In this document: one piece after another, positions 1 to 64,000 of the stretch
How positions within the stretch are numbered: position 1 is the first letter of the stretch
Layout: every line of letters begins with the position of its first letter
Assembly: GCF_012516375.2 (NCBI RefSeq)
Contig: NZ_CP051204.2
Coordinates: 6,014,001-6,078,000, forward strand
DNA: 64,000 nucleotides
Source: Chitinophaga oryzae
GTDB lineage: Bacteria > Bacteroidota > Bacteroidia > Chitinophagales > Chitinophagaceae
Direction: 5' to 3'
The notes under the pieces: model-generated
What the model was told of the DNA's origin: nothing
What the model saw: the letters and a program-made list of their open reading frames with translations, nothing else
Database searches by the model: none
Program-made: the position numbers and the translations under genes

Positions 1-1350
1 ACCTAACCCTATATTCAAATATCGAGCAACGGGCAAATCATCTCTATCGTATGTCGTCCAAGTAGTTGAAATATTCTTTGTTATGTTTCTTTTAATACCA
101 GTAATTGTGTTAATACTGAAATAACAGCCTAAATCAGCATCAAAATATACAACCCACTTCCCTGAGGGAGACAAAGTATAGGACTCGCCATTCCTATCAC
201 CAGACCCAGTCAGATTAATCTTCGTTCCATCTTCTATATTAACAAGCGAACAATTCAAAATGGCTTTCTCATTCCAATTCCACTCCCCCTTATAAGCTGA
301 AGCAGAAAACACGAGTTGTTTGGTTCTTTCGAGCCTTGGATAAATCGGCATATCGCCTTCCACCTGAATTTGGAGAAGACTATCCTTTCTAAGATTCCAA
401 ACAGCCAACATAGGCTCTTTTAAATCACTATCTGTACTTTTCAGATTTGAATCTAGGTAAGTCATAATACTTACCTCATTCATCTTCTTTTCCTCTTTCT
501 TCTTTACCAATCGGCAATAGACAAAATTACCCTCTCCGCTGAATATACTTAAATTTTTAAGGTAATATCCACTATTGACTTTCATTTTAGGATACTTCCG
601 AACAGCTTGTGTTGTTCTTTTTCTATTAAAGTACCAAAGTGATGTAGCGACGGAATTCTCACCTCCATTCATATTAACGCAAAAAACCAGTTGATTACCA
701 TCTGAATCCCAAACGGGATTAATAGGCTCTGCACCACGATAGATCTCGTGTTCTTTAAAGTCATTCAAATTACACTCAGTTAATGTATAAGTAGCTGAAT
801 CGGTTTTTCGCTTCAAAACAATAAAACCACCAACATCACTCATCCAATAATCATATACGTTACTGTAACTTAAACGCCGTCCATTTTCTAGCTCCCGAAC
901 CGATAACTGTTTCACATCTGCATTGACATTCTGATATACAAGTAAACTCGAATTCTTTCCCTTAACGACTTTAAACCCCTGTACTCCAGGAATAATTTCT
1001 ACATTATATGAATCTAAGGAAACTATGGAGAGATTCTTTCCTGGCTCCATACATAAAAAGTACCTATTGTTCGGAGAGAAGGTGCAATTCCCAGGACTAA
1101 CATTCTCAAACTCCATCTGAAACAAAGTGTCCAAGGACTTCAGGACGATGGTCATAGCACCTTCCTTGGGTTTATTAACCACCGCATAACTTACGAATTT
1201 TCCGTCCCCGCTGATCACTGCTCCTCCAACGGTTACCCAACTTGCATAATCATCTAAACCCAGTGGTTTTTTTTGAGCATACGATCTATTCAAGGCCAAA
1301 ATTAACGTTATGACTAACATTACAAATACTTGGCACAATCGTGACCTCAA
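1..1350 (-). CDS. S9 (prolyl oligopeptidase family) peptidase, N-terminal part, cut by window edge
   Basis: About 450 codons are open on the minus strand to position 1 with no stop, so the 3' part lies outside the window. A TTG at 1350 gives a good signal peptide (basic RSR, then a hydrophobic core ending NRSYAQ) and has a GGAGGG run at 1357-1362 just upstream. The first ATG at 1320 would remove the basic n-region. The mature start KPLGLDDYASW followed by VISGDGKFVSYAV resembles the long exported S9 serine peptidases of Bacteroidota, whose N-terminal half is a beta-propeller. LSPSGKWVVYF near the end fits that too. The catalytic Ser-Asp-His domain would be off the left edge and cannot be checked. 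It is last in the minus-strand row behind the small peptide genes and is AT-rich like them. Confidence 0.72.
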   Translation of the reverse strand, partial: MRSRLCQVFVMLVITLILALNRSYAQKKPLGLDDYASWVTVGGAVISGDGKFVSYAVVNKPKEGAMTIVLKSLDTLFQMEFENVSPGNCTFSPNNRYFLCMEPGKNLSIVSLDSYNVEIIPGVQGFKVVKGKNSSLLVYQNVNADVKQLSVRELENGRRLSYSNVYDYWMSDVGGFIVLKRKTDSATYTLTECNLNDFKEHEIYRGAEPINPVWDSDGNQLVFCVNMNGGENSVATSLWYFNRKRTTQAVRKYPKMKVNSGYYLKNLSIFSGEGNFVYCRLVKKKEEKKMNEVSIMTYLDSNLKSTDSDLKEPMLAVWNLRKDSLLQIQVEGDMPIYPRLERTKQLVFSASAYKGEWNWNEKAILNCSLVNIEDGTKINLTGSGDRNGESYTLSPSGKWVVYFDADLGCYFSINTITGIKRNITKNISTTWTTYDRDDLPVARYLNIGLG

Positions 1351-1423
1351 CCTACACCCTCCACAATAAAACTGTAAAACAAAACAATACATATAAAAAT
1401 GCAATTTAACTTATTAAGTTCCT

Positions 1424-1454
1424 CAAAAGGTACGTTGTAATAACAAAATCAAAA
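1424..1454 (-). promoter_or_regulatory. Possible Bacteroidota promoter for the S9 peptidase gene
   Basis: On the minus strand, TTTTG, a 17-base spacer and TACCTTTTG resemble the Bacteroidota -33/-7 consensus (TTTG, N17-23, TAnnTTTG) with one extra T in the -7 box. It lies about 75 bases upstream of the TTG start and after the terminator of the preceding peptide gene, so the peptidase may have its own transcript. Confidence 0.35.
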
Positions 1455-1525
1455 GAAGAAAGTAGTATCGCAGAAAGAAAAAACCATGACAGCTATCCAG
1501 CAACCCACAGAGCTAAATTGCAAAA

Positions 1526-1547
1526 GGAGGGAGCACAAGCTCCCTCC
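1526..1547 (-). terminator. Rho-independent terminator after first peptide gene
   Basis: GGAGGGAGC and GCTCCCTCC form a perfect 9-bp stem around an ACAA loop. On the minus strand it is followed by TTTTGCAATTT. It sits 29 bases past the stop of the peptide gene at 1576-1827. Confidence 0.75.
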
Positions 1548-1575
1548 ATATACAACTTTGTTAGTCGCGACTTTA

Positions 1576-1827
1576 TTAGTCGTGGCTAGTAGCAAGTGTC
1601 TGATATTTTGTCAGACAAGGACCAGGGATCAATGTAGCATTGATACCGTTAATTGGATCAGCAACGCCCAAAGTGCGTTGAGTCAGGAAGCTAGTTACTG
1701 GACAATTTTTAGATCCAGGAGCATCTTCTGTATAAACCTTAACGTTTACACGTGCGCTAGATGCGGTAACAGCTGCAACGATAGCAACTACTGCTACTGA
1801 AGATAACAAAATTTTAACCTTTTTCAT
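1576..1827 (-). CDS. Small exported Cys-containing peptide 1 (paralogue family)
   Basis: An 83-residue protein with a basic start (MKKVK) and a hydrophobic segment to about residue 23, followed by ASSARVNVKVYT. The mature part has two Cys, at NCPVTS and at the PGPC motif near the C-terminus. It is closest to the peptide at 5439-5687: both share VNVKVYTE or NNVKVYTE, GS-NCP-TS, ATL-PGPC and TKY. The layout recalls DUF6520-type small secreted proteins of Bacteroidota, but I cannot confirm membership. A strong hairpin terminator follows at once. Function is unknown; it could be an exported structural or signalling peptide, or a precursor processed after export. The paralogue pattern makes it a real gene. 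Confidence 0.75.
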   Translation of the reverse strand: MKKVKILLSSVAVVAIVAAVTASSARVNVKVYTEDAPGSKNCPVTSFLTQRTLGVADPINGINATLIPGPCLTKYQTLATSHD

Positions 1828-1997
1828 GATTTTAAATTTTGAAGGAATTTAAAAATATTGCCTACTATATTATGAGGGTGTTCGGCGATTCCCTTGATCA
1901 GATTGAAGTAAAGAGGGTACCTACTCAATATTCATCTGACTATTGCGCAATATTCAAATTTCATTCATTACGATTATAGCTCTAGAAGAACGAAAAA

Positions 1998-2474
1998 CTA
2001 TTTTAACAAAGCTTTCGCCTCAGTAGCTCCAACGAAAACCTTTCTAAGTCGATTTCTGGAAAAGACTGTAGTATGTGGCACATTGCGAACCCGAAAGCTT
2101 TGTATATAGACAAAGCCAGTGTCCACTCCTACATGTATATTTTGAAATCGATCAAGTCTATAGTTTTTCGAAAAACTTCTTAAGTCTTCAATCTTTGCTA
2201 CACTAATAAAGCAAAACTGTTTCCTTTTTAATATTTCCATACTATTAACAATACTCTCTGTTTCCGCACGGCAGTGTTCACAATATGGATCAAATAAAAA
2301 CATCACAAGATCATCTGAATCAGAAAAATTCTTTGTATTTAAAACAGAAGCACTATCCAACAATAAGATATTGAAAGATGGAAGACTGTCAATTCCATTC
2401 AAGCTAATAGATGTCTCGTTTGGTTTACATTGCGACAAAAAAAAGCATGAGACAATAAAAAAAACATGTTTCAT
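1998..2474 (-). CDS. Thioredoxin-like lipoprotein with CxxC
   Basis: I place the start at the ATG at 2474, because it gives a lipoprotein signal (MKHVFFIVSCFFLSQC, lipobox LSQC with Cys16). A longer frame begins at 2516. The product is 158 residues. FLFDPYCEHCRAE carries a CxxC pair (Cys65, Cys68) at the end of a beta strand, and NVPHTTVF later supplies the cis-Pro loop expected of a thioredoxin fold. It is probably a membrane-anchored periplasmic thiol-disulfide protein. It lies 67 bases downstream of the polytopic membrane gene on the same strand, so the two are likely co-transcribed. The neighbouring exported peptides contain paired Cys, which makes them plausible redox substrates; that link is inference. 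Confidence 0.72.
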   Translation of the reverse strand: MKHVFFIVSCFFLSQCKPNETSISLNGIDSLPSFNILLLDSASVLNTKNFSDSDDLVMFLFDPYCEHCRAETESIVNSMEILKRKQFCFISVAKIEDLRSFSKNYRLDRFQNIHVGVDTGFVYIQSFRVRNVPHTTVFSRNRLRKVFVGATEAKALLK

Positions 2475-2541
2475 TAAACCTAAATTCTGTTCAGTTATAA
2501 ATATTACCCACACCATCTACCTAGTTAGTCAACGCTTTGAT

Positions 2542-4074
2542 TCAACCAATCTCTTCATCTGATTTTTTCCCCTCTTTGGCTCCTTGTTTTAACATAAAGT
2601 CGAGTATCACAAACACAATTACAACAGACACTATAAGAGATAGTATTTGAAATCTTAGTGCAATAGGCGAAGCAAATACACTGAATACCATGTTACATAC
2701 CCAAAGTACTGCAAACAATAGCCACGTCTTAAATAAATCTCTTTCTTGTTCTCTTCCTTTTAATATAAAAAATGAAATACTCATCATTATAAAAACAGCG
2801 CTCATCGTTCCACAAATAATTGGATAGTAATCTAAGGCATTCACACTAACATCGCTAAATCGGGAGGTCACCCTTTTATCACGATAACGAAACCAATCTT
2901 TTGTAATAGCCGGGATTGTATCAACATTATATCCATAAGTACCGAGAAACTCAACTGGAGGACTGTAAAACTTCACAAAGTTTGGCCACAAAAACCTCTT
3001 AAAAAACGCGATTGGATAGGTCTTAATAAGCGTTGTACCGTACTCCTTGTACAACGGAGCAATACTAGACCATCTTTGAAATTCATCCATAGCGGGTTTC
3101 TTTTTAAAACTCTTACCCATAAAAGTTCGGAGTGGAGACGCTGGAGACCACATATACACCGCATTTATATCAAGCATTATTTCAGGAAACCTTCCTTCCA
3201 AGGTCCGAACAGTATCCAAATACATTCTAACCTCACGATCCAACTCTTTAAACTTCTCTGGTAATTCCTTCCTCTGTTCCGGAAGCACTCCTCGATATAT
3301 ATACAATCCATTATTAGCAATTTGCCAACCAGAAAACGGAGAAAATTGATATACACCTGTAAGCTTTTTGTACTTTAACGATGTCGCGAGAACAAACCCT
3401 CCAATCAAAAAAGCTCCAACAAGAACACCAACTATTCTAAGATTATTTTTTGCTTTTGCTCCTAAAAATGCAACTAAAGACACAATAGGATAGTAAAGCG
3501 CATTATATCGTATCATAAAGACCAACAATATCAAAAATGCATGAATTATAGCAAGGCTCCACGATGGCCTATGTAAAAACCATAGTAACGACGTTATCCA
3601 CAAAACACTCAATGCCAAAAACAACGCATCAGTTGATATATAGTTGGCCATATACAAAATTATCGGATTAACTGTTAGCAATCCCAAAAGAGTGTATTTA
3701 ATCCAAACATTAATTTCATGAAAATAAAATATGCTAAACAAAAAAAACCAAATGGAAATCTGGACAAAAAAATACTGAAAGACAACTAGACTTGTATCAT
3801 TAGTAGAGAATATACTAAAAAGTCTTAAAAACTTAGAATATCCAACTGGATGAACATCAAGCCTCGCATTTAAAAAGGCATTTTGTACATACTCAAACGA
3901 GTCACCATTTATAAATGACGCAAAGGGATAGTAGTACTTAAAAACAACTATCTGAATTACACAAATAAAAAAGCAAACTGCTACAGCTATTCGATTAAAT
4001 CCACTTTGCAATAAGAAGCCTTTAAAAGAAGGCTCCAAATTCAATTCCTTCTCAGAGAGATTTTGTCCTTCCAT
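2542..4074 (-). CDS. Polytopic membrane protein, GT-C glycosyltransferase-like
   Basis: A 510-residue protein with roughly ten or more hydrophobic segments. A first transmembrane helix near residues 28-46 is followed by an extracytoplasmic loop reading FINGDSFEYVQNA. An acidic residue in this first loop (Asp58) is the usual catalytic position of GT-C polyprenol-linked glycosyltransferases (GT39/ArnT-like). A large hydrophilic loop occupies about residues 250-390, and the C-terminal tail is charged. Overall length and plan match uncharacterised GT39-like proteins of Bacteroidota, but no substrate can be inferred. It is followed by the thioredoxin lipoprotein and flanked by the peptide genes. 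Low GC is shared with them. Confidence 0.6.
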   Translation of the reverse strand: MEGQNLSEKELNLEPSFKGFLLQSGFNRIAVAVCFFICVIQIVVFKYYYPFASFINGDSFEYVQNAFLNARLDVHPVGYSKFLRLFSIFSTNDTSLVVFQYFFVQISIWFFLFSIFYFHEINVWIKYTLLGLLTVNPIILYMANYISTDALFLALSVLWITSLLWFLHRPSWSLAIIHAFLILLVFMIRYNALYYPIVSLVAFLGAKAKNNLRIVGVLVGAFLIGGFVLATSLKYKKLTGVYQFSPFSGWQIANNGLYIYRGVLPEQRKELPEKFKELDREVRMYLDTVRTLEGRFPEIMLDINAVYMWSPASPLRTFMGKSFKKKPAMDEFQRWSSIAPLYKEYGTTLIKTYPIAFFKRFLWPNFVKFYSPPVEFLGTYGYNVDTIPAITKDWFRYRDKRVTSRFSDVSVNALDYYPIICGTMSAVFIMMSISFFILKGREQERDLFKTWLLFAVLWVCNMVFSVFASPIALRFQILSLIVSVVIVFVILDFMLKQGAKEGKKSDEEIG

Positions 4075-4515
4075 AACTTTCTGGGATGTTTGATTATCGA
4101 AAAACCATTAACCTAAAATCAATAAATAATAAATGAGATCCTTATGATAAGCTGTTCAGATGTACAGTCAACATAATACAACCAAGTCAATGCCATTTAA
4201 AGAAGGAAAGCTTCCATATCACTTATCATCATTGGCAAAAGGTCTATAAAATTAAGTTGAGGTTAATTAAGGGTTTCATAAAAACTAACAAGCATTTTAC
4301 ACACGTAGCTCCATTTGTCATTTAATGGCTATTCTTCATGCAATTTATAACAGTTCCAAAAACATTCCAAGAGTTTCAGCAAAACAAAAACCTCATTATA
4401 GCAACCAAAACCGTCTTACCAACCACAACCACAAACATAAACATCATTGTCTTTTCTTTTCATACAAAAGCTACCCCGTTTGTCAACCGTACAAATAGGC
4501 TCTTCAACTGTGGGG
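4075..4515. other. AT-rich intergenic stretch, no gene seen
   Basis: About 440 bases separate the membrane protein gene from the second peptide gene. Reading both strands, I see no coding frame that resembles the peptide family, no RNA gene and no convincing terminator. It presumably holds the promoter of the membrane protein/thioredoxin pair, though no clear TAnnTTTG box was found. Confidence 0.4.
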
Positions 4516-4758
4516 CTAATCGACATCCAAGGAAAATGTTGAAGCAGAAACACACGGCTGATTGGGAACTGATGTACACTTAAAAGTTCCACCTACATTC
4601 GGAACCATTGATCTAGGATACAAGGGTACGTTACACTTATCAGGATCAAGAGGCTGCTGAATATAGATAACATGATTCATTCTCGCTCTCGATGATAAAG
4701 AACCAGCAACAATTGCTGTAACAAATATAAACCCTAATAAAAATGCGACCTTTTTCAT
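4516..4758 (-). CDS. Small exported Cys-containing peptide 2 (paralogue family)
   Basis: An 80-residue protein from the ATG at 4758 (MKKVAFLLGF). The frame extends upstream to 4797, but the MKK start matches the three paralogues. A hydrophobic helix ends at SSRARMNHVIYI, which is nearly the same junction as in peptide 3 (ARNNHVIYT). The mature part holds Cys at DKCNV, FKCTS and the NQPC motif, which replaces PGPC. Peptides 2 and 3 form one subgroup and peptides 1 and 4 another. Function is unknown. Confidence 0.7.
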   Translation of the reverse strand: MKKVAFLLGFIFVTAIVAGSLSSRARMNHVIYIQQPLDPDKCNVPLYPRSMVPNVGGTFKCTSVPNQPCVSASTFSLDVD

Positions 4759-4909
4759 AACAAACAGTTTTAACGCGCCAACAAAACATTCAAACAAAAT
4801 CCTATCAACACTTTATTATCACATCAAAACGGCTACATCCTGTCATTTAATCCTTCAATCATTAGAAAAATAATTGGGAATATCCATATAACATAATTTA
4901 AAAAAAGCG

Positions 4910-4925
4910 TATAGACCAGTCTATA
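4910..4925. promoter_or_regulatory. Palindrome between peptide genes 2 and 3
   Basis: TATAGAC-CA-GTCTATA is a perfect 7-bp inverted repeat with a two-base centre. It lies in the 355-base AT-rich gap (4759-5113) upstream of peptide gene 2. It could be a dimeric repressor site. Nothing else was recognised in this gap. Confidence 0.3.
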
Positions 4926-5113
4926 ATAATTCTACTCCATATCTGCAATATGCTAACTAAATCCTTACACAGGTAGATTCTTTCCGCTCCCCTTTACACG
5001 CCCCGATTTAAGATGGCGCGTAAACAGACACACCTCATTATTTTCAATACCCATCAACTTACCTGGCGCTGATGATACAACCGAAGTTACTCTCCCGCAA
5101 CAAGCACACCACC

Positions 5114-5347
5114 TTAATTCACCACTTTTGTTGTAATTACCAACTCACAAGGACCGGGTACGTTTGTAGCCAGAAAACCAAATGTAGTATTACTCAATAT
5201 AGCCTTTCCGGGAACAAGAACATCACACATACCATTGGCCAAATTACGTGTATAGATAACATGATTATTACGGGCCTTTAATGCAAGAGATGTAGATGCA
5301 ACAATAACGATCCCAAGGGACACATAGAACATCATTAACTTTTTCAT
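5114..5347 (-). CDS. Small exported Cys-containing peptide 3 (paralogue family)
   Basis: A 77-residue protein starting MKKLMMFYVS, with a hydrophobic helix to about residue 22 and the family junction KARNNHVIYT. The mature part has two Cys, at GMCDVL and in the C-terminal NVPGPC motif. It lies 91 bases downstream of peptide 4 on the same strand, so the two may share a transcript. Function is unknown. Confidence 0.72.
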   Translation of the reverse strand: MKKLMMFYVSLGIVIVASTSLALKARNNHVIYTRNLANGMCDVLVPGKAILSNTTFGFLATNVPGPCELVITTKVVN

Positions 5348-5438
5348 ATGTTTTTTTTACTGTTATATAAGAAATAACGATAGACATGTCGATGCAGTAT
5401 GGCAAATCGCGCCTTATCAAAATCTTTTGTTTTGAACC

Positions 5439-5687
5439 TTAGTTATGACCTGCAAAGATTATACAATATTTGGTCGGACAGGGACCCGGTAAAAGTGTAG
5501 CACCAATTCCATCTGGACATGGTCTGATCATTGTATAGCCAGTCAAAAGACTTGTCATGGGACAATTTCCCGAGCCAACAGGATTTTCTGTATATACTTT
5601 AACATTATTACGCGCACGGGACGCTAGTATTCCCGAAACAATCGTAGCGAACAATACAGCCGATAATAAACCTCTGATTTTTCTCAT
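5439..5687 (-). CDS. Small exported Cys-containing peptide 4 (paralogue family)
   Basis: An 82-residue protein starting MRKIRGLLSA, with a hydrophobic segment and then SRARNNVKVYTE. It is the closest relative of peptide 1 (shared GS-NCP-TS-LT, ATLLPGPC and TKY) but has two extra Cys, at RPCPDG and TKYC. It is 48 bases downstream of the AraC-type regulator on the same strand, suggesting that the regulator controls or is co-expressed with the peptide row. Confidence 0.72.
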   Translation of the reverse strand: MRKIRGLLSAVLFATIVSGILASRARNNVKVYTENPVGSGNCPMTSLLTGYTMIRPCPDGIGATLLPGPCPTKYCIIFAGHN

Positions 5688-5735
5688 AATTTCTAGTTTT
5701 TTTGGGGGTACATTATTGACTTAAACTCTACCCCC

Positions 5736-6065
5736 TCACTGCCACTTCACCTCCCCTGGCGTCTCCTGGAACACCCGGTGAAACGCCCGCGCAAAACTAC
5801 CCGAAGTGCTATACCCTAAAGTTATAGCCACCTCTTTTACCTGGTGGTCCTGTTGCAGGAGTTCTTTGGCATAATTCATCGCGCGTTCAAGCTGATACTG
5901 ATAAATAGTTACGTGGTAGAGCATTTTAAAACCTTTTGTTAGTTTGCTTTCACTAAGACCGGAGAAGTGGACCAGGTGCTGTATATCTATTCTTTTTGGG
6001 GGCTGTTCGTCGATGAATGCTTTGGTCTTAATAATAGCTTTCTCTTGGAACTTTGTCAGTTTCAT
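5736..6065 (-). CDS. AraC-type helix-turn-helix regulator, DNA-binding domain only
   Basis: The start is placed at the ATG at 6065 (MKLTKFQEK), giving 109 residues; the frame is open further upstream. The whole protein is an AraC/XylS DNA-binding domain. The first helix-turn-helix spans about IDIQHLVHFSGLSESKLTKG. The second contains VKEVAITLGYSTSGSFARAF and ends with FQETPGEVK, the usual AraC signature end. There is no ligand-binding domain, which is common among short Chitinophaga regulators. It is the first gene of the minus-strand row leading into peptide 4, and its GC content is higher than that of the peptide genes, so it sits at the compositional boundary. Confidence 0.82.
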   Translation of the reverse strand: MKLTKFQEKAIIKTKAFIDEQPPKRIDIQHLVHFSGLSESKLTKGFKMLYHVTIYQYQLERAMNYAKELLQQDHQVKEVAITLGYSTSGSFARAFHRVFQETPGEVKWQ

Positions 6066-6240
6066 CAATTGATGGTTATGAGGGTATTGGCAATGTATCA
6101 TGCGATATACGTTTTACTCTAAAGTTGCAATCGCAATTAAAAGTTAGGACAATTTTGCCGGATTTTCAATAGAAACTGAAAGTTTTTTAAGCAACCAAAA
6201 CCGGCTGCATTATGCTCGCAGCAAGGGTTACAAAGAAAAT

Positions 6241-6262
6241 GGCAGGGAGAGAACTCCCCGCC
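6241..6262 (-). terminator. Probable terminator
   Basis: GGCAGGGAG and CTCCCCGCC pair with one mismatch around a four-base loop, and ATTTTCTTT follows on the minus strand. It lies 26 bases past the stop of the gene at 6288-6917. Confidence 0.5.
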
Positions 6263-6287
6263 GGAGCTTGTTGAATCGATAAATACG

Positions 6288-6917
6288 TTAACGGGATAGC
6301 CACGGCTTGTCGAAGCTCAGGTACAGGTCCTGTGAGATGACGTGCCAGTTGAGCAGCACAATACCGCTGTCTTCAAGCAGGCGCAGGGCGCTGACAGTGG
6401 TGATCGGATGCTGTGTGGACACGTCTTCTGCAAGGTGACCGTCGCTGCGTTGGTAGCTGAACCAATAATACTGCGCCGGCCGGTGGTCCGGACATAGTTC
6501 GGCCATGGGCATGGGCCGGTGGATGCCGTTGATCCGCAGTGGTTGTTCCAGCAACAGGTCATAATAATGTTGCAGCTCGTGCAACGATTCCATCACGAGG
6601 GGATCGGAGTGGTCGTCATATACATCTTCGATGTAATAGCCGTTACCGAGCCGTTGCAGCCGCAGACCGTTGCCGGCTTCGTACAGCCCGTTCTTACCAA
6701 TGACCGGTTTAAAACCGGCCAACTGTAAGATCCGTGGCGTTATCGGCACGCCTCCTACCTCTTTCAGGTGCATCCAGGTGGTACGACCTCCTTCCGGAGC
6801 GTCAGACAATAACAGTTCGTCCTTCTCTGCATTGATATCACGAACGAACATGACGGTGGCGTCATCTTGTAGTGGGCAGTCCACTACGTCGCCAATTTTA
6901 AACTGAAGTACTTTCAT
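6288..6917 (-). CDS. Uncharacterised cytosolic protein
   Basis: A 209-residue protein without signal peptide or membrane segment. The N-terminus (QFKIGDVVDCPLQDDATVMF) looks like a small beta-barrel. The C-terminal half contains the phrase LHELQHYYDLLLEQPLRI. Variants of that phrase recur in small Bacteroidota proteins of unknown function that are often found in phage-derived or accessory regions. It has its own well-formed promoter and terminator, so it is a single-gene unit. No catalytic motif is visible. Confidence 0.7.
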   Translation of the reverse strand: MKVLQFKIGDVVDCPLQDDATVMFVRDINAEKDELLLSDAPEGGRTTWMHLKEVGGVPITPRILQLAGFKPVIGKNGLYEAGNGLRLQRLGNGYYIEDVYDDHSDPLVMESLHELQHYYDLLLEQPLRINGIHRPMPMAELCPDHRPAQYYWFSYQRSDGHLAEDVSTQHPITTVSALRLLEDSGIVLLNWHVISQDLYLSFDKPWLSR

Positions 6918-6942
6918 TTGCTAAAAATGATTCATAACAATG

Positions 6943-6973
6943 CAAATATAAGGGAATCGACATAACAACCAAA
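6943..6973 (-). promoter_or_regulatory. Bacteroidota-type promoter for the gene at 6288-6917
   Basis: On the minus strand, TTTG, a 19-base spacer and TATATTTG match the Bacteroidota -33/-7 consensus exactly. The -7 box ends 26 bases before the ATG. Confidence 0.65.
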
Positions 6974-7158
6974 TTCAGTACAGCAAAGGTTTTGGACATA
7001 TTTTTTATCAAAATGACACGATTAAAATCAACGTGCTAATTGTATTCTACTTTCGATTAGGAAGACTTACAAAGTGATACTTTTTATGTCAAATGATGAA
7101 ATTTATTTTCATTTTGATCCGAAAAAATTCTTTTTTACAGGACAAGATAATAGAGACA

Positions 7159-8115
7159 TCACTTATCCATCAAAGGCAATAGCTGCGGTTCAAATGCAAA
7201 GACACCCTTCTGACCGGTCGTATCCCGTAGCACAGCCGCCGCCAGCAACCGGCACACCGGCTCCACCGCCGAAACATGGTCCTTACCAGGCATCACGTAA
7301 AAACGAAGGTCCTTCTCCCCCACCCCGGTTGCCTGCTCTTTCCACCATCTCATGTGAAACAAATATCCTTCTGCACCCCCCAACACATATACAGGCCTAC
7401 GAATAGACCTCAGCCATTTTACCGGCGTCCGTAACTCTATCTCGCGGATATCGAAGACACTGTATGTCAGTGAATCTTCATCCGACTGGTGGTCATTCAT
7501 GATTATCATCGGGTTAAAGCTAAACACCGCCCGGAACCGGCTGCTGCACTCCGCTGTCAACATCACCTCCGTAGCGCCAACACCCACTCCGCCCAGGTAT
7601 ATACGTTCCGGATCTATTCCCGGTTGTTGCGCCAGAAAATCCGCAGCGGCCACAATATCATCCACCTCCCCGAAACCGGATTCCACGTATCCCGGATTAC
7701 CGCTGCCTCCCCGTAAGGCTGGGTACATCATCACAATTCCGGCTTTTCTGAACGGCGCCCCTGTCTCTGTATCACCGATGCTATTCGTCAGCCCATCGTT
7801 GATCCATATGACTGCCGGATGCAACCGGCCATCCTTTGGTACCTTACTCAGGTAAGCCACCATGTTACCCATCGCCGTAGGATAATATACCAGTGAAAAT
7901 AGCCGCTTCGGCGCAGGCGTATCCACCATATGCCGCTTTCGCACCAGTTCTGTCACAAACCCCTGGCGCTCCAGGACCAGCTCCGTCAACCCGGTATCCG
8001 GCGGCGGCGGCTCCGCGGGAAACGGCCGCTCGATCCTGGCAGTATAAAGGCCACCGTATATGCCCAACAGTATCAAGGAAAAGAAAACAGCCAACGAACG
8101 ATAAACAGCTTTCAT
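7159..8115 (-). CDS. Alpha/beta hydrolase-fold protein with missing nucleophile
   Basis: The start is at the ATG at 8115 (MKAVYRSLAV), giving 318 residues with an N-terminal membrane anchor or signal (residues 8-24). The rest resembles the C-terminal catalytic domain of S9-type hydrolases: VIWINDG, then YPALRGGSGNPG (oxyanion loop), then the elbow strand RIYLGG, and GKDHVSAVEP carrying the expected His. The nucleophile elbow normally reads GGHSxGG, but here it reads GGVGVG (residues 175-180), so the serine is Gly178. The reading frame is intact, so it is not a simple pseudogene. It may be a non-catalytic binding protein. It is divergent from the M48 protease gene. Confidence 0.75.
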   Translation of the reverse strand: MKAVYRSLAVFFSLILLGIYGGLYTARIERPFPAEPPPPDTGLTELVLERQGFVTELVRKRHMVDTPAPKRLFSLVYYPTAMGNMVAYLSKVPKDGRLHPAVIWINDGLTNSIGDTETGAPFRKAGIVMMYPALRGGSGNPGYVESGFGEVDDIVAAADFLAQQPGIDPERIYLGGVGVGATEVMLTAECSSRFRAVFSFNPMIIMNDHQSDEDSLTYSVFDIREIELRTPVKWLRSIRRPVYVLGGAEGYLFHMRWWKEQATGVGEKDLRFYVMPGKDHVSAVEPVCRLLAAAVLRDTTGQKGVFAFEPQLLPLMDK

Positions 8116-8130
8116 AGATAGGATTTGTTG

Positions 8131-8138
8131 CAAAGGTA
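8131..8138 (-). promoter_or_regulatory. -7 box (TACCTTTG) for the hydrolase gene
   Basis: TACCTTTG on the minus strand matches the Bacteroidota -7 consensus and lies 16 bases upstream of the ATG at 8115. No good -33 box is seen at the right spacing. Confidence 0.4.
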
Positions 8139-8161
8139 ATAGGGACATATCCAATTTTTAA

Positions 8162-8169
8162 TATCTTTG
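8162..8169 (+). promoter_or_regulatory. -7 box (TATCTTTG) for the M48 protease gene
   Basis: TATCTTTG matches the -7 consensus and ends 25 bases before the start at 8195. It lies in the short divergent region shared with the hydrolase gene. The -33 element is not evident. Confidence 0.4.
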
Positions 8170-8194
8170 CGCCCAATACCTACGAAATAAAGAT

Positions 8195-9646
8195 ATGTCA
8201 ACCTGCAGATCCCTTACACTGTCAGCCCTGATGCTGTGCTGCCAAAGTATTGTAGCCCAAATCAAGCCCATTTACAATTACAAGGACCTTTCCCATGCCT
8301 GTTACGAACACCGGAAAGACTCCCTGAAAAAAACATGGACCTGTCCCACTGTCTACAAAGACAAAGAGACCCAGAAAAAATACAGGGATATCTGGAACGA
8401 GCGCACCGACTTCATCACGGAAGCCATCGACAACGACAGCTACCTGTATGAAGCAGAGATGCAAACTTATCTTGACGGCATCGTCCGGCAAATCGCGGCC
8501 GCCAATCCCAAACTGATCCCCCAGCCACCGATGCTGCTGATAGACCGCAATACCTCGGTCAACGCCTACGCTACCGGCAGCAACCTCATGGCAGTCAATA
8601 TCGGCCTGCTGGCCTTCTCCCGTACCCGGGAGGAACTGGCCCTGGTACTGGCACACGAAATGGCCCATAATGCCCTTCAGCATCCCGAAAACGGGATGAA
8701 GAAACGCGCCGAGTGGTTCACCTCCGACGAGTACAAACAGTCGTTAAATGCGGTATTGGACTCCCGCTACGAACGCCTCACCCGCCTGAAGAAAGTATTC
8801 GAAGGCTATTCTTTCGACAGAAGCAAACACCAGCGGTACCATGAAGGGGATGCCGACTCCCTGGCCATCGTCCTCCTGAAAAACAGCCATATCGGGATCG
8901 ACCCTACGATGTTCCTGCGGCTGGATAGCGCCGATATCCAGTACCGGCAGCCACTCAAAAAACACCTGCGCGACTATTTTTCGGCTTATCAACTGCAGGT
9001 GGAAGACAGTTGGATGGTGAAACGTACCCGGGGACTCTCCGCTAAAGCGTACAGCTTCAACAACACCAGCGCAGGCCTCGCCGATTCCCTGAAAACGCAC
9101 CCCGACTGCCAGGAGCGCTATAACAAAACCCGGCATGAACAGACCAACACCCCGCTGACGCCCATCCCGGCCACCCTGCGGGATAAAGCCATGAAGATGA
9201 TGGTATGGAACATCTACTGCAACGGCAACATGACCGCCGCCCTGTACCGCATCTTGCTGGAAAAAGACCGGGGCAACAACGACCCGTGGTACGATTTTAT
9301 GTTCAGCAACGTGATGTCCGGCCTCTACTACGCCGATCAGAAACTGAACCGCTTCAATGCCATCGCGGTAAAACCCAAGGAATACATCTCCGGCAGCTAC
9401 TACGAGCTGGAAACAATGTTCGAGCAGATGCCCCGGGAGAAACTGGAAGCTTTCCATCATTCCCTGCAACAGGCGCCTTTCTGGAGCAGCATGACACCTT
9501 CCGAGCATGGATTCAAATCCCTGATCAACACGCTCGTGTCCAATGCCAGCGACACCGACAAACAAAGGGCAGCGGCCAAATCTTTTATCGTCAGCTACCC
9601 CGACAGCCCATACTGCGAATTCGTCACACCCTTTTCAAAAAAATAA
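8195..9646 (+). CDS. M48 family zinc metalloprotease, exported
   Basis: A 483-residue protein with an N-terminal signal (MSTCRSLTLSALMLCCQSIVAQ). The zinc site is HEMAH (His154, Glu155, His158), and the third ligand is probably Glu217 in YHEGDADSLAI, the standard M48 arrangement. The phrase NAYATGSNLMAVNIGLL before the zinc helix is also typical. The C-terminal 250 residues are an extra helical region without recognised repeats. M48 proteins such as BepA act in quality control of envelope proteins in the periplasm; a comparable role is inferred. The following gene starts 41 bases downstream and may be co-transcribed. Confidence 0.85.
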   Translation: MSTCRSLTLSALMLCCQSIVAQIKPIYNYKDLSHACYEHRKDSLKKTWTCPTVYKDKETQKKYRDIWNERTDFITEAIDNDSYLYEAEMQTYLDGIVRQIAAANPKLIPQPPMLLIDRNTSVNAYATGSNLMAVNIGLLAFSRTREELALVLAHEMAHNALQHPENGMKKRAEWFTSDEYKQSLNAVLDSRYERLTRLKKVFEGYSFDRSKHQRYHEGDADSLAIVLLKNSHIGIDPTMFLRLDSADIQYRQPLKKHLRDYFSAYQLQVEDSWMVKRTRGLSAKAYSFNNTSAGLADSLKTHPDCQERYNKTRHEQTNTPLTPIPATLRDKAMKMMVWNIYCNGNMTAALYRILLEKDRGNNDPWYDFMFSNVMSGLYYADQKLNRFNAIAVKPKEYISGSYYELETMFEQMPREKLEAFHHSLQQAPFWSSMTPSEHGFKSLINTLVSNASDTDKQRAAAKSFIVSYPDSPYCEFVTPFSKK

Positions 9647-9687
9647 ACAGTAACCGTTTTCCCATTATTTATCCCACAACTACCATC

Positions 9688-11250
9688 ATGAAACATGTTA
9701 TCATCGCATGCGCCCTGCTGCTGTCCGTCATCCGCAGCACCCATGCCCAAACCCGCGTATTCAAGGAAGTAGGCAACGAGATCTCCTCCTCTATGCGCGC
9801 CATCACCCAGGACGGCGCCCTGGTGGGCTACCTCGTTTTCACTGAACTGGAAAAAGCAGACAAAGACTCGTTCAACTACAAACTCACCATCATGGATGAG
9901 AACCTGAACGACATCGGAAAAGTAAACTTCCGCGAAATGAAGCTGGACCTCCGGTCGGTAGCATTCGAACAGGATGTGCTCTGCCTGGCTTACATGAAAA
10001 GTAACCTCCTCGGTTATACGTACGACCACCGCAGGGACAAAAAAGACGCTATCAAAAAAGGCTACCTGGCGGTATACACCCAGTTCATCGACCTGACCGG
10101 CAAAATGCTGAAAACAAACACCATCAGGGTAAACACAGACCTGAAAGGCAACTTCTCCAACGCCTCCACTTCCATCGGCTCCGGCGGCATGAAAGAATCC
10201 CTGCGGGTGAGTAACGTCAACGGCAAAGGCTTCGCCTGTTTCTTTGGCGACGACCGCGGAAAATTCCTCTATGCCTATGACAAAAACGGTAATCAGATCT
10301 GGCACAAAAGAGTAGGCCTCGAAGATGCCGACTACAACATGCTGGTCTCCGGTCATGATGTGTACTTCCTGGTCCATCGCAGCGACCCCAAAGCGGAAGG
10401 CGGCTTCGCCATCCAGGGTTATGGGCTCGATGACAGCACCACCATCTCCCGCCAATACCTGAAAGACAAGAAGGGAAACCCACTGCGCGTACTGGCCTTC
10501 ACCAACAATCCTGCCACCGGAAAACCTTATGTGTCCGGTACCATTATCGACCCGCGTAAAGGCAAAGGGCCGGTATTTCTCCGCTCTGTTGCGAAAGGCC
10601 GTTACACCGGCCTGTTTACCCTCAACATCGACGGCCGTGGCCGCGACAGCATAAAACCTGTATATACCTATTGGAAAGACCAGACAGCGCTCACCAATAC
10701 GAGAGGCCGTTTTAACCACAACAAATCCTTTCTGATGGCAGGCCCGTCTTTCAAAGACTTTTCCGGCAACACCTATTTCACCGGCACCGCAGCCAAACGT
10801 ACCATCAACACCGGCCTGGTGATCGCCGAAGCTGCTACGCTTCCACTGATCATACCGCCGATCTATATGCTAAGCTTAGGCGGTACCCGCAAGTTTATCG
10901 CCCGTGAATCTATGGTACTGAAACAAACGCCGGAAGGCGCACTGTCGCTGGACAACAGCATCGCCGTAGCCAACAGCCGCGGCATCGCTGCGAAAATCGC
11001 CATGGAATCAATGGACAACAAATCGTACTACAGTCTCCATTCTCCGGAAAAGAAGGCTACCTACCTGATCATCACCGAACAGAAAAACATTACCCTCTAT
11101 CACGTGGACGCGAAGAAAGTAATACGTACCATCCCCCGCAAGGATGGTAGCATAGAAACACTGATCTTCCCTGCGAAAGAAGGGCATGTGCTGGTAGCGG
11201 AATATAACAAGAAAGAGAAGTCAAGAAAGTTCTCGATAGAAGCATTGTAA
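9688..11250 (+). CDS. Exported protein of unknown function (possibly DUF6770)
   Basis: The start is at the ATG at 9688 (MKHVIIACALLLSVIRSTHAQ), which gives a clear signal peptide. The frame is open further upstream but would overlap the protease gene. The mature protein is about 500 residues of mostly beta structure with recurrent strands such as GYLVFTELEKADKDSFNYKL and GKFLYAYDKNGNQIWHKRV. A short hydrophobic patch occurs near VIAEAATLPLIIPPIYML. It resembles a family of secreted Chitinophaga proteins I recall as DUF6770, without certainty. No catalytic motif is visible. It lies behind the M48 protease and ends at a strong bidirectional terminator. Confidence 0.7.
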   Translation: MKHVIIACALLLSVIRSTHAQTRVFKEVGNEISSSMRAITQDGALVGYLVFTELEKADKDSFNYKLTIMDENLNDIGKVNFREMKLDLRSVAFEQDVLCLAYMKSNLLGYTYDHRRDKKDAIKKGYLAVYTQFIDLTGKMLKTNTIRVNTDLKGNFSNASTSIGSGGMKESLRVSNVNGKGFACFFGDDRGKFLYAYDKNGNQIWHKRVGLEDADYNMLVSGHDVYFLVHRSDPKAEGGFAIQGYGLDDSTTISRQYLKDKKGNPLRVLAFTNNPATGKPYVSGTIIDPRKGKGPVFLRSVAKGRYTGLFTLNIDGRGRDSIKPVYTYWKDQTALTNTRGRFNHNKSFLMAGPSFKDFSGNTYFTGTAAKRTINTGLVIAEAATLPLIIPPIYMLSLGGTRKFIARESMVLKQTPEGALSLDNSIAVANSRGIAAKIAMESMDNKSYYSLHSPEKKATYLIITEQKNITLYHVDAKKVIRTIPRKDGSIETLIFPAKEGHVLVAEYNKKEKSRKFSIEAL

Positions 11251-11264
11251 AACAATACGCCTAT

Positions 11265-11309
11265 AAAAAGCGATCCCGTTTGATAATGCATCAAACGGGA
11301 TCGCTTTTT
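11265..11309. terminator. Bidirectional terminator between convergent genes
   Basis: A perfect 20-bp inverted repeat (arms 11265-11284 and 11290-11309, loop AATGC) has A-runs on one side and T-runs on the other. It can end transcription both from the plus-strand gene stopping at 11250 and from the minus-strand gene stopping at 11326. Confidence 0.9.
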
Positions 11310-11325
11310 ATAATTTGTATAATGA

Positions 11326-11868
11326 TCAATACACCCCATTCAGCGTCAGCTCATACGTCGCCTTCGCTCCCGGTATCCCTCCGCCTACTTCCAGTTTCTT
11401 CGTCAGCGTCGTCGCCGGCAGGCTCACATGATACTTGCCGTCTTTGTCTTTGGTCACTGTCGCGGTACCAGCGGCGCTGTACCCATACAACACAGAGCCG
11501 GTGCTCACTGCGGTACCTACGGTACAATCAATCACGATGATGTTACGGGTAGGGTTGGCCACCGACATTTCGGTGGTACCAAGAGTATACTGTCCTTCGC
11601 CGTGGTTGTAGAAAGTAATAGTGACAGCGCTGCCGGAGAAAGCGCCGTAGTTGCCCCCATCACCGGAGGTGGTGACGGCGATGCCGGTGATGATACCATC
11701 GGCAGGCGCAGGGGTGGATGTCTGGGAGGAAGCACCTCTTGTGTAAGTGTTAGCTCCCAGTTTCCAGGTAGCATCACCATCGCTGGAAGGCGTGACTTCA
11801 TTCTTTTTTCCACAGGAGAACAAAACGGCGGAAAACAGCGCCAGCAGGAGCGGTACGGTCTTTTTCAT
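11326..11868 (-). CDS. Small lipoprotein of unknown function
   Basis: The start is at the ATG at 11868 (MKKTVPLLLALFSAVLFSC), giving 180 residues with lipobox LFSC. The frame extends to 11985 but the longer version would bury the signal. The mature part is beta-rich and Gly/Thr/Ser-rich (WKLGANTYTRGAS, TFYNHGEGQYTLG). It resembles the small immunoglobulin-like lipoproteins common in Chitinophaga. No function can be assigned. It faces the preceding plus-strand operon across the shared terminator. Confidence 0.75.
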   Translation of the reverse strand: MKKTVPLLLALFSAVLFSCGKKNEVTPSSDGDATWKLGANTYTRGASSQTSTPAPADGIITGIAVTTSGDGGNYGAFSGSAVTITFYNHGEGQYTLGTTEMSVANPTRNIIVIDCTVGTAVSTGSVLYGYSAAGTATVTKDKDGKYHVSLPATTLTKKLEVGGGIPGAKATYELTLNGVY

Positions 11869-12002
11869 ATATTCTTTTTGGGTTAAAATTGACGGTTGTC
11901 TATAAAAAGAAAAAAGCCCCGCCATCTTGCGACGACAGAGCTTAAAGCTTGATGCGAAACTAAAATTAAAATCGCTAAGAGACAAATTATTCTTTGGCGG
12001 AG

Positions 12003-12767
12003 TTATATCCTGCCGTCTCTCATTTGTTCCATTCCCTGCCGGTAAGTTGTTGTTGTAAAATCAGGGAACCGCTGCTTAAACTTTGATGAATCAAATATGT
12101 TGTCGTAAGCATATCGGGGCAACAGCTCCTGTATCTCGGCGGCTTTCTTGCTGAAGATAGCATAGCGCGACTGGCATCAGGCGTCCAGATCAAAATTCTT
12201 AACACATCGTCGCGGAGCAACACTTTTAGTTTTATGTTGCCGGACCGCATCAAAAATAAATATGTTGGTGATGCTCTGTGTTTTCCCGGGACCATAGAAC
12301 TCCGGGGCGCGGCAGATCACCGCTGTTATTTGTCCGGCGTTCATTTCCGACAGGAGCATTTCCGCCATGACTTTCCGCTCCATCCCCTTTCTTCCTACGG
12401 GGGCAAACGGTGTTTGCTCTGTCAATACCTGTGCGTTCTGGGGGTACATGTAGGTATTGTCGAAAAAGACCAGTTTGGTATGATGCTTTTTGCAGGCATT
12501 GATCACGTTGCGCATGATGACCGGGAACTGCTCCTCCCACATGCGGGTATCCATAGGCAAGCCCAGGGTAAACCAGGCGATTTCGCTGCCGGCTACCGCT
12601 TCCTACGCTTTGGCGCCATCCAGCAGGTTGGCGGCCAACAACGTGTCTGTATCGTTCACCTTGCGGGGATGCCGGCTCACCAGCCTGATATCGGAAGTAT
12701 ACTTCCGTTTCAGCTCTTTGGCCAGTTCTTCGGCAATCTGTCCGTTTGCACCGAGTATTGTCTGCAT
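12003..12767 (-). pseudogene. Decayed NAD-dependent epimerase/SDR gene
   Basis: The first frame starts MQTILGANGQIAEELAK (Rossmann motif) but hits TAG at 12603-12605. The same frame resumes directly (EAVAGSEIAWFTLGLP) and continues through NVINACKKHHTKLVFFDNTY and CRAPEFYGPGKTQSITNI. Near 12235 it shifts frame; the other frame then reads LRILIWTPDASRA. After that, homologues should have about 60-70 more residues, but the sequence jumps to YAIFSKKAAEIQELLPRY in a third frame, ending at TAA 12003. A stop, a frameshift and an internal deletion mean it is not functional. The intact gene would be an extended SDR, downstream of the DJ-1/PfpI gene by 10 bases. Confidence 0.85.
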
Positions 12768-12777
12768 TTGACGTTAT

Positions 12778-13476
12778 TTATTTTGCCATCTCCCGTATCA
12801 CTACCTTCGCCATGGCTTTTGAGCTGAATGGGTTTTGCCCGGTAATCACATGTCCGTCCACCACCACCTTAGACGTCATGGGGATAAAAGCTTTCTGATA
12901 ATCGACGCCTCTTGCTTTGAGGGCAGCTTCCAGGTTAAAAGGTACTTTCTTTTTCCGCCGGGCGATGCTTTCTTCAAACCAATCGAACCCGGTGAGTTTT
13001 TTGCCTTTGAGGAGGTATTCGCCATTGGATAACCGGACGTTCAGCAAACCGCCTACGCCATGACAGATAGCGGTGATCATTTTACCGCGCTCATAATGCC
13101 CGCTGATGATTTTCTGCAGCAGCACATTTTCCGGCAAATCATACATGGTGCCGTGTCCGCCGGCCAGATAGATACAATCAAACTGCTGGTCCGCGATCTC
13201 CTGCAGGCTTTCGGTATGCTGTAATAAATCCCTGAAGGCGCTGTCTTCCCAATAGGCTTTTGTGATGCTGTCCAGTACAAATGGTTTCAGGCTTTCGGGG
13301 TCGACAGGCGTATTGCCTCCTTTAGGGCTGGCGATGGTGATGTCATATCCCTGGTCCCCGGCGCTGTGATAGATATGCGTAAGTTCGCTGAGCCATAACC
13401 CGGTGGGCGTGTGTCCATCTGCATACCTGTCAACATTCGTTACTACTAGTAAGATCTTTTTCGTTTGGTCATTCAT
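12778..13476 (-). CDS. DJ-1/PfpI family protein (HchA-like type 1 glutamine amidotransferase fold)
   Basis: A 232-residue cytosolic protein. The nucleophile elbow AICHGVGGLL carries Cys138, LAGGHGTMYDLP supplies the following loop, and the early LSELTH gives the conserved Glu31. This arrangement is that of Hsp31/HchA-like and PfpI-like proteins, which act as glyoxalase III, deglycase or chaperone. Length fits the Hsp31-like branch. It is the upstream gene of a two-gene unit whose second member, an epimerase/SDR, is now a pseudogene. The pair suggests an original role in detoxification of reactive carbonyls; that is inference. Confidence 0.88.
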   Translation of the reverse strand: MNDQTKKILLVVTNVDRYADGHTPTGLWLSELTHIYHSAGDQGYDITIASPKGGNTPVDPESLKPFVLDSITKAYWEDSAFRDLLQHTESLQEIADQQFDCIYLAGGHGTMYDLPENVLLQKIISGHYERGKMITAICHGVGGLLNVRLSNGEYLLKGKKLTGFDWFEESIARRKKKVPFNLEAALKARGVDYQKAFIPMTSKVVVDGHVITGQNPFSSKAMAKVVIREMAK

Positions 13477-13561
13477 AAAAGAGGGCTGTGAAAGGAGTAG
13501 GAAAATTTTGGTCGACTGGTAATCCTATAAAGTTAACGGAAAAATCTCCTTATGATATAAA

Positions 13562-13597
13562 AAAAGCGCCCAAAAACGATTGTTTTTGCGCGCTTTT
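13562..13597 (-). terminator. Rho-independent terminator after collagen-like lipoprotein gene
   Basis: A 16-bp stem with one mismatch and a GATT loop is followed on the minus strand by a run of seven T. It lies 21 bases beyond the stop of the gene at 13618-14208. Confidence 0.85.
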
Positions 13598-13617
13598 AGC
13601 CGCTATAGCAGGAAGTG

Positions 13618-14208
13618 TTAGTCCTTCAGACCAAGGTAGGCTTTCACGGCTTTATAATCGTTCCAGTCGATCGTATTGGATTTCCGGGCGGCGGTGCCGC
13701 CGGGAATGAGGATATACCTGTATTGCAGTCTTTTTGCCCCGGTATTGTCGGTGAAAGTGCCCGCATTAATATTGGAGTAGAACTCAAGTGTCTGCTGATA
13801 GGCGACATACCGGATGAAAACACCGCCCGGCTCCGTATACGGCAGGGAGGTGATGGTTGGATCTGCAGCGCCGGTGAAGTTAATATACACCTTCACCTCG
13901 CCTTTGTTCAGGATGTCGGCAGTGAGTTTGGCGGCGGCGGCAAAGGCGAAGTAACCGATAGTGTCTACCCTGCCGCCGGCGGTGTGAACAGTATCGGGTT
14001 TATAGGCTATATCGAGCCAGTCGGAATAGATGACATTGGCGGTGCCTGGTTCGCCCTGCGGGCCGGGATCGCCTTTGTCGCCTTTATCCCCTTTTTGTCC
14101 TTGCTGGCCGGCAGGACCGGGATCTCCGTCTTTGCTGCAGGAGGCAGTCAATAATACAGCTGTTGCAATAAGCAGCAGGAAGGGCAGGGAGTGCAATAAA
14201 CGTTTCAT
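13618..14208 (-). CDS. Lipoprotein with collagen-like Gly-X-Y stretch
   Basis: A 196-residue protein with lipoprotein signal (MKRLLHSLPF, lipobox LTASC). Directly after the anchor come about nine Gly-X-Y triplets (GDPGPAGQQGQKGDKGDKGD and so on), a collagen-like stretch from about residue 28 to 55. The C-terminal 140 residues form an independent beta-rich domain (NVIYSDWLDIAY, KVYINFTGAADPTITSLPY) seen in many Bacteroidota lipoproteins with unknown role. The collagen stretch may act as a spacer or trimeriser at the cell surface. The gene stands alone with its own terminator. Confidence 0.85.
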   Translation of the reverse strand: MKRLLHSLPFLLLIATAVLLTASCSKDGDPGPAGQQGQKGDKGDKGDPGPQGEPGTANVIYSDWLDIAYKPDTVHTAGGRVDTIGYFAFAAAAKLTADILNKGEVKVYINFTGAADPTITSLPYTEPGGVFIRYVAYQQTLEFYSNINAGTFTDNTGAKRLQYRYILIPGGTAARKSNTIDWNDYKAVKAYLGLKD

Positions 14209-14337
14209 GGAGCAGAGAATTTAAATTTTCGAGGTTTATAATTGGAAATTGGCTGATACGCGCTGAATAGGAGGAACCAGTATAGGGCACTGGTATAAAG
14301 AAAAACCCCTGATGATCGAAGACCATCAGGGGAGATG

Positions 14338-14422
14338 CGGAGAGTCAGGGATTCGAACCCCGGGACCTGTTACAGTCAACAGTTTTCAAGACTGCCGCAA
14401 TCGACCGCTCTGCCAACTCTCC
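14338..14422 (-). tRNA. tRNA-Ser (anticodon TGA)
   Basis: Read on the minus strand, the acceptor GGAGAGT pairs with ACTCTCC, the anticodon loop reads CTTGAAA (TGA), a long variable arm follows, and the T arm has GGTTCGAATCC. The long variable arm and anticodon identify tRNA-Ser. CCA is not encoded; the base after the acceptor is G and then CAT. Confidence 0.95.
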
Positions 14423-14432
14423 AGTGAGACCG

Positions 14433-14440
14433 CAAATGTA
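14433..14440 (-). promoter_or_regulatory. -7 box (TACATTTG) of the tRNA-Ser gene
   Basis: TACATTTG on the minus strand lies 10 bases upstream of the tRNA 5' end and matches TAnnTTTG. A T-rich tract lies further upstream instead of a clear -33 box. The remaining gap to 14677 shows nothing else. Confidence 0.55.
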
Positions 14441-14677
14441 TAAAAGGGAATGATTTAAAAAAAATTTTCAGCCGGCTTTTTTGGAAAAATTATTTCCTGA
14501 AGCAACCGCCCCTGCTGCCGGACAGCGGCAAAAACACTACCAGGCCCGCCATGACAGGATCTTTCAGCACCGGCACATTTTTATCCTTATATAGCAACCT
14601 GAGTGACAAGCAATTAGCCTGGCAGCTACCGCCCCTCCCCCCGATGGCCGACATGTTCATTTTCCGTAATTTTAAAG

Positions 14678-15118
14678 ATGAACAATATATTCTTTGAAGG
14701 ACCTGTCATGTGGTCCCAGATAGACGCCAATATGCACATGCGGCACTCCGCCTATGCTGATTTCGCTGCCCAGGCCCGACTCACCCTGCTCGACAAAGCA
14801 GGGATGGACGCCCGCCAGTTCCTGGAACTGCATATCGGCCCTATCCTCTTCCGCGAGGAACTGATCTATCTGCGGGAAGTGAATGCCAACGATACGCTGC
14901 GGGTCACCTGCGAAATGACCAAATGCCGCCCCGACGGCTCCCGCTGGTCCATCCGGCACGAAATATACCGGAAAGACGGCACCAAATCGGCCATCGTCAA
15001 CGTGGACGGCGCCTGGATTGATACGAAGCAACGGAAGCTGGTCAGCCTCCCGGAAGAACTGATGACGAAATTCAAGGCGATTCCCCGTAGCGAAGATTTC
15101 ACGGAAACTACCTCATAA
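14678..15118 (+). CDS. Hotdog-fold acyl-CoA thioesterase (4HBT family)
   Basis: A 146-residue cytosolic protein. WSQIDANMHMRHSAYADF near the start is the 4HBT signature, with the expected Asp16 and a following N-x-H. GPILFREELIYLREV and the later RKDGTKSAIVNVDGAWID are the usual central strands of the hotdog fold. Such enzymes hydrolyse acyl-CoA thioesters. The substrate is not evident. Its end overlaps by six bases with the end of the convergent ATPase gene. Confidence 0.82.
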   Translation: MNNIFFEGPVMWSQIDANMHMRHSAYADFAAQARLTLLDKAGMDARQFLELHIGPILFREELIYLREVNANDTLRVTCEMTKCRPDGSRWSIRHEIYRKDGTKSAIVNVDGAWIDTKQRKLVSLPEELMTKFKAIPRSEDFTETTS

Positions 15119-15649
15119 ATTAGCCAGGATAAAGGCCACCCTGTCAGCGACACTGGCAGGCGGCACCGTCATCAGCGTATATCCGTTGCCGGTGTAAGCC
15201 CCCTTCATGGCCTCATAGGTGGCCACCGCGGTGGCATAGTCCTGTTTACGTTCGGTATCGCCGCGGTAAATCTCTTCCCACGGCGGGAAGATAAAAACAC
15301 GCGGATGGTACCGCATAGCGGCGGCATAAGCCTCCAGTACCGCCGGTACCGGCAGGTTTTCCAGCCTCGAATAACCGATCAGATCGGGAATCCCCCGGTC
15401 AAAAAATACCGGCTGCCCTCCGGGCGCCTGCTGTTTAAAATCGTGCAGGGCTGCTGTCAGCATCCTGTCACGGAACAATGTCTTGTTGGCCCATGGCAGC
15501 GCCTCCCCTCCGCTGGCTACCTGCTCCTGTATGATCTGTCTTCCGGATTCCGGCACCACCGAAAATCCTTTCGCTGCCAAAGCAGCGATCACCGATGTTT
15601 TGCCCGCACCAGGGCCACCGGTAAATACATACCCGTTCTGTAAGTTCAT
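15113..15649 (-). CDS. P-loop ATPase/kinase-like protein (AAA_28 type)
   Basis: A 178-residue protein with a Walker A motif GGPGAGKT at residues 11-18, then VVPESGRQIIQEQ and VFFDRGIPDLIGY, a pattern characteristic of the small AAA_28 proteins. The acidic residue in FFDRG is the probable Walker B position. These predicted NTPases or kinases occur as single-domain proteins across Bacteroidota and Proteobacteria and have no well-established substrate. It converges on the thioesterase gene with a short overlap. The 277 bases upstream (15650-15926) hold no gene or terminator I can support. Confidence 0.8.
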   Translation of the reverse strand: MNLQNGYVFTGGPGAGKTSVIAALAAKGFSVVPESGRQIIQEQVASGGEALPWANKTLFRDRMLTAALHDFKQQAPGGQPVFFDRGIPDLIGYSRLENLPVPAVLEAYAAAMRYHPRVFIFPPWEEIYRGDTERKQDYATAVATYEAMKGAYTGNGYTLMTVPPASVADRVAFILANL

Positions 15650-15926
15650 AACAATAAATAAAAGTGGCTAAAGAATGATGTGGTTGTTCATCTTCAGAGA
15701 GAGTAACTAATAACAACCAATAGTAGTGGTATAAAGATACGTTTTTTTCACATTGTAGCTCAGGGCTATACATAGGGCCAACAAACAATGGATGAAAGCC
15801 GATCATCCATCAGATGATGTCGATGGGGGTACAATAATGGGAAAGGATGGGGGGAACAAATAACGGTGAGTTAAAAACAACAGATCACAAGTCCTTCTGC
15901 ACTGCGTTCAGCGGTAAATATCCATG

Positions 15927-16463
15927 TTACCAGCGGGTTACCGGTTTAGCACTGGAAAACACCTGCCGGTCTGACTCGAGCGCCTTGATAAAAGGCAGGT
16001 CGTTTTGCAGGTATGCTCTGGAAGACTGTTCCAGGTAGTTGTCCATCTGAAAGAATTTAGCAGCCCTGGTGGCGCCCAGCAGTTTGTTCATGCGCCGGAA
16101 ATAACGCATCTGCAAACGGCCAAACTCAAGATCATTGTTAATAAGCTGTTTGGTCAGACTGTTCATTTTCTTTTCATCGAGACAGGAAAATTCTTCATTA
16201 TACATCCGAAGTAAAGCGATTCGTTCCGCCAGCCAGGGGCGTTTTTCATCTTCATACTCCAGGAAGGCATCTGTAAAAGCACGTTGCTCTACAGGGGAGA
16301 TCTGCAGAAACTCGTCGTATAAGGCTCCTTTATCTTTACCAAAAATTTTGGTGACAAGGTCCGGCTCATTGTACAAATTGGCGTCGGCAGTAATCGTGGC
16401 TTGGGAGAATACTTCCAGTCCCGCTGATAGCAGGACCATCAACAAACAAAGCATTTTTTTCAT
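15927..16463 (-). CDS. Exported helical protein of unknown function
   Basis: A 178-residue protein with a signal peptide (MKKMLCLLMVLLSAGLEVFS). The mature part is almost entirely charged helix (ISPVEQRAFTDAFLEYEDEK, LGATRAAKFFQMDNYLEQ). The general look resembles Spy/CpxP-like periplasmic proteins and the small sensors that accompany sigma factors in Bacteroidota, but no LTxxQ motif is present. No function can be assigned. Confidence 0.7.
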   Translation of the reverse strand: MKKMLCLLMVLLSAGLEVFSQATITADANLYNEPDLVTKIFGKDKGALYDEFLQISPVEQRAFTDAFLEYEDEKRPWLAERIALLRMYNEEFSCLDEKKMNSLTKQLINNDLEFGRLQMRYFRRMNKLLGATRAAKFFQMDNYLEQSSRAYLQNDLPFIKALESDRQVFSSAKPVTRW

Positions 16464-16698
16464 GTTACCTGGGTTTTTAAAGTGTTATCGGCAATTCACT
16501 GCCCGCCCGCCGCGAAACTTTCATTTCTCAGGTCCCTTTGTTGTAACGAATGCACATCATCTTGACAAATATCCCTGTCCTCGTCGTGAGGCTGGCATAC
16601 TCCTTTCGCTGCGACAGCAGTTGAAAATTTTAGCTAAAGAATTTTTGAAGATGGTCTGACCGGCCTGTCAGCTCACCTGCCCTTGAGAATGGCAATCA

Positions 16699-16731
16699 GT
16701 TATGAAGTAGTGAGGCGTCGGTTATGAAGTA
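16699..16731. repeat. Pair of 11-bp direct repeats in a 400-base gap
   Basis: GTTATGAAGTA occurs at 16699-16709 and 16721-16731, 22 bases apart (about two helical turns). It lies in the gap 16464-16865, roughly 240 bases upstream of the exported helical protein. Apart from this and the terminator at 16812 I see nothing in the gap. Confidence 0.35.
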
Positions 16732-16811
16732 ACAAATAAAATATCTCAGGGTTACGAAGGTAAGTAGAATAACAATACAAAAACAAATTTATTTCCGGGA
16801 AAAAACAAAAA

Positions 16812-16844
16812 GGCGATAAGCCCGGTAATGCTGGACTTATCGCC
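16812..16844 (-). terminator. Terminator after gene at 16866-17132
   Basis: GGCGATAAG and CTTATCGCC form a perfect 9-bp stem with a 15-base loop, followed on the minus strand by TTTTTGTTTTTT. Confidence 0.8.
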
Positions 16845-16865
16845 TCCCTCCTACGGAGAAAATGT

Positions 16866-17132
16866 CTAGTTAAGTGAATGGCCGTTGGCCTTTAAAAACG
16901 CGCTGTGGGCCTCTTTTGTCCAAAGTTGATAGTCTTCCAGGTTAATGCCCAGTTTCTCATCTCTCGCCACCTCTTTGTAGTCTCTGCAATCCCAATAACC
17001 TTTCGCTAATTCCTGTATGCTGATCAGCGTAGCCGGTGCGGTGGATTCATACTGCTCAGGATAGCTCTTGTAATTACCAATTGCCAGTCCCTGGATTTCA
17101 CTCTTTACTGCTTGTACGGTTTGTTTAGCCAT
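16866..17132 (-). CDS. Small cytosolic protein of unknown function
   Basis: An 88-residue soluble protein, no signal peptide. It contains the phrases ISIQELAKGYWDCRDYKE and LGINLEDYQLWTKEAHSAF and no recognisable motif. It is supported as a gene by codon-like composition, isolation and a strong terminator directly downstream. Confidence 0.62.
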   Translation of the reverse strand: MAKQTVQAVKSEIQGLAIGNYKSYPEQYESTAPATLISIQELAKGYWDCRDYKEVARDEKLGINLEDYQLWTKEAHSAFLKANGHSLN

Positions 17133-17252
17133 GGTTAAAATTTTTTAGTCCGATAGCCAAAAAACAAAAATGACGCCTTTCATGGCCAACAACCGCCTTT
17201 TTAAGATTTCATTATCATAATATTTTGTTAAGGGCGCTAACGCAACAGCCCG

Positions 17253-18005
17253 CTACAACAAGGCATTTTTCATATATACCTTCCCCCATCCACCCCAGTC
17301 TCCCAGCGCTTTTGACATGTTTTCCCTCAGCTCCGATGTATTTACTTTTTTCCCTTTGACAGGCGGTTTCAGGCTCTCCGGCTTCACTTCGTCCACCAGC
17401 ACTTTGGTGGCAAACCAGGTAACATGCTCATGCGGCAACGCCACCCCCAGTATCATCCCCGGAAGACCGGTAAAAGATTCCGGACCGCCGGAGGGAACAA
17501 TAGCATCGGTATAAAAAGCCACCACATAAATGGAATCCATAATGACCGCATTTGCCCGCCGGCAATCAAAACCAGCGATCTTCCGGGTCTCATCGGTGAT
17601 CTTCCAGCGGATATTGCGGACGGAATCATCCTGCAGGAAAAGCCGGTCAAACACCTGCTTCTGAGACACACTGCGCCCGGCGCCAAGATCAGTATAGACA
17701 GTATTATCGTCTGCCGGCCACTGGCGCGTCTGGTTATTTTCCGGCAACTGCCGCCCGGGCTTGTAGCAAGTGATATTACCGCTGAAATAAAGATCGAAAT
17801 AAGAAGTATTGAACTTAGGCTGTTCCTTCTTCTGCAGCTCTTTCCAGCTTTGCCCGTCGCTGTCTCCCCACATCTCGTCCAGCATGGCATGCACATTCTG
17901 TTTCTTCTCAAACTCAATACGCCCCTTGTCAAGAAAAATAGTATGCTGCGCCTGCACCCCATGGCACAACAATATCAGCGCGATATATAAAAACATCTTT
18001 CTCAT
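17253..18005 (-). CDS. GLPGLI family exported protein
   Basis: The start is at the ATG at 18005 (MRKMFLYIALILLCHGVQAQ), giving 250 residues and a signal peptide. The family-defining motif appears as GLPGMILG within SFTGLPGMILGVALPHEH, preceded by the usual IAGFDCRRANAV and VAFYTDAI strands. GLPGLI proteins are exported proteins of Bacteroidota, typically encoded beside an outer-membrane barrel, as here. Its start is two bases after the stop of the upstream barrel gene, so the two form an operon. The molecular function is not established. Confidence 0.92.
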   Translation of the reverse strand: MRKMFLYIALILLCHGVQAQHTIFLDKGRIEFEKKQNVHAMLDEMWGDSDGQSWKELQKKEQPKFNTSYFDLYFSGNITCYKPGRQLPENNQTRQWPADDNTVYTDLGAGRSVSQKQVFDRLFLQDDSVRNIRWKITDETRKIAGFDCRRANAVIMDSIYVVAFYTDAIVPSGGPESFTGLPGMILGVALPHEHVTWFATKVLVDEVKPESLKPPVKGKKVNTSELRENMSKALGDWGGWGKVYMKNALL

Positions 18006-18007
18006 AG

Positions 18008-20785
18008 CTATTCTTTTGCGCCGCCACCGGCTTTGCTGAAATTCCATACCACGCTCAGCATACCATAACGGCTAATGGTGGAATACGTATTCTGGGTAAT
18101 GAAGTTGCTGCTCACGCCCCGGTTAAAACCAATATTCTGGTTCAGAATATCTCTTACCGTTGCTCTTACCTCCAGCGCATCCTTTTTCCCGAACTTCTTC
18201 AGCAGTGAAGCATTCCACTGTATCACATTATTGTTGTCCGTAAACACATCTGTCTTCTGCCGGAAGTTACACACCACATCTGTCTGCAGCTGGAACTTCA
18301 GCGGCAGATAGACATTCTCGGCTACCCTCACATTGTACATCCAGTAATTGGTGCGGAGCCCCTGCTGAACGGAAGACTTACTGGTGTTATAGGTAGCTTC
18401 CACAGACATATAATGTTCATACTTTTTTTCTTTAATGCTGAACATATCGATCCCCATCCCGCCATCCAGACTTTTGGTCGTATTCGGCTGATCGTTGACC
18501 AGGTTGACATTACGGTTATAGTTGCCCCTCAGGGAGTATCCCAGCGTAATATTCAGTGGCTTTACTTTCCATCCCATATTGAGATTAACGCCAGCTGTTT
18601 CATTGCCGTCGATGTTGATAAAACGGGTGGTACGCTTTCCTTTATCATCTATACTGGAAGCCTCTCCAATGTCATTATTGGTATTGGAATATTGCATGCT
18701 CAGCCACACGGAACGTTCAGACATGATCTGGAAGTCGTTATAGCTGAGATGGAAACGGTTACTGAAAGAAGGTTTCAGCCCCGGATTCCCGATCCTCACA
18801 TCCTGGTCATCTTCATTGGAACGTAACGGCTGCAATTGGCTCATGCCTGGTTGCCGGGTATCGCCATTGTAGCCGATTGACAGCCGCCGCTGCTGGCTAA
18901 AAGTATACCGGAAAGAAGCTGCCGGGAACCAGTTCACAAAACTGCGGTCCATTTTTCTGTGCTGATACAAATCGTCCTGCAGGAAGGAAGTAAACCCGAC
19001 ATTGTTACCTGCCTGTATACGGACCTTTTTACCATTGTATACATAACTCAGCCCCGCCTTGTGCGTGCGTATATTAAACTCATAACTGTTGCTGAATGCG
19101 CTGTCCATCTTATCATATTTACCGTCGCCGCCGGCATTGAATGAATTACGGTAAGATCTGGCGTTGGATATAGAGAGGCCATAATTGGCCACAAGCGAAG
19201 ACATTGGCGATAGCGGCTCTGTATAGGTGGCGTTAGCGGACGCATTGGCATTCTCAGTTCTGAATGTCTTGCGCTGATCGGTAAGGTAAGAGGAATCCAC
19301 TCCCCCGCTCTTTTTAAAGTACTCCGTGAAAGAATGCAGCATCCCGTCACCATCGCTGAGGGTGTAGTTCTCTGCGAGGTTGACAGAAATGGTCCGTCCT
19401 TTTTTCTTCAGTTTCTTACGCCATAATAAATTGCTGTTCAGCTGACGGGTATCGTCTGCGATAGACAGCCGGCGGTTGTTCTGGTTCACCAGGGAGCTAT
19501 CGCCGTCCAGGAATTCAGAAGAGAAACTGCTGTTGGTCTTTTTATGGTTCAGCCCTCCATTTACATCCAGCCGGATGCTGGAGGAAGAATCGATCTGGAT
19601 CTCATAGCGGCCGTCTATGCGGTTGCGTAGTACACTGTTGTTGAAATGTTCCTTCTGCGTCCGGTAATTGGTGACGTTGTTGGGCAGGAGGTTCCGGGTA
19701 ATGGTACTGCTGCTGCCGTCCATGTATAGTTTCATGAACTTGTAATTTCCTCCGGCACTCACCTTGTCCTGGTTCCACTTATTATTGAAATGAAGCCCGC
19801 CGGTTTGTACCAGCGGATACCCTCTGCCGGTATACCGGCCATCCCAGCCGGAAAATTCACGGTCCTCCCCGATGTCGATCTCGCTGTCAGCAGATACATA
19901 CCCATCGGCCTGGCTTTGACCATATTTATCCGCCTCCTGCCAGTCGAGACCCGTTTTACCGGTATTGGAAACGATCGCATAGGCTGCCACTTTCAGTTTC
20001 TTTTTAAACAGGTTCACCATCGCCTGGTTGTCGTGAAACCCGTTGGTGCCCGCACCCAGTTCCACCTTTCCGAAATAGCCTCTTTTTTTGTCCTCTTTCA
20101 GCTTCAGGTTAAGCGTTTTGCTGGCCTGTCCGTCGTCCACACCGGTGAAAGCGGCCTGCTCGCTCTTTTTATCATAGAGCTGTACTTTATCCACCATATC
20201 TGCCTTCAGGTTTTTGGTCACCAGGGTGGGATCATCGCCAAAAAACTCTTCTCCGTCTACCAGCACCTTTTTAACTTTTATTCCTTGCGCAGTAATTTGT
20301 CCTTTGTTGTCTACCTGGATGCCCGGCAGTTTTTTGAGCAGGTCTTCCACATTAGCGTTGGGTTGTGTCTGGTAGCTGCCGGCATTGAACTCCGTCGTAT
20401 CGCCCTTCATTTTGATGGCCGCTATCTTCTGCTGGACCACCACTTCCTGCAACAGGCGGGACCGCAGGGTCAGCATAATATTATCAAAACGCACTACGCT
20501 GGTATCTGATAACGTCACCGGCTCAACGTAATCCGCGAATGCCGGGTAGGTCAGCATCAGCAGGTATTTACCCGCCTGCAGGTTATCAAAAGCAAAGGCG
20601 CCTGTTTCGCTGGTACGGGCAAACTTATACAACACGGAATCTTTTGCATGTAACAGGGCAACAACGGTATTGGGAAGTTTAACGTGGTTCAGCGTATCAG
20701 AAACATGTCCACTGATTTTTGCGTGCTGGGCATGACTGGTACTATAAACGGTCAGACAAAAAATGAATGCCAATAGTTTTTTCAT
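18008..20785 (-). CDS. TonB-dependent-receptor-like outer-membrane beta-barrel protein
   Basis: A 925-residue protein with a signal peptide (MKKLLAFIFCLTVYSTSHAQ). It begins with a CarboxypepD_reg-like domain (ISGHVSDTLNHVKLPNTVV, about residues 24-105). A plug-like region follows, including FNAGSYQTQPNANVEDLLKK and VLVDGEEFFGDDPTL. The rest is a large barrel ending AGGGAKE. It lacks the full SusC signature and fits the outer-membrane barrel family usually paired with GLPGLI proteins, with which it is translationally close. It is likely a surface transporter or barrel scaffold of unknown substrate. Palindromic sites lie about 100 bases upstream. Confidence 0.85.
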   Translation of the reverse strand: MKKLLAFIFCLTVYSTSHAQHAKISGHVSDTLNHVKLPNTVVALLHAKDSVLYKFARTSETGAFAFDNLQAGKYLLMLTYPAFADYVEPVTLSDTSVVRFDNIMLTLRSRLLQEVVVQQKIAAIKMKGDTTEFNAGSYQTQPNANVEDLLKKLPGIQVDNKGQITAQGIKVKKVLVDGEEFFGDDPTLVTKNLKADMVDKVQLYDKKSEQAAFTGVDDGQASKTLNLKLKEDKKRGYFGKVELGAGTNGFHDNQAMVNLFKKKLKVAAYAIVSNTGKTGLDWQEADKYGQSQADGYVSADSEIDIGEDREFSGWDGRYTGRGYPLVQTGGLHFNNKWNQDKVSAGGNYKFMKLYMDGSSSTITRNLLPNNVTNYRTQKEHFNNSVLRNRIDGRYEIQIDSSSSIRLDVNGGLNHKKTNSSFSSEFLDGDSSLVNQNNRRLSIADDTRQLNSNLLWRKKLKKKGRTISVNLAENYTLSDGDGMLHSFTEYFKKSGGVDSSYLTDQRKTFRTENANASANATYTEPLSPMSSLVANYGLSISNARSYRNSFNAGGDGKYDKMDSAFSNSYEFNIRTHKAGLSYVYNGKKVRIQAGNNVGFTSFLQDDLYQHRKMDRSFVNWFPAASFRYTFSQQRRLSIGYNGDTRQPGMSQLQPLRSNEDDQDVRIGNPGLKPSFSNRFHLSYNDFQIMSERSVWLSMQYSNTNNDIGEASSIDDKGKRTTRFINIDGNETAGVNLNMGWKVKPLNITLGYSLRGNYNRNVNLVNDQPNTTKSLDGGMGIDMFSIKEKKYEHYMSVEATYNTSKSSVQQGLRTNYWMYNVRVAENVYLPLKFQLQTDVVCNFRQKTDVFTDNNNVIQWNASLLKKFGKKDALEVRATVRDILNQNIGFNRGVSSNFITQNTYSTISRYGMLSVVWNFSKAGGGAKE

Positions 20786-20883
20786 GTGGGCTACTACAGG
20801 TTAGTTGACTTAGATACTTAAGCAAACAAATTCCATAATAAAATTTAAAATATTAGCCGGGGAGATGATAAACATCTGTTAAA

Positions 20884-20930
20884 TGTAACCCTACTTATCA
20901 TGTAGGGTTACAATAATTATGTTGCAACAT
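20884..20930. promoter_or_regulatory. Two palindromes in the divergent region before the barrel and dehydratase genes
   Basis: TGTAACCCTAC and GTAGGGTTACA form a perfect 11-bp inverted repeat (20884-20912, 7-base loop). ATGTTGCAACAT at 20919-20930 is a perfect 12-bp palindrome. They sit 99-145 bases upstream of the barrel gene and about 150-190 bases upstream of the dehydratase gene, so either gene could be the target. Confidence 0.45.
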
Positions 20931-21076
20931 GCAGTTTTTCACTGCAATAGTTTGACAGTGGCCCCTTCCGCAAAAATATCCCTTGCGGAACGATGATGTT
21001 ATTCAGGTGTTCTAAAACGTTTAAGCAGCAGGCATGAGATTATGACTCCGGAAAAAAAGTTTGTATATTCAACAGC

Positions 21077-22792
21077 ATGGAAGCAACATCATTAAGAAGC
21101 AGCCAATGGTTTGCCCGTGATGGCAAAGATGGCTTTATATACAGGGCATGGTTAAAGAAACAGGGCATCCCGGCGCATGAACTGGAAGGCAAACCGGTGA
21201 TCGGCATTTGCAACACCTGGTCGGAGCTGACGCCCTGCAATTCTCATTTCCGGGAGTTGGCCGAGTCGGTAAAGCGCGGTGTGATCGAAGCCGGTGGTTA
21301 CCCGCTGGAATTCCCCGTGATGTCGCTGGGAGAAACGCTCATCAAGCCTACGGCGATGCTGTACCGCAACCTCGTCAGCATGGACGTGGAAGAGTCTGTA
21401 CGCGCCAATCCGCTGGACGGCGTGGTGCTGCTCTGTGGTTGTGACAAAACCACGCCGGCGCTGGTCATGGGCGCTTGCAGCGTAGACCTCCCCACCATCG
21501 TAGTGTCGGGGGGCTCCATGCTAACGGGCAGGCATATGGGCAGAAGCATCGGCACCAGCGATATATGGCGGTTCAGCGAAGAGCTGCGTTCCGGCAAAAT
21601 GACTACGGAAGAGCTGGCGCTGGCGGAAGCGGGCATGTGCCGCAGCGACGGCCATTGCGCCGTGATGGGCACCGCCTCCACGATGGCCTGCATGGTGGAA
21701 GCCCTGGGGCTCTCCCTGCCGCAGAACGCCGCCATCCCTGCTCCTGATGCGGCGCGTAAAGTGCTGGCGCATCTGTCGGGCATGGAGATTGTGAAAATGG
21801 TCAGGGAAGACCGGCGGCTGTCGCACATCCTGACGCGGCAGGCTTTTGAGAATGCCATCATGGTCAATGCCGCCATCGGAGGATCTACCAATTTCGTGGT
21901 ACACCTGCTGGCCATCGCCGGCCGTATAGGCGTGGACGTAACACTGGCGGACATCGACGCCTGGTCGGCGGAAATACCGCTGCTGGCCAACCTGCAGCCG
22001 TCAGGACTGTATTTCATGGAAGACCTCTATTACGCCGGCGGGCTGCCGGCTGTGATGAACGCGCTGCTCACCCGCCTGCATAAAGACTGCCTCACGGCCA
22101 ATGGTAAAACGATCGGCGACAACTACCGCCACGCCACGGGTTACAACCCCGAAGTCATCACCACGCTGGAAGCCCCGTTTAACAACATCTCCGGCATCGT
22201 TGTCCTCAAAGGCAATATCTGCGAGGAAGGCGCCGTTATCAAACCATCCGCCGCCACACCGCGGCTAATGCGCCACAGCGGCCCCGCCGTAGTGTTTGAA
22301 GACATCGACGACTACAAACGCCGCATCGACGATCCGGCGCTTGACGTCGACGAAAACAGTATACTGGTATTGAAAAACGTAGGCCCCAAAGGGTATCCCG
22401 GCATGCCGGAAGTAGGCAACATGGGATTACCTGCCAAACTGCTGGCCAAAGGCGTTACGGATATGGTGAGGATCTCCGACGGCCGCATGAGCGGTACCGG
22501 TTTTGGCACCGTAGTGCTGCATGTGTCCCCGGAAGCGGCTGCCGGCGGTACGCTGGCCATTCTTCGTGACGGCGATATCATCACCCTCGACGTAGCTAAC
22601 CGCACTCTGCATGCCGACCTGTCGCCGGAAGAAATAGCCGCGCGCAAAGCGGCATGGCAACCGGCGCACCCGGTAGCCGCCAGGGGGTATGTACAGCTGT
22701 ACCAGCAACATGTGGAACAGGCCCATCTCGGGGCTGACCTCGATTTCCTGAAAGGCGGTTCCGGCAGCCAGGTGACCCGGGACTCGCACTAA
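21077..22792 (+). CDS. IlvD/Edd family dehydratase, probably sugar-acid dehydratase
   Basis: A 571-residue cytosolic enzyme. Iron-sulfur ligands fit the family: Cys54 in ELTPCNSH, Cys122 in LLCGCDKTTP (followed by the metal-binding Asp-Lys) and Cys194 in CRSDGHCAVMGTAS. Length and sequence look more like the pentonate and aldonate dehydratases (L-arabinonate, D-xylonate) than the branched-chain amino-acid enzyme. These convert aldonates to 2-keto-3-deoxy acids. The next gene, an SDR dehydrogenase 15 bases downstream, could oxidise the free sugar or the product. No lyase or transporter is nearby, so the substrate remains open. Confidence 0.85.
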   Translation: MEATSLRSSQWFARDGKDGFIYRAWLKKQGIPAHELEGKPVIGICNTWSELTPCNSHFRELAESVKRGVIEAGGYPLEFPVMSLGETLIKPTAMLYRNLVSMDVEESVRANPLDGVVLLCGCDKTTPALVMGACSVDLPTIVVSGGSMLTGRHMGRSIGTSDIWRFSEELRSGKMTTEELALAEAGMCRSDGHCAVMGTASTMACMVEALGLSLPQNAAIPAPDAARKVLAHLSGMEIVKMVREDRRLSHILTRQAFENAIMVNAAIGGSTNFVVHLLAIAGRIGVDVTLADIDAWSAEIPLLANLQPSGLYFMEDLYYAGGLPAVMNALLTRLHKDCLTANGKTIGDNYRHATGYNPEVITTLEAPFNNISGIVVLKGNICEEGAVIKPSAATPRLMRHSGPAVVFEDIDDYKRRIDDPALDVDENSILVLKNVGPKGYPGMPEVGNMGLPAKLLAKGVTDMVRISDGRMSGTGFGTVVLHVSPEAAAGGTLAILRDGDIITLDVANRTLHADLSPEEIAARKAAWQPAHPVAARGYVQLYQQHVEQAHLGADLDFLKGGSGSQVTRDSH

Positions 22793-22807
22793 AAACATAT
22801 TTCCGTT

Positions 22808-23563
22808 ATGACAACAACATCCAAAGTGGCCATCGTTACCGGCGCCGGCCAGGGCATCGGTTTTGAGATCTGCCGGCAACTGGCTGCCAACGGCATCGCC
22901 GTCATCCTCAATGATATGGACGCCCCGCTGGCCAACGCCGCCACCAACACCATCATCAATGAAAACGGCCGCTGCACCGCCTTCCCCGGCGACGCCAGCG
23001 ACCCGGCCTTTATTCAGCAGATGGTAAATGCCGCCGTGGAGCAATACGGCGGCCTCGATATCGTGATCGCCAACGCAGGCATCACCCTGTTCGGCGACTT
23101 CTTCACCTACACGCCGGATGCATTCCGGCGCGTGATGCAGGTCAACCTCGCCGGCACTTTTTTCCTCGCGCAGGCAGCCGCCAACCAGATGAAAAAACAA
23201 CAACGCGGCGGCGCTATCCTCTTCACCTCTTCGGTGACCGGCCACCAGGCACACAAGGACCTGGCAGCCTACGGGATGAGTAAGGCCGCGCTGGAAATGC
23301 TCGCTAAAAATCTCGTGATTGAATTGTCTCCCTATAAGATCACCGTCAACGCCATCGCACCCGGCGCCACGCTCACCGAAAGGACCATGTCCGAACCCGG
23401 TTACGCCGACACCTGGTCAAAACTGACGCCCATGGGCCGCGCAGCCACTACCGCGGATATTGCACAGGCGGCGCTGTTCCTCGTGTCCGAACAGGCACGC
23501 CACATCACCGGCCAAAGCCTCGTGATCGACGGCGGCTGGACAAGCACCAGCCCGCAACCCTGA
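22808..23563 (+). CDS. SDR family NAD(P)-dependent oxidoreductase
   Basis: A 251-residue classical short-chain dehydrogenase. The cofactor motif is TGAGQGIGFEI near residue 12, NAG is in VIANAGITL, the catalytic Ser lies in FTSSVTGHQ, and YGMSK carries the Tyr and Lys. The family end LVIDGGWT is present. It starts 15 bases after the dehydratase, so they are an operon and probably act on the same sugar or sugar acid. It ends at the left arm of an inverted repeat. Confidence 0.9.
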   Translation: MTTTSKVAIVTGAGQGIGFEICRQLAANGIAVILNDMDAPLANAATNTIINENGRCTAFPGDASDPAFIQQMVNAAVEQYGGLDIVIANAGITLFGDFFTYTPDAFRRVMQVNLAGTFFLAQAAANQMKKQQRGGAILFTSSVTGHQAHKDLAAYGMSKAALEMLAKNLVIELSPYKITVNAIAPGATLTERTMSEPGYADTWSKLTPMGRAATTADIAQAALFLVSEQARHITGQSLVIDGGWTSTSPQP

Positions 23564-23564
23564 G

Positions 23565-23694
23565 TCAATTACGAATGACGAATTACGAATTACGAATTGA
23601 GGGCTCCCTGATAGCACCGGCTACCTAATAACCTTACCATAGAGGGGCTCCTCAATTCGTAATTCGTAATTCGTAATTCGTCATTCGTAATTGA
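23565..23694. repeat. Long inverted repeat built of ACGAATT heptamers
   Basis: The left arm (23565-23607) contains tandem ACGAATT units bounded by TCAATTACGAATGACG; the right arm (23644-23694) is its inverse with one extra heptamer. GGGCTCC or GGGGCTCC lies at the inner ends. The element sits between two convergent genes, and the stop codon of the minus-strand helicase gene is inside the right arm. It may act as a bidirectional terminator, or be a REP-like dispersed element. Confidence 0.85.
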
Positions 23695-26600
23695 TAAGCT
23701 CCATCAGCTCCTCCGCGGAGAGGCGGCCGGACTGGTCGCTGCCTTCCAGCAGACGGTCTGCAAGGTCGCGTTTGCTGTTGTGCAGCGCAATGATTTTTTC
23801 TTCGATGGTATGTTGCGCCACCAGGCGGTAGATCGTGACCGGCCTGGTTTGCCCGATACGGTGCGCCCTGTCGGACGCCTGTTCTTCGATGGCCGGGTTC
23901 CACCACGGGTCCAGGTGCACCACATAATCCGCCGCGGTCAGGTTCAGCCCTACCCCGCCGGCTTTGAGGCTGATAAGGAACAGCTGCCCGCTGCCAGCCT
24001 GGAAGTCTCGCACCAGCTGCTCCCGCTGCGGTATCGGCGTAGACCCGTCGAGATACAGGCAGGTAATGCCCCGTTGTCCGAGCGCCGCTTTCACCAGCTC
24101 CAGGTGACGCACAAACTGGCTGAACACCAGCGCACGGTGGTTATTGTCAATCAGCTCCTGCACTATCTCCAGGAACACGTTAAGCTTGGAAGAAGTGATA
24201 CTGCTCTCTCCGTCTACCAGCTGCGGGTGACAGGCGGCCATCCGCAGACGGCTGATCTCCGCCAGCGCTTTCATCTGCCGGCGGCCCAGGTTCTCTTCGG
24301 GCACGGCCAGGTTCTCCACGGCCTTGCGGCGTATCGCTTCATAAAACGACATCTCCTCGTAAGACATCTCCACCAGCCGCGTGATCTCCGTTTTGGGCGG
24401 CAGCTCCTCCAGTACGGCGGTCTTGGTACGGCGCAGCAGGAAAGGCGCCAGCAACCGCTTCAGGTGCTGCTTTACCGTGCTCTCCGGGTTACGTACGCTG
24501 GGGAACACAAACTGTTCGTTGAAATGGTCCAGTGTGCCGAGTAAACCGGGATTGAGGAAATTAAAGAGGTTCCATATCTCGCCCATATGATTTTGTATAG
24601 GCGTGCCGGTTAGCATCAGGCGGAAATCCGCCTGTAATGCCATCGCGGCTTTGGATGTTTTGGTCTGATAGTTCTTGATGGTATGCGCTTCGTCCAGCAC
24701 CGCGGTGCTCCAGTGTACGCCGGCAAACAGCTGCGCGTCCTGTTGCAGAATGCCGTAGGTGGCTATCACCACGTCTAACGCACCGGTATTTTTCAGCTGG
24801 GCGGCCCGCTTACCGGGCTGCAGCTGTATAATATGCAGGGACGGCGCAAAACGGCTGAGTTCATTGACCCAGTTAGGCAATACCGACGCTGGGCTGATCA
24901 CCAGCGCCGGTCCTTCTGCGGCACGGTACAGTAATAACGCGATCGCCTGTACGGTTTTACCAAGGCCCATATCGTCTGCCAGGCAGGCCCCGGCGCCCCA
25001 TGCCGCCAGGTGCGTCATCCAGCGGAAACCTTCTTCCTGGTAGGGCCGTAAGGTTGTCTGCAGGGTGACCGGTATTTCCGGATGCAGGTCCATCGCGGTA
25101 TCACGCTTACGGATAAACGCCTGCCAGGCTTCATCTACTTCTGCCTGACCGGCCTGCTGTAACCAGTCGTCCAGCATAGAGGCCGCGAAGCGCGGGATAG
25201 CGATCCCCTGCGGCCCCTGCATGGCGATACTCGCCAGTTCGTTGATCCGTTTACGTAAGTCGGCCGTCAGCGACAGGTACTCGCCGTTGTCCAGTGCAAG
25301 GAAACGTTTCTTCACGATACGTTTGGTGTCCAGCAGCTCCCGGAAGGTGATCACCAGGTTTTCGTCTACCCGTATTTCAGCATCGCAGAGGAACCAGTGC
25401 CCTTTCTCTTTCAGGGACAGCGCCACATGGGAGAAGTTCACCTGGTCTTTCACCTGGTACCGTTCGCCCTCGGGCCATTCGGCACGCACCAGTTCAGGGT
25501 AGCTATGTATCAGGTCCAGCAGTTCGAGGCAGTCGGCCGGGTCTTCGAACACCAGCGTGTCTGCCACCAGTTCCTGCGGAACAATCTGTTGTATCATCTC
25601 AAGCAGCCGCGTCCCGTTGTTTTTCTCCAGCTCCAGGTTGCGGTTGGCCTGCCAGCGTTCGCCGTTGCTGATGCCGATGATATGGGCCGCGCCTGCGCCA
25701 GGCTTGCAATACGGCGGGTCCAGCGTAAACGGTTTCACGAACAAGCCCGCTTTGATACCAGCTCCGAAAGGCAACAGCTGGATGACTATACGCGCATCGC
25801 CTTCGCGCTTGCGGATATTGACCGAGCCGTCTCCCAGTTCGGAATGTACCGTCAGGTGAGCGCCGATGCTCTTCAGCACCTGCAGGAGCTTCTCCCTCCC
25901 TTCCGCCGGCACTACCGGCACCTGCGACAGTGTCTGCAATACTTTGCGCTGCTGTGGCGAGAGGCGGATGACTTTCAGCCGGGTGGGTGTTTCTTTTACA
26001 AACACCAGTTCACTGCTATAATCGTCGATATTGGCAGTAAACGTATATCCTTTACCGTTATAGTTCACCATGAGCTCCGGCTGTCCTTTTACGATTTCCA
26101 CCGGTACGGTTGGTTCGTCGTCCAGGAACAGGAAGGGGTGGCCAGCCAGTTCTTCCCATACGCGGTTATCGAAAGAATAATTTTCTCCGTCGTGGTTATA
26201 GTAATGATCTTTTTGTATCGTGGTGCTGATGCGCTGGTCCTGTTCCGTCATGGCTTCCGCCTTTCCTTCCTTCAGTTTTTTGAGCGGCACGTTTCGGCCG
26301 CTGCTCCAGGTGCCGTCGCCGTTGGACGCCTGCACTACCGGTTGCAGCTTGTAATAATTAAAATCCACGAGGTAGATCAGCCGGTGTACCGGCGCAGGTT
26401 TCGGCTTGCCGGCAATATCATCCGGCGCCAGCAGCGTGTTGAGCAGCCGCTCCCAGTCGGCCGTAATTTTTATCTGCGATAATACCGGCTCATAGCGCAC
26501 GGCGGCGCCGGCGGCAGTAAATGCGGACGCATAGCCGGCGTAACCGGCATCGCGGAAAAGGTATAAATATTCGTAGGTAAGTAACCGGTAGTGATGCTCC

Positions 26601-27703
26601 ATGCCCCGGCGCAGCAGTACATCTGCCTGCACGCGGAAAGTGACCAGCAGTTTGCTGCGCGGATGCAGCAGCTGCAGCGCTATCACAGAGAGATAGCTCA
26701 GCAGTGGCTGTTCGTTTCTCTCCAGTAACAACAGCAACAGGTTCTCCGCTTTTTCTTTTCTGCCCGCATGCAGGTACAGCAGGCAGACAGCAGGGGTAAC
26801 CGCCGCAAAAAGTTTCCGTTCATAGGCGGTGAGCAGTTTCTGTACGATCGGATTACTTTTTTCACCGGGCAGCAACGTCAATGTCAGCGCATAATAAAAG
26901 GCAAAGAGCGGGGAAACGGGCAGCGTGTTTTTTTTGTCCTCCTGCCGTTGGCGTTTGATACCTTTTTCGAAAGCTGTCAGCGCCGCCGCCGGTTGGCCCT
27001 GGTACAGCGTCACCAGCGCTTTGGCAAACAGTTCGTCGGCGGTTGTATCTCCGAAGGCGGTATGCAGATCGCCCTGCAGCAATAGCAGTTCCGGGAAACG
27101 GCCGCCGCTGCGTTCCTGCAAAGCCTGGAGTTCCTCCATGGGCGGCAGTTGCAGCAGGTGGTATTTTACCGCAAACGAAAAAATGCTGTCCACGGCGGTT
27201 TCGGAGAACAGTTTCAGCAGTCCGTCATAAGCCGGGAAAAACAACAGGTAAGATATCCACGGCTGATATTCCGCCAGCTCCATCTCCATCCTGCGGATGG
27301 GCGGCGCCAGCAGGTAACGGTCGCCGGTAAACCATGCCACCAGCAACTGCTGCAGGTCCTGCAACCGCGCGTTGACAGAATAGAACGCGTGGACGGCACG
27401 GCCGGTGCGGTCTGCCACCGGTTGATAATCGGGCCGTACAATGTTGGCAGGCAACAGCTGAAAGCTCAGTGCCGGCGGCAGGCTGTAATGTCCGTTGACA
27501 TTCATCTGCAGCAGTTCCTGCTCCCGCAGGTCCAGCAGCATGTCTTCCAGCTCCGGCCGCGACGGGGAAGTGAGTAAACGGACCGCATCAAACAAGGTGT
27601 GTTTGTCTAACGGGTAAAGATATATGGAGAGCACGTCCATGACCAGCCGCACCGAATCGGGCTGGGACTGGTAACGTTGCAAATACCAGGCGTCGTTGAT
27701 CAT
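23681..27703 (-). CDS. SNF2-type DEAD/DEAH-box helicase, long N-terminal region
   Basis: About 1340 residues from the ATG at 27703 (MINDAWYLQ); a TTG at 27727 overlapping the DeoR stop is possible. The last third is a complete SNF2 ATPase: LRPYQEEGFRWM, DDMGLGKTVQAIALLL (Walker A), LDEAH (motif II), MLTGTPIQN (motif III), SLKAGGVGLNLTAADYV and DRAHRIGQTRPVTIY (motifs V and VI). The N-terminal 880 residues have a winged-helix-like start, helical repeat-like segments and a beta-rich stretch. This is common in large bacterial SWI2/SNF2 proteins that remodel nucleic-acid complexes, including RapA-like transcription recycling factors. The specific role is unknown. The last codons and stop come from the inverted repeat. 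Confidence 0.88.
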   Translation of the reverse strand: MINDAWYLQRYQSQPDSVRLVMDVLSIYLYPLDKHTLFDAVRLLTSPSRPELEDMLLDLREQELLQMNVNGHYSLPPALSFQLLPANIVRPDYQPVADRTGRAVHAFYSVNARLQDLQQLLVAWFTGDRYLLAPPIRRMEMELAEYQPWISYLLFFPAYDGLLKLFSETAVDSIFSFAVKYHLLQLPPMEELQALQERSGGRFPELLLLQGDLHTAFGDTTADELFAKALVTLYQGQPAAALTAFEKGIKRQRQEDKKNTLPVSPLFAFYYALTLTLLPGEKSNPIVQKLLTAYERKLFAAVTPAVCLLYLHAGRKEKAENLLLLLLERNEQPLLSYLSVIALQLLHPRSKLLVTFRVQADVLLRRGMEHHYRLLTYEYLYLFRDAGYAGYASAFTAAGAAVRYEPVLSQIKITADWERLLNTLLAPDDIAGKPKPAPVHRLIYLVDFNYYKLQPVVQASNGDGTWSSGRNVPLKKLKEGKAEAMTEQDQRISTTIQKDHYYNHDGENYSFDNRVWEELAGHPFLFLDDEPTVPVEIVKGQPELMVNYNGKGYTFTANIDDYSSELVFVKETPTRLKVIRLSPQQRKVLQTLSQVPVVPAEGREKLLQVLKSIGAHLTVHSELGDGSVNIRKREGDARIVIQLLPFGAGIKAGLFVKPFTLDPPYCKPGAGAAHIIGISNGERWQANRNLELEKNNGTRLLEMIQQIVPQELVADTLVFEDPADCLELLDLIHSYPELVRAEWPEGERYQVKDQVNFSHVALSLKEKGHWFLCDAEIRVDENLVITFRELLDTKRIVKKRFLALDNGEYLSLTADLRKRINELASIAMQGPQGIAIPRFAASMLDDWLQQAGQAEVDEAWQAFIRKRDTAMDLHPEIPVTLQTTLRPYQEEGFRWMTHLAAWGAGACLADDMGLGKTVQAIALLLYRAAEGPALVISPASVLPNWVNELSRFAPSLHIIQLQPGKRAAQLKNTGALDVVIATYGILQQDAQLFAGVHWSTAVLDEAHTIKNYQTKTSKAAMALQADFRLMLTGTPIQNHMGEIWNLFNFLNPGLLGTLDHFNEQFVFPSVRNPESTVKQHLKRLLAPFLLRRTKTAVLEELPPKTEITRLVEMSYEEMSFYEAIRRKAVENLAVPEENLGRRQMKALAEISRLRMAACHPQLVDGESSITSSKLNVFLEIVQELIDNNHRALVFSQFVRHLELVKAALGQRGITCLYLDGSTPIPQREQLVRDFQAGSGQLFLISLKAGGVGLNLTAADYVVHLDPWWNPAIEEQASDRAHRIGQTRPVTIYRLVAQHTIEEKIIALHNSKRDLADRLLEGSDQSGRLSAEELMELINYE

Positions 27704-27723
27704 ACCGCCAAAAATAGCGCATT

Positions 27724-28482
27724 TCAACTAATGACAGAGACGCCTTTGGCTTTGAACTGCGCTGCTGTGGAAGCCGGCAGCTGCCGGTCTGTAATGAGGT
27801 GATCGAACAGGGTGAGCGGCGCGTATTTGAGGTAGCTGTCTTTTCCTATTTTGCCGGAGTCGCACAACAGGTACACGATGTCTGCCTGCGTGGCCATGGC
27901 TTTGCTGATGGAAGCTTCTTTTTCGCTGAAGGCTGTCAGCCCGTTTTTCACCGACAGCCCGTCGGTGCCAATGAAAGCTTTTACCCCGCGATAGCTGTCG
28001 ATATGCTGTAATGCACGTTGCCCGTGCATGGCTTTACGTTCCTTGTCCACCTCCCCGCCGATGAGATTGACCGTGATCTGGTCACAGTCCATAAAAGCCG
28101 CCAGCACCGGGAGCGAGTTGGTGATCACCCGCAGCGGCCCTGTCTTCCGCAGGTGTTCGCACATGGCGAATACGGTGCTGCCGCAATCGAGGAAAATGGT
28201 GTCTCCCGGCTTCACCTGTGCGGCCGCCAGCCGGCCGATGTACTGCTTACGCTCCTGCCCTGTGCCGGCCTTGTCGGTAAAAGCGGTGAACGGATGCAGC
28301 GCCGGCGCTTTCATGGCGCCGCCATGGGTGCGTACCAACAGCCCTTCTTCCGCCAGCTGCTGCAGATCGCGCCGGATGGTGATCGCTGAAATGCCCAATG
28401 CGTCTGCTATTTCCTGTACTTCCCTGGTATCGTGCTGATCAAGCAGTCTCAATATTTTTTGCTTACGCTCCGGAAATCCCAT
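27724..28482 (-). CDS. DeoR/GlpR family transcriptional regulator
   Basis: A 252-residue protein. The N-terminal helix-turn-helix reads VQEIADALGISAITIRRDLQ, followed by the wing VRTHGGA. The C-terminal sugar-phosphate sensor domain (DeoRC) shows GDTIFLDCGSTVFAM and GTDGLS. DeoR proteins usually repress sugar metabolism genes and release DNA on binding a phosphorylated sugar. It is divergent from a Nudix gene across a region with phased ATCAAA repeats, which are candidate operators. The helicase gene starts within about 20 bases of its stop and is probably co-transcribed. Confidence 0.92.
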   Translation of the reverse strand: MGFPERKQKILRLLDQHDTREVQEIADALGISAITIRRDLQQLAEEGLLVRTHGGAMKAPALHPFTAFTDKAGTGQERKQYIGRLAAAQVKPGDTIFLDCGSTVFAMCEHLRKTGPLRVITNSLPVLAAFMDCDQITVNLIGGEVDKERKAMHGQRALQHIDSYRGVKAFIGTDGLSVKNGLTAFSEKEASISKAMATQADIVYLLCDSGKIGKDSYLKYAPLTLFDHLITDRQLPASTAAQFKAKGVSVIS

Positions 28483-28494
28483 TTTTTTATCTAT

Positions 28495-28533
28495 TTTTGA
28501 TCAAAACAATCAAATTCGATCAAATATAATCAT
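28495..28533. promoter_or_regulatory. Candidate DeoR operator with phased ATCAAA repeats
   Basis: TTTTGATCAAAA (28495-28506) is a perfect palindrome. ATCAAA recurs at 28500, 28509 and 28519, spaced 9 and 10 bases so that copies face the same side of the helix, and ATCA appears again at 28529. It fills the short gap between the divergent DeoR and Nudix genes. Confidence 0.55.
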
Positions 28534-28537
28534 TTTT

Positions 28538-29116
28538 ATGACACCCAGAATAAAAATCATTGAAACATCGGTCCTGTCCAACAACTGGTATACGCTAAAA
28601 AAAATAACCTATGACTACCGGAAGAGAAACGGCGACTGGGAGCAGCAGTCGCGCGAAGCCTATGACCGGGGCAACGGAGCGGTGGTCCTGTTGTACAACA
28701 AAGCGCAGCAGACGGTGGTCCTCACGCGCCAGTTCCGGATGCCGACCTATCTCAACGGCAACGACGACGGTATGCTGATAGAAGCCTGCGCCGGCCTGCT
28801 GGACAAAAGTAACCCGGAAGACTGCATCCGCCGGGAGGCTGAAGAAGAGACAGGCTACCGCATTACGGACGTGCAGAAAATATTTGAAGCGTACATGTCG
28901 CCCGGCTCTGTGACGGAGATTCTGTATTTCTTTGTGGCATCTTACGACAACACGATGAAAATAAATGACGGCGGGGGACTGGAAGACGAACAGGAAGAGA
29001 TCGAAGTGCTGGAAATACCTTTTAAAAAAGCGCTGGAGATGGTGGCCGACGGCCGCATCCGCGACGCCAAAACGATCATGCTGCTGCAGTATGCACAATT
29101 ACACCAGTTGCTCTGA
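28538..29116 (+). CDS. Nudix hydrolase (NudK/ADP-sugar pyrophosphatase-like)
   Basis: A 192-residue cytosolic protein. The Nudix box ends with CIRREAEEETGY and is preceded by EACAGLLDKSNPED. VVLLYNKAQQTVVLTRQFR and SPGSVTEILYFFVASYD are typical of the NudK group, which cleaves GDP-mannose or ADP-sugars. It is divergent from the DeoR regulator and shares its putative operator, so it may respond to a sugar phosphate. The exact nucleotide sugar is not determinable here. Confidence 0.88.
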   Translation: MTPRIKIIETSVLSNNWYTLKKITYDYRKRNGDWEQQSREAYDRGNGAVVLLYNKAQQTVVLTRQFRMPTYLNGNDDGMLIEACAGLLDKSNPEDCIRREAEEETGYRITDVQKIFEAYMSPGSVTEILYFFVASYDNTMKINDGGGLEDEQEEIEVLEIPFKKALEMVADGRIRDAKTIMLLQYAQLHQLL

Positions 29117-29157
29117 CTTTCTTACCTTTAGGATGCCGGCATCAAACGGCCCGTTCC

Positions 29158-29952
29158 ATGCATTACCAGACCATACGGCCATCGGCCCGGTTTCGCAGCA
29201 TAGTGAGATTCTACTGGGTACTGGAGAGTGACCGGCCTTACACCCATCACTCCATGGCAGACATGTGCCCGGAACTGCTGTTTCACTACCATGGCCTGTT
29301 TGATGAGCTGCTGCCCAACGGCGGAAGGGACGTTTCGTTTTCTGCCGGTATCCACGGCCAGAGCCAGACCACCCGTAAGTTCCATATCAACAGCGGCTTC
29401 GGCATGTTCGGGGTTTATCTTTATCCGCAGGCGATTCCACTGCTTTTTAACATGCCGGCCAGCGAGATGACCAACCAGATGCCGGACCTGCACACTTTAC
29501 TGGCACGGACAGGCCTACAGCTGGAAGAAAAAATGGCGCTCGCCATCAGCCATGCGCAAAGGGTTTCCATACTGGAAACATTTTTGGAACAGCGGTTGTC
29601 CCGGCAGGACAATGTACAACCGCCGGTCTTCCGCGCTATACAGACGATCATTGAAACCCAGGGCATGGCGCCGGTAAAACAACTGGCGCAGGACCACTAC
29701 CTGTCTACCCGGCAGTTTGAAAGACAGTTCCGGCACTATGCCGGCTTCAGCCCCAAAATGTTTTCGCGTATCGCACGCTTCCACGCGGCCATCCGGCGAT
29801 ACGGCCCCAACGCACCGTCACTCACACAGATAGCGCTGGATTGTGGTTATTACGACCAGTCGCATTTCATCCATGATTTCAGGGAGTTCTCCGGCGAACA
29901 CCCGAAAGCCTTTTTCTCCGGCCGTTCCGGCGCCACTGCCTGGATGGATTAA
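29158..29952 (+). CDS. AraC family transcriptional regulator with DUF6597-like N-terminus
   Basis: A 264-residue protein. The N-terminal region (YQTIRPSARFRSIVRFYWVL, CPELLFHYHG) is the usual DUF6597-type domain of this AraC branch. The C-terminal double helix-turn-helix has VKQLAQDHYLSTRQFERQFR and LTQIALDCGYYDQSHFIHDF, ending FSGEHPKAFF. It precedes a VOC-family gene by 78 bases on the same strand, a frequent pairing that suggests local control. Confidence 0.9.
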   Translation: MHYQTIRPSARFRSIVRFYWVLESDRPYTHHSMADMCPELLFHYHGLFDELLPNGGRDVSFSAGIHGQSQTTRKFHINSGFGMFGVYLYPQAIPLLFNMPASEMTNQMPDLHTLLARTGLQLEEKMALAISHAQRVSILETFLEQRLSRQDNVQPPVFRAIQTIIETQGMAPVKQLAQDHYLSTRQFERQFRHYAGFSPKMFSRIARFHAAIRRYGPNAPSLTQIALDCGYYDQSHFIHDFREFSGEHPKAFFSGRSGATAWMD

Positions 29953-30030
29953 AATGTCGCGTTTTTCCAATTTTGACAACACCGCTCCTACTAGCTTCGC
30001 AGTATTGTTTCACTTTTAACAGCTATTATT

Positions 30031-30402
30031 ATGAAGATTCCAGCAGGGCATCATGCCGCTATGCCTTATCTCATGCTCGAAAATGCACGTGACTTCCAGG
30101 CCTTTGTGGAGGCAGTGTTTCCGGCCACGCTCAGCCACATGAGTTTTCACGACGACAAACTGGTCCGCCATGCGGAATTTCAGATCGGCGACAGCACCAT
30201 TATGTTCTGTAATGCCCGCGACAAATGGACAGCACAGCCGGGCCAGGTGTTCATTTATGTGGACGATGCCGACAGCAGCTACCAGGCTGCGCTCGGCCAC
30301 GGAGCCACCAGCGTGATGGAGTTGAGTGATCAGCCCTATGGCAGGACCTGCGGGGTAAAAGATCCGTGTGGCAACACCTGGTGGATTACCTCGGTAAAAT
30401 AA
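30031..30402 (+). CDS. VOC superfamily (glyoxalase/bleomycin-resistance-like) protein
   Basis: A 123-residue soluble protein with the paired beta-alpha-beta-beta-beta plan. It starts MKIPAGHHAAMPYLMLENARD, and FIYVDDADSSYQAALGHGAT and KDPCGNTWWI mark the second half. The PhnB-like branch (GSTTIMF-like IGDSTIMFCN, DPCGNTWWI) fits best. Substrate is unknown. It lies downstream of an AraC regulator and ends five bases from the convergent reductase gene. Confidence 0.88.
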   Translation: MKIPAGHHAAMPYLMLENARDFQAFVEAVFPATLSHMSFHDDKLVRHAEFQIGDSTIMFCNARDKWTAQPGQVFIYVDDADSSYQAALGHGATSVMELSDQPYGRTCGVKDPCGNTWWITSVK

Positions 30403-30406
30403 CGGC

Positions 30407-30985
30407 CTAGCATAAACGTTGCCCGAGGGTTTTCACTTTCTGCAGGCCTTTTTCTTTACCTCCCGGTTTGATGTGTTTAATAGGGGCTATGTAAGTAGTC
30501 CCTGTTATTTTGAGTCCGCAGAAACGCAGTATCTGGCTGCGGACAGCCCGCACGCCGGTAGCCTGGTAATACAGGTTATGGAACCAGACGGGCGTGTCCA
30601 TGGTACAGATGAGGCGGGATGTTTTGCCTTTTAGTTTCTTATCGATCAGCATACTGTTTTCCCGGTAGCTGAAGGCCAGTCCCGGTAGGAAAAGCCGGTC
30701 AAAAAAACCTTTCATGAGCGCGGGCAGGGAACCCCACCACACGGGGAACACCCATACAATATGCTGAGCCGCTTTAATTTTCTCCCAGGCATCCAGCAGG
30801 TCCGGTTCCAGCTCCATTCTTTTGCGGTAACCGTAGCGCAGGTTGGGATCGAACTGCAGCGAGCCGAGGTGTATCTCCGTCACGTCGGCGCCGGCTTGCA
30901 GCGCGCCGGTTTTATAGGCTTCCTGTAGTTGCGTGTTGTAGCTTTCACGGTCAGGGTGACCGTTGATGATCAATATCTTTTTCAT
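30407..30985 (-). CDS. NAD(P)H dehydrogenase (quinone)-like flavoprotein, flavodoxin_2 family
   Basis: The start is at the ATG at 30985 (MKKILIINGHPDRES), giving 192 residues. The N-terminal strand-loop is the FMN/FAD phosphate site, VWVFPVWWGSLPALMKGFFD is the diagnostic central motif, and the YRENSM segment follows. These enzymes reduce quinones or similar electrophiles with NAD(P)H in the cytosol. The Crp/Fnr-type regulator gene upstream on the same strand ends 46 bases before it, so regulation of this enzyme by that protein is likely. Confidence 0.88.
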   Translation of the reverse strand: MKKILIINGHPDRESYNTQLQEAYKTGALQAGADVTEIHLGSLQFDPNLRYGYRKRMELEPDLLDAWEKIKAAQHIVWVFPVWWGSLPALMKGFFDRLFLPGLAFSYRENSMLIDKKLKGKTSRLICTMDTPVWFHNLYYQATGVRAVRSQILRFCGLKITGTTYIAPIKHIKPGGKEKGLQKVKTLGQRLC

Positions 30986-31030
30986 GCCTGCAAAGCTAGC
31001 GGCAGCGCGGCTGCCCGCACTGAACAAATG

Positions 31031-31588
31031 TTAACTTTTACGCAGGCGGCTCAGGTGCTGCGGCGTGATGCCGAGGTAAGAAGCGAGGTATTGCAGGGGT
31101 ACCTGTTGAATCATGCGCGGGTGCTGGCGCACCATTTCCTCGTAACGTTCTTTGGCGGTGTACTGTTGAAAAGAGCGGATACGCTGTTCCATCATCACAA
31201 ATTCCTGTTCCCCGAACACACGGCCGGTATTGGCCCAGCGGATATTTTCTTCGTATAGCCGGTAGAGGTCATCGCGGTCCAGCACCTGCAGTTCACATTC
31301 CGTGATAGCCTGCATATTCTCAAATGCCGGCGCTCCGGTGATAAGGCTGGCATAAGCCGTTACCAGTTGCCCTTCAAACATAATACAGTCGGTAATCTCC
31401 TCTCCGTTATCCTTTACATAAAAAGAGCGCAGGATACCTTTACTGAGAAAAGCCAGCTGCCGGCATACCTGCCCTTCGCGGATAAAATAATCTTGTTTTT
31501 CCAGCCGTACGGTTTTCATCAGTGGTTGCAGCTGGTCCAGGTCTTCCTGCGTGAGTGGTGAATGACGGAAAATATTCATCATACCCAA
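31031..31588 (-). CDS. Crp/Fnr-type transcriptional regulator
   Basis: A 185-residue protein. The N-terminal cyclic-nucleotide-binding-like barrel reads YFIREGQVCRQLAFLSKGIL and DRDDLYRLYEEN. The C-terminal segment has RYEEMVRQHPRMIQQVPLQY and ASYLGITPQHLSRLRKS, the short helix-turn-helix typical of Bacteroidota members that respond to unknown ligands. It precedes the flavodoxin-type reductase gene on the same strand. The sigma factor gene lies 33 bases upstream. Confidence 0.88.
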   Translation of the reverse strand: MGMMNIFRHSPLTQEDLDQLQPLMKTVRLEKQDYFIREGQVCRQLAFLSKGILRSFYVKDNGEEITDCIMFEGQLVTAYASLITGAPAFENMQAITECELQVLDRDDLYRLYEENIRWANTGRVFGEQEFVMMEQRIRSFQQYTAKERYEEMVRQHPRMIQQVPLQYLASYLGITPQHLSRLRKS

Positions 31589-31621
31589 AGTTCTGTTTTT
31601 TTGGGGTGATAAAGAAGCCGG

Positions 31622-32158
31622 CTATTTCTCCAGGGCTGCTTTCCGCAGCTGTTGCAGGCATTTATATTTCTGGTTGTCCGCGGTATGTTTGTTTTTCCAG
31701 CCCATCTTCCGCGCCAGCAGCGCCATAGGTTGCCGGGAATAAAAGAGCGCTTTCAACACGTGTTTACAGTTGTCCGTTATGCGGGCCAGCCATCCCTGGA
31801 CCCGGGCAGTAGCGGGCGGGTCGGGGAAGAGATCGGGCATGCCTGCTTCTTCCGGGATGGCCTCCGCTCCCGGCAGCAGCAGGCGGTTGTCCCGCAGGCG
31901 TTTAGTCCAGCAGTTGCGGGCAATGGCGTAGAGGTATGTCTTTAGCGAGGCTGTCAGCCTAAAATCCGGGGATTGTATTTTCTGCACCAGTACCAGCATC
32001 ACTTCCTGGAAAACATCTTCCGCATCGGCCGGATGGCCGTTGTGTTGCTGCACATAGGCGGTCACCATAGGGAAATATACCTGGTAGATAACTGCCGTGG
32101 CGTGGCGGTCGCCTGCTTTCAGTTGAAGGATCAGTTCCTGGTCGGTGAAGGTGGTCAT
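31622..32158 (-). CDS. ECF-type RNA polymerase sigma factor
   Basis: A 178-residue protein. Region 2 is visible as TAVIYQVYFPMVTAYVQQ and DAEDVFQEVMLVLVQKI, followed by TYLYAIARNCW. Region 4 is ARITDNCKHVLKALFYSRQ with MALLARKMGWKN as the helix-turn-helix. The region 4 segment is atypical but in place. No FecR anti-sigma factor or SusC partner is adjacent, so this is an orphan ECF factor. Targets cannot be inferred. Confidence 0.85.
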   Translation of the reverse strand: MTTFTDQELILQLKAGDRHATAVIYQVYFPMVTAYVQQHNGHPADAEDVFQEVMLVLVQKIQSPDFRLTASLKTYLYAIARNCWTKRLRDNRLLLPGAEAIPEEAGMPDLFPDPPATARVQGWLARITDNCKHVLKALFYSRQPMALLARKMGWKNKHTADNQKYKCLQQLRKAALEK

Positions 32159-32201
32159 AAAAACAATTTATTCAGCCATTGATACCATAAAAGCTGAAAG
32201 A

Positions 32202-32744
32202 TCACCCAATATTATTTAATTTTTTTTGATGACGGCTTTCGTGGGCCAGTAGCCACTCTTTGCGCCATATCCCGCCGCCGTAGCCGGTCAGGTGGCCGTT
32301 TCCCGCCACGATGCGGTGGCAGGGCACGATGACGGAGATGCGGTTCATGCCGTTGGCGTGACCGACGGCGCGTACGGCGTCGGGGCGTTGCAGCAGCGTG
32401 GCCTGTTGTTTATAGCTTCGCACATCGCCGTAGGGGACGGTCAGCAGCAGCCGCCATACCGCCTGCTGGAAGTCCGTTCCCGGCATATGCAACGGCACGG
32501 TAAAAGTATGCAGTTCACCGGCGAAGTAGGCCTCCAGCTCCTGTTGCAACAGGCTGAAATGGGGGTGTGTTCCTTCCGTGACGGTTGCTTTGAGCAGTCT
32601 GCGGAGGCCGGCCCATTGTGCTTCCAGGATTTTCCGTTCAGTGAATTCGAGCAGGCAGACGCCTTCGTCGGTAGCGCCGGCAATCATCATGCCCAGTGGC
32701 GTTTCTACCCGGGATTGATATATGGTGCGATGGTTTCCTTTCAT
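32202..32744 (-). CDS. ogt: Methylated-DNA--protein-cysteine methyltransferase
   Basis: A 180-residue protein. The active-site motif is IVPCHRIVAGNG with Cys142, preceded by the helix-turn-helix-like region PYGDVRSYKQQATLLQRPDA and the Asn hinge VGHANGMNRI. GYGGGIWRKEWLLAHE follows as usual. The enzyme transfers O6-alkyl groups from guanine to its own cysteine and is inactivated. Two 28-bp spaced hairpins lie 38-87 bases upstream and may control it. It is divergent from nothing; the DUF418 gene upstream has its own terminator. Confidence 0.93.
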   Translation of the reverse strand: MKGNHRTIYQSRVETPLGMMIAGATDEGVCLLEFTERKILEAQWAGLRRLLKATVTEGTHPHFSLLQQELEAYFAGELHTFTVPLHMPGTDFQQAVWRLLLTVPYGDVRSYKQQATLLQRPDAVRAVGHANGMNRISVIVPCHRIVAGNGHLTGYGGGIWRKEWLLAHESRHQKKLNNIG

Positions 32745-32781
32745 GTGTGGTCGTGCCGGGGATTTTTACCGGAACTTTAAA

Positions 32782-32831
32782 ATATCGGGTGATGAGCCGA
32801 TAAATCGAAATATCGGGCTTTTAGCCGATAT
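32782..32831 (-). promoter_or_regulatory. Tandem inverted repeats upstream of ogt
   Basis: TATCGG(N8)CCGATA occurs twice, at 32783-32802 and 32811-32830, exactly 28 bases apart. The pair lies just before the methyltransferase gene and after the DUF418 terminator. It looks like a duplicated operator for a dimeric regulator. Confidence 0.5.
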
Positions 32832-32846
32832 GTGAAAATACAAAAA

Positions 32847-32874
32847 GCCCCCTGCCGATCGTGCAGCAGGGGGC
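32847..32874 (-). terminator. Terminator after DUF418 gene
   Basis: GCCCCCTGC and GCAGGGGGC form a perfect 9-bp stem with a 10-base loop, followed by TTTTTG on the minus strand. It is 23 bases past the stop. Confidence 0.88.
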
Positions 32875-32897
32875 CACGGTCAAACACAGGGATGTTT

Positions 32898-34082
32898 TTA
32901 TTCCGCTTTTACCGCATAGGCTTTACCGTAAGTCAGTTTTCGCCATATCCATTCCACCGGTCCGAAGCGGAAGTGGTCCATCCACCAGGAACTGACGGCG
33001 AGTTGAAGTCCCAGCACGAGCACCCATATGAGCAGGTACATGGGAGGGTGGGCATACGCATACAGTCCGCCGCCGAAACTGTAGAATATGCATACACAGA
33101 TAACAGATTGCAGGAGATAGTTGGTCGCCGCCATCCGCCCGGCGGCCTGGAAAGGCCGCAGCCACCGCTGCCATCGGGCATGTTGCAGCAGGCGGGCGAG
33201 GGTGGCGATATAAAACAGCCCGATAAGGGGGCTTGCGATGCAGGTGTCCAGCATCATCATGTTGCCGCCCGCCGGCGTGGTGGGGCCGTCGCCGCCGATG
33301 AGGGCCACCGCGATCACCAGGGGCCAGCCGATGAGGGCACTCCGGGTTTGTACCTGGCGGACCAGCGCCGCATGCGCGTCCGGTTGGCGGAAGATGCCTT
33401 TTTTGCCGGCGCAGGCGCCCAGCAGGAACATCGCCAGCATCATCGGCGTCTCCATCAGGTAGCCGGCACGGGCTATCACCAGGTCGGACGCGTTCTGCTG
33501 CCACAGCTGGTGTAGCGTGCCCGTGCGGTATACTTCGATTGCCTGGTAACCCGCATCCGTATACGAAAAGCTGTCTTTGTAGAAACCGGGCCCGATGAGG
33601 GTACCCGCCGCCACATACAGGAGCACCGGCACTACGAGCAGGCCGATAGCCCATTTCAGCAGGGCCGGCGGGGACATCTTCCGGAAAAAGAGCAGCAGTA
33701 TGCCCAGCAGGCTGTAGCAACACAGCACGTCGCCAAACCAGATAAAGTGAGCGTGTATCCAGCCGATGCCCAGCAGCACCAGCAGGCGGCGGAGGAACAG
33801 CCGCACCGGCGGCAGTCCTTTTCTCTCCGCGCTTTGCAGGAAGAGAATAAAACCAAGGCCGAACAGGAAGGAGAACATGGAAACGAACTTGCCTTCCGCG
33901 AAAAAACTGATCAGCTGCTCCGCCAGTTTGCCGGAGGCGCCGGGCCAGTATGCGGAGGGTTTCATATAGAGGGCGGGGAAAGCGAAAAGGCCCATGTTTA
34001 CCAGGAGGATACCTGCCAGGGCCACGCCCCTGATGGCGTCCAGCGCGTCTATACGGCGGCTGGCGGGTGTGAACGGCTGCAT
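32898..34082 (-). CDS. DUF418 domain integral membrane protein
   Basis: The start is at the ATG at 34082 (MQPFTPASRRIDALDAIRG), giving 394 residues; the frame is open up to 34139. RIDALDAIRGVALAGILLVN is the hallmark start of DUF418/YeiB-like proteins. About ten hydrophobic helices follow, with the DUF418 domain in the C-terminal half ending LRWFPFGPVEW-like HFRFGPVEWIWRKLTYGK. The family is related to acyltransferase_3 membrane proteins and its activity is unknown. The gene ends at a strong terminator. Confidence 0.92.
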   Translation of the reverse strand: MQPFTPASRRIDALDAIRGVALAGILLVNMGLFAFPALYMKPSAYWPGASGKLAEQLISFFAEGKFVSMFSFLFGLGFILFLQSAERKGLPPVRLFLRRLLVLLGIGWIHAHFIWFGDVLCCYSLLGILLLFFRKMSPPALLKWAIGLLVVPVLLYVAAGTLIGPGFYKDSFSYTDAGYQAIEVYRTGTLHQLWQQNASDLVIARAGYLMETPMMLAMFLLGACAGKKGIFRQPDAHAALVRQVQTRSALIGWPLVIAVALIGGDGPTTPAGGNMMMLDTCIASPLIGLFYIATLARLLQHARWQRWLRPFQAAGRMAATNYLLQSVICVCIFYSFGGGLYAYAHPPMYLLIWVLVLGLQLAVSSWWMDHFRFGPVEWIWRKLTYGKAYAVKAE

Positions 34083-34157
34083 AAAATAATCCGGTTTTAT
34101 TGGATGCAGCAAAATTGAAGTATGGCGTCCAGCCGCCATTTGACATATGTCAAATAA

Positions 34158-34730
34158 TTATCCTTTTGCGCGGATGCGGCTCAGGGTTTCGAGGGTGATC
34201 CCCAGGTAGGAAGCGATATGGCCCAGCTGTACCTGCCGTACGATCTCCGGATAGCGGGCCACCAGCTGTTCGTACCGCTCTTTCGCCGTAGCGAACTGCA
34301 GGCTGGCCAGTCGTTCTTCCAGCCAGATGGCATATGCCTCCATGCTCAGCGTCCATACTTTTTCAAACACCGGGAAGCGTTCCCGCAGCCGGTCCATTTT
34401 CTCCACCGACACCACTTCCACGAGGCTGTCTTCCAGCACTTCGAACGACTCCGGGCTGGGCGTCAGGCGGGTGGCGCTTTCCAGTGACAGTACCACGTCG
34501 CCGGCAAAACAAAAAGAGGTCGTGACTTCACGGCCGTCTTTCAGGTAAAATCCTCTGACGGCGCCGGAAAGCAGGATGTAGGTATGCCGGCAGATCTGCC
34601 CCTGTTCCAGCAGCAGATCACCTTTTTTAAACTTTTTTTCCTGTGCCGCCTCATCATAGGCGTCGCGCAGGGCCTCGTCCTGAAAAGCAGCCGTGAGTAT
34701 TTCTTCGATAATAGCCTCCTGGTATTTCAT
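34158..34730 (-). CDS. Crp/Fnr-type transcriptional regulator
   Basis: A 190-residue protein. The effector barrel reads FKKGDLLLEQGQICRHTYIL and GAVRGFYLKDGREVTTSF, and the C-terminal segment RYEQLVARYPEIVRQVQLGH is followed by IASYLGITLETLSRIRAKG. It is a second member of the same branch as the protein at 31031-31588. It lies 75 bases upstream of the DUF418 gene on the same strand and may control it. Confidence 0.88.
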   Translation of the reverse strand: MKYQEAIIEEILTAAFQDEALRDAYDEAAQEKKFKKGDLLLEQGQICRHTYILLSGAVRGFYLKDGREVTTSFCFAGDVVLSLESATRLTPSPESFEVLEDSLVEVVSVEKMDRLRERFPVFEKVWTLSMEAYAIWLEERLASLQFATAKERYEQLVARYPEIVRQVQLGHIASYLGITLETLSRIRAKG

Positions 34731-34834
34731 GGCTACAAGGTACGGAATTCCGCTCCTGTAAGCGCTGTATCAGCATGATCACAGAAATATCAGACAGCCG
34801 TTCCGTTTTTCATCTTCGCTTCATCTTGCCCCGC

Positions 34835-34842
34835 TACTTTTG
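34835..34842 (+). promoter_or_regulatory. -7 box (TACTTTTG) of the low-complexity protein cassette
   Basis: TACTTTTG matches TAnnTTTG and ends 37 bases before the start at 34880. No clear -33 TTG is found at 17-23 bases. Confidence 0.4.
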
Positions 34843-34879
34843 GTGACATATCATTCAAACACCTGAAAAACCGTTTATT

Positions 34880-35509
34880 ATGAAATCTACAATCTTGTTC
34901 CTCGCAGCGTTCACTTTTTCCGGAGCAGTTTTTGCACAAACGGCAGCCGTAAAGGCTGGCGGCAGTATGAACACCAGGGTGCAAGCCGGCCAGGCGCAAA
35001 CGACAGCCGGCGGTAGCGGGAGCGCCACCCTGTCAGGACCGGCCGGCAACAGCGCCGGGGTGAGCACCAACCCATCCGCGGCGGCGGCAGCGACCGGCCA
35101 GGGGACGGCCACTCACCAACAGGAGATAACAATCCCTGCTGCGTCCGTGGAAAATGCAGCTGTACAAACCGCCGGTAGCGTGCAAACGACGATGCAGCAG
35201 GGAGTGCAGGCCGCAACAACGGCGGTCGCCACACCCGTGGAGGCAACCGGCAGGCAGGCGATACAAGCCGGTATCAGCGTGATGGATGCACAGGCAACCG
35301 TACAGGCTACGGCGCGGCAAACACTGAAGACCGGCACAGTAACCATACCTTCCGGTGCACCGGCAGCGGCCGGGCAAACGCTGAAAGCCGGTACAGGCGT
35401 CATTAACGCGGCATCCGGCATCAACGCTGCCACCCGGCCGGCGGTAAAAGTGGCGCCGGTGCGCGTCAATACGAAAATCACAGGCGGCGCAGGCCTGGGC
35501 ATATTGTAA
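34880..35509 (+). CDS. Low-complexity exported Ala/Gly/Thr-rich protein
   Basis: A 209-residue protein with signal peptide (MKSTILFLAAFTFSGAVFAQ). The mature part is nearly all Ala, Gly, Thr, Ser, Val and Gln. Irregular internal repeats include ARQTLKTGTVTIPSGAPA and AGQTLKAGTGVINAASGI, and QTAGSVQTTMQQGVQAATTA. Charged residues are rare. It is unlikely to be an enzyme; a surface or matrix structural role is possible. It opens the plus-strand cassette that ends with a two-component system. A 14-bp hairpin separates it from the next gene. Confidence 0.72.
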   Translation: MKSTILFLAAFTFSGAVFAQTAAVKAGGSMNTRVQAGQAQTTAGGSGSATLSGPAGNSAGVSTNPSAAAAATGQGTATHQQEITIPAASVENAAVQTAGSVQTTMQQGVQAATTAVATPVEATGRQAIQAGISVMDAQATVQATARQTLKTGTVTIPSGAPAAAGQTLKAGTGVINAASGINAATRPAVKVAPVRVNTKITGGAGLGIL

Positions 35510-35523
35510 TTTCAAAAGAAAAA

Positions 35524-35560
35524 GCAGAATTTTGCCGGCAACACAACGGCGAAATTCTGC
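35524..35560. other. Stable hairpin between two exported-protein genes
   Basis: GCAGAATTTTGCCG pairs with CGGCGAAATTCTGC (14 pairs including one G-T) around a 9-base loop. No T-run follows on the plus strand, so it may be an RNA processing or stabilising element, not a full terminator. On the minus strand it is followed by TTTTTC. Confidence 0.55.
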
Positions 35561-35575
35561 CCCCGTTCCGTTCAT

Positions 35576-35905
35576 ATGGTAAGACTGTTCATATCTGCAT
35601 CCCTGCTAATGTCTGTCATGGCATTGCTGCAGCCTCACAAAGGCTACGGCTATGGATACGGGTATGTCAGTACAGCTAACCATATGGGCGCATCAGCAGA
35701 CAGCGTTCCGCCGGCGCACATGCCGGCAGATAAACCTGTTGAAAAACCAGTAACACCATCGGTGGTCCCGGAAGTAAAACTGCCGGAAATAAAGGAAGTG
35801 CCTAAATCCAGGCGCGGCATCAAACCGATGGCTATTCCTTCTCCATTGCCTGTCCAACCAATCAGGATTATTAAACCAAAAATCATTGTCCGAAAGCTGA
35901 TCTGA
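35576..35905 (+). CDS. Small exported Pro/Lys-rich protein
   Basis: A 109-residue protein with a hydrophobic N-terminus (MVRLFISASLLMSVMALLQP). It has GYGYGYGYV directly after, then a Pro/Val/Lys-rich region (KPVEKPVTPSVVPEVKLP, PMAIPSPLPVQPIRIIKPK) that recalls TonB-type spacers. No known domain. It lies between the low-complexity protein and the predicted barrel. With no close homologue recognised, the start at 35576 is tentative. Confidence 0.6.
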   Translation: MVRLFISASLLMSVMALLQPHKGYGYGYGYVSTANHMGASADSVPPAHMPADKPVEKPVTPSVVPEVKLPEIKEVPKSRRGIKPMAIPSPLPVQPIRIIKPKIIVRKLI

Positions 35906-35927
35906 CGGGTAATAACATTGATATAAC

Positions 35928-36809
35928 ATGAGATATGCACTAATACTGGCCCTACTGACAGGGCTGTGCCATAGCTCCGTGCAGGCGCAGGACACCGCGC
36001 AAACAAACGCACGGACGGCGCCAGCAGACACTGTTGCCACTAAAAAAACAACCTTCACCCTGGGCGCCCTGTATGCCAGCAACGCCAGCTATTACGGGCA
36101 GACAGCCGCCACCGCCCTGCCCTATCTGGCCGCCAGCGGCGTGGTACAGTTTCCCTTCGGCCTGTACTTCAGCGGCACGGCCTACCGCCTGCTGCAGGAC
36201 TCAGCCAACACCGTTTCGGCCACCAGCGCCACCGTAGGGTTCAACATCCCGATAGGAAAAAAACTAACCGCCACCCTGGCCTACAGCCACACCTTCTACC
36301 CCGCTTCCTCACAGTTCCTGCAGGCCGCCAACCCGGACAACGCCTCGGCTGAACTGAAATACGCCTACTGGCTGACCAGCGGCATCCAGGCAGACTACGC
36401 ATTCGGTAAAACGCAGGACCTGTTTCTCACCTTCAACACCGGGAAACAGATCACCCTCGGCAGCATCGCCCGAAACAAAGACCTGATCACACTGACGCCT
36501 GCCATAGACATCGTGGCCGGCACCCAACGCTTCTACCGGAGCTATGTGGAAGAAAAATACCTGCAGCTCAGCAAACTGGGACTGCCACTGCCACTACTGC
36601 CCGGTATACCGGCTGGCCGGCAGACAGTAACGGAAGAAGCCTCCAGCTTCGATCTCCTGTCGTACAATCTCAAAGTGCCGCTGGCCTACAACCGCGCACA
36701 CTACATGGTGGAAGTGGAATACCAGCTGTCCCTGCTGAGCGACAAAGCCCTCAGCGGCGCCGGCGAAACCCGCTCTTTTTTGAATTGCAGCTTTTATTAC
36801 CAGTTCTGA
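35928..36809 (+). CDS. Predicted outer-membrane beta-barrel protein of unknown function
   Basis: A 293-residue protein with signal peptide (MRYALILALLTGLCHSSVQAQ). The rest alternates hydrophobic strands, such as GKKLTATLAYSHTFYPA, LKYAYWLTSGIQADYAF and NLKVPLAYNRAHYMVEVEYQ, and ends with an aromatic residue (SFYYQF), the usual last-strand signature of outer-membrane barrels. It is one base from the response regulator gene, so barrel and two-component system are one operon. It may be a target or a sensor component of that system. Confidence 0.75.
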   Translation: MRYALILALLTGLCHSSVQAQDTAQTNARTAPADTVATKKTTFTLGALYASNASYYGQTAATALPYLAASGVVQFPFGLYFSGTAYRLLQDSANTVSATSATVGFNIPIGKKLTATLAYSHTFYPASSQFLQAANPDNASAELKYAYWLTSGIQADYAFGKTQDLFLTFNTGKQITLGSIARNKDLITLTPAIDIVAGTQRFYRSYVEEKYLQLSKLGLPLPLLPGIPAGRQTVTEEASSFDLLSYNLKVPLAYNRAHYMVEVEYQLSLLSDKALSGAGETRSFLNCSFYYQF

Positions 36810-36810
36810 T

Positions 36811-37482
36811 ATGAAGGTGTTAATCATCGAAGATGAAAAATCCATGGCCGCCGAAATGGAAGCCTTCCTGAAAAAGGCCTACCGCTGCGACCTCGTGGCA
36901 TCTGCCCGCCAGGCCATAGACCGGCTGGAAGACACTACCTACGACTTCGTATTGCTGGACCTCGGCCTGCCGGACATGGACGGGCTGCAACTGCTGCAAC
37001 AGGCCAGGAAACTATGCCCGGAAGCAGCCTGCATCATCCTCACCGCCCGCGGGCAGCTGGAAGACCGTATCAAAGGCCTCGACCTGGGGGCGGACGACTA
37101 CCTGCCCAAACCCTTTTCCCTGCTGGAACTGCAGTCCCGTATGCAGGCCATCTCCCGCAGGAAATTCGGACTGCAGGACGTACTGGTGCCGCTGGGCGAT
37201 TTTAACGTGGACCTGCAAAAGAGAAACGTCTATTTCGAACAAACAGAAATAACCCTTTCCCGCAAAGAGTTCGACCTGCTGAGTTATATGCTGCTGCATA
37301 AAAACAGGCCGCTCTCACGCATGCAGCTCAGCGACCATATCTGGGGCGATCTGGCAGATGATGAGTACGACTCCAACTATATCGACGTGCATATCAAAAA
37401 TATCCGGAGGAAACTGTCCGCCTACGCGGCGGTGGACTGGCTGCAGACCATCCGCCATGTGGGCTATAAAATAAAGATCTGA
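36811..37482 (+). CDS. OmpR/PhoB family response regulator
   Basis: A 223-residue protein. Receiver: acidic pair IIEDE, phosphoacceptor Asp50 in LLDLGLPDMDG, Thr77 and Lys99 in YLPKPFSLLEL. Winged helix: SRKEFDLLSYMLLHKN, SRMQLSDHIWGD and DVHIKNIRRKLSAY, ending TIRHVGYKIKI. It starts one base after the barrel gene and is followed two bases later by the sensor kinase, so all three are translationally close. Confidence 0.95.
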   Translation: MKVLIIEDEKSMAAEMEAFLKKAYRCDLVASARQAIDRLEDTTYDFVLLDLGLPDMDGLQLLQQARKLCPEAACIILTARGQLEDRIKGLDLGADDYLPKPFSLLELQSRMQAISRRKFGLQDVLVPLGDFNVDLQKRNVYFEQTEITLSRKEFDLLSYMLLHKNRPLSRMQLSDHIWGDLADDEYDSNYIDVHIKNIRRKLSAYAAVDWLQTIRHVGYKIKI

Positions 37483-37484
37483 GC

Positions 37485-38795
37485 GTGAAACTGTTTACCA
37501 AACTGACATTATTCATCACCCTGTCAAAAATGGCGGTAGCATTGCTGTTTGTACTGCTGCTGCCGGTATTGACAGAAGACATCGCGCATCAGTACAACGA
37601 CTACTATCTCCGGGAACAAAAGAAAAAAGTGCTGCAGGTAATACGCCAAAACGGCATCGACGCCTACCTGCAGGGGGAAGAAACCTACGGCAGCTATACC
37701 ATGCTGAAAGAAGAATATATCTCGCTGGAACCTGCCGGCAAAACCATCCGGCCGGACACGATCGCCACCGTGCAACGTGTGGTGGAAGGCGACACCCTCA
37801 CCTACCGCGTGCTGACACACATCCTGCAAGCCGGCCACCGTGACTTCCTGCTTGAAGTAGGTAAAAAAACAACTACCATCAGTCAATACAACCGTCCCTT
37901 ACAGCGCATGGCCCTCTATGTGCTCGGCGGCCTTATCGTCATTACCATCCTCATCGACCTGGTATTTACACGCCTGCTGCTGAAACCTCTCGGCGTTATC
38001 ATCCAGACAAGGCTGCTTCACCGACGCTTCCCCTTCAGGGAACAAGCCCCTCCGGTGAAAACATCCACCACCGACTTTCAATACCTCGACGATTCGCTCG
38101 TAGAGCTGATGGATAAAATCAACGAAGCTTTCGAAAAAGAACGGGAATTCACCTCCAACGCATCGCACGAACTGATGACACCTGTCAGCATCCTGCAAAC
38201 AAAAATGGAGAACCTCCTCGAAGAAAGGGAAACAGACGAAGCGCTCCAGCAGAAAATACAGGGGATGATGAAAACACTGAAACGCCTGAAAAAAATCGTG
38301 CACTCCCTGCTGCTGATCTCCCGCATAGAAAACGACCAGTTCCCTAAAAATGATCAGCTCTCTCCCCTGCAGCTGGTGACCGACGTGATGGAGGAGCTGT
38401 CTCACCGCCTGGAAGAAAAAAAACTCCGCTTTTCGATGCAGCTGTCATCGAAGACCATATTGCACCATCTCAACCAGGACCTGATCTTCCAGCTGGTATA
38501 CAACCTGCTGCAGAATGCCATCAAATACAACCGGGAAAACGGCAGCATTACCGTCACCGACGAAACCCGTCCTGACGCCTACCTCCTGGTAATCGCTGAC
38601 ACCGGCGTCGGTATCCCGGCACGGGATGTAGATACTATTTTCCGCCGCTTCCGGAAAATACAGCGGGGCACCACAGAAGGCTACGGGCTGGGCCTTTCTA
38701 TTGCCCATACCATCGCGCAGTACCATCACATAAACATCAGCGTAACAACGGCGGTAGACCAGGGCAGTACCTTCACGCTGCGGTTTCCTTTATAA
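37485..38795 (+). CDS. Two-component sensor histidine kinase
   Basis: A 436-residue protein starting with GTG two bases after the response regulator. Two transmembrane helices (residues about 8-29 and 143-165) flank a periplasmic domain of 110 residues. The H-box is SNASHELMTPVSIL with His228, and the ATPase domain shows LVYNLLQNAIKYNREN (N box), IADTGVGIP (G1) and GYGLGLSIAHTI (G2). It partners with the preceding regulator, and the small exported proteins upstream are possible ligands or regulated products. Confidence 0.93.
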   Translation: MKLFTKLTLFITLSKMAVALLFVLLLPVLTEDIAHQYNDYYLREQKKKVLQVIRQNGIDAYLQGEETYGSYTMLKEEYISLEPAGKTIRPDTIATVQRVVEGDTLTYRVLTHILQAGHRDFLLEVGKKTTTISQYNRPLQRMALYVLGGLIVITILIDLVFTRLLLKPLGVIIQTRLLHRRFPFREQAPPVKTSTTDFQYLDDSLVELMDKINEAFEKEREFTSNASHELMTPVSILQTKMENLLEERETDEALQQKIQGMMKTLKRLKKIVHSLLLISRIENDQFPKNDQLSPLQLVTDVMEELSHRLEEKKLRFSMQLSSKTILHHLNQDLIFQLVYNLLQNAIKYNRENGSITVTDETRPDAYLLVIADTGVGIPARDVDTIFRRFRKIQRGTTEGYGLGLSIAHTIAQYHHINISVTTAVDQGSTFTLRFPL

Positions 38796-38893
38796 CAGCT
38801 TTCGGCAGAAAAACGGGATGTCCAGCCGCCCGGCCTGTTTGCTTTATATTCCCTATCTTCGCCGGCAATGACCTGAAATTGTGCGTTAACGAC

Positions 38894-39787
38894 ATGAAAT
38901 ACGACATCAAGGGGAAAACGTATTCCTATATTGCTGGCATCAAAGACAATAACCCCGTCCGGCTTAGTTTTGATCAGCTCTCTGTACATACTTTCCGCCT
39001 CAGCTTCGAGCCGTGGTACCAGGCAGGCTATTGGGACGATTCCTGCGTTCCCCACGTGCTGCTCGATGGCGATACGGTTGTTGCCAACGCAACGGTCAAT
39101 ATCCTCCGGGTACGCTGGCAGGGCCAAGAAAAAACCTGGCTGCAGCTGGGCACCGTCATGACACATCCCGACTACCGCCACCAGGGCCTCTCCCGTTGGC
39201 TGATGGATAAAATATTCGAAGAATGGGCTGGTAAATACGACGCCATGGTGCTGTTTGCCAACAAACGCGTGCTCGGCTTCTATCCGAAATTCGGGTTCAT
39301 ACCGGCCGGCGAATACCAGTACCATACCCGGCAGCTGTCGCCCCAAACAGGCAAAGTACGCCGGCTGGACATGGACAACGCGGCCGACAGGGAACTGCTC
39401 CTGCAGAAATATGCACAGTCCAACCCGTTCGCCGCACTGACAGTGACCGCCCCCGCCGGCCTGCTGATGTTCTATTGTACACAGTTCATGAAGACAAGCG
39501 TGTACTACCTGGAAGAAACAGCTGTGATCGCAGTGGTGGAACACGAAGGAGGCGTGATGACCTGTCATGATATTTTTGGAGAAACCAGCCATTCGTTACC
39601 GCTCCTTTTGTCTGTGCTGATGGAGAAAGACACCCGACAGGTGGTACTTGGTTTCACACCGGCGGATGTTACCGGCTTCACCATGCTGCCGTTGAAGACA
39701 GAAGACCTCACGCTTTTTGTACTGAACGGCAAAGAGAACATTTTCGCCGGCCATCAGCTGATGATACCTACTTTGGCACATACTTAA
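38894..39787 (+). CDS. GNAT family N-acetyltransferase
   Basis: The start is at the ATG at 38894 (MKYDIKGKTYSY); a TTG at 38879 is an alternative. The product is 297 residues. LQLGTVMTHPDYRHQGLSRW is the acetyl-CoA-binding motif A (R/Q-x-x-G-x-G/A-like RHQGLS), and FANKRVLGFYPKFGF is motif B. The C-terminal 160 residues form a second beta-rich domain seen in Eis-like and related GNAT proteins. Substrate unknown. It is separated from the kinase gene by about 100 bases and is probably a separate unit. Confidence 0.85.
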   Translation: MKYDIKGKTYSYIAGIKDNNPVRLSFDQLSVHTFRLSFEPWYQAGYWDDSCVPHVLLDGDTVVANATVNILRVRWQGQEKTWLQLGTVMTHPDYRHQGLSRWLMDKIFEEWAGKYDAMVLFANKRVLGFYPKFGFIPAGEYQYHTRQLSPQTGKVRRLDMDNAADRELLLQKYAQSNPFAALTVTAPAGLLMFYCTQFMKTSVYYLEETAVIAVVEHEGGVMTCHDIFGETSHSLPLLLSVLMEKDTRQVVLGFTPADVTGFTMLPLKTEDLTLFVLNGKENIFAGHQLMIPTLAHT

Positions 39788-39823
39788 TCACACATATCCC
39801 ATAGAAAAAGAATCCGTTTATTT

Positions 39824-40717
39824 ATGAAAAAGCTTTTATTGTTTTTATTCGTTTGTATCTCCCATCAACTGTTTGCGCAGGAGGAACCCAATTTCCCGGA
39901 CATGCGCAGCTGGTCGATTTACCTGAGCGGCAACGACTCCATCGACCGGTACATTTTTTCCGACACCGCCTATATAAGGGTGTCTCCCGATACCAAACAG
40001 TCCCCCATCGACACACTGATGGCCGGCGATAACATCACGGTGACCGGTATGACCGCCCAAAGCCTCACCATCCGCGGCCTGCAGGGCCCGTGGCTGAAAA
40101 TCGGCTACCGTAAAAACGGGGAATACCGGAGCGGGTACATCTGGCAGGGCCTTGTCAGCTGCGCCCCGTTGCGCCGCGGCGATCTCAAATTCGTATATGG
40201 CATTGAACGCAGGGCCGACAGCATCGCGGTATCCGGCAATAAAAGAGACACCTTTCCCAAATACCTGGTACGACTAAAAGTGGTGCAGAACGGCATACTG
40301 CTCGCCAAAGCGGCGCAGATCATCGGCGATGATGAAACCGCCAACTTCAGCGATGGCAAAATCATGAGCGGCATGGGCCTCACCAACGTACAACACATAG
40401 TAGTGCTCACTTTCACCGGCGCGGCCTGCGGCATTCCCACGGACGAATATTATTTCGCATGGACCAAAGACGGCCAGCTGCAACAGCTCCTGACCAAAAC
40501 CAATATCGGCGATGCCGATGCGTACTATCATTCCGAGGAATTCATATTCCCCAATGAAAAGAACGGGCAACCGGATATGATCGCCTGGAACATGGAAGAA
40601 GCTGAAGCCACCGATAAAGTGGACAAAAACGGCATGAACATCATGAAAGTGACCGCGAAGAAAAGTAAACGTTACGCGTGGGATGGCGAAAACAAAAAAA
40701 TCACCGAAGCAAAATGA
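39824..40717 (+). CDS. Exported protein with SH3-like region
   Basis: A 297-residue protein with signal peptide (MKKLLLFLFVCISHQLFAQ). Residues about 45-110 read like a bacterial SH3 domain (TAYIRVSPDTKQSP, GPWLKIGYRKNGEYRSGYIW). The rest is a beta-rich unknown domain. It overlaps the start of the next gene by four bases (ATGA) and so is translationally coupled to it. Confidence 0.7.
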   Translation: MKKLLLFLFVCISHQLFAQEEPNFPDMRSWSIYLSGNDSIDRYIFSDTAYIRVSPDTKQSPIDTLMAGDNITVTGMTAQSLTIRGLQGPWLKIGYRKNGEYRSGYIWQGLVSCAPLRRGDLKFVYGIERRADSIAVSGNKRDTFPKYLVRLKVVQNGILLAKAAQIIGDDETANFSDGKIMSGMGLTNVQHIVVLTFTGAACGIPTDEYYFAWTKDGQLQQLLTKTNIGDADAYYHSEEFIFPNEKNGQPDMIAWNMEEAEATDKVDKNGMNIMKVTAKKSKRYAWDGENKKITEAK

Positions 40718-41340
40718 CCACACACAAACCAGCACCCGATTGGTACGCCCCTTTCGCGGCATACGACAAAACCGCCTACTTCCACAACATTCACCCCGTG
40801 GAGTGGCGCGCCCAGTTACAATCTTCCAGCGGCGGACGGTTGTTCCACATAAAATATTACGGGGAACTGTTTAACTGGGAAGTGAAACAGGAACCGCGTC
40901 ATCTCGAACTGCACGAGAAACACTACGGTAAAAATTTCAACGGCCTCATCACCAATACCGATGAAGCGCCCGAGCTGATCTATGCTGTAGACATCAGCAC
41001 CGGTGAAGAAATCCTGTTGTTCGACGGCGCCCGCCAGGGTCACGATAATTATTTCTGTAACGAATGGACGCCCGAACAGCTGAACAACCGGCCAATCACG
41101 CGGACCTACACGGATGCTGCCGGCAACAGCATTTTCGAAATTGTATTGCACGCCTTTTTTAATATAGATTACGAAGACGAACTCGACACCTTCCTCAATG
41201 AAGATGGTGAACTCCGGCTGATCACCGGCGAAAAAACAGATCTGGCCCACCTGCAACGTAACGGCTTTGATGCTTTTGCCATCGATGCCTATACCGAACA
41301 GGGAGAATTTGTATCCATTCACAGCGCCGAACTGGCCTGA
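40714..41340 (+). CDS. Cytosolic protein of unknown function
   Basis: A 208-residue protein starting at the ATG at 40714, inside the stop of the preceding gene. There is no signal peptide. Phrases such as AYFHNIHPVEWRAQLQ, ITNTDEAPELIYAVDI and NIDYEDELDTFLNEDGE are acidic and not tied to a known family. ATGA coupling to the exported SH3-like protein and 26 bases to the DUF2314 protein suggest a three-gene operon. Confidence 0.72.
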   Translation: MTTHKPAPDWYAPFAAYDKTAYFHNIHPVEWRAQLQSSSGGRLFHIKYYGELFNWEVKQEPRHLELHEKHYGKNFNGLITNTDEAPELIYAVDISTGEEILLFDGARQGHDNYFCNEWTPEQLNNRPITRTYTDAAGNSIFEIVLHAFFNIDYEDELDTFLNEDGELRLITGEKTDLAHLQRNGFDAFAIDAYTEQGEFVSIHSAELA

Positions 41341-41366
41341 CACATTAACCTGAAAAAACAGTAATC

Positions 41367-42125
41367 ATGTCCGACAAAATTTTCTTCGCCAAAGGAGACA
41401 GCCCCGAAATGATCGACGCTTTTGCTAAAGCGCAAGCCACCTTCAAATACTTCTGGCGGGAGCTCTCCTGGGAACATCGCCGCATCATCCCGGGCCTGAA
41501 CGTAGCCTGCGTGAAAGTAGCCTTCTCCCAGCAACTCCCCGGCGATAGCGAACCCACCGTTGAACACATGTGGATCAACGATATCCATTTTGATGGCGAT
41601 ACCATCTTCGGTACCCTGATCAACGACCCGAACGAGCTGACCAACGTGAGCAACGGTGATGAAATCAGCATTCCGTTAACGCAGATCAGCGACTGGCTGT
41701 TTGCCATCAACGACCGCACCTACGGCGGTTTCACCATCCAGGCCATGCGCGCCGGCATGACCGAAGAAGAAAGACAGGAACACGACGAAGCATGGGGCCT
41801 CGAATTCGGCGACTACAACAACATCCTCGTTGTAAACAACCAGGAAGAGAATCCGGAAAACCTGATCGAACATCCCATGAGCCGCAACATGCAACAGAGC
41901 TTTGTGGATTTCCTGCAACAAAATCCGGATGAACTGAATGCAAAAGATGAAGCAGGCTATACGCTGCTGCATAAAGAAACCATCGCCGGAAACCTCACCA
42001 CCGTGCAGGTATTACTGCAACAAGGCGCCAACGCGGCCGAGCGGACTACCGGCGGCAAAACGGCACTGGATTTCGCCAAACAGCTGAACTGGGAACACCT
42101 GGTCCCCGTGCTGGAAGGAAAATAA
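41367..42125 (+). CDS. DUF2314 protein with ankyrin repeats
   Basis: A 252-residue cytosolic protein. The N-terminal 140 residues fit DUF2314 (HMWINDIHFDGDTIFGTLIN, SDWLFAINDRTYGGFTIQ). The C-terminal part has ankyrin-type repeats (DEAGYTLLHKETIAGNLTTV, LLQQGANAAERTTGGKTALD). DUF2314 with ankyrin repeats is a known combination in small cytosolic proteins of unknown function, sometimes linked to toxin immunity. No toxin gene is adjacent. The gene ends at a strong terminator. Confidence 0.88.
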   Translation: MSDKIFFAKGDSPEMIDAFAKAQATFKYFWRELSWEHRRIIPGLNVACVKVAFSQQLPGDSEPTVEHMWINDIHFDGDTIFGTLINDPNELTNVSNGDEISIPLTQISDWLFAINDRTYGGFTIQAMRAGMTEEERQEHDEAWGLEFGDYNNILVVNNQEENPENLIEHPMSRNMQQSFVDFLQQNPDELNAKDEAGYTLLHKETIAGNLTTVQVLLQQGANAAERTTGGKTALDFAKQLNWEHLVPVLEGK

Positions 42126-42128
42126 ATC

Positions 42129-42165
42129 ACAACAAAGGCAGCAGTTGACCTGCTGCCTTTGTTGT
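42129..42165. terminator. Bidirectional terminator between convergent genes
   Basis: ACAACAAAGGCAGCAG and its exact inverse form a 16-bp perfect stem with a 5-base TTGAC loop. It lies right after the DUF2314 stop and touches the stop of the convergent SDR gene at 42165. Confidence 0.85.
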
Positions 42166-43034
42166 CATAGGAACAAGGCTTTGTGGTCCTCCACAAACTG
42201 TTCAAAACGAATGGCAGCATGTCCTGTCACCTCCTGCACCGCCTTGCTCACTACCGCCGCTTCTCCCCTGGCATAATGCGCGTAGTCTTCTATCAGTCCG
42301 CCTACCTGCCATTCCGGGAACCCCGCTGCCCGTACGGCCCCTTCCATCTGCTCCGGACTCACATCCACAAATTTCACCGGTTTGCGCAGCACACGGGTGA
42401 AGATGTCTGCCATCTCGTAATGGGTCACGGCTTCTCCCCCGGTGATATCATAAATTTTGTTCTCATGCCCCTGCGTTGTTAAGGCATGTGCGGCTACCGC
42501 GGCAATATCCCGCACATCTACCGCGCTGATAGCGGCGTTTCCCACAGCGGCGTAAAACTGTCCTTCGTCTTTAATGTAGTCTTTAAACGCCAGCAGTCCC
42601 TGCATGTACAGGTTGGGGCGCAGGAAAGTATAAGTCAGGTCCAGTTCCCGGATCCTGTTTTCCACCCGCGCATGGTAGCGTAAAAAACGGACCGGAGACT
42701 GTTCCGCTGCCGCAAACTGCGACAGTTTAACGATATGTTGTACGCCGGCAGCATGTGCGGCTACTGCGAAGTTGAGCTGTAATGTTTCCGCCTGTTCGGA
42801 GGAGTTGGTGAGCAGGAAAGCTTTTTCTATCCCCCGCAATGCTTTGCCTACCGCTTTTTCATCTGCGAGGTCGGCAATGATGATTTCTGCCTCCGGGATG
42901 CTTTTTAGGTATTGGTTGCTATCGTCGCCGCGGACGATCGCTTTGAAAGGTACATGCGCTGCCGACAGTCTTTTTACCAGTTGAGTGCCCACGTTACCGG
43001 TGGCGCCGGTGATAAGTATTTTTGCCTGTGTCAT
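42165..43034 (-). CDS. NmrA-like SDR (NAD(P)-binding) oxidoreductase
   Basis: The start is at the ATG at 43034 (MTQAKILITGATGNVGTQ), giving 289 residues; the frame runs up to 43175. ITGATGNVGTQLVKRL is the NmrA-type nucleotide-binding site, with LSQFAAAEQSPVRFLRYHAR and YTFLRPNLYMQ later. This is the NAD(P)H-binding quinone-oxidoreductase-like group, with no clear catalytic YxxxK. The gene stands alone, upstream of a small CBM-like gene on the same strand. Confidence 0.88.
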   Translation of the reverse strand: MTQAKILITGATGNVGTQLVKRLSAAHVPFKAIVRGDDSNQYLKSIPEAEIIIADLADEKAVGKALRGIEKAFLLTNSSEQAETLQLNFAVAAHAAGVQHIVKLSQFAAAEQSPVRFLRYHARVENRIRELDLTYTFLRPNLYMQGLLAFKDYIKDEGQFYAAVGNAAISAVDVRDIAAVAAHALTTQGHENKIYDITGGEAVTHYEMADIFTRVLRKPVKFVDVSPEQMEGAVRAAGFPEWQVGGLIEDYAHYARGEAAVVSKAVQEVTGHAAIRFEQFVEDHKALFL

Positions 43035-43128
43035 AAAACGTATTTTTTGTTTTTGTTTGATGACACAAAGATGGTTCACTGTCACGGCCTGAAATTGTAA
43101 GAAAACGAAAATGGGGAAAGGAAGAAAA

Positions 43129-43154
43129 AGGGGCCTGCACTGTGGCCGGCCCCT
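43129..43154 (-). terminator. Terminator after small CBM-like gene
   Basis: AGGGGCC and GGCCCCT make a 7-bp stem (loop of 12 bases) followed by TTTTTCTTCC on the minus strand. It is 11 bases past the stop at 43166. Confidence 0.7.
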
Positions 43155-43165
43155 ATCGTTAATAA

Positions 43166-43438
43166 TTAGTTGCAAGGTCCCACCCAGAACCAGGATGGGC
43201 TAAAGCTAGGCCAAACGTTTTGGTTAGTTTGCGTAGCCTGATAGAGACCGTTTGCATAAACCACGCGCTGTCCGGGATAATACGTGAAACCAAAGAAAAA
43301 CGGTTGAACTCCTGCGCAGGAAACAAACACTTTGGGTTTAAATGCGGCAGGACGGGCAGGAGCTTTCTTGTCAGTGGCATTTACATTAGCCAAAAAGAGG
43401 GTGGAACACAACAATAATAAGGATAACTTGATTTTCAT
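43166..43438 (-). CDS. Small secreted protein resembling a CBM5/12 (chitin-binding-like) module
   Basis: A 90-residue protein with signal peptide (MKIKLSLLLLCSTLFLANVNA). The mature 65 residues resemble one CBM5/12 module: FGFTYYPGQRVVYANGLYQA then TQTNQNVWPSFSPSWFWVGP. This keeps the pattern Y-x-x-G-x-x-V-x-Y-x-x-x-x-Y-x-A and the final Trp-rich V-G-x-C. Family members bind chitin or related glycans, usually as part of larger enzymes. Here the module stands alone, with a Cys in the middle (VSCAG) and one at the end (GPCN) that may bond. It has its own terminator. Confidence 0.62.
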   Translation of the reverse strand: MKIKLSLLLLCSTLFLANVNATDKKAPARPAAFKPKVFVSCAGVQPFFFGFTYYPGQRVVYANGLYQATQTNQNVWPSFSPSWFWVGPCN

Positions 43439-43796
43439 GGAATTTTGTTTTTTAATGTGTCACGAATGTAAAAGGGAGTAGTGTAGTTTTATAGCAGTTG
43501 TTTTATGAATTTATCAAGCGGGTAAAAATTTTTTATTCGCAGATACCGATACAACGAAAGGATACCGGGTGAAACATCTTCAGGCAGAGGCAGTAACCTT
43601 CACTATGTCCTGACAGCGCCTTCCGAAAAGGCCAATACGTAGCGTTTCATCCACGTTTCTTACACTGACGCACAGTCCGCTGCTCCGCGCTGACTGCGCT
43701 TACTTCTCCCTATTGACAAGCACTTGCTCACGCCCACGTTCTTTTGGAATACATTTTTCATAGTAACTGTTGGAAAACCGAATAACCATCTCACCC
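43439..43796. other. Intergenic stretch, no gene seen
   Basis: The 358 bases between two divergent genes hold no supported coding frame, RNA gene or clear palindrome. A weak TACATTCG box upstream of the CBM-like gene is the only promoter-like string. Confidence 0.4.
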
Positions 43797-44153
43797 ATGA
43801 TGTCAGGAACTGTTTTATGGCTACAGGGCATTTATCTGGTGCTCACAGGCCTATGGCCTATCATACATTATGCATCCTTTGAGAAAGTCACCGGCGGGAA
43901 AACGGATGTCTGGCTGGTAAAAACTACCGGCGGCGTTTTAACCGTGACCGGTTGCGCGTTGCTGGCGGCAGCCAACAGCAGCTACCAGGCAGAACTGCCG
44001 GTCGTGGTCATCGGTATGGGCAATGCGCTGGCACTGCTGATAGCAGATGCCTGGTACACAGCGCGCCGCGTCATCCTGCCGGTATACCTGGCAGATGCTG
44101 CCATGCAGTTCGCATGGCTGTTGATGTGGTATATCGGGTTCTTTGTCGGTTAA
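43797..44153 (+). CDS. Small four-helix membrane protein
   Basis: The start is taken as the first ATG at 43797 (MMSGTVLWLQG); a TTG at 43770 is open. About 118 residues with four hydrophobic helices: LWLQGIYLVLTGLWPIIHY, TGGVLTVTGCALLAAANS, LPVVVIGMGNALALLIAD and FAWLLMWYIGFFVG. The pattern SFEKVTGGKTDVWLVKTTGG occurs in small uncharacterised membrane proteins. It is the first gene of a plus-strand run to 47588, 23 bases before the next. Confidence 0.72.
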   Translation: MMSGTVLWLQGIYLVLTGLWPIIHYASFEKVTGGKTDVWLVKTTGGVLTVTGCALLAAANSSYQAELPVVVIGMGNALALLIADAWYTARRVILPVYLADAAMQFAWLLMWYIGFFVG

Positions 44154-44176
44154 CCTCTGCTTAAATCCAATAATAT

Positions 44177-46378
44177 ATGAAAGGAGTTACTCCACAGGCA
44201 TTGGCTGTTGACGAACTGTTTAACCATCCTGAGTTAAAAGAGATATTCTATCAGCAACTCGGTTTCTGCCATTGTTATGTTTACTGTAAGAACGACGCGT
44301 TATGGATCGCTGCTGAATGGGCCGGCGGCGCCCGGGTTACTTTCAGGGCGGTGTACGCCCCGCATGACAGCATCACGGTCACAAAAACAGTCAAAAAGAA
44401 AAACCAGGCGGCATTCCATCTGCAAACCATTGCGGCCGCTTACACCGTTACGCTGGACCTCTATCCTGGCACGGTGCCCTGCTTCCGCTGCCAGACGACC
44501 GTTACGCCGCGCGCGACGCTGTCGTTCAATCATTGGCCGCGTGACATTACCGCGCTGAAAAAAAGCGGCGAAAAAGGCATCGCTGCAGGGACCGTTTATT
44601 TCACGCAACAAGGATTGCAAACAGGCATGATTTATTTCAGCGTCAATGAACCCGGTTCAGGCGCCGTTCTTTACCTGCAGCATCTCAGCTCGCTGAATCA
44701 CTATTGCGAACAAACGAAAACGTCTGCCGGGCACACGGTGGGTGGTGACTGGCCGGACATCGGCTTTGCGCTGCCCGCCCCGAAAGACGGTGCGCTGCCG
44801 GCCGGCAAGCCCTGTGTGATCAGCGATACCTTCATCAGCCTGACGGCACAGCCGCCCGCCAACGAAACGGAGCAGTCCCTTCAACTGATGGAACTGCTGG
44901 CGGCCATCTATCCGCATCTTCCCAAACCGGAGGCACAATACCGCCACTGGCCCGATATCCAGGAGAGAACACATCGTCATCTGGAACGTGGCGCGGGCAA
45001 CTGGTGCCAGGTAGCCGGCAATCCCTATCTCAATGCATATGTATGTGACTATAAAACGCCGCCGGAACTGATGGTACAGCTGGCGGTACTGCTGCCATTA
45101 CGGGATTATCAGCAATGGAGCAAAGAAGAGATGCCGCTGGTGGAAGACCTGTTGAACATCATCCCCGATTTTTATGATGAAGAACTGAAAACGTTTGTCC
45201 GCTGGCTACCGGCAGCACAGCACCGATTGTCGCTGGAAGAAGAACACAAACACCCGCTAATCATGGACAGCTGGTATCTCCATCATCCGTTGCTGAACCT
45301 GCTACGGCTGCTCAAACAAGGCCATAAGGCTGTTCGCAATCAATTATTCACCTCGCTGGATTTCGCTATTAAGGTAGCCCGCCACTTTGCCTATCAGTGG
45401 CCGGTATTCTACAAAATGGACACACTGGAAGTAATAAAATCGGAAACAGCTCCGGGGAAAGGCGGCGAAAAAGATGTAGGTGGTCTTTATGCAGAAGTCA
45501 TGCTCGCTGCCTGGGAAATCACCCAAAAAGAATTATACCTGGAAGAAGCGAAAGCTGCCTGTCTTTCCTTACAGCAAAAGGGATTCACCCTGCTCTACCA
45601 GGCCAATAATACCGCTTTCTCCGCCTGCGCAGCGCTTAAACTATTTCTGATCACTAAAGAAGAAACGTTCCGGGATATCAGTTATCTCTGCATCGCCAAC
45701 CTGTTTAAAAACATGTGGTTGTGGGAATGTGACTATGGCTACGGGAAACATTACAGCACCTTCTTTGCCATTTTCCCTCTGCAGAACGCTCCTTATACGG
45801 CAGTATATGAAGAAGCGGAGTGTTTCTCTGCCTTGCATTATTACCTGCAACTGGCTGAAAAAACAGATCTGCCGCCGGCTTTCCGGGTGCTGGTCCCGGA
45901 ATTCATCCGTTACTACCTGCACCGGGCGGTGTATTATTATCCACCGGCATTACCCGCCGAATGTCTCGCCACAACTATCAAAACCGGCGAGCTGGCCAGA
46001 AACCTGTGGATACCCGTCGAAGACCTGCGGGACGGCTGGGAACAGTCCGGCAGCGTGGGACAGGAAGTATATGGCGCAGGCCTCTGTTTCTCACTGGTGC
46101 CACGCCACTATCATCTCCTTCCCGGCACATCGTGGCTGCTGTTTTCCGACTATCCACTGAGCGGATTTACCGACTCAGCCAACACCATCTCCTTTACCCT
46201 GGCCGGGCATAAAAGCATGCATGCCCACCTGCGCCTCATCCCGCAAAAAGAAAATGAGTCGCTGCCCTCCCTGCAGGTATTAGCCGGGAAAACAGCCATA
46301 GAAGGCTCTCCCCGGGACGATGGACATCTATTGTTCCGGCTGCCGGGAGATCAACAGGTAACCATCTTATGGACATAA
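44177..46378 (+). CDS. Large protein of unknown function, possible alpha/alpha toroid
   Basis: A 733-residue protein without signal peptide. The N-terminal third is beta-rich (CYVYCKNDALWIAAEWAGG, TVTLDLYPGTVPCFRCQTTV). The middle and C-terminal parts are helical with Trp, Tyr and His, such as HPLIMDSWYLHHPLLNLLR, KHYSTFFAIFPLQNAPYTAV and LARNLWIPVEDLRDGWEQSG. The helical part resembles alpha/alpha toroid glycosidases or lyases, but no family signature was identified. A final beta segment (ITILWT-like QQVTILWT) ends it. It lies in an operon-like run with two small membrane proteins and an SDR enzyme. Confidence 0.68.
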   Translation: MKGVTPQALAVDELFNHPELKEIFYQQLGFCHCYVYCKNDALWIAAEWAGGARVTFRAVYAPHDSITVTKTVKKKNQAAFHLQTIAAAYTVTLDLYPGTVPCFRCQTTVTPRATLSFNHWPRDITALKKSGEKGIAAGTVYFTQQGLQTGMIYFSVNEPGSGAVLYLQHLSSLNHYCEQTKTSAGHTVGGDWPDIGFALPAPKDGALPAGKPCVISDTFISLTAQPPANETEQSLQLMELLAAIYPHLPKPEAQYRHWPDIQERTHRHLERGAGNWCQVAGNPYLNAYVCDYKTPPELMVQLAVLLPLRDYQQWSKEEMPLVEDLLNIIPDFYDEELKTFVRWLPAAQHRLSLEEEHKHPLIMDSWYLHHPLLNLLRLLKQGHKAVRNQLFTSLDFAIKVARHFAYQWPVFYKMDTLEVIKSETAPGKGGEKDVGGLYAEVMLAAWEITQKELYLEEAKAACLSLQQKGFTLLYQANNTAFSACAALKLFLITKEETFRDISYLCIANLFKNMWLWECDYGYGKHYSTFFAIFPLQNAPYTAVYEEAECFSALHYYLQLAEKTDLPPAFRVLVPEFIRYYLHRAVYYYPPALPAECLATTIKTGELARNLWIPVEDLRDGWEQSGSVGQEVYGAGLCFSLVPRHYHLLPGTSWLLFSDYPLSGFTDSANTISFTLAGHKSMHAHLRLIPQKENESLPSLQVLAGKTAIEGSPRDDGHLLFRLPGDQQVTILWT

Positions 46379-46412
46379 AACAATCTATTATTCACCTTTT
46401 ATCTGTCAGGCT

Positions 46413-46802
46413 ATGAAAACGAATATCTCAAAACCATCGTACTGGAAACGCAAAGCCTATTTCTGGGTAACCCTGCTGCTGTTCATCGCCTCTATTATCC
46501 TGCACTGGTATTTTGGCTGGAAAGATTATGTACAGGAACAACTCACACACGCTGCGCCCATCGAGGTGCCGGATTATGTGGCACAAATGATGCGGGACAC
46601 GTTTGAAAACTGGCAGTCTGAATTTCTTCAGCTCATCTGGCAGGTAGTAGGCTTGTCCTTCCTCTGGTATTGTGGCTCGCCTCAATCCAAAGAAGGCGAC
46701 GACCGCCGCGAAGAAAAACTGGACTACATCATCAAACAGCTCGATCCGGAAAAAGCGGAAGCCCTGCTGGAAGAATGGAAAACAAAATATCCTGACAAAT
46801 AA
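46413..46802 (+). CDS. Small membrane protein of the DUF6766 type
   Basis: A 129-residue protein with two hydrophobic segments (residues about 13-31 and 62-82). ENWQSEFLQLIWQVVGLSFLW followed by GSPQSKEGDDR is the phrase I associate with DUF6766. A charged helical tail (IIKQLDPEKAEALLEEWK) ends it. Function is unknown. It is 35 bases after the unknown 733-residue protein and 13 before the SDR gene. Confidence 0.75.
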   Translation: MKTNISKPSYWKRKAYFWVTLLLFIASIILHWYFGWKDYVQEQLTHAAPIEVPDYVAQMMRDTFENWQSEFLQLIWQVVGLSFLWYCGSPQSKEGDDRREEKLDYIIKQLDPEKAEALLEEWKTKYPDK

Positions 46803-46814
46803 AACCGGAACACC

Positions 46815-47588
46815 ATGGATAACACAACTTCTGCTACCAACAAAAATTACCAGCCGGAAACGCTCTCCGGAAAAAGAATCCTCATCACCGGCGGCACCAC
46901 CGGCATCGGCAGAACGACCGCCCTGCTGCTGGCAGAACAAGGTGCTACTGTGATGCTCTTCGGCAGGCACGCGCCGGAGCTGGAAGACACCCTGCAACAG
47001 TTCCGGGAAAAAAATCTGGAGAAACAAGTGCATGGCTTTACGGCAGATATTGCCACCGAAGCCGGTATTCGGCAGGTGTTTGAACAGGTGGACCAACAAA
47101 TGTCAGGACTGGATATCCTGATCAACAACGCCGGGCTCCCTTTCGGCGGCGTATCGGAAGGCTCCTATAAAGACTGGCAATACCTGGTAAACACCAACCT
47201 GCTGTCTTACATGGCCTGTTCACAGGAAGCCATCCGGCGGATGCAGCCGCAGCAAAAAGGCCAGATTGTTTTCATCGGTTCGCTGAGCGCCAAGGTGCGA
47301 ACGGCTGACAGCTCCGTCTACTCCGCCACCAAAGCGGGCGTACAGGCCTTTGCAGAAGCGTTGCGCAAAGAAACAATATCGCAGGGCATCAAAATTTCAC
47401 TGATAGAACCAGGGCTCGTAGATACGGACCTGCTGGACATGGACGCGGCCAAAAGAACCGAACTGCTCCAACAAAATAAAATGTTGATAACAGATGATAT
47501 AGCATCCTGCGTAGCTTACATACTAACGCAACCGTGGCGCAGCAATTTTATGATGGCCAGAGTAGCGCCGGTACAACAGGAAGTATAA
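46815..47588 (+). CDS. SDR family oxidoreductase
   Basis: A 257-residue classical short-chain dehydrogenase. Cofactor motif ITGGTTGIGRTTALLLAEQG, NNAG in INNAGLPFG, catalytic Ser in FIGSLSAKV and YSATKAG for Tyr and Lys. EPGLVDTDL follows. Substrate is not known. It is the last gene of the run from 43797 and ends 18 bases before an inverted repeat. Confidence 0.9.
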   Translation: MDNTTSATNKNYQPETLSGKRILITGGTTGIGRTTALLLAEQGATVMLFGRHAPELEDTLQQFREKNLEKQVHGFTADIATEAGIRQVFEQVDQQMSGLDILINNAGLPFGGVSEGSYKDWQYLVNTNLLSYMACSQEAIRRMQPQQKGQIVFIGSLSAKVRTADSSVYSATKAGVQAFAEALRKETISQGIKISLIEPGLVDTDLLDMDAAKRTELLQQNKMLITDDIASCVAYILTQPWRSNFMMARVAPVQQEV

Positions 47589-47605
47589 ATATTTTGGGAT
47601 TTTTT

Positions 47606-47704
47606 GATTTACGGATTTTTTGATTTCGGGATTGATAAAAAAGAAGATCAAAGCGTTTTTTTTATTCGCGTTATAGATGCCCGAAATCAAAAAATCCGTA
47701 AATC
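47606..47704. repeat. 25-bp perfect inverted repeat between convergent genes
   Basis: The left arm (47606-47630) and right arm (47680-47704) match exactly as inverse copies. They are made of GATTT, ACGGATTTTTTGATTTCGGG-type strings and enclose a 49-base A/T-rich loop. The right arm ends one base from the stop codon of the convergent GH88 gene (47706). It probably terminates transcription in both directions. Confidence 0.85.
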
Positions 47705-47705
47705 C

Positions 47706-48944
47706 CTACATCCCCAGGTATTTTTTGTATCGCTGTAACGCTTCCATGAAATAATAATCTGCATATACCAGCGGCACATCAATTTCGTTGTTGTGCGGAA
47801 TGCTGCCCACACTATGCATCAGGATGAAATTACCGTTAGCTCCTTCCGGCGCCCTGTAAGCCGGGCCAGCCAGCGTATGCAGCATCTCAATAGCCGCCTG
47901 ACGGTATCCCGTTCCTTTTTTAGCATCTACATAACCGCTCAGCTCAAACAGGGCGGCAGACACAATTGCTGCGGCAGACACGTCCCGGTATTTCGTTTTT
48001 ACCTTCAGCGCATTGGACCGCACACCGGGCGTATAGCCTTTTTCTTCCGCATTAAAATCCCAGTAGGGCACTTTGTCTTTCGGCAGGTTTCTGCTGTTGA
48101 GGTACCAGTCAGCCATACCGGCAGCCGTTTTCAGGAAGCGCGGATCTTTTGTTTCCCGGTAGATCATGGTAAAGCCATAGATACCCCACGCCTGGCCACG
48201 CGCCCACGTGGAATTATCAGCATACCCCTGCGCCGTTTCCCGTGCCAGCACCTTACCGCTGGTGGTATCATAACACACCACATGATAAGAGCTGTAGTCC
48301 GGCCGTATCTGGTTATGCATGGCGGTTTCCGCGTGACTCACAGCGATGTGGCGGAAGCTGGTGTCACCGGTCTCCCTGGAAGCGAAAAACAACAGCTCCA
48401 GGTTCATCAGGTTATCGATGATAACGGGATACCGGTACAACTGTTCTCCATGCCACGACTTAAACGCATTCCAGGATTTGATGCTTTTGGTGACCGGATT
48501 ATAACGGGTACTCAGCGAACGGGCGCCCTGCACCAGAATATCCCTGTAAGCTTTGTTGCCTGTAAGCCGGTAGGCGTTGCCGTAGCTGCAGTACATCATA
48601 AAGCCCAGGTCATGGTGCTGTGTAAAATACTGCAGCGGCTCCAGTTTCTCCGTCCACCGCAACGCCTGCTGCTGCAGCGCCGGGTCTTTTGACAACTCAT
48701 AGCCATACCAGAGCGAGCCTGCAAAAAAGCCGGGCGTCCAGTCATACATGGAAGTAGTGGTCATCTTCCCCGCGCCGTCGGTCGTCCGGGGAAAAGCCAG
48801 GCTGTCGCGCGTTGCTGTCTCCTTCAGCATATGCTTCAGCTGTTGCTGCGCAAAGCCGGTATTGCTGCTGATAAAATCCTTTTCCGTAAAGGTGGTGTAT
48901 GCCGTTAATCCGGCGGCAACCACGAAACAAAGCAATGGTTTCAT
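47706..48944 (-). CDS. GH88 unsaturated glucuronyl hydrolase
   Basis: A 412-residue protein with a hydrophobic N-terminus (MKPLLCFVVAAGLTAYTTFT). The alpha/alpha barrel shows YDWTPGFFAGSLWYGYELS, HHDLGFMMYCSYGNAYRLTG with Asp112, IIDNLMNLELLFFASR with Asp177, and STWARGQAWGIYGF. Asp112 and Asp177 fit the two catalytic Asp residues of the family. The enzyme removes 4,5-unsaturated uronic acid from oligosaccharides left by a lyase. The PL8 enzyme in this locus makes such products. It is the last gene of the minus-strand part of the locus. Confidence 0.93.
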   Translation of the reverse strand: MKPLLCFVVAAGLTAYTTFTEKDFISSNTGFAQQQLKHMLKETATRDSLAFPRTTDGAGKMTTTSMYDWTPGFFAGSLWYGYELSKDPALQQQALRWTEKLEPLQYFTQHHDLGFMMYCSYGNAYRLTGNKAYRDILVQGARSLSTRYNPVTKSIKSWNAFKSWHGEQLYRYPVIIDNLMNLELLFFASRETGDTSFRHIAVSHAETAMHNQIRPDYSSYHVVCYDTTSGKVLARETAQGYADNSTWARGQAWGIYGFTMIYRETKDPRFLKTAAGMADWYLNSRNLPKDKVPYWDFNAEEKGYTPGVRSNALKVKTKYRDVSAAAIVSAALFELSGYVDAKKGTGYRQAAIEMLHTLAGPAYRAPEGANGNFILMHSVGSIPHNNEIDVPLVYADYYFMEALQRYKKYLGM

Positions 48945-48949
48945 AATTT

Positions 48950-49861
48950 TTATGGTGTCACTTTAATGATAAATTCACGGACAGTGCTTTTCTCCTCGTC
49001 AAGCGTATGGTTGTAAGCCACAAAAGTCGCCCTGTATACGCCCGGCGCCGGATACACATAGGTGTACTCCGCCTTGTCCGGCTCGTTGATGCTTTTCACG
49101 CCTGTGCTCACGTCGGGGGCTATACGCCCCACATACAGCGGTTTAGACATCACCCAGCTGGTATTGGAGGGGGCGGCATCATTGCCGCCGTTAATTTTAA
49201 GATCGGTGGCCGACGCTGTCCAGCGCGCGCTGGCAGGGTTCCAGACATTACCGAAGCGGGTCCAGTAGGCCACATCTGCAGAAAAGGAACTGAGGGAAAC
49301 CGTTCTGTCGGGAAGCACATTATTGACAGCCCACTCGGTGATGGTCCAGGTACGTTGGGTCGATCCCGTTACACCGCTGTATTTAAAAGCGATAAACAGG
49401 GAATCGCTGGCGTTGGCCACCAGGTCTGTCAGGTCTGCTGTGCCAAAAGCCGTGACAGTAGCGTTGGTAGCCAGGGTACCGCGGGAACTGATATCTTTCC
49501 AGGCGGCATTCACCACCGATGCGGAATCATATCCGGCCAGTTTATTGGTAGCCAGCACCTGCAGGGTATTTTTCTGGTTACCCCACTCTGATTTGGAAGC
49601 AAAACTCAATGTCAGCCTGCCCAGTTTGTAGGTAGGGATGCGACTATCATAACGTTTGCCGGTTTCGCCGGAATAAAAGGCGATGTTACCCACCGTACCG
49701 GTGATCTTAAACCGGGTGGTATCCCCCAGCCGGTATACGAAAGTATCGGCTACCTGCCGCGCCGGATCGGGTGAAACGTTGAAGTCGGGCGTATCCACCT
49801 GCATTTTTTTGGAACAGGCGGCGGCAGCGAATGCCAGGAGTATGAGGAATGATTTTTTCAT
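48950..49861 (-). CDS. DUF5017-like surface lipoprotein
   Basis: A 303-residue protein with lipoprotein signal (MKKSFLILLAFAAAACSKK). FKITGTVGNIAFYSGETGKRY is typical of DUF5017 proteins, and the end TYVYPAPGVYRATFVAYNHT resembles a PKD-like strand pattern. In similar loci this position holds SusE/SusF-like glycan-binding proteins, so it likely binds the polysaccharide at the surface. It lies between the SusD and GH88 genes, five bases from GH88. Confidence 0.85.
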   Translation of the reverse strand: MKKSFLILLAFAAAACSKKMQVDTPDFNVSPDPARQVADTFVYRLGDTTRFKITGTVGNIAFYSGETGKRYDSRIPTYKLGRLTLSFASKSEWGNQKNTLQVLATNKLAGYDSASVVNAAWKDISSRGTLATNATVTAFGTADLTDLVANASDSLFIAFKYSGVTGSTQRTWTITEWAVNNVLPDRTVSLSSFSADVAYWTRFGNVWNPASARWTASATDLKINGGNDAAPSNTSWVMSKPLYVGRIAPDVSTGVKSINEPDKAEYTYVYPAPGVYRATFVAYNHTLDEEKSTVREFIIKVTP

Positions 49862-49878
49862 GTGTCTGTTTTTTTGAA

Positions 49879-51912
49879 TTACCAGCCTTCGTTCTGTACC
49901 AGTAAACGGTTAAGGTTAAGCTCATACGTCGGTTTGGGCAGCAGCACATGCCGCTGGCTCACGTTACGCACGCCCTGCAGCCCGTTAGGGTTGCCGGTGG
50001 ACGTTACGCCGGCGCCATTGGAAGTGGCCCACGCGGCAAACTCCTGCATGTCTGCCACAAAATGCCCCCAGCGGATCAGGTCCGCTTTACGCAGCGCTTC
50101 AAAGCACAGCTCCCGCATTCTCTCATCACGGACCGCCAGCTGAAAGGCTTCTTTACTGAGGCCCGGCGTCAGGTCAGATTCTGTGCCGTTGGTAATGGTG
50201 GCGGTAGCTGTAGCAGCCGGACCGGCATAGGTAAACACGGCGCCTGTCACGGCGGCGTCGGAAGCGCCGCTGGTATGTACCGGCGCAGTATTGGTGGAAG
50301 TACCGGCGGTGGTCACCGTGTACAGGTTGCCCCCGTTGGTGATCTGTACACCGGCAGCATAACTTACACCCGGCGTCCAGAAAGTACCCACGACCACCAC
50401 CGGCGCGGTCGTGTAGTAAGACCCGGGCGTCAAAGCTCCCGGGCTGCTCAGGTAGATGCCTGTTACCTTGCCCGAAGTGAGGATAGCCGTAGCCGTAGCG
50501 CCGTTACCGCCGCCACCGGTGATGGTGACCGCCGGCGCAGCGGTATAACCGGCGCCGCTGTTGGTAACGGTGACAGACTTCACCACATTACCGTTCTGCA
50601 TACCATACCCCCGCTTACGTACCTGGTTAATATACGTATAGGCGTTAGCGGGGCCATTCACGAAGTTCTCCGCTTCCGCGCGCATCAGCAACACATCCGC
50701 GTAACGGATCATGGGCCAGTTGATATTGTACGTACCGGCGGTACCGTTAGTATTGCGGATCGACTGCGGCACATACTCCCTTCTGAACTTGCCGGCGCAC
50801 ATCTGCCAGACATTGGGACGGGCGGCTTTTACACGGGGATTGGTTCCGTTGTAAATGTAGTTGGCGCAGTTCCAGTCACGGCGGATATCCAGCGAAGCTT
50901 TATTAGGCGTGGCGGTGCTGTTGGGGTCTGTCTCATAAGCGTCAAACAGTTTTTTGGTCACCCACACCCAGGCAGCGGCATTGTAGGAAGTAGAGTCCAG
51001 CGCCGTAATGGCGGACTGTATCCCCACAAAGTTACCGATGTCGTTACCGGACTTGTTGACCACGCCCGCGGCCGCGCCCAGCGACCCCAGCTCCCAGATG
51101 TTTTCTTTTACGTCGTACTGGTCTCTGGCCAGGTTGATGAAGATCTGCCGGTAATCGGGGTTCAATGCATGAAGGCCGGAGGTAATCACTTTATCGGTAT
51201 AAGTGATCACATCGCGGTATTTGGCAGTATTGTTCTGCGGATAACCGGCCCAGTAGAGATATACTCTTGCCAGCATGGCCTGCACGGCGGTCAGCGTCAC
51301 GACGTCGTTATATTTCGCCTGTATCACCGTGTAATCTTTCAGCAGCGCCTCTGCTTCTTTCATGTCTTTTTCCACCTGCGCATATACTTCCGCCTGTTTG
51401 GCAGCGGCCAGGTTGACTTCATTGATCGCTAGCGGACGCAGCACCAGCGGCACATCGCCATAATTGCTGGTCAGGATGAAATAGAAAAAACCTCTCAGGA
51501 ACAACGCCTGCCCTTTAAGGATATTCCGTTTTCCTTCGTCCATCACCGGCTTGTCGATGTTCTGCAGTAATACGTTGAGGTTATTAATGCCGACGTAAGA
51601 GAACTTCCAGATGTTGGCCACGTGCACCAACGATGCATCGTAGTTGTACCGCAGACCGCGGGCATCGCCGTCGGCGGTGCGGTTGGCCATCACCTCGTCG
51701 GTGGTGGACACGAAGTTGAAGCCCATCACCTGCGCATACAGTTCCGGGCGCATCAGGTCACTGTATACCCCGTTCAGCGCCTGCTGCAGCTGCGCCTCGG
51801 TGTTATAATAATTATCAGGCGTGTAAAAATCCGTCGGTTTGGTATCGAGGAATTTATTGCAGGAAGTAAGTCCTGCTATGGCGATACATGCCGCTATGCA
51901 AATACGTTTCAT
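49879..51912 (-). CDS. RagB/SusD family lipoprotein with an inserted domain
   Basis: About 677 residues from the ATG at 51912 (MKRICIAACI); an ATG at 51918 is also possible. Lipobox GLTSC, then NKFLDTKPTDFYTPDNYYNT. SusD landmarks are present: LRGFFYFILTSNYGDVPLV, AMLARVYLYW, WPMIRYADVLLMRAEAENF, YINQVRKRGYGM, LSKEAFQLAVRDERMRELCF. Between YGM and LTPGLSKEAF, a 138-residue insert (about 50173-50586) carries Gly-rich repeats such as SGAGYTAAPAVTITGGGGNG. SusD binds glycan at the surface and pairs with SusC. Normal SusD proteins are about 500-550 residues, so the insert accounts for the extra length. Confidence 0.93.
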   Translation of the reverse strand: MKRICIAACIAIAGLTSCNKFLDTKPTDFYTPDNYYNTEAQLQQALNGVYSDLMRPELYAQVMGFNFVSTTDEVMANRTADGDARGLRYNYDASLVHVANIWKFSYVGINNLNVLLQNIDKPVMDEGKRNILKGQALFLRGFFYFILTSNYGDVPLVLRPLAINEVNLAAAKQAEVYAQVEKDMKEAEALLKDYTVIQAKYNDVVTLTAVQAMLARVYLYWAGYPQNNTAKYRDVITYTDKVITSGLHALNPDYRQIFINLARDQYDVKENIWELGSLGAAAGVVNKSGNDIGNFVGIQSAITALDSTSYNAAAWVWVTKKLFDAYETDPNSTATPNKASLDIRRDWNCANYIYNGTNPRVKAARPNVWQMCAGKFRREYVPQSIRNTNGTAGTYNINWPMIRYADVLLMRAEAENFVNGPANAYTYINQVRKRGYGMQNGNVVKSVTVTNSGAGYTAAPAVTITGGGGNGATATAILTSGKVTGIYLSSPGALTPGSYYTTAPVVVVGTFWTPGVSYAAGVQITNGGNLYTVTTAGTSTNTAPVHTSGASDAAVTGAVFTYAGPAATATATITNGTESDLTPGLSKEAFQLAVRDERMRELCFEALRKADLIRWGHFVADMQEFAAWATSNGAGVTSTGNPNGLQGVRNVSQRHVLLPKPTYELNLNRLLVQNEGW

Positions 51913-51922
51913 GTTCATCAGT

Positions 51923-54900
51923 TTAGAAGGTTACGTTTAAGCCGGTCACATAGGACAGTGAGTGGGGGTACACAGCGTAATCGAAGCCGGGCGTGAGATT
52001 GCCGGGCCTGCCGCTCACCTCGGGGTCCATGCCGGAATATTTGGTCCATGTATACACGTTCTGTGCGGAGCCGTAGATCCTTACGTTTTTGATTTTAGCG
52101 CGTTTCAGCCATGTGCCGGGGAAATTATACCCGAGCGATATGGTACGCAGTTTCAGATAGGAACCATCTTCCACCACCCGGGAGGAGTAAGCCGCGTTCC
52201 CCATGCCGCCTGCGCGGAACAGCGTGTTGCTGGGATTGGTGGGCGTCCACCTGTCGGCGTAACTGGCGAACTGGTTCAGGTTGGGGTTGTTCACGATGCC
52301 TCCTTCAAACACGTAACGATTGGCGTTGATGATATCGTTGCCGTAAGACCATTGCAACAGGATGTTGAGATCGAAGTTGCGGTAACGGAAATCATTGCTG
52401 AAGCCGCCGGTATGTTTCGGTAAACCGCTGCCGATAATCGTATAGTCCTGGTTGTTCACCTGTCCATCGCCGTTCAGGTCTTTGTAGCGGATATCACCCG
52501 GACGGATCGTGTTCCGTGCCGCGCCATTGGTGGGCACTTCCGGCTTCAGCAGGTAAGTACCGTTGGGCATCACATCAAAATCACCGTACTGGTACACCCC
52601 GTCGAATACCAGTCCATACATTTCGCCCAGCGGTCTGCCGATCACGGAGATATAGGGAAACAACCCGGAGTAGGTGGTATTGAAGAAAGTACCGGAACCG
52701 GAGAGGATAGACTGCTGTCCTTCCGCCAGTGATAATATTTTGTTTTGATTGAAGCTGATGTTAAAGTTACTGTTCCAGGTGAAATCTTTTTTATCGACTA
52801 CTGTACCGGCCAGTGTGATCTCCAGGCCCCTGTTCTGCAGCTTGCCCACGTTTTTAAAGCCCTGTGCGTTTTCGATTCCGTGCGCATAAGGCAGTGCGGC
52901 GTACAGCAGCAGGTCTTTGGTGGTACGCTGATACACGTCTACCGTGAGGGAGAGCCTGTTCTTCAGGAAAGCGAGGTCCAGGCCGATGTTGGTTTGTTCG
53001 TTGGTTTCCCAGCGCAGGTTAGGATTACCGGAAGACGTCATGATGGCGCCGATGCCCAGCGGGCCATTGCCGTAAGAATACCAGTATTGCGTGTTGGTAA
53101 GCGTCAGCTGTGGCAGGTAGGCAAAATCGTCTACCCGGTTGTTACCGGAAGCGCCATAGCCCAGCCTGATCTTGGCATCGGAAATAAAGTGCAGGTCTTT
53201 CATGAATGCTTCGCTGCTGAAACGCCATGCGGCAGATACCGCGGGGAAGTAGCCCCACCTGTTGCCCGGGGCGAATTTGGAAGAGCCGTCCGCGCGGATG
53301 GAAGCGGCGAAGAGGTATTTGGAATCATAGTCGTAGTTCACTCTCAGCGCGCCGGAAGCCATGCTCCAGCGGGAGGTGAGCGATATCAGCGACGTATTGG
53401 CCGGAGCGGCCAGGTCTAATGCGTCCATGCCGAGATCTTCATTCGGGATCTGGTTGGCGGCAAAACGGCGGCGTGCCATTTTGTATCCCTGCGCTTCAAA
53501 TACGCCCAGCACGGTCAGGTTATGCACTTTGTTCCAGCGCTTGCGGTACGTCAGTGCGTTCTCCGAACGCCAGAGCGACGTGGGCCTGTACTCCACGCTG
53601 CCGTTTACGCCGTTGGAGTTCCACTTGCTGCCTAATTGTGTTTTGGAATTATTAAAGATATCGATACCGGTGTTCACCGTGTTGATACCGCCGGCGACCC
53701 GCAGCGTCAGCTCTTTGGTGATGGCATATTCAGCGTAAGCGTTGGCGATCAGGTTGGTCACCCGCGTTACTGTATGCTGGTTCCGGATATTCTGTAAAGG
53801 ATTCACGCGGTAGTCCTGGTTGTTGGCGATCTCGTTTCCCGGATCATAAAAATCATCGATCAGGTTGGCCGCGCTGTCTCTCCCCGAAATACTGTTGGTA
53901 GGCCGGAATCCCCATACCGAATACAGCGTCGTGGCGGAGGCGTAAAAATTGGTAGCGGAAACAGGGATACCGTAACTTTCATTATACGCATAGTTGGCGT
54001 TGATGCCTACTTTCAGCTTGCTGTTCACCGTCTGGTCCAGCGAAAAACGGCCCTGGTAACGTTTGAAGCCGCCATTGATGATAATCCCTTTCTGGTTGTT
54101 GAAGTTACCGGAAAGCGAATAGCGGGTTTTATCGTTGCCGCCGCGTACGGCAATGTCGTGGTTCTGATTTTGCCCTACACGATAAATAAAATCCTGCATA
54201 TCGATGGACTCCCTGTTTTTATAATCTTCCAGCTTCACACCGCCGGCGAGATAGATGGAGTCATACATGGAAGGATTCACATCGCCGACATACTGCACGA
54301 ACTGGTAAGCGTTCATTAAAGGTATCTTGTTCGGTATCTGCTGCCAGCCGTAGTAGCCGTTGTAAGTCACCTGCGGCGCACCGGACCGGCCCTTTTTGGT
54401 GGTGATCAGGATAACGCCGTTGGAGCCGCGGGCGCCATAGATGGCCGTAGCGGAAGCGTCTTTTAATACGTCGATGGATTCGATGTCGCCGGGGCTGATA
54501 GCGTTGGCGTTGGAGCTCTCCGTCGGGAAACCGTCGATCACATACAGCGGGGAATTATCTTGTGTGATAGACCCTGCGCCACGGATCACGATATTGGCGA
54601 TAGAGCCGGGCTGCCCGTCATTACTGGCTACGGCCACCCCTGCTACGCGGCCGGCCAGCGCTTCGTCGAACGATTTCACCGGCGCTTTCTCAAACTCCTT
54701 CATATTCACGCTGCCCACAGAGCCGGTAAGATCTTTACGTTGCTGGGTGGCATAACCTACCACCACCACATCATTGAGCGTACCTACGCGGTCCTGCAGC
54801 CGGACGTTATACTCCGTGCGGTTATCTACCGGCAGCTCTGTTTTTTCATACCCGATAAAAGTGAATACCAGCGTAGCGCCCGGAGCGGCGCTGATCACAA

Positions 54901-55129
54901 AACGACCGGCATCGTTGGTACTGGTGCCCGTCTTGTCATTTTTGACCATCACCGTCACCCCTACCAGCGGGCTGCCGTCTTTGTCCTTTACAATCCCGGA
55001 CACGGTCTTTTTCTGCTGAGCGAAAAGGGAAAGCGGGACGGTCAATACCCACATAATCCCCACTAGAAAACAACTGAAGGCGAAGCGGGACGTTCTCCCC
55101 TTGCAGGATGATTGGCATCTCATATTCAT
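51923..55129 (-). CDS. SusC/RagA family TonB-linked outer-membrane receptor
   Basis: From the ATG at 55129 (MNMRCQSSCKG) the product is 1068 residues; the frame runs to 55165 and an ATG at 55123 is possible. Signal peptide ends near LSLFAQQKK. CarboxypepD_reg-like domain: TVSGIVKDKDGSPLVGVTV. TonB plug: QRKDLTGSVGSVNM, VSVASNDGQPGSIANIVIRG-like IVIRGAGSITQDNSPLYVID, then DVLKDASATAIYGARGSNGV. The barrel ends with YVTGLNVTF. It imports the oligosaccharides of this locus with the SusD protein 11 bases downstream. Confidence 0.96.
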   Translation of the reverse strand: MNMRCQSSCKGRTSRFAFSCFLVGIMWVLTVPLSLFAQQKKTVSGIVKDKDGSPLVGVTVMVKNDKTGTSTNDAGRFVISAAPGATLVFTFIGYEKTELPVDNRTEYNVRLQDRVGTLNDVVVVGYATQQRKDLTGSVGSVNMKEFEKAPVKSFDEALAGRVAGVAVASNDGQPGSIANIVIRGAGSITQDNSPLYVIDGFPTESSNANAISPGDIESIDVLKDASATAIYGARGSNGVILITTKKGRSGAPQVTYNGYYGWQQIPNKIPLMNAYQFVQYVGDVNPSMYDSIYLAGGVKLEDYKNRESIDMQDFIYRVGQNQNHDIAVRGGNDKTRYSLSGNFNNQKGIIINGGFKRYQGRFSLDQTVNSKLKVGINANYAYNESYGIPVSATNFYASATTLYSVWGFRPTNSISGRDSAANLIDDFYDPGNEIANNQDYRVNPLQNIRNQHTVTRVTNLIANAYAEYAITKELTLRVAGGINTVNTGIDIFNNSKTQLGSKWNSNGVNGSVEYRPTSLWRSENALTYRKRWNKVHNLTVLGVFEAQGYKMARRRFAANQIPNEDLGMDALDLAAPANTSLISLTSRWSMASGALRVNYDYDSKYLFAASIRADGSSKFAPGNRWGYFPAVSAAWRFSSEAFMKDLHFISDAKIRLGYGASGNNRVDDFAYLPQLTLTNTQYWYSYGNGPLGIGAIMTSSGNPNLRWETNEQTNIGLDLAFLKNRLSLTVDVYQRTTKDLLLYAALPYAHGIENAQGFKNVGKLQNRGLEITLAGTVVDKKDFTWNSNFNISFNQNKILSLAEGQQSILSGSGTFFNTTYSGLFPYISVIGRPLGEMYGLVFDGVYQYGDFDVMPNGTYLLKPEVPTNGAARNTIRPGDIRYKDLNGDGQVNNQDYTIIGSGLPKHTGGFSNDFRYRNFDLNILLQWSYGNDIINANRYVFEGGIVNNPNLNQFASYADRWTPTNPSNTLFRAGGMGNAAYSSRVVEDGSYLKLRTISLGYNFPGTWLKRAKIKNVRIYGSAQNVYTWTKYSGMDPEVSGRPGNLTPGFDYAVYPHSLSYVTGLNVTF

Positions 55130-55322
55130 AAGAGTGGAATTGAACGGAAATTCTGGTTGATGCACAAATATGTTGTAACGCGGTCAGATTGCAGGGGGAC
55201 AATCCTAAATGAATGGGGTGAATTTTATAAATACCCCTCCAACCTGCTGATTATCAGAAGAATAAAAACGTCCCCCCGGAGAAAAAATCTTACAGGGGTA
55301 AATACAATGCTTATATTAGAGC

Positions 55323-58300
55323 ATGATTTGGAGGTGTTTCCTGTTCTTATGCCTGTTGTTCTCCGCTGCTTTTTCCCAAAGCAGCGGGCAGGATATTACC
55401 TTCTCGCACCTCACCGTGGAAAACGGACTGTCTCATAACGCAGGGCTGTCGATCGCGCAGGACCAGCAGGGCTTCGTCTGGGTAGGCACTCATTATGGCC
55501 TCAACCGGTACGACGGTTTCCGTTTTAAGATATACCGTCACCATGCGGATGACAGCACCTCGCTGCCCGACAACCAGATCATGACCCTGTACCGCGACCG
55601 CCACAACACCCTCTGGGCGGGGACCACCGGCGGACTGGCCAGATATGACCCGGTACACGACCGCTTCGAACGGATACCACTGGAGCCCGCCCCCCGCCGT
55701 ACCAATATCAACTGTATTTATGTAGACAGTAAGAACCGTCGCTGGGTGGGCGCCAACAACGGGCTTTTCCTGCAAGACGGGAAACGGCTGGTACAGCTGA
55801 CGCCGGGAAAAATCGCCGGTTATGTGGTTAAATGCGTGTACGAAGACCGCCACGGCAATATCTGGATCGGTACCAACAAAGGCCTCACCAGAATGACCGG
55901 CGACCGGTACGAGACTTTCCGGCATGAAGACGGACAAACGAACGGCCTTGCGATGAATTTCATCACCGCTATCACGGAAGACCGTTCTGGTAAATTGTGG
56001 ATCGCCACCCAAACCGGTGGTATTAATATATATGATCCTTCAACGGGCCGTTTTTCGCTGCTGGCCCAGCCGGCCATTATCAACAATATCGTCCGCAGGA
56101 TCGTTCCCGACAAAGCCGGCAATATGTGGATCGGCACCCAGGAAGGCCTTAGCATCGTCGATCCGGTGACGCTGCGCGGACGCCACTACCAGCAGGAGCC
56201 TCACAACAATAACAGCCTTAGCCAGAATTCCATCCACAGTATTTATGAAGACAACAACGGCACCTTCTGGATCGGTACCTACTTCGGCGGCGTGAACATG
56301 GTGCGGCCTGACGGCAGCTCTTTTAAAGCCTGGCAGCAGCATCCCCCGCTGGACGGTATCAGCAACAACGTGATCAGCAGCATCCATGAAGATGCCCGCC
56401 ATAATTACTGGATAGGTACGGAAGGCGGCGGCCTTAATTATTACGACCGCAGCACCGGCCGCTTCACTTATTATAAACATGATGTCAATAATCCCGCGAG
56501 CCTCGGTTCCAACCTGGTGAAAGTAGTCTATGAAGATAAAGATCACCACATCTGGACCGGCACCCACGGCGGCGGCCTGAACCTGTTGCAGCACGGCAGC
56601 TTCCGGCGCTATTTCTATAACCCCAAAGATCCCGCTACCTTTTCGGGGGAAGTGACCTCCGTGCTGGAAGACAGCCGGGGCAGGTTCTGGGTGGGCACCA
56701 ATGTGCAGCTCTACCTGTTGCACCGCAACGGCGTGGAACTGGAGCAACAGGCAGATACCGCGCTGATGGGCGTTGCCAAACGGCAGTCCATCCGTTGTAT
56801 CGTGGAAGACAGCCGCCGGCGTATCCTGGTGGGGACCATTAGCGGCTTGTATGTGCTGGAAGGCGATACCGCACGGGTATTGCAACAGGGGTATATCAAC
56901 TCCATCCGGGAAGACTCCCAACACAATATCTGGGTGAGCATGTATTTCGGCGGGCTGATAAAATACAATGCAGCCCTGGAGCGCCAACGGCATTACACGG
57001 AAAAAGACGGTCTGCCGAACGACAACGTACTGGGGCTCCTGGAAGACGACCAGCATTATCTGTGGATCAGCACCCATAACGGGCTGACACGCCTGGACCC
57101 CGCCCGCCACCGGTTCCAGACCTATACTGTCAGCGACGGTATCGCCGGCAACGTGTTCAACTACAACTCCTTTCTGCGTGACAGCCGCGGGGAGTTCCTT
57201 TTCGGCGGATACAACGGCATCACCAGTTTCTTCCCCGAAAAAATCATCACCAATACCTATCCCGCCCCGATCCGTTTTACAGGCCTGCGTTTGTTCAACA
57301 ACCCGGTGGGCATCGCCCAAAAAGATCAGTTGCTGAAAGAAGATATCAGTTACACGAAAGCGCTGCGCTTCCGTCATAACCAGGATGTGTTTACGCTGGA
57401 ATTCGCGTTGCTCAACTATATCAAGAGCAGCAAAAACCGCTACGCCTACCGGCTGGAAGGTGGCGACGGCAACTGGATAGAGACCACCAACCCGGCAGTC
57501 ACCTACACTAACCTGTCGTCCGGTCATTATACTTTCTGGGTAAAGGGCGCCAACAACGATGGTATCTGGAGCGAGCCGGCCAAAATGGAGATAACCATCC
57601 TGCCGCCTTTCTGGCTTACATGGTGGGCTTTCACCATCTACGCCATGTGTATCGGCCTGCTGATTTTCTTTGTTGCCCGCTTCTTTTTCCTCTGGGCCCT
57701 GCTGCATAAGGAAGAAGAGCTGCACCAGGTGAAACTGAATTTCTTCACCCATGTGTCGCATGAGATCAGGACGCACCTGACGCTGTTGCTGGTGCCGGTA
57801 GAGAAAATGATAGATACGCTGAAGAAAGACGACCCGCTGCAGGCCACGCTGACACAGCTACGCAACAATGCCGACCGGCTGCTGAAGCTGGTGAATGAGC
57901 TGATGGATTTCCGCAAGGCGGAAACCAACCACCTGAAGCTGCAGGTACAGGAACAGGACCTGATCCCTTTCCTCGACCAGATCTACAGCAGTTTCCGGGA
58001 GCTGTCGCTGGACCGCCATATCAGCATGGCTTTCCGGCATGACACAGAACACGCGCAGGTGTACTTCGACCGGGAACAGCTGGAAAAAGTGTTTTTCAAC
58101 CTGCTGACCAACGCTTTCAAATTCACGCCCGACGGCGGCAGCATACAACTGCATGTATCGCAGGTACGGCAAAACATAGTCGTTACCGTTACCGACAATG
58201 GCCGCGGTATCGCCCCCGAATACCTGGGCAAACTGTTTACCAATTTCTTCCAGGTGCAGGACCACGGTCAGCAGAATACGGGTTACGGTATCGGGCTGGC

Positions 58301-59297
58301 GCTGTCCAAAAATATTGTGGAGCAGCACAAAGGCACGCTGACGGTGGAAAGCGAACCTTCGACCGAGGGAAGCCAGGGCCGTACCTGCTTTACCGTTACC
58401 CTGCCGCTGGGCGTCCGGCATTTTGAAGGTACGCAGCACGTTGTAGGCGGCGAGCCGGCCATGCCCGCCGCACCGCTGAAAATGCCGCTGCCTTCCGAAG
58501 AAACGGAGGCCGATGCCGCCGCCAGTCCGCAGCCTTTTACCATCCTCATCGTGGAAGACAATCCCGAGCTGCGCGCCCTTATCCGTCAGACCTTCCAGCA
58601 CCAGTACCAGGTACTGGAAAGTGAAAACGGGGCCGCCGGTTTGGCGATCGCCACTGCCCAGATCCCGGATATGGTGATCAGCGATGTGATGATGCCGGAA
58701 ATGGACGGGCTGCAGTTCTGTACCGCGCTTAAAACCGATGAGCGTACCAGTCATATCCCGGTGGTGCTGCTCACCGCCAAAAGTTCACAAGCCGATCATG
58801 TGAGTGGCCTCGAAACCGGCGCCGACCTCTATCTTACCAAACCTTTCAGCACGCGGGTGCTGGCGCTGAATGTCCGTAACCTCATCGCTTCCCGTGAAAA
58901 GATGCGGGAACGTTACAGCCGGCAGCTGCAGGCAGAGGCTGTCATCCCCGACCCGCTGCCCAACAGCCTGGACAATGCTTTCCTGGAGAAAGTGATGGCC
59001 CTCGTGGAAGAGCATATGGACGATCCCGAATTTGGCGTAGAGATGCTGGCCCGCAAGGTCGCCATGAGCCAGCCGGTGTTATATAAGAAGCTGAAAGCCG
59101 TAACGAACATGTCGGTGAACGATTTTGTGAAGTCGCTGCGCCTCAAAAAAGCCGCGGCATTAATCCGTACCCGTCAGCATACCGTTTACCAGGTTGCTTA
59201 TATGGTAGGATATAACGACCGTAAATATTTCAGCCGCGAATTCAAAAAACAGTTCGGGAAAACACCTTCCGAGTTCGCGGAAGCTCCTGAATTGTGA
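55323..59297 (+). CDS. Hybrid two-component system sensor-regulator of the polysaccharide locus
   Basis: A 1324-residue protein with signal peptide (MIWRCFLFLCLLFSAAFS). The periplasmic part has about 14 Reg_prop repeats (pattern D-x-x-x-x-x-W-I-G-T-x-x-G-L), enough for two seven-bladed propellers, then a Y_Y_Y domain (VFTLEFALLNYIKSS, LSSGHYTFWVKGANNDG). One transmembrane helix near residue 770 follows. The kinase has His813 in THVSHEIRTHLTLL, then VFFNLLTNAFKFT and GYGIGLALSKNI. The receiver has Asp1121 in VISDVMMPEMDG. The end is an AraC helix-turn-helix (VAYMVGYNDRKYFSREFKKQ). It is divergent from SusC and should sense a breakdown product and activate the locus. Confidence 0.96.
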   Translation: MIWRCFLFLCLLFSAAFSQSSGQDITFSHLTVENGLSHNAGLSIAQDQQGFVWVGTHYGLNRYDGFRFKIYRHHADDSTSLPDNQIMTLYRDRHNTLWAGTTGGLARYDPVHDRFERIPLEPAPRRTNINCIYVDSKNRRWVGANNGLFLQDGKRLVQLTPGKIAGYVVKCVYEDRHGNIWIGTNKGLTRMTGDRYETFRHEDGQTNGLAMNFITAITEDRSGKLWIATQTGGINIYDPSTGRFSLLAQPAIINNIVRRIVPDKAGNMWIGTQEGLSIVDPVTLRGRHYQQEPHNNNSLSQNSIHSIYEDNNGTFWIGTYFGGVNMVRPDGSSFKAWQQHPPLDGISNNVISSIHEDARHNYWIGTEGGGLNYYDRSTGRFTYYKHDVNNPASLGSNLVKVVYEDKDHHIWTGTHGGGLNLLQHGSFRRYFYNPKDPATFSGEVTSVLEDSRGRFWVGTNVQLYLLHRNGVELEQQADTALMGVAKRQSIRCIVEDSRRRILVGTISGLYVLEGDTARVLQQGYINSIREDSQHNIWVSMYFGGLIKYNAALERQRHYTEKDGLPNDNVLGLLEDDQHYLWISTHNGLTRLDPARHRFQTYTVSDGIAGNVFNYNSFLRDSRGEFLFGGYNGITSFFPEKIITNTYPAPIRFTGLRLFNNPVGIAQKDQLLKEDISYTKALRFRHNQDVFTLEFALLNYIKSSKNRYAYRLEGGDGNWIETTNPAVTYTNLSSGHYTFWVKGANNDGIWSEPAKMEITILPPFWLTWWAFTIYAMCIGLLIFFVARFFFLWALLHKEEELHQVKLNFFTHVSHEIRTHLTLLLVPVEKMIDTLKKDDPLQATLTQLRNNADRLLKLVNELMDFRKAETNHLKLQVQEQDLIPFLDQIYSSFRELSLDRHISMAFRHDTEHAQVYFDREQLEKVFFNLLTNAFKFTPDGGSIQLHVSQVRQNIVVTVTDNGRGIAPEYLGKLFTNFFQVQDHGQQNTGYGIGLALSKNIVEQHKGTLTVESEPSTEGSQGRTCFTVTLPLGVRHFEGTQHVVGGEPAMPAAPLKMPLPSEETEADAAASPQPFTILIVEDNPELRALIRQTFQHQYQVLESENGAAGLAIATAQIPDMVISDVMMPEMDGLQFCTALKTDERTSHIPVVLLTAKSSQADHVSGLETGADLYLTKPFSTRVLALNVRNLIASREKMRERYSRQLQAEAVIPDPLPNSLDNAFLEKVMALVEEHMDDPEFGVEMLARKVAMSQPVLYKKLKAVTNMSVNDFVKSLRLKKAAALIRTRQHTVYQVAYMVGYNDRKYFSREFKKQFGKTPSEFAEAPEL

Positions 59298-59350
59298 AAA
59301 ATCCCCCTATTCTCTTAGAAAAACCACCCCGCCACCACGGCGGCTATCCG

Positions 59351-59358
59351 TAGATTTG
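59351..59358 (+). promoter_or_regulatory. -7 box (TAGATTTG) of the PL8 gene
   Basis: TAGATTTG fits the -7 consensus and ends 17 bases before the ATG at 59376. No -33 box is seen, which would fit a promoter needing the hybrid sensor as activator. Confidence 0.45.
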
Positions 59359-59375
59359 TTACAAATCCCACTGTT

Positions 59376-62264
59376 ATGAAGCTGAAAATTCTACACTTTT
59401 TCGGGCTCCTGTTCTGTACCCTTGGCGCAGCGGCCCAAACGGAATACACCACCATCATGGACCGCGTCCGGGAGGAACTGCTGGCCCAGGCGTCCAACAC
59501 CACTACGCTGGACAACAACGTTACCGCTACCCTGTCTACCTTACAGGCCAGCGGCTCCTGGCCGGACGTAAACTACGCCTACAGCTCCACCACCTATACG
59601 GCCGATGTGCACATCAACCGGGTGAAGGCTTTCGCCCAGGCCTATACGAAACCGGCCAGTACCCACTACCACAGCACCGCGCTGTTTACCGCCATTGTCA
59701 ACAGCCTCACCTACTGGAACACCACCGATCCCAAAAGCTGGAACTGGTACCATAACGATATCTCCAATCCCCAGCGCATCGGGGAGATCCTCATCCTGCT
59801 GGAGACAGCCCCGCAGTCCCTCGGCAGCCTGCGCAGTGCGCTGCTCACGCAAATGAGCCGGGGCAACCCCAGCAAACAGGCCGGCGCCAACAAACTGGAC
59901 GAAGCCATCCACTTTATGTACCGCTCCTGCCTGACCGCCAACGATTCGCTGATGCAGTACAGCGTAAACGAAGCATTTTATCCGCTGGTGCTTACCTCTG
60001 CAGAAGGGATACAACACGACCTTTCCTACCAGCAGCATGGGCCGCAGCTGTATATCTATGGATATGGGACGGTATTCGTAGAGGGGGAAACGAAAGTCGC
60101 CTACTATCTGCGGGGGACCTCCTACGCCCTGTCAGGCAGCAGGCTGGCGCTCTTCAGCAGTTTTGTGCGCAACAGTTTCCTGAAAGCCATGCGCGCCAAA
60201 TACATCGACTTCGGTACTAACGGCCGCAGTATCAGCCGCGAGAACAACCTGCAGGTTGGCGTCACCAGCCTGCTGCAAAAGCTCAAAGTGCTGGATACCG
60301 CGTATGCCGGCGAATACGACGACAACATCGCGCGGCTCAACGGCAGCCAGCCGCCAGGCTATCATTTACCCGCCCTGCACAACCATTTCTGGCGTTCGGA
60401 TTATTCCCAGCATCACCGCAGCGGCTACCTGTTCGGACTGCACCTCACCTCCACTCGTACCGCCAAACAGGAAAACGGCAACGGCGAAAACCTGAAAGGC
60501 TATTACCTGTCAGATGGTTCCACCCATATTGCCGCCAGCGGCAACGACTATTTCAATATTCCGCCGGTATGGGACTGGAGCCGCATACCCGGTACCACGG
60601 TACCTTATATCACCACCATCCCGGTACGTGCTCCCTGGGGCGTCAATTTCGGCACCACCGCTTTTGCCGGCGGCGTGTCCGACTCGCTCTACGGCGTGTC
60701 CGCGCTGCAGTTCTCCGACTACAGCACACAAGCCCGCAAAGCCTGGTTTTTTTTCGATAAAGAAGTGGTATGCCTGGGAGCCGGCATCAGTTCCACTGCC
60801 ACGCAGCCTGTCAATACTACGGTGAACCAGTGCCTGCTCAACGGCGCCGTGTCCGCCAAAATTGACGGCGCCGTCAATACCGTGGCTAACGGCAGCTACA
60901 GCTATAATAACAATCTGAAATGGATCACCCATAACGGCATCAGTTACTATTTCCCCGCCGGCGGCCAGCTGCAGCTGAGCATGCAGTCGCAGTCCGGCAC
61001 CTGGAGAAGCATCAACAACGGCGGCAGCACCACTGTACAAAACATGAACGTGTTCCAGCTCTGGTTCAATCATGGCAACGCACCGGCGAACGGCACGTAT
61101 GTTTACTATGTATTGCCCGGACAGGACATGAACACCTACGATACTACTGCGGTGCGGATTGAACAAAACACCGCCGACGTACAGGCCGTATATCATGCAG
61201 GCCTGAATATCCGGCAGCTGGTATTTTACCAGGCCGGCACTTTCCATAAAGACTCGGTAACTATCACCGTAGACCGTGCCTGCACCCTGATGCTGCACGG
61301 CATCGGCACCGGCCAGGTGAAAGTATCCGTCGCCGATCCGGCGCAGTCTTCCGCTCCGGTCAATATTTACCTGACCCTGCCTGGTATTCCGCAGATGCGT
61401 CACCTGGCCGCCAGCCTGCCTTCAGGGCCTTATGCCGGTTCAACCGCCACCTACCAGGTTAACAACAACACACCGGTATATTCCGCTGCTACGGTGACCG
61501 CCATCGCAGATGCCTATGTGCGGGGAGGCAGCTACAATACCGCCAATTACGGTACCGGCAACCTCGTGCTCAAGCAGGACGGCAGCACCAGCTACACCCG
61601 GGAGGTGTTCCTGAAGTTCAATGTCGGCGCCATACCTGCCGGTACCAACCAGGTGAAACTGCGCATGTACGTCAACTATGCCAATACCAGCATCGCCACC
61701 GTGCCCTGGATAGCCCAGTACGTGGGCAATGACAGCTGGACGGAGAGCGGTATTACCGACAGCAACAAACCCGCTGTCGTCAAGGCAGTAGATACCGTTA
61801 TGGGAAGAGGTGCGGGCAACTTCGCCGAATGGGACGTAACGGACATCGCACTGACGGAAAAGGGCGCAGATGGCATACTGACGCTGAAGCTAGTATCCGG
61901 GCTGGCAGGCGCCACCACCGATGCGATCTTCATTTCCCGGGAGGGCAGCGACTCCACGCAGCGCCCCATACTCGTCTGCAGCAGTAACAACAACACCTTC
62001 ACCGCCATGATGGCCACAGATAAAACAACCAGCACCGGGATCACACTATCGCCCAATCCCGCTGCTGATTACATCAGGGTGCAGACAGCCACGCCGTGGC
62101 AGCAGGCAGAGTTAAGAGATGCAGCCGGAAAAGTGTTGCTGATGGAAAAGCTGAACGGACGGCAACAGTTTGAACTATCGTTGTCGCATATACGTTCCGG
62201 AATGTATTGGCTGGTATTGAGCGGTGGGGGTAAACAAGCGGTAAAGAAGGTCGTGAAACTGTAA
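59376..62264 (+). CDS. Polysaccharide lyase family 8 enzyme with DNRLRE-like module and T9SS signal
   Basis: A 962-residue protein with signal peptide (MKLKILHFFGLLFCTLGAAA). Residues about 25-330 are the alpha toroid and 340-690 the beta sandwich of PL8. All catalytic positions are present: Asn172 (GANKLDEA), His221 and Tyr230 (QQHGPQLYIYGYG), Arg284 and Arg288 (NGRSISRENN), Glu371 (NGENLKGYY). Spacing matches chondroitin AC lyase. Residues about 706-868 resemble the DNRLRE/CBM96 type (ADAYVRGGSYNTANYGTGN). The end (LSPNPAADYIRV to KKVVKL) is a type A sorting domain of type IX secretion. It cleaves hyaluronan- or chondroitin-like chains by beta-elimination, outside the cell. Confidence 0.95.
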   Translation: MKLKILHFFGLLFCTLGAAAQTEYTTIMDRVREELLAQASNTTTLDNNVTATLSTLQASGSWPDVNYAYSSTTYTADVHINRVKAFAQAYTKPASTHYHSTALFTAIVNSLTYWNTTDPKSWNWYHNDISNPQRIGEILILLETAPQSLGSLRSALLTQMSRGNPSKQAGANKLDEAIHFMYRSCLTANDSLMQYSVNEAFYPLVLTSAEGIQHDLSYQQHGPQLYIYGYGTVFVEGETKVAYYLRGTSYALSGSRLALFSSFVRNSFLKAMRAKYIDFGTNGRSISRENNLQVGVTSLLQKLKVLDTAYAGEYDDNIARLNGSQPPGYHLPALHNHFWRSDYSQHHRSGYLFGLHLTSTRTAKQENGNGENLKGYYLSDGSTHIAASGNDYFNIPPVWDWSRIPGTTVPYITTIPVRAPWGVNFGTTAFAGGVSDSLYGVSALQFSDYSTQARKAWFFFDKEVVCLGAGISSTATQPVNTTVNQCLLNGAVSAKIDGAVNTVANGSYSYNNNLKWITHNGISYYFPAGGQLQLSMQSQSGTWRSINNGGSTTVQNMNVFQLWFNHGNAPANGTYVYYVLPGQDMNTYDTTAVRIEQNTADVQAVYHAGLNIRQLVFYQAGTFHKDSVTITVDRACTLMLHGIGTGQVKVSVADPAQSSAPVNIYLTLPGIPQMRHLAASLPSGPYAGSTATYQVNNNTPVYSAATVTAIADAYVRGGSYNTANYGTGNLVLKQDGSTSYTREVFLKFNVGAIPAGTNQVKLRMYVNYANTSIATVPWIAQYVGNDSWTESGITDSNKPAVVKAVDTVMGRGAGNFAEWDVTDIALTEKGADGILTLKLVSGLAGATTDAIFISREGSDSTQRPILVCSSNNNTFTAMMATDKTTSTGITLSPNPAADYIRVQTATPWQQAELRDAAGKVLLMEKLNGRQQFELSLSHIRSGMYWLVLSGGGKQAVKKVVKL

Positions 62265-62624
62265 CTAGATGTCTTTAGGCGGGTATTCAATGCCCGCCTC
62301 TTTTATCAGCTCATAGCCGTATTTCATGATCGTTTCGATGACGGGGATCGCTTTTCTTCCTTTCTCCGTCAGGCGGTATTCCACCTTCGGCGGCACTACC
62401 GGAAACACCTCGCGGCTGATCAGGTTTTTGCTTTCCAGTTCCCGCAACTGGCTGGTCAGCATTTTATCCGTAATATGCGGGATGTCTTTTTTCAGCTCAC
62501 TGAACCGCAGCGGCTTCTCCTGCAAACGCCAGAGTATAGGCATCTTCCACGTTCCGCCGATATGGCCCAACGCAAATTCGATCGGCGTGTAATACAGTCT
62601 CTTATCGTGAAAGAATTCAGGCAT
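62265..62624 (-). CDS. HxlR family transcriptional regulator
   Basis: The start is at the ATG at 62624 (MPEFFHDKRLYYTP), giving 119 residues; the frame runs to 62678. HIGGTWKMPILWRLQEKPLRF followed by SELKKDIPHITDKMLTSQLR and RYRLTEKGR-like VEYRLTEKGRKAIPVI is the HxlR winged helix. It lacks the N-terminal Cys of many redox-sensing members. It is divergent from an MFS transporter gene with a palindrome between, so it likely represses the transporter. Its stop is directly next to the PL8 stop. Confidence 0.93.
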   Translation of the reverse strand: MPEFFHDKRLYYTPIEFALGHIGGTWKMPILWRLQEKPLRFSELKKDIPHITDKMLTSQLRELESKNLISREVFPVVPPKVEYRLTEKGRKAIPVIETIMKYGYELIKEAGIEYPPKDI

Positions 62625-62666
62625 CCGGTTATTTCCCGCTAAAATACGAAACCTCTCCCGAAGGAG

Positions 62667-62690
62667 GATACTTACCAAATGGAAAGTATC
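62667..62690. promoter_or_regulatory. Candidate HxlR operator
   Basis: GATACTTaCC and GGaAAGTATC form an inverted repeat around AAAT. It is 42 bases upstream of the regulator and 65 upstream of the MFS gene. Confidence 0.55.
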
Positions 62691-62755
62691 TCACGAAGTC
62701 GTCAGTACATCTGTTTACAACAGTCAAACTGCAATTTTGCCGGAAAAATTTTTCT

Positions 62756-63910
62756 ATGCGTTCAGAAAAAAATCTCTGGTTGCTGGCGTTGGGTGTGTTT
62801 GGCATCACCACTACTGAATTTGGCGTGATCGGGGTCTTACCGGACATAGCAACAGCTTTTCATGTCTCCATTGACAAGGCAGGCTGGCTTCTCAGCGCTT
62901 TTGCGCTGATAGTGGCTTTCTTCGGGCCTTTTATGATGATGCTCTTTTCAAAGACCAACCGCAAAAACCTGTTGCTTTTTTCACTGTTACTTTTTGCGGC
63001 GGCCAATGTGCTATCTGCTTTTGCCCTGAATTTTTACCAGTTGCTGCTGATCAGAATGCTGCCGGCTTTCTTTCATCCGGTGTACTGGTCCATAGCGCTG
63101 TCTTTCGCGATCAATAACAGTGACAGGCCAAACACTTCCAAAGCGGTCAGCATTATTTTCTCCGGCCTTACCGTAGCAACGGTACTGGGAGTGCCCCTGG
63201 CCACTTTTGTTTCCGCGATGTTCAACTGGCAGGGCGCTTTCCTGGTCACTGCCTTTATCAATGTAGTCGCTTTTGCGGGGGTAAAGTGGTGGCTGCCGCC
63301 GGTACCGGCAGGCCATACAGCGGTGGCCTCATCACAGCAAAACATTTTCCGTAACAGGCTGCTGTGGACCAATCTGCTGCTGGCCTTTTTCATCATTACA
63401 GCGATGTACGCCACCTACGGCTATATGGCGGATTTTTTAAAGCAGGTGTCTCACATGAATGGTAGTACGATCAGCATGATGTTGCTGTTATTCGGCGTGG
63501 TGGGTATCGGGGGTAATTATCTTGCGGGGAGATATATGAGCAGGCAACCCTATGTGACTACGCTGTTGTTCCTGTTATTATTATCAGGAGTGCATGTACT
63601 GTTGTATTGGCTGGGCGGTACGCTCCTGCCGATGGTGTTGCTGACTTCCGTGTGGGGACTCATTCATGCCGGCGGTTTTCTCATCAGCAATATACAGGTG
63701 ACCAGCTCCGCGCCGGAGGAATCGGAGCTGATCAACAGTATCTTTACCTCCTGCGGCAATTTCGCCGTTACGGCCGGCGCTTTGCTGGGCGGGCACTGGA
63801 TTGCAGGCTATGGCATCGTCAACGTGGTTTGGGCCAGCGTGGGATGTTTGACCATCGCGCTGCTCATCCTGCTTTTCAAGCGATTAAGATATCAGCGTCC
63901 GGGGCTTTAG
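62756..63910 (+). CDS. MFS transporter, DHA1-type efflux protein
   Basis: A 384-residue protein with about 12 hydrophobic helices. The start FGITTTEFGVIGVLPDIATA and PAFFHPVYWSIALSFAINNS are characteristic of the AraJ/YdhP-like DHA1 group, which exports drugs, sugars or metabolites. The motif between helices 2 and 3 (LFSKTNRKNLLLFS) is the usual MFS motif A position in a weak form. It is divergent from the HxlR regulator and presumably controlled by it. The stop codon is inside a small hairpin. Confidence 0.92.
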   Translation: MRSEKNLWLLALGVFGITTTEFGVIGVLPDIATAFHVSIDKAGWLLSAFALIVAFFGPFMMMLFSKTNRKNLLLFSLLLFAAANVLSAFALNFYQLLLIRMLPAFFHPVYWSIALSFAINNSDRPNTSKAVSIIFSGLTVATVLGVPLATFVSAMFNWQGAFLVTAFINVVAFAGVKWWLPPVPAGHTAVASSQQNIFRNRLLWTNLLLAFFIITAMYATYGYMADFLKQVSHMNGSTISMMLLLFGVVGIGGNYLAGRYMSRQPYVTTLLFLLLLSGVHVLLYWLGGTLLPMVLLTSVWGLIHAGGFLISNIQVTSSAPEESELINSIFTSCGNFAVTAGALLGGHWIAGYGIVNVVWASVGCLTIALLILLFKRLRYQRPGL

Positions 63911-63916
63911 CCCCGG
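63899..63916. terminator. Hairpin over the end of the MFS gene
   Basis: CCGGGGC-TTTA-GCCCCGG is a perfect 7-bp stem. The TAG stop of the MFS gene (63908-63910) is inside it. It lies between convergent genes; no long T-run follows. Confidence 0.5.
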
Positions 63917-63921
63917 GATGG

Positions 63922-64000
63922 TTATGGTTTCACCCAGAACAGGTCCGGGTTGTTGGTCACCTGGAAGCGGTAGCCGGTTTTGATCGTGCTGTCCGCTTTA
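63922..64000 (-). CDS. C-terminal end of an unidentified gene, cut by window edge
   Basis: On the minus strand an open frame enters from the right edge and ends at TAA (63922-63924). The last residues read TIKTGYRFQVTNNPDLFWVK and P. Only 25 codons are visible, too few to name a family. It is convergent with the MFS gene. Confidence 0.55.
   Translation of the reverse strand, partial: KADSTIKTGYRFQVTNNPDLFWVKP

What the first reader, a model, noticed from the sequence alone, without database searches (positions are those of the whole stretch)
1..6065. Row of four paralogous exported Cys peptides with a thioredoxin lipoprotein, GT-C-like membrane protein, S9 peptidase and AraC regulator
All genes lie on one strand in an AT-rich block. 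The four peptides (77-83 residues) share a basic start, a hydrophobic helix, a junction AR-x-N-x-x-VYT/I, and a late C-terminal (V/L)PGPC or NQPC motif, and each has at least one other Cys. They fall into two pairs (1 with 4, 2 with 3), which suggests serial duplication. The neighbours are what a peptide maturation system would need: a CxxC thioredoxin, a polytopic membrane enzyme and an exported peptidase. No known RiPP or bacteriocin biosynthesis gene is present. Similar peptides may be filed as DUF6520; the joint system appears to be undescribed. The functional link between genes is inference.
Basis: partly seen in the sequence, partly recalled or inferred. Interest (0 to 1): 0.8.

Follow-up and report, generated by a model that had tools for sequence, protein, structure and literature searches.

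The report
Exported paired-cysteine peptide maturation cluster
A soil bacterium carries a row of small exported peptides with paired cysteines beside a membrane sugar-transferase, a redox protein and a peptidase; the same set recurs across related bacteria and looks like an undescribed system for making, and probably taking back up, sugar-decorated peptides.

Summary
The four peptides belong to a family found through Chitinophaga and in Niastella, Longitalea, Puia, Olivibacter and Pedobacter. Of 76 peptide loci in 36 same-genus genomes, an S9 peptidase lies within 1 kb of 49 (0.37 expected), GT-C within 3 kb of 25 (0.46), thioredoxin within 3 kb of 25 (0.26). A recurring order is GT-C, thioredoxin, peptide(s), facing S9, Trx or GH2, SusD, SusC. 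The family keeps its leader and two cysteines; the cysteine number is even in 136 of 149, so disulfides are likely; the core is Thr-rich. The GT-C protein models best onto protein O-mannosyltransferases; a dolichol-phosphate-mannose-synthase-like GT2 is present in 15 of 65 GT-C loci. Some relatives have a LanKC. DUF6520 peptides of other Bacteroidota sit in similar loci (MauE and SusCD 13 of 13, S9 10 of 13) without GT-C. Best reading: exported peptides are disulfide-bonded and O-glycosylated in the periplasm, cut by S9, and taken up or sensed through SusCD. The unit is well supported; the chemistry and the product's role are inferred. My paper searches showed no description of it.

The parts
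1..1404 (-). N-terminal half of an exported S9 (prolyl oligopeptidase-type) peptidase; complete 898-aa gene at L065 8696-11392 (-)
   Evidence: PF00326 86 bits on the whole protein; Ser730, Asp818, His850 kept in 67, 64 and 67 of 67 relatives over 800 aa; S9 of this type within 1 kb of 49 of 76 peptide loci
1576..1827 (-). PEP1, exported peptide, 83 aa, 2 Cys
1998..2516 (-). thioredoxin-like protein with CEHC, likely start at the internal MKH; possible lipoprotein (not tested)
   Evidence: Thioredoxin_8 E 1e-4, below Pfam's cut-off; best PDB hit PDI A4, E 7e-4; best relatives adjoin GT-C
2542..4074 (-). GT-C membrane glycosyltransferase, 510 aa
4516..4758 (-). PEP2, exported peptide, 80 aa, 3 Cys
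5114..5347 (-). PEP3, exported peptide, 77 aa, 2 Cys; 73% identical to a C. eiseniae peptide
5439..5687 (-). PEP4, exported peptide, 82 aa, 4 Cys; 52% identical to PEP1
5736..6101 (-). stand-alone AraC-type DNA-binding protein, 121 aa, at the border of the AT-rich island; dedicated regulator or mere neighbour
   Evidence: PF12833 65.6 bits; 94-98% identical beside the cluster in four other species; an AraC-type protein under 160 aa somewhere in 20 of 65 GT-C loci

Best explanation
The cluster makes and handles exported, disulfide-paired peptides. The leader (MKKAKxxLxAxAVLAVxGGALA|FKA type) takes each peptide through Sec. In the periplasm the thioredoxin-like protein (with MauE in 23 of 65 related loci) pairs the cysteines. 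The GT-C enzyme, of protein O-mannosyltransferase fold, adds sugar to Thr/Ser of the peptide from a polyprenyl-phosphate donor (a candidate donor-making GT2 is present in 15 of 65 related loci). The exported S9 peptidase cuts the product, and the SusC/SusD pair with FecR outside the window takes up or senses it. Shown: the genes form a conserved unit; the peptides are a family with mostly even cysteine numbers; the GT-C fold (predicted model); the S9 catalytic residues. Inferred: Sec export, disulfides, Thr glycosylation, cutting by S9, uptake by SusCD.
Against: The four window peptides are only about 10% Thr (23 of 226 core residues; PEP2 3 of 56). In 14 Chitinophaga peptide loci with no GT-C or LanKC in the stretch, the 23 peptides are just as Thr-rich, 20.3%, so Thr may be structural, or GT-C acts in trans. 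PEP2 has an odd cysteine number. PMT leads OST and ArnT by only 1.5 and 3 Z units, Foldseek gives no match at E <= 0.001, and a shared fold does not show the acceptor. No MauE or GT2 was seen in L065 or beside the window cluster. 13 of 76 peptide loci have no partner within 10 kb. Nothing here shows that any enzyme touches a peptide.
Confidence: 0.55

Rival explanations
1. Lanthipeptide-type system: the peptides are RiPP precursors whose Thr/Ser and Cys are joined by a LanKC; the window cluster is a form that has lost LanKC or uses one elsewhere.
For: LanKC lies within 3 kb of 8 of 76 peptide loci, 0.14 expected, e.g. L093, L095-L097, and in one row with GT-C and peptides in L211 and L236, where the domains RamC_N, Pkinase and LANC_like were checked. 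Thr, Ser and Cys are the residues it needs.
Against: LanKC is in 3 of 65 GT-C loci and absent from L065 and the window cluster; the own genome's one match is a kinase-type relative without LANC at 3.385 Mb. Even cysteine numbers are not expected of lanthionine rings. The leader looks like a Sec signal.
Confidence: 0.12
2. Scavenging: SusCD, Trx/GH2 and S9 are a nutrient uptake locus for foreign (glyco)peptides; the small exported proteins are regulators, inhibitors or chaperones of the S9 peptidase.
For: S9 is the closest and commonest partner (49 of 76 within 1 kb); of 14 fetched peptide loci without GT-C or LanKC, 13 have S9 and 10 have SusD.
Against: In DUF6520 loci without S9 a Met-zincin (L264) or an S8 subtilase (L276) is present instead, which a dedicated S9 inhibitor would not explain. 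GT-C, GT2, MauE and LanKC are not needed for uptake. Peptide cores are highly variable (19% identity between loci).
Confidence: 0.18
3. GT-C glycosylates another acceptor (lipid or surface glycan) and is a neighbour by shared island membership only.
Against: Peptide and thioredoxin both accompany GT-C in 53 of 65 loci, and genome-level co-occurrence is 25/2/1/8.
Confidence: 0.12

Closest known systems
DUF6520 (PF20130) loci of other Bacteroidota
   Same: exported small Cys peptide with SusD and SusC (13 of 13), S9 peptidase (10 of 13) and an AraC-type protein (8 of 13); even Cys numbers in 11 of 11 peptides counted
   Different: MauE in 13 of 13 but not at the window; no GT-C, GT2 or LanKC recognised in the 13; window peptides do not match the model; no paper in the held library has the word
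Sec-signal RiPPs of Bacteroidota (chryseobasin / DybA, DAG-RiPPs; PMC12636315, passages and discussion section read)
   Same: RiPP precursors with SPI or SPII signals; one cluster has a secreted prolyl oligopeptidase; SusC/SusD often present; product function unknown
   Different: modified by an MNIO at a C-terminal CPACGMG-type motif, which the window peptides lack; no GT-C in the parts I read
Class III lanthipeptides with prolyl oligopeptidase (FlaP, 'LanPB'; PMC10885120 and PMC7268733, passages)
   Same: S9 peptidase beside the peptide; LanKC in some relatives
   Different: no LanKC at the window; Sec-like leader; GT-C and thioredoxin
Protein O-mannosyltransferase with dolichol-phosphate-mannose synthase
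   Same: GT-C fold; in 15 of 65 related loci a GT2, of which one tested is DPM-synthase-like; Thr-rich exported acceptor candidate
   Different: not in the PMT sequence family; tied to a small peptide locus; donor sugar unknown; no GT2 at the window
MauE/MauD of methylamine dehydrogenase maturation (PMC7794033, passages)
   Same: MauE plus a thioredoxin-like partner beside a Cys-bearing exported protein in 23 of 65 related loci (MauE)
   Different: MauE absent from the window cluster; other mau genes were not searched for

Membership tests
DUF6520 (PF20130) | match to the Pfam model | tested here: not met
   no match at E <= 1 for the four window peptides; 7 of 60 relatives at E <= 0.01, best 3e-4; 0 in own genome
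DUF6520-type locus | exported Cys peptide with S9, SusC and SusD | tested here: met
   window plus L065 against L264-L276
DUF6520-type locus | MauE beside the peptide | tested here: not met
   MauE in 13 of 13 DUF6520 loci; the own genome's four MauE matches lie at 2.1-4.0 Mb, the window cluster at 6.01-6.02 Mb
Class III lanthipeptide | LanKC in the cluster | tested here: not met
   none in L065/window cluster; own genome's one match is a RamC_N-kinase of 465 aa elsewhere
RiPP | post-translational modification of the peptide | not testable with these tools
   needs mass spectrometry
Protein O-mannosyltransferase (GT39) | GT-C fold with PMT as best match | tested here: met
Protein O-mannosyltransferase (GT39) | match to PMT/PMT_2 sequence models | tested here: not met
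   window protein none; 1 of 48 relatives at E 0.0012; no PDB sequence match at E <= 10
S9 peptidase | Peptidase_S9 domain over cut-off and Ser-Asp-His | tested here: met
   86.1 bits, cut-off 22.6; S730, D818, H850
Thioredoxin/TlpA-like | CxxC in a thioredoxin domain over the curated cut-off | tested here: inconclusive
   CEHC present; best Pfam score 22.9, cut-off 27
MNIO-modified Sec RiPPs (chryseobasin/DybA) | C-terminal CPACGMG-type motif | tested here: not met
   window peptide C-termini
MNIO-modified Sec RiPPs (chryseobasin/DybA) | MNIO enzyme in the cluster | not tested
   not searched for by name

The most novel reading that the evidence does not exclude
A closed peptide cycle: the cell builds a disulfide-bonded, periplasmically O-glycosylated peptide with a private PMT-like enzyme, releases it, and takes it back (bare or carrying a ligand) through its own SusC/SusD/FecR receptor, where the paired dismantling enzymes (GH2 glycosidase or Trx reductase, S9 peptidase) undo exactly the modifications made. 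It would be a glycopeptide signal or metallophore of Bacteroidota, with interchangeable tailoring enzymes (GT-C, GT-C+flavoprotein, LanKC, MauE) around one leader family.
Probability: 0.25. Interest if true: 0.9.

Novelty: new variant of a known kind. Interest (0 to 1): 0.75.

Why it matters
RiPP glycosylation known to me (recalled) is done in the cytosol with nucleotide sugars; a peptide family matured outside the inner membrane by a PMT-fold enzyme, with swappable tailoring partners, would be a new route and a mining handle. Of the 10 named hits among 25 database relatives, 9 are 'hypothetical protein' and one 'type 1 fimbria pilin', so mining tools probably miss the family (inference). It also gives a function to test for DUF6520 and for many SusCD/S9 loci that would otherwise be filed as nutrient uptake.

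Tried and rejected
Chance neighbourhood: rejected. Peptides as plain DUF6520 members: rejected for the window's four. Window peptides as lanthipeptides: no LanKC. Fimbrial subunits: only 1 of 60 peptides each touches LpfA or FimG models, E about 1e-3; not pursued. First genome-contig scan with PEP4 found no relative. Order-wide peptide search found 4 of 248 genomes, but it scored at most 22 candidates per genome, and L177-L236 later showed the family in other genera, so its negative result is not used. Cys-free peptides with thioredoxins lacking CxxC: not found (7 of the 9 Cys-free ones sit with CxxC thioredoxins, 2 with none). Thr-richness tied to a local GT-C: not borne out inside Chitinophaga. 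Single-sequence AF2 of the GT-C was sent without an alignment by mistake and was useless (pLDDT 42.8). A motif pattern missed the S9 serine in 24 of 67; the alignment shows it in 67 of 67. The fold list is a second look at Foldseek's ranking; an unlisted family is not excluded.

Limits: expected counts assume uniform placement; genomes are related; some of the 77 GT-C loci overlap, and the scan kept the best 80 of 176 matches; genes were called by a simple longest-ORF script. Loci under 20 kb (12 of 77) were left out of the 65-locus counts; two GT-C copies with a stop (L178, L181) were dropped from A4; 2 of 13 DUF6520 peptides (L270, L271) were not listed by my filter and not counted. Paper searches list at most 8 to 20 of up to several hundred papers.
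Full report
What is there. The left 6.1 kb of the window is an AT-rich island (G+C 0.361 for 1-5735; 0.531 for 6288-64000) with, all on the minus strand, a 121-aa AraC-type protein, peptides PEP4, PEP3 and PEP2, a 510-aa membrane protein, a thioredoxin-like protein, PEP1 and an S9 peptidase that runs past the window edge. Reading the same chromosome further (L065) completes the S9 gene (898 aa) and adds, beyond an IS3 element and on the other strand, a 435-aa thioredoxin-family protein, SusD, SusC with an STN domain, and FecR (Pfam). The flank right of AraC is chromosomal: the 209-aa and 483-aa genes are 99% and 93% identical in C. eiseniae, where the GT-C is 49%. AraC is 94-98% identical in four species; in three of them it is more conserved than the 209-aa gene beside it (58-79%; 99% in C. 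eiseniae), so it may be the island's regulator or simply a conserved neighbour. The genus is Chitinophaga by the named contigs that match the same loci.

The peptides are a family. None of the four matches Pfam or NCBIfam usefully. A profile of four, then of 60 (alignment A2), finds relatives in 27 of 36 same-genus genomes. Leader identity between loci is 43%, core identity 19%; within a locus 56% and 44%. Across 149 distinct peptides of 77 named loci, the leader reads MKKAKIxLTAIAVLAVVGGALAFKA, two core cysteines are kept in about 90% and the core is 19.0% Thr, against 4.9-7.5% in S9, SusD, SusC, TRX and GT-C of the same loci. Cysteine counts are 0:9, 1:2, 2:75, 3:5, 4:48, 5:6, 6:4 - even in 136 of 149; taking one peptide per locus, on average 64.5 of 66. 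Paired cysteines point to disulfides. In the window the counts are 2, 3, 2 and 4, so PEP2 breaks the rule, and the window cores are only about 10% Thr.

The partners are linked. Counting 144 peptide rows as 76 loci, S9 is within 1 kb of 49 (0.37 expected by random placement), GT-C within 3 kb of 25 (0.46), thioredoxin within 3 kb of 25 (0.26), LanKC within 3 kb of 8 (0.14); 13 loci have none within 10 kb (the partner lists were partly trimmed, see limits). The 9 genomes without peptides hold 1 to 3 S9 genes of this type, the others 1 to 11. Peptide and GT-C genes are both present in 25 of 36 genomes, peptide alone in 2, GT-C alone in 1, neither in 8. A scan with the GT-C alignment gave 77 named loci from Chitinophaga, Niastella, Longitalea, Puia, Olivibacter domesticus, Pedobacter paludis and some other records and MAGs. 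In the 65 of at least 20 kb: TRX 58, peptide 58, S9 50, SusD 44, an AraC-type protein 42, a fused or separate flavoprotein domain 31, MauE 23, GT2 15, LanKC 3; peptide+TRX 53, with S9 45, with SusD too 32. A frequent order is AraC, GT2 and/or MauE where present, GT-C, TRX, peptide(s), facing S9, a Trx or GH2 protein, SusD, SusC. The flavoprotein domain (PF01593/PF13450) and GT2 share a locus in only 3 of 65 (28 and 12 alone, 22 neither; Fisher p 0.02), a hint that they supply the same need. Fourteen further Chitinophaga peptide loci, fetched because they had no GT-C or LanKC nearby, have S9 in 13 and SusD in 10, with 23 peptides of 20.3% Thr and even cysteine number in 22: the innermost pair is peptide and S9.

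A wider system. DUF6520 was searched in 198 Bacteroidota genomes: 14 had a match, 10 over the cut-off, none in the own genome. All 13 matches over the cut-off were fetched. Around them: MauE 13 of 13, SusC and SusD 13 of 13, S9 10 of 13, an AraC-type protein 8 of 13; no GT-C, GT2 or LanKC recognised. Of the three without S9, L264 has a Met-zincin and L276 an S8 subtilase; in L273 no peptidase was identified. The 11 peptides I read there have 4 or 2 cysteines and 8.2% Thr. So the common core is an exported even-cysteine peptide, a redox protein, an exported peptidase and SusCD; the window shows the GT-C-bearing variant, whose peptide family is Thr-rich. Against a simple link of Thr to GT-C, peptides of loci without a local GT-C are as Thr-rich, though their genomes carry GT-C elsewhere.

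How it most likely works. The peptides leave through Sec, are disulfide-paired by TRX (and MauE where present), O-glycosylated by GT-C on Thr/Ser from a polyprenyl-phosphate sugar, cut by S9, and met at the outer membrane by SusCD, whose STN domain with FecR suggests signalling. The enzymes on the SusCD side (Trx or GH2, S9) could undo what the other side builds, which suggests that the cell takes back its own product. Only the genetics of this are shown.

Against what is known. A 2025 preprint (PMC12636315, passages and the discussion section) describes Bacteroidota RiPPs with Sec signals, one cluster with a secreted prolyl oligopeptidase, often with SusC/SusD, of unknown function; they are made by MNIO enzymes at a C-terminal motif absent here. 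S9 peptidases serve class III lanthipeptides (PMC10885120, PMC7268733, passages). Ten searches for a description of this cluster showed none in their listings; the listings are capped and the library lacks most subscription papers.

Noticed in passing
L246 (G000:C1:3378000-3397999) 5823-18454: A second, related cassette in the same genome: AraC, a RamC_N-kinase of 465 aa without a LANC domain, MauE, two small signal-bearing Cys peptides, then SusD, SusC and FecR.
   Followed up: partly
L163 7695-10340: A second S9 peptidase about 50% identical to the window's, in apparent synteny with L160 of C. eiseniae, which has a peptide beside it; no such peptide was found in L163, but two short ORFs with double-glycine-like leaders lie upstream.
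   Followed up: partly
L076 7552-18643 (G014): A separate flavoprotein, a GT-C and a full LanKC in one row, with a methyltransferase, PhyH and a sugar-type MFS transporter nearby.
   Followed up: partly
L169-L245: Flavoprotein domain (amine-oxidase/UGM-like, often fused to GT-C) and GT2 seldom occur in one locus (3 of 65).
   Followed up: partly
L265-L272, L274, L275 (about 500-aa ORFs): MauE-matching proteins of about 500 aa; in the one scanned (L266) only the first 135 residues have a Pfam name. L264 and L276 have a short MauE and a separate ~350-aa ORF without a Pfam match; homology of the two was not tested.
   Followed up: no
L065 7465-8567: An IS3 element sits between the S9 gene and the thioredoxin-family/SusD/SusC genes.
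   Followed up: no
window 7159-8154: A small alpha/beta hydrolase with an S9-like domain (30 bits) just outside the island.
   Followed up: no
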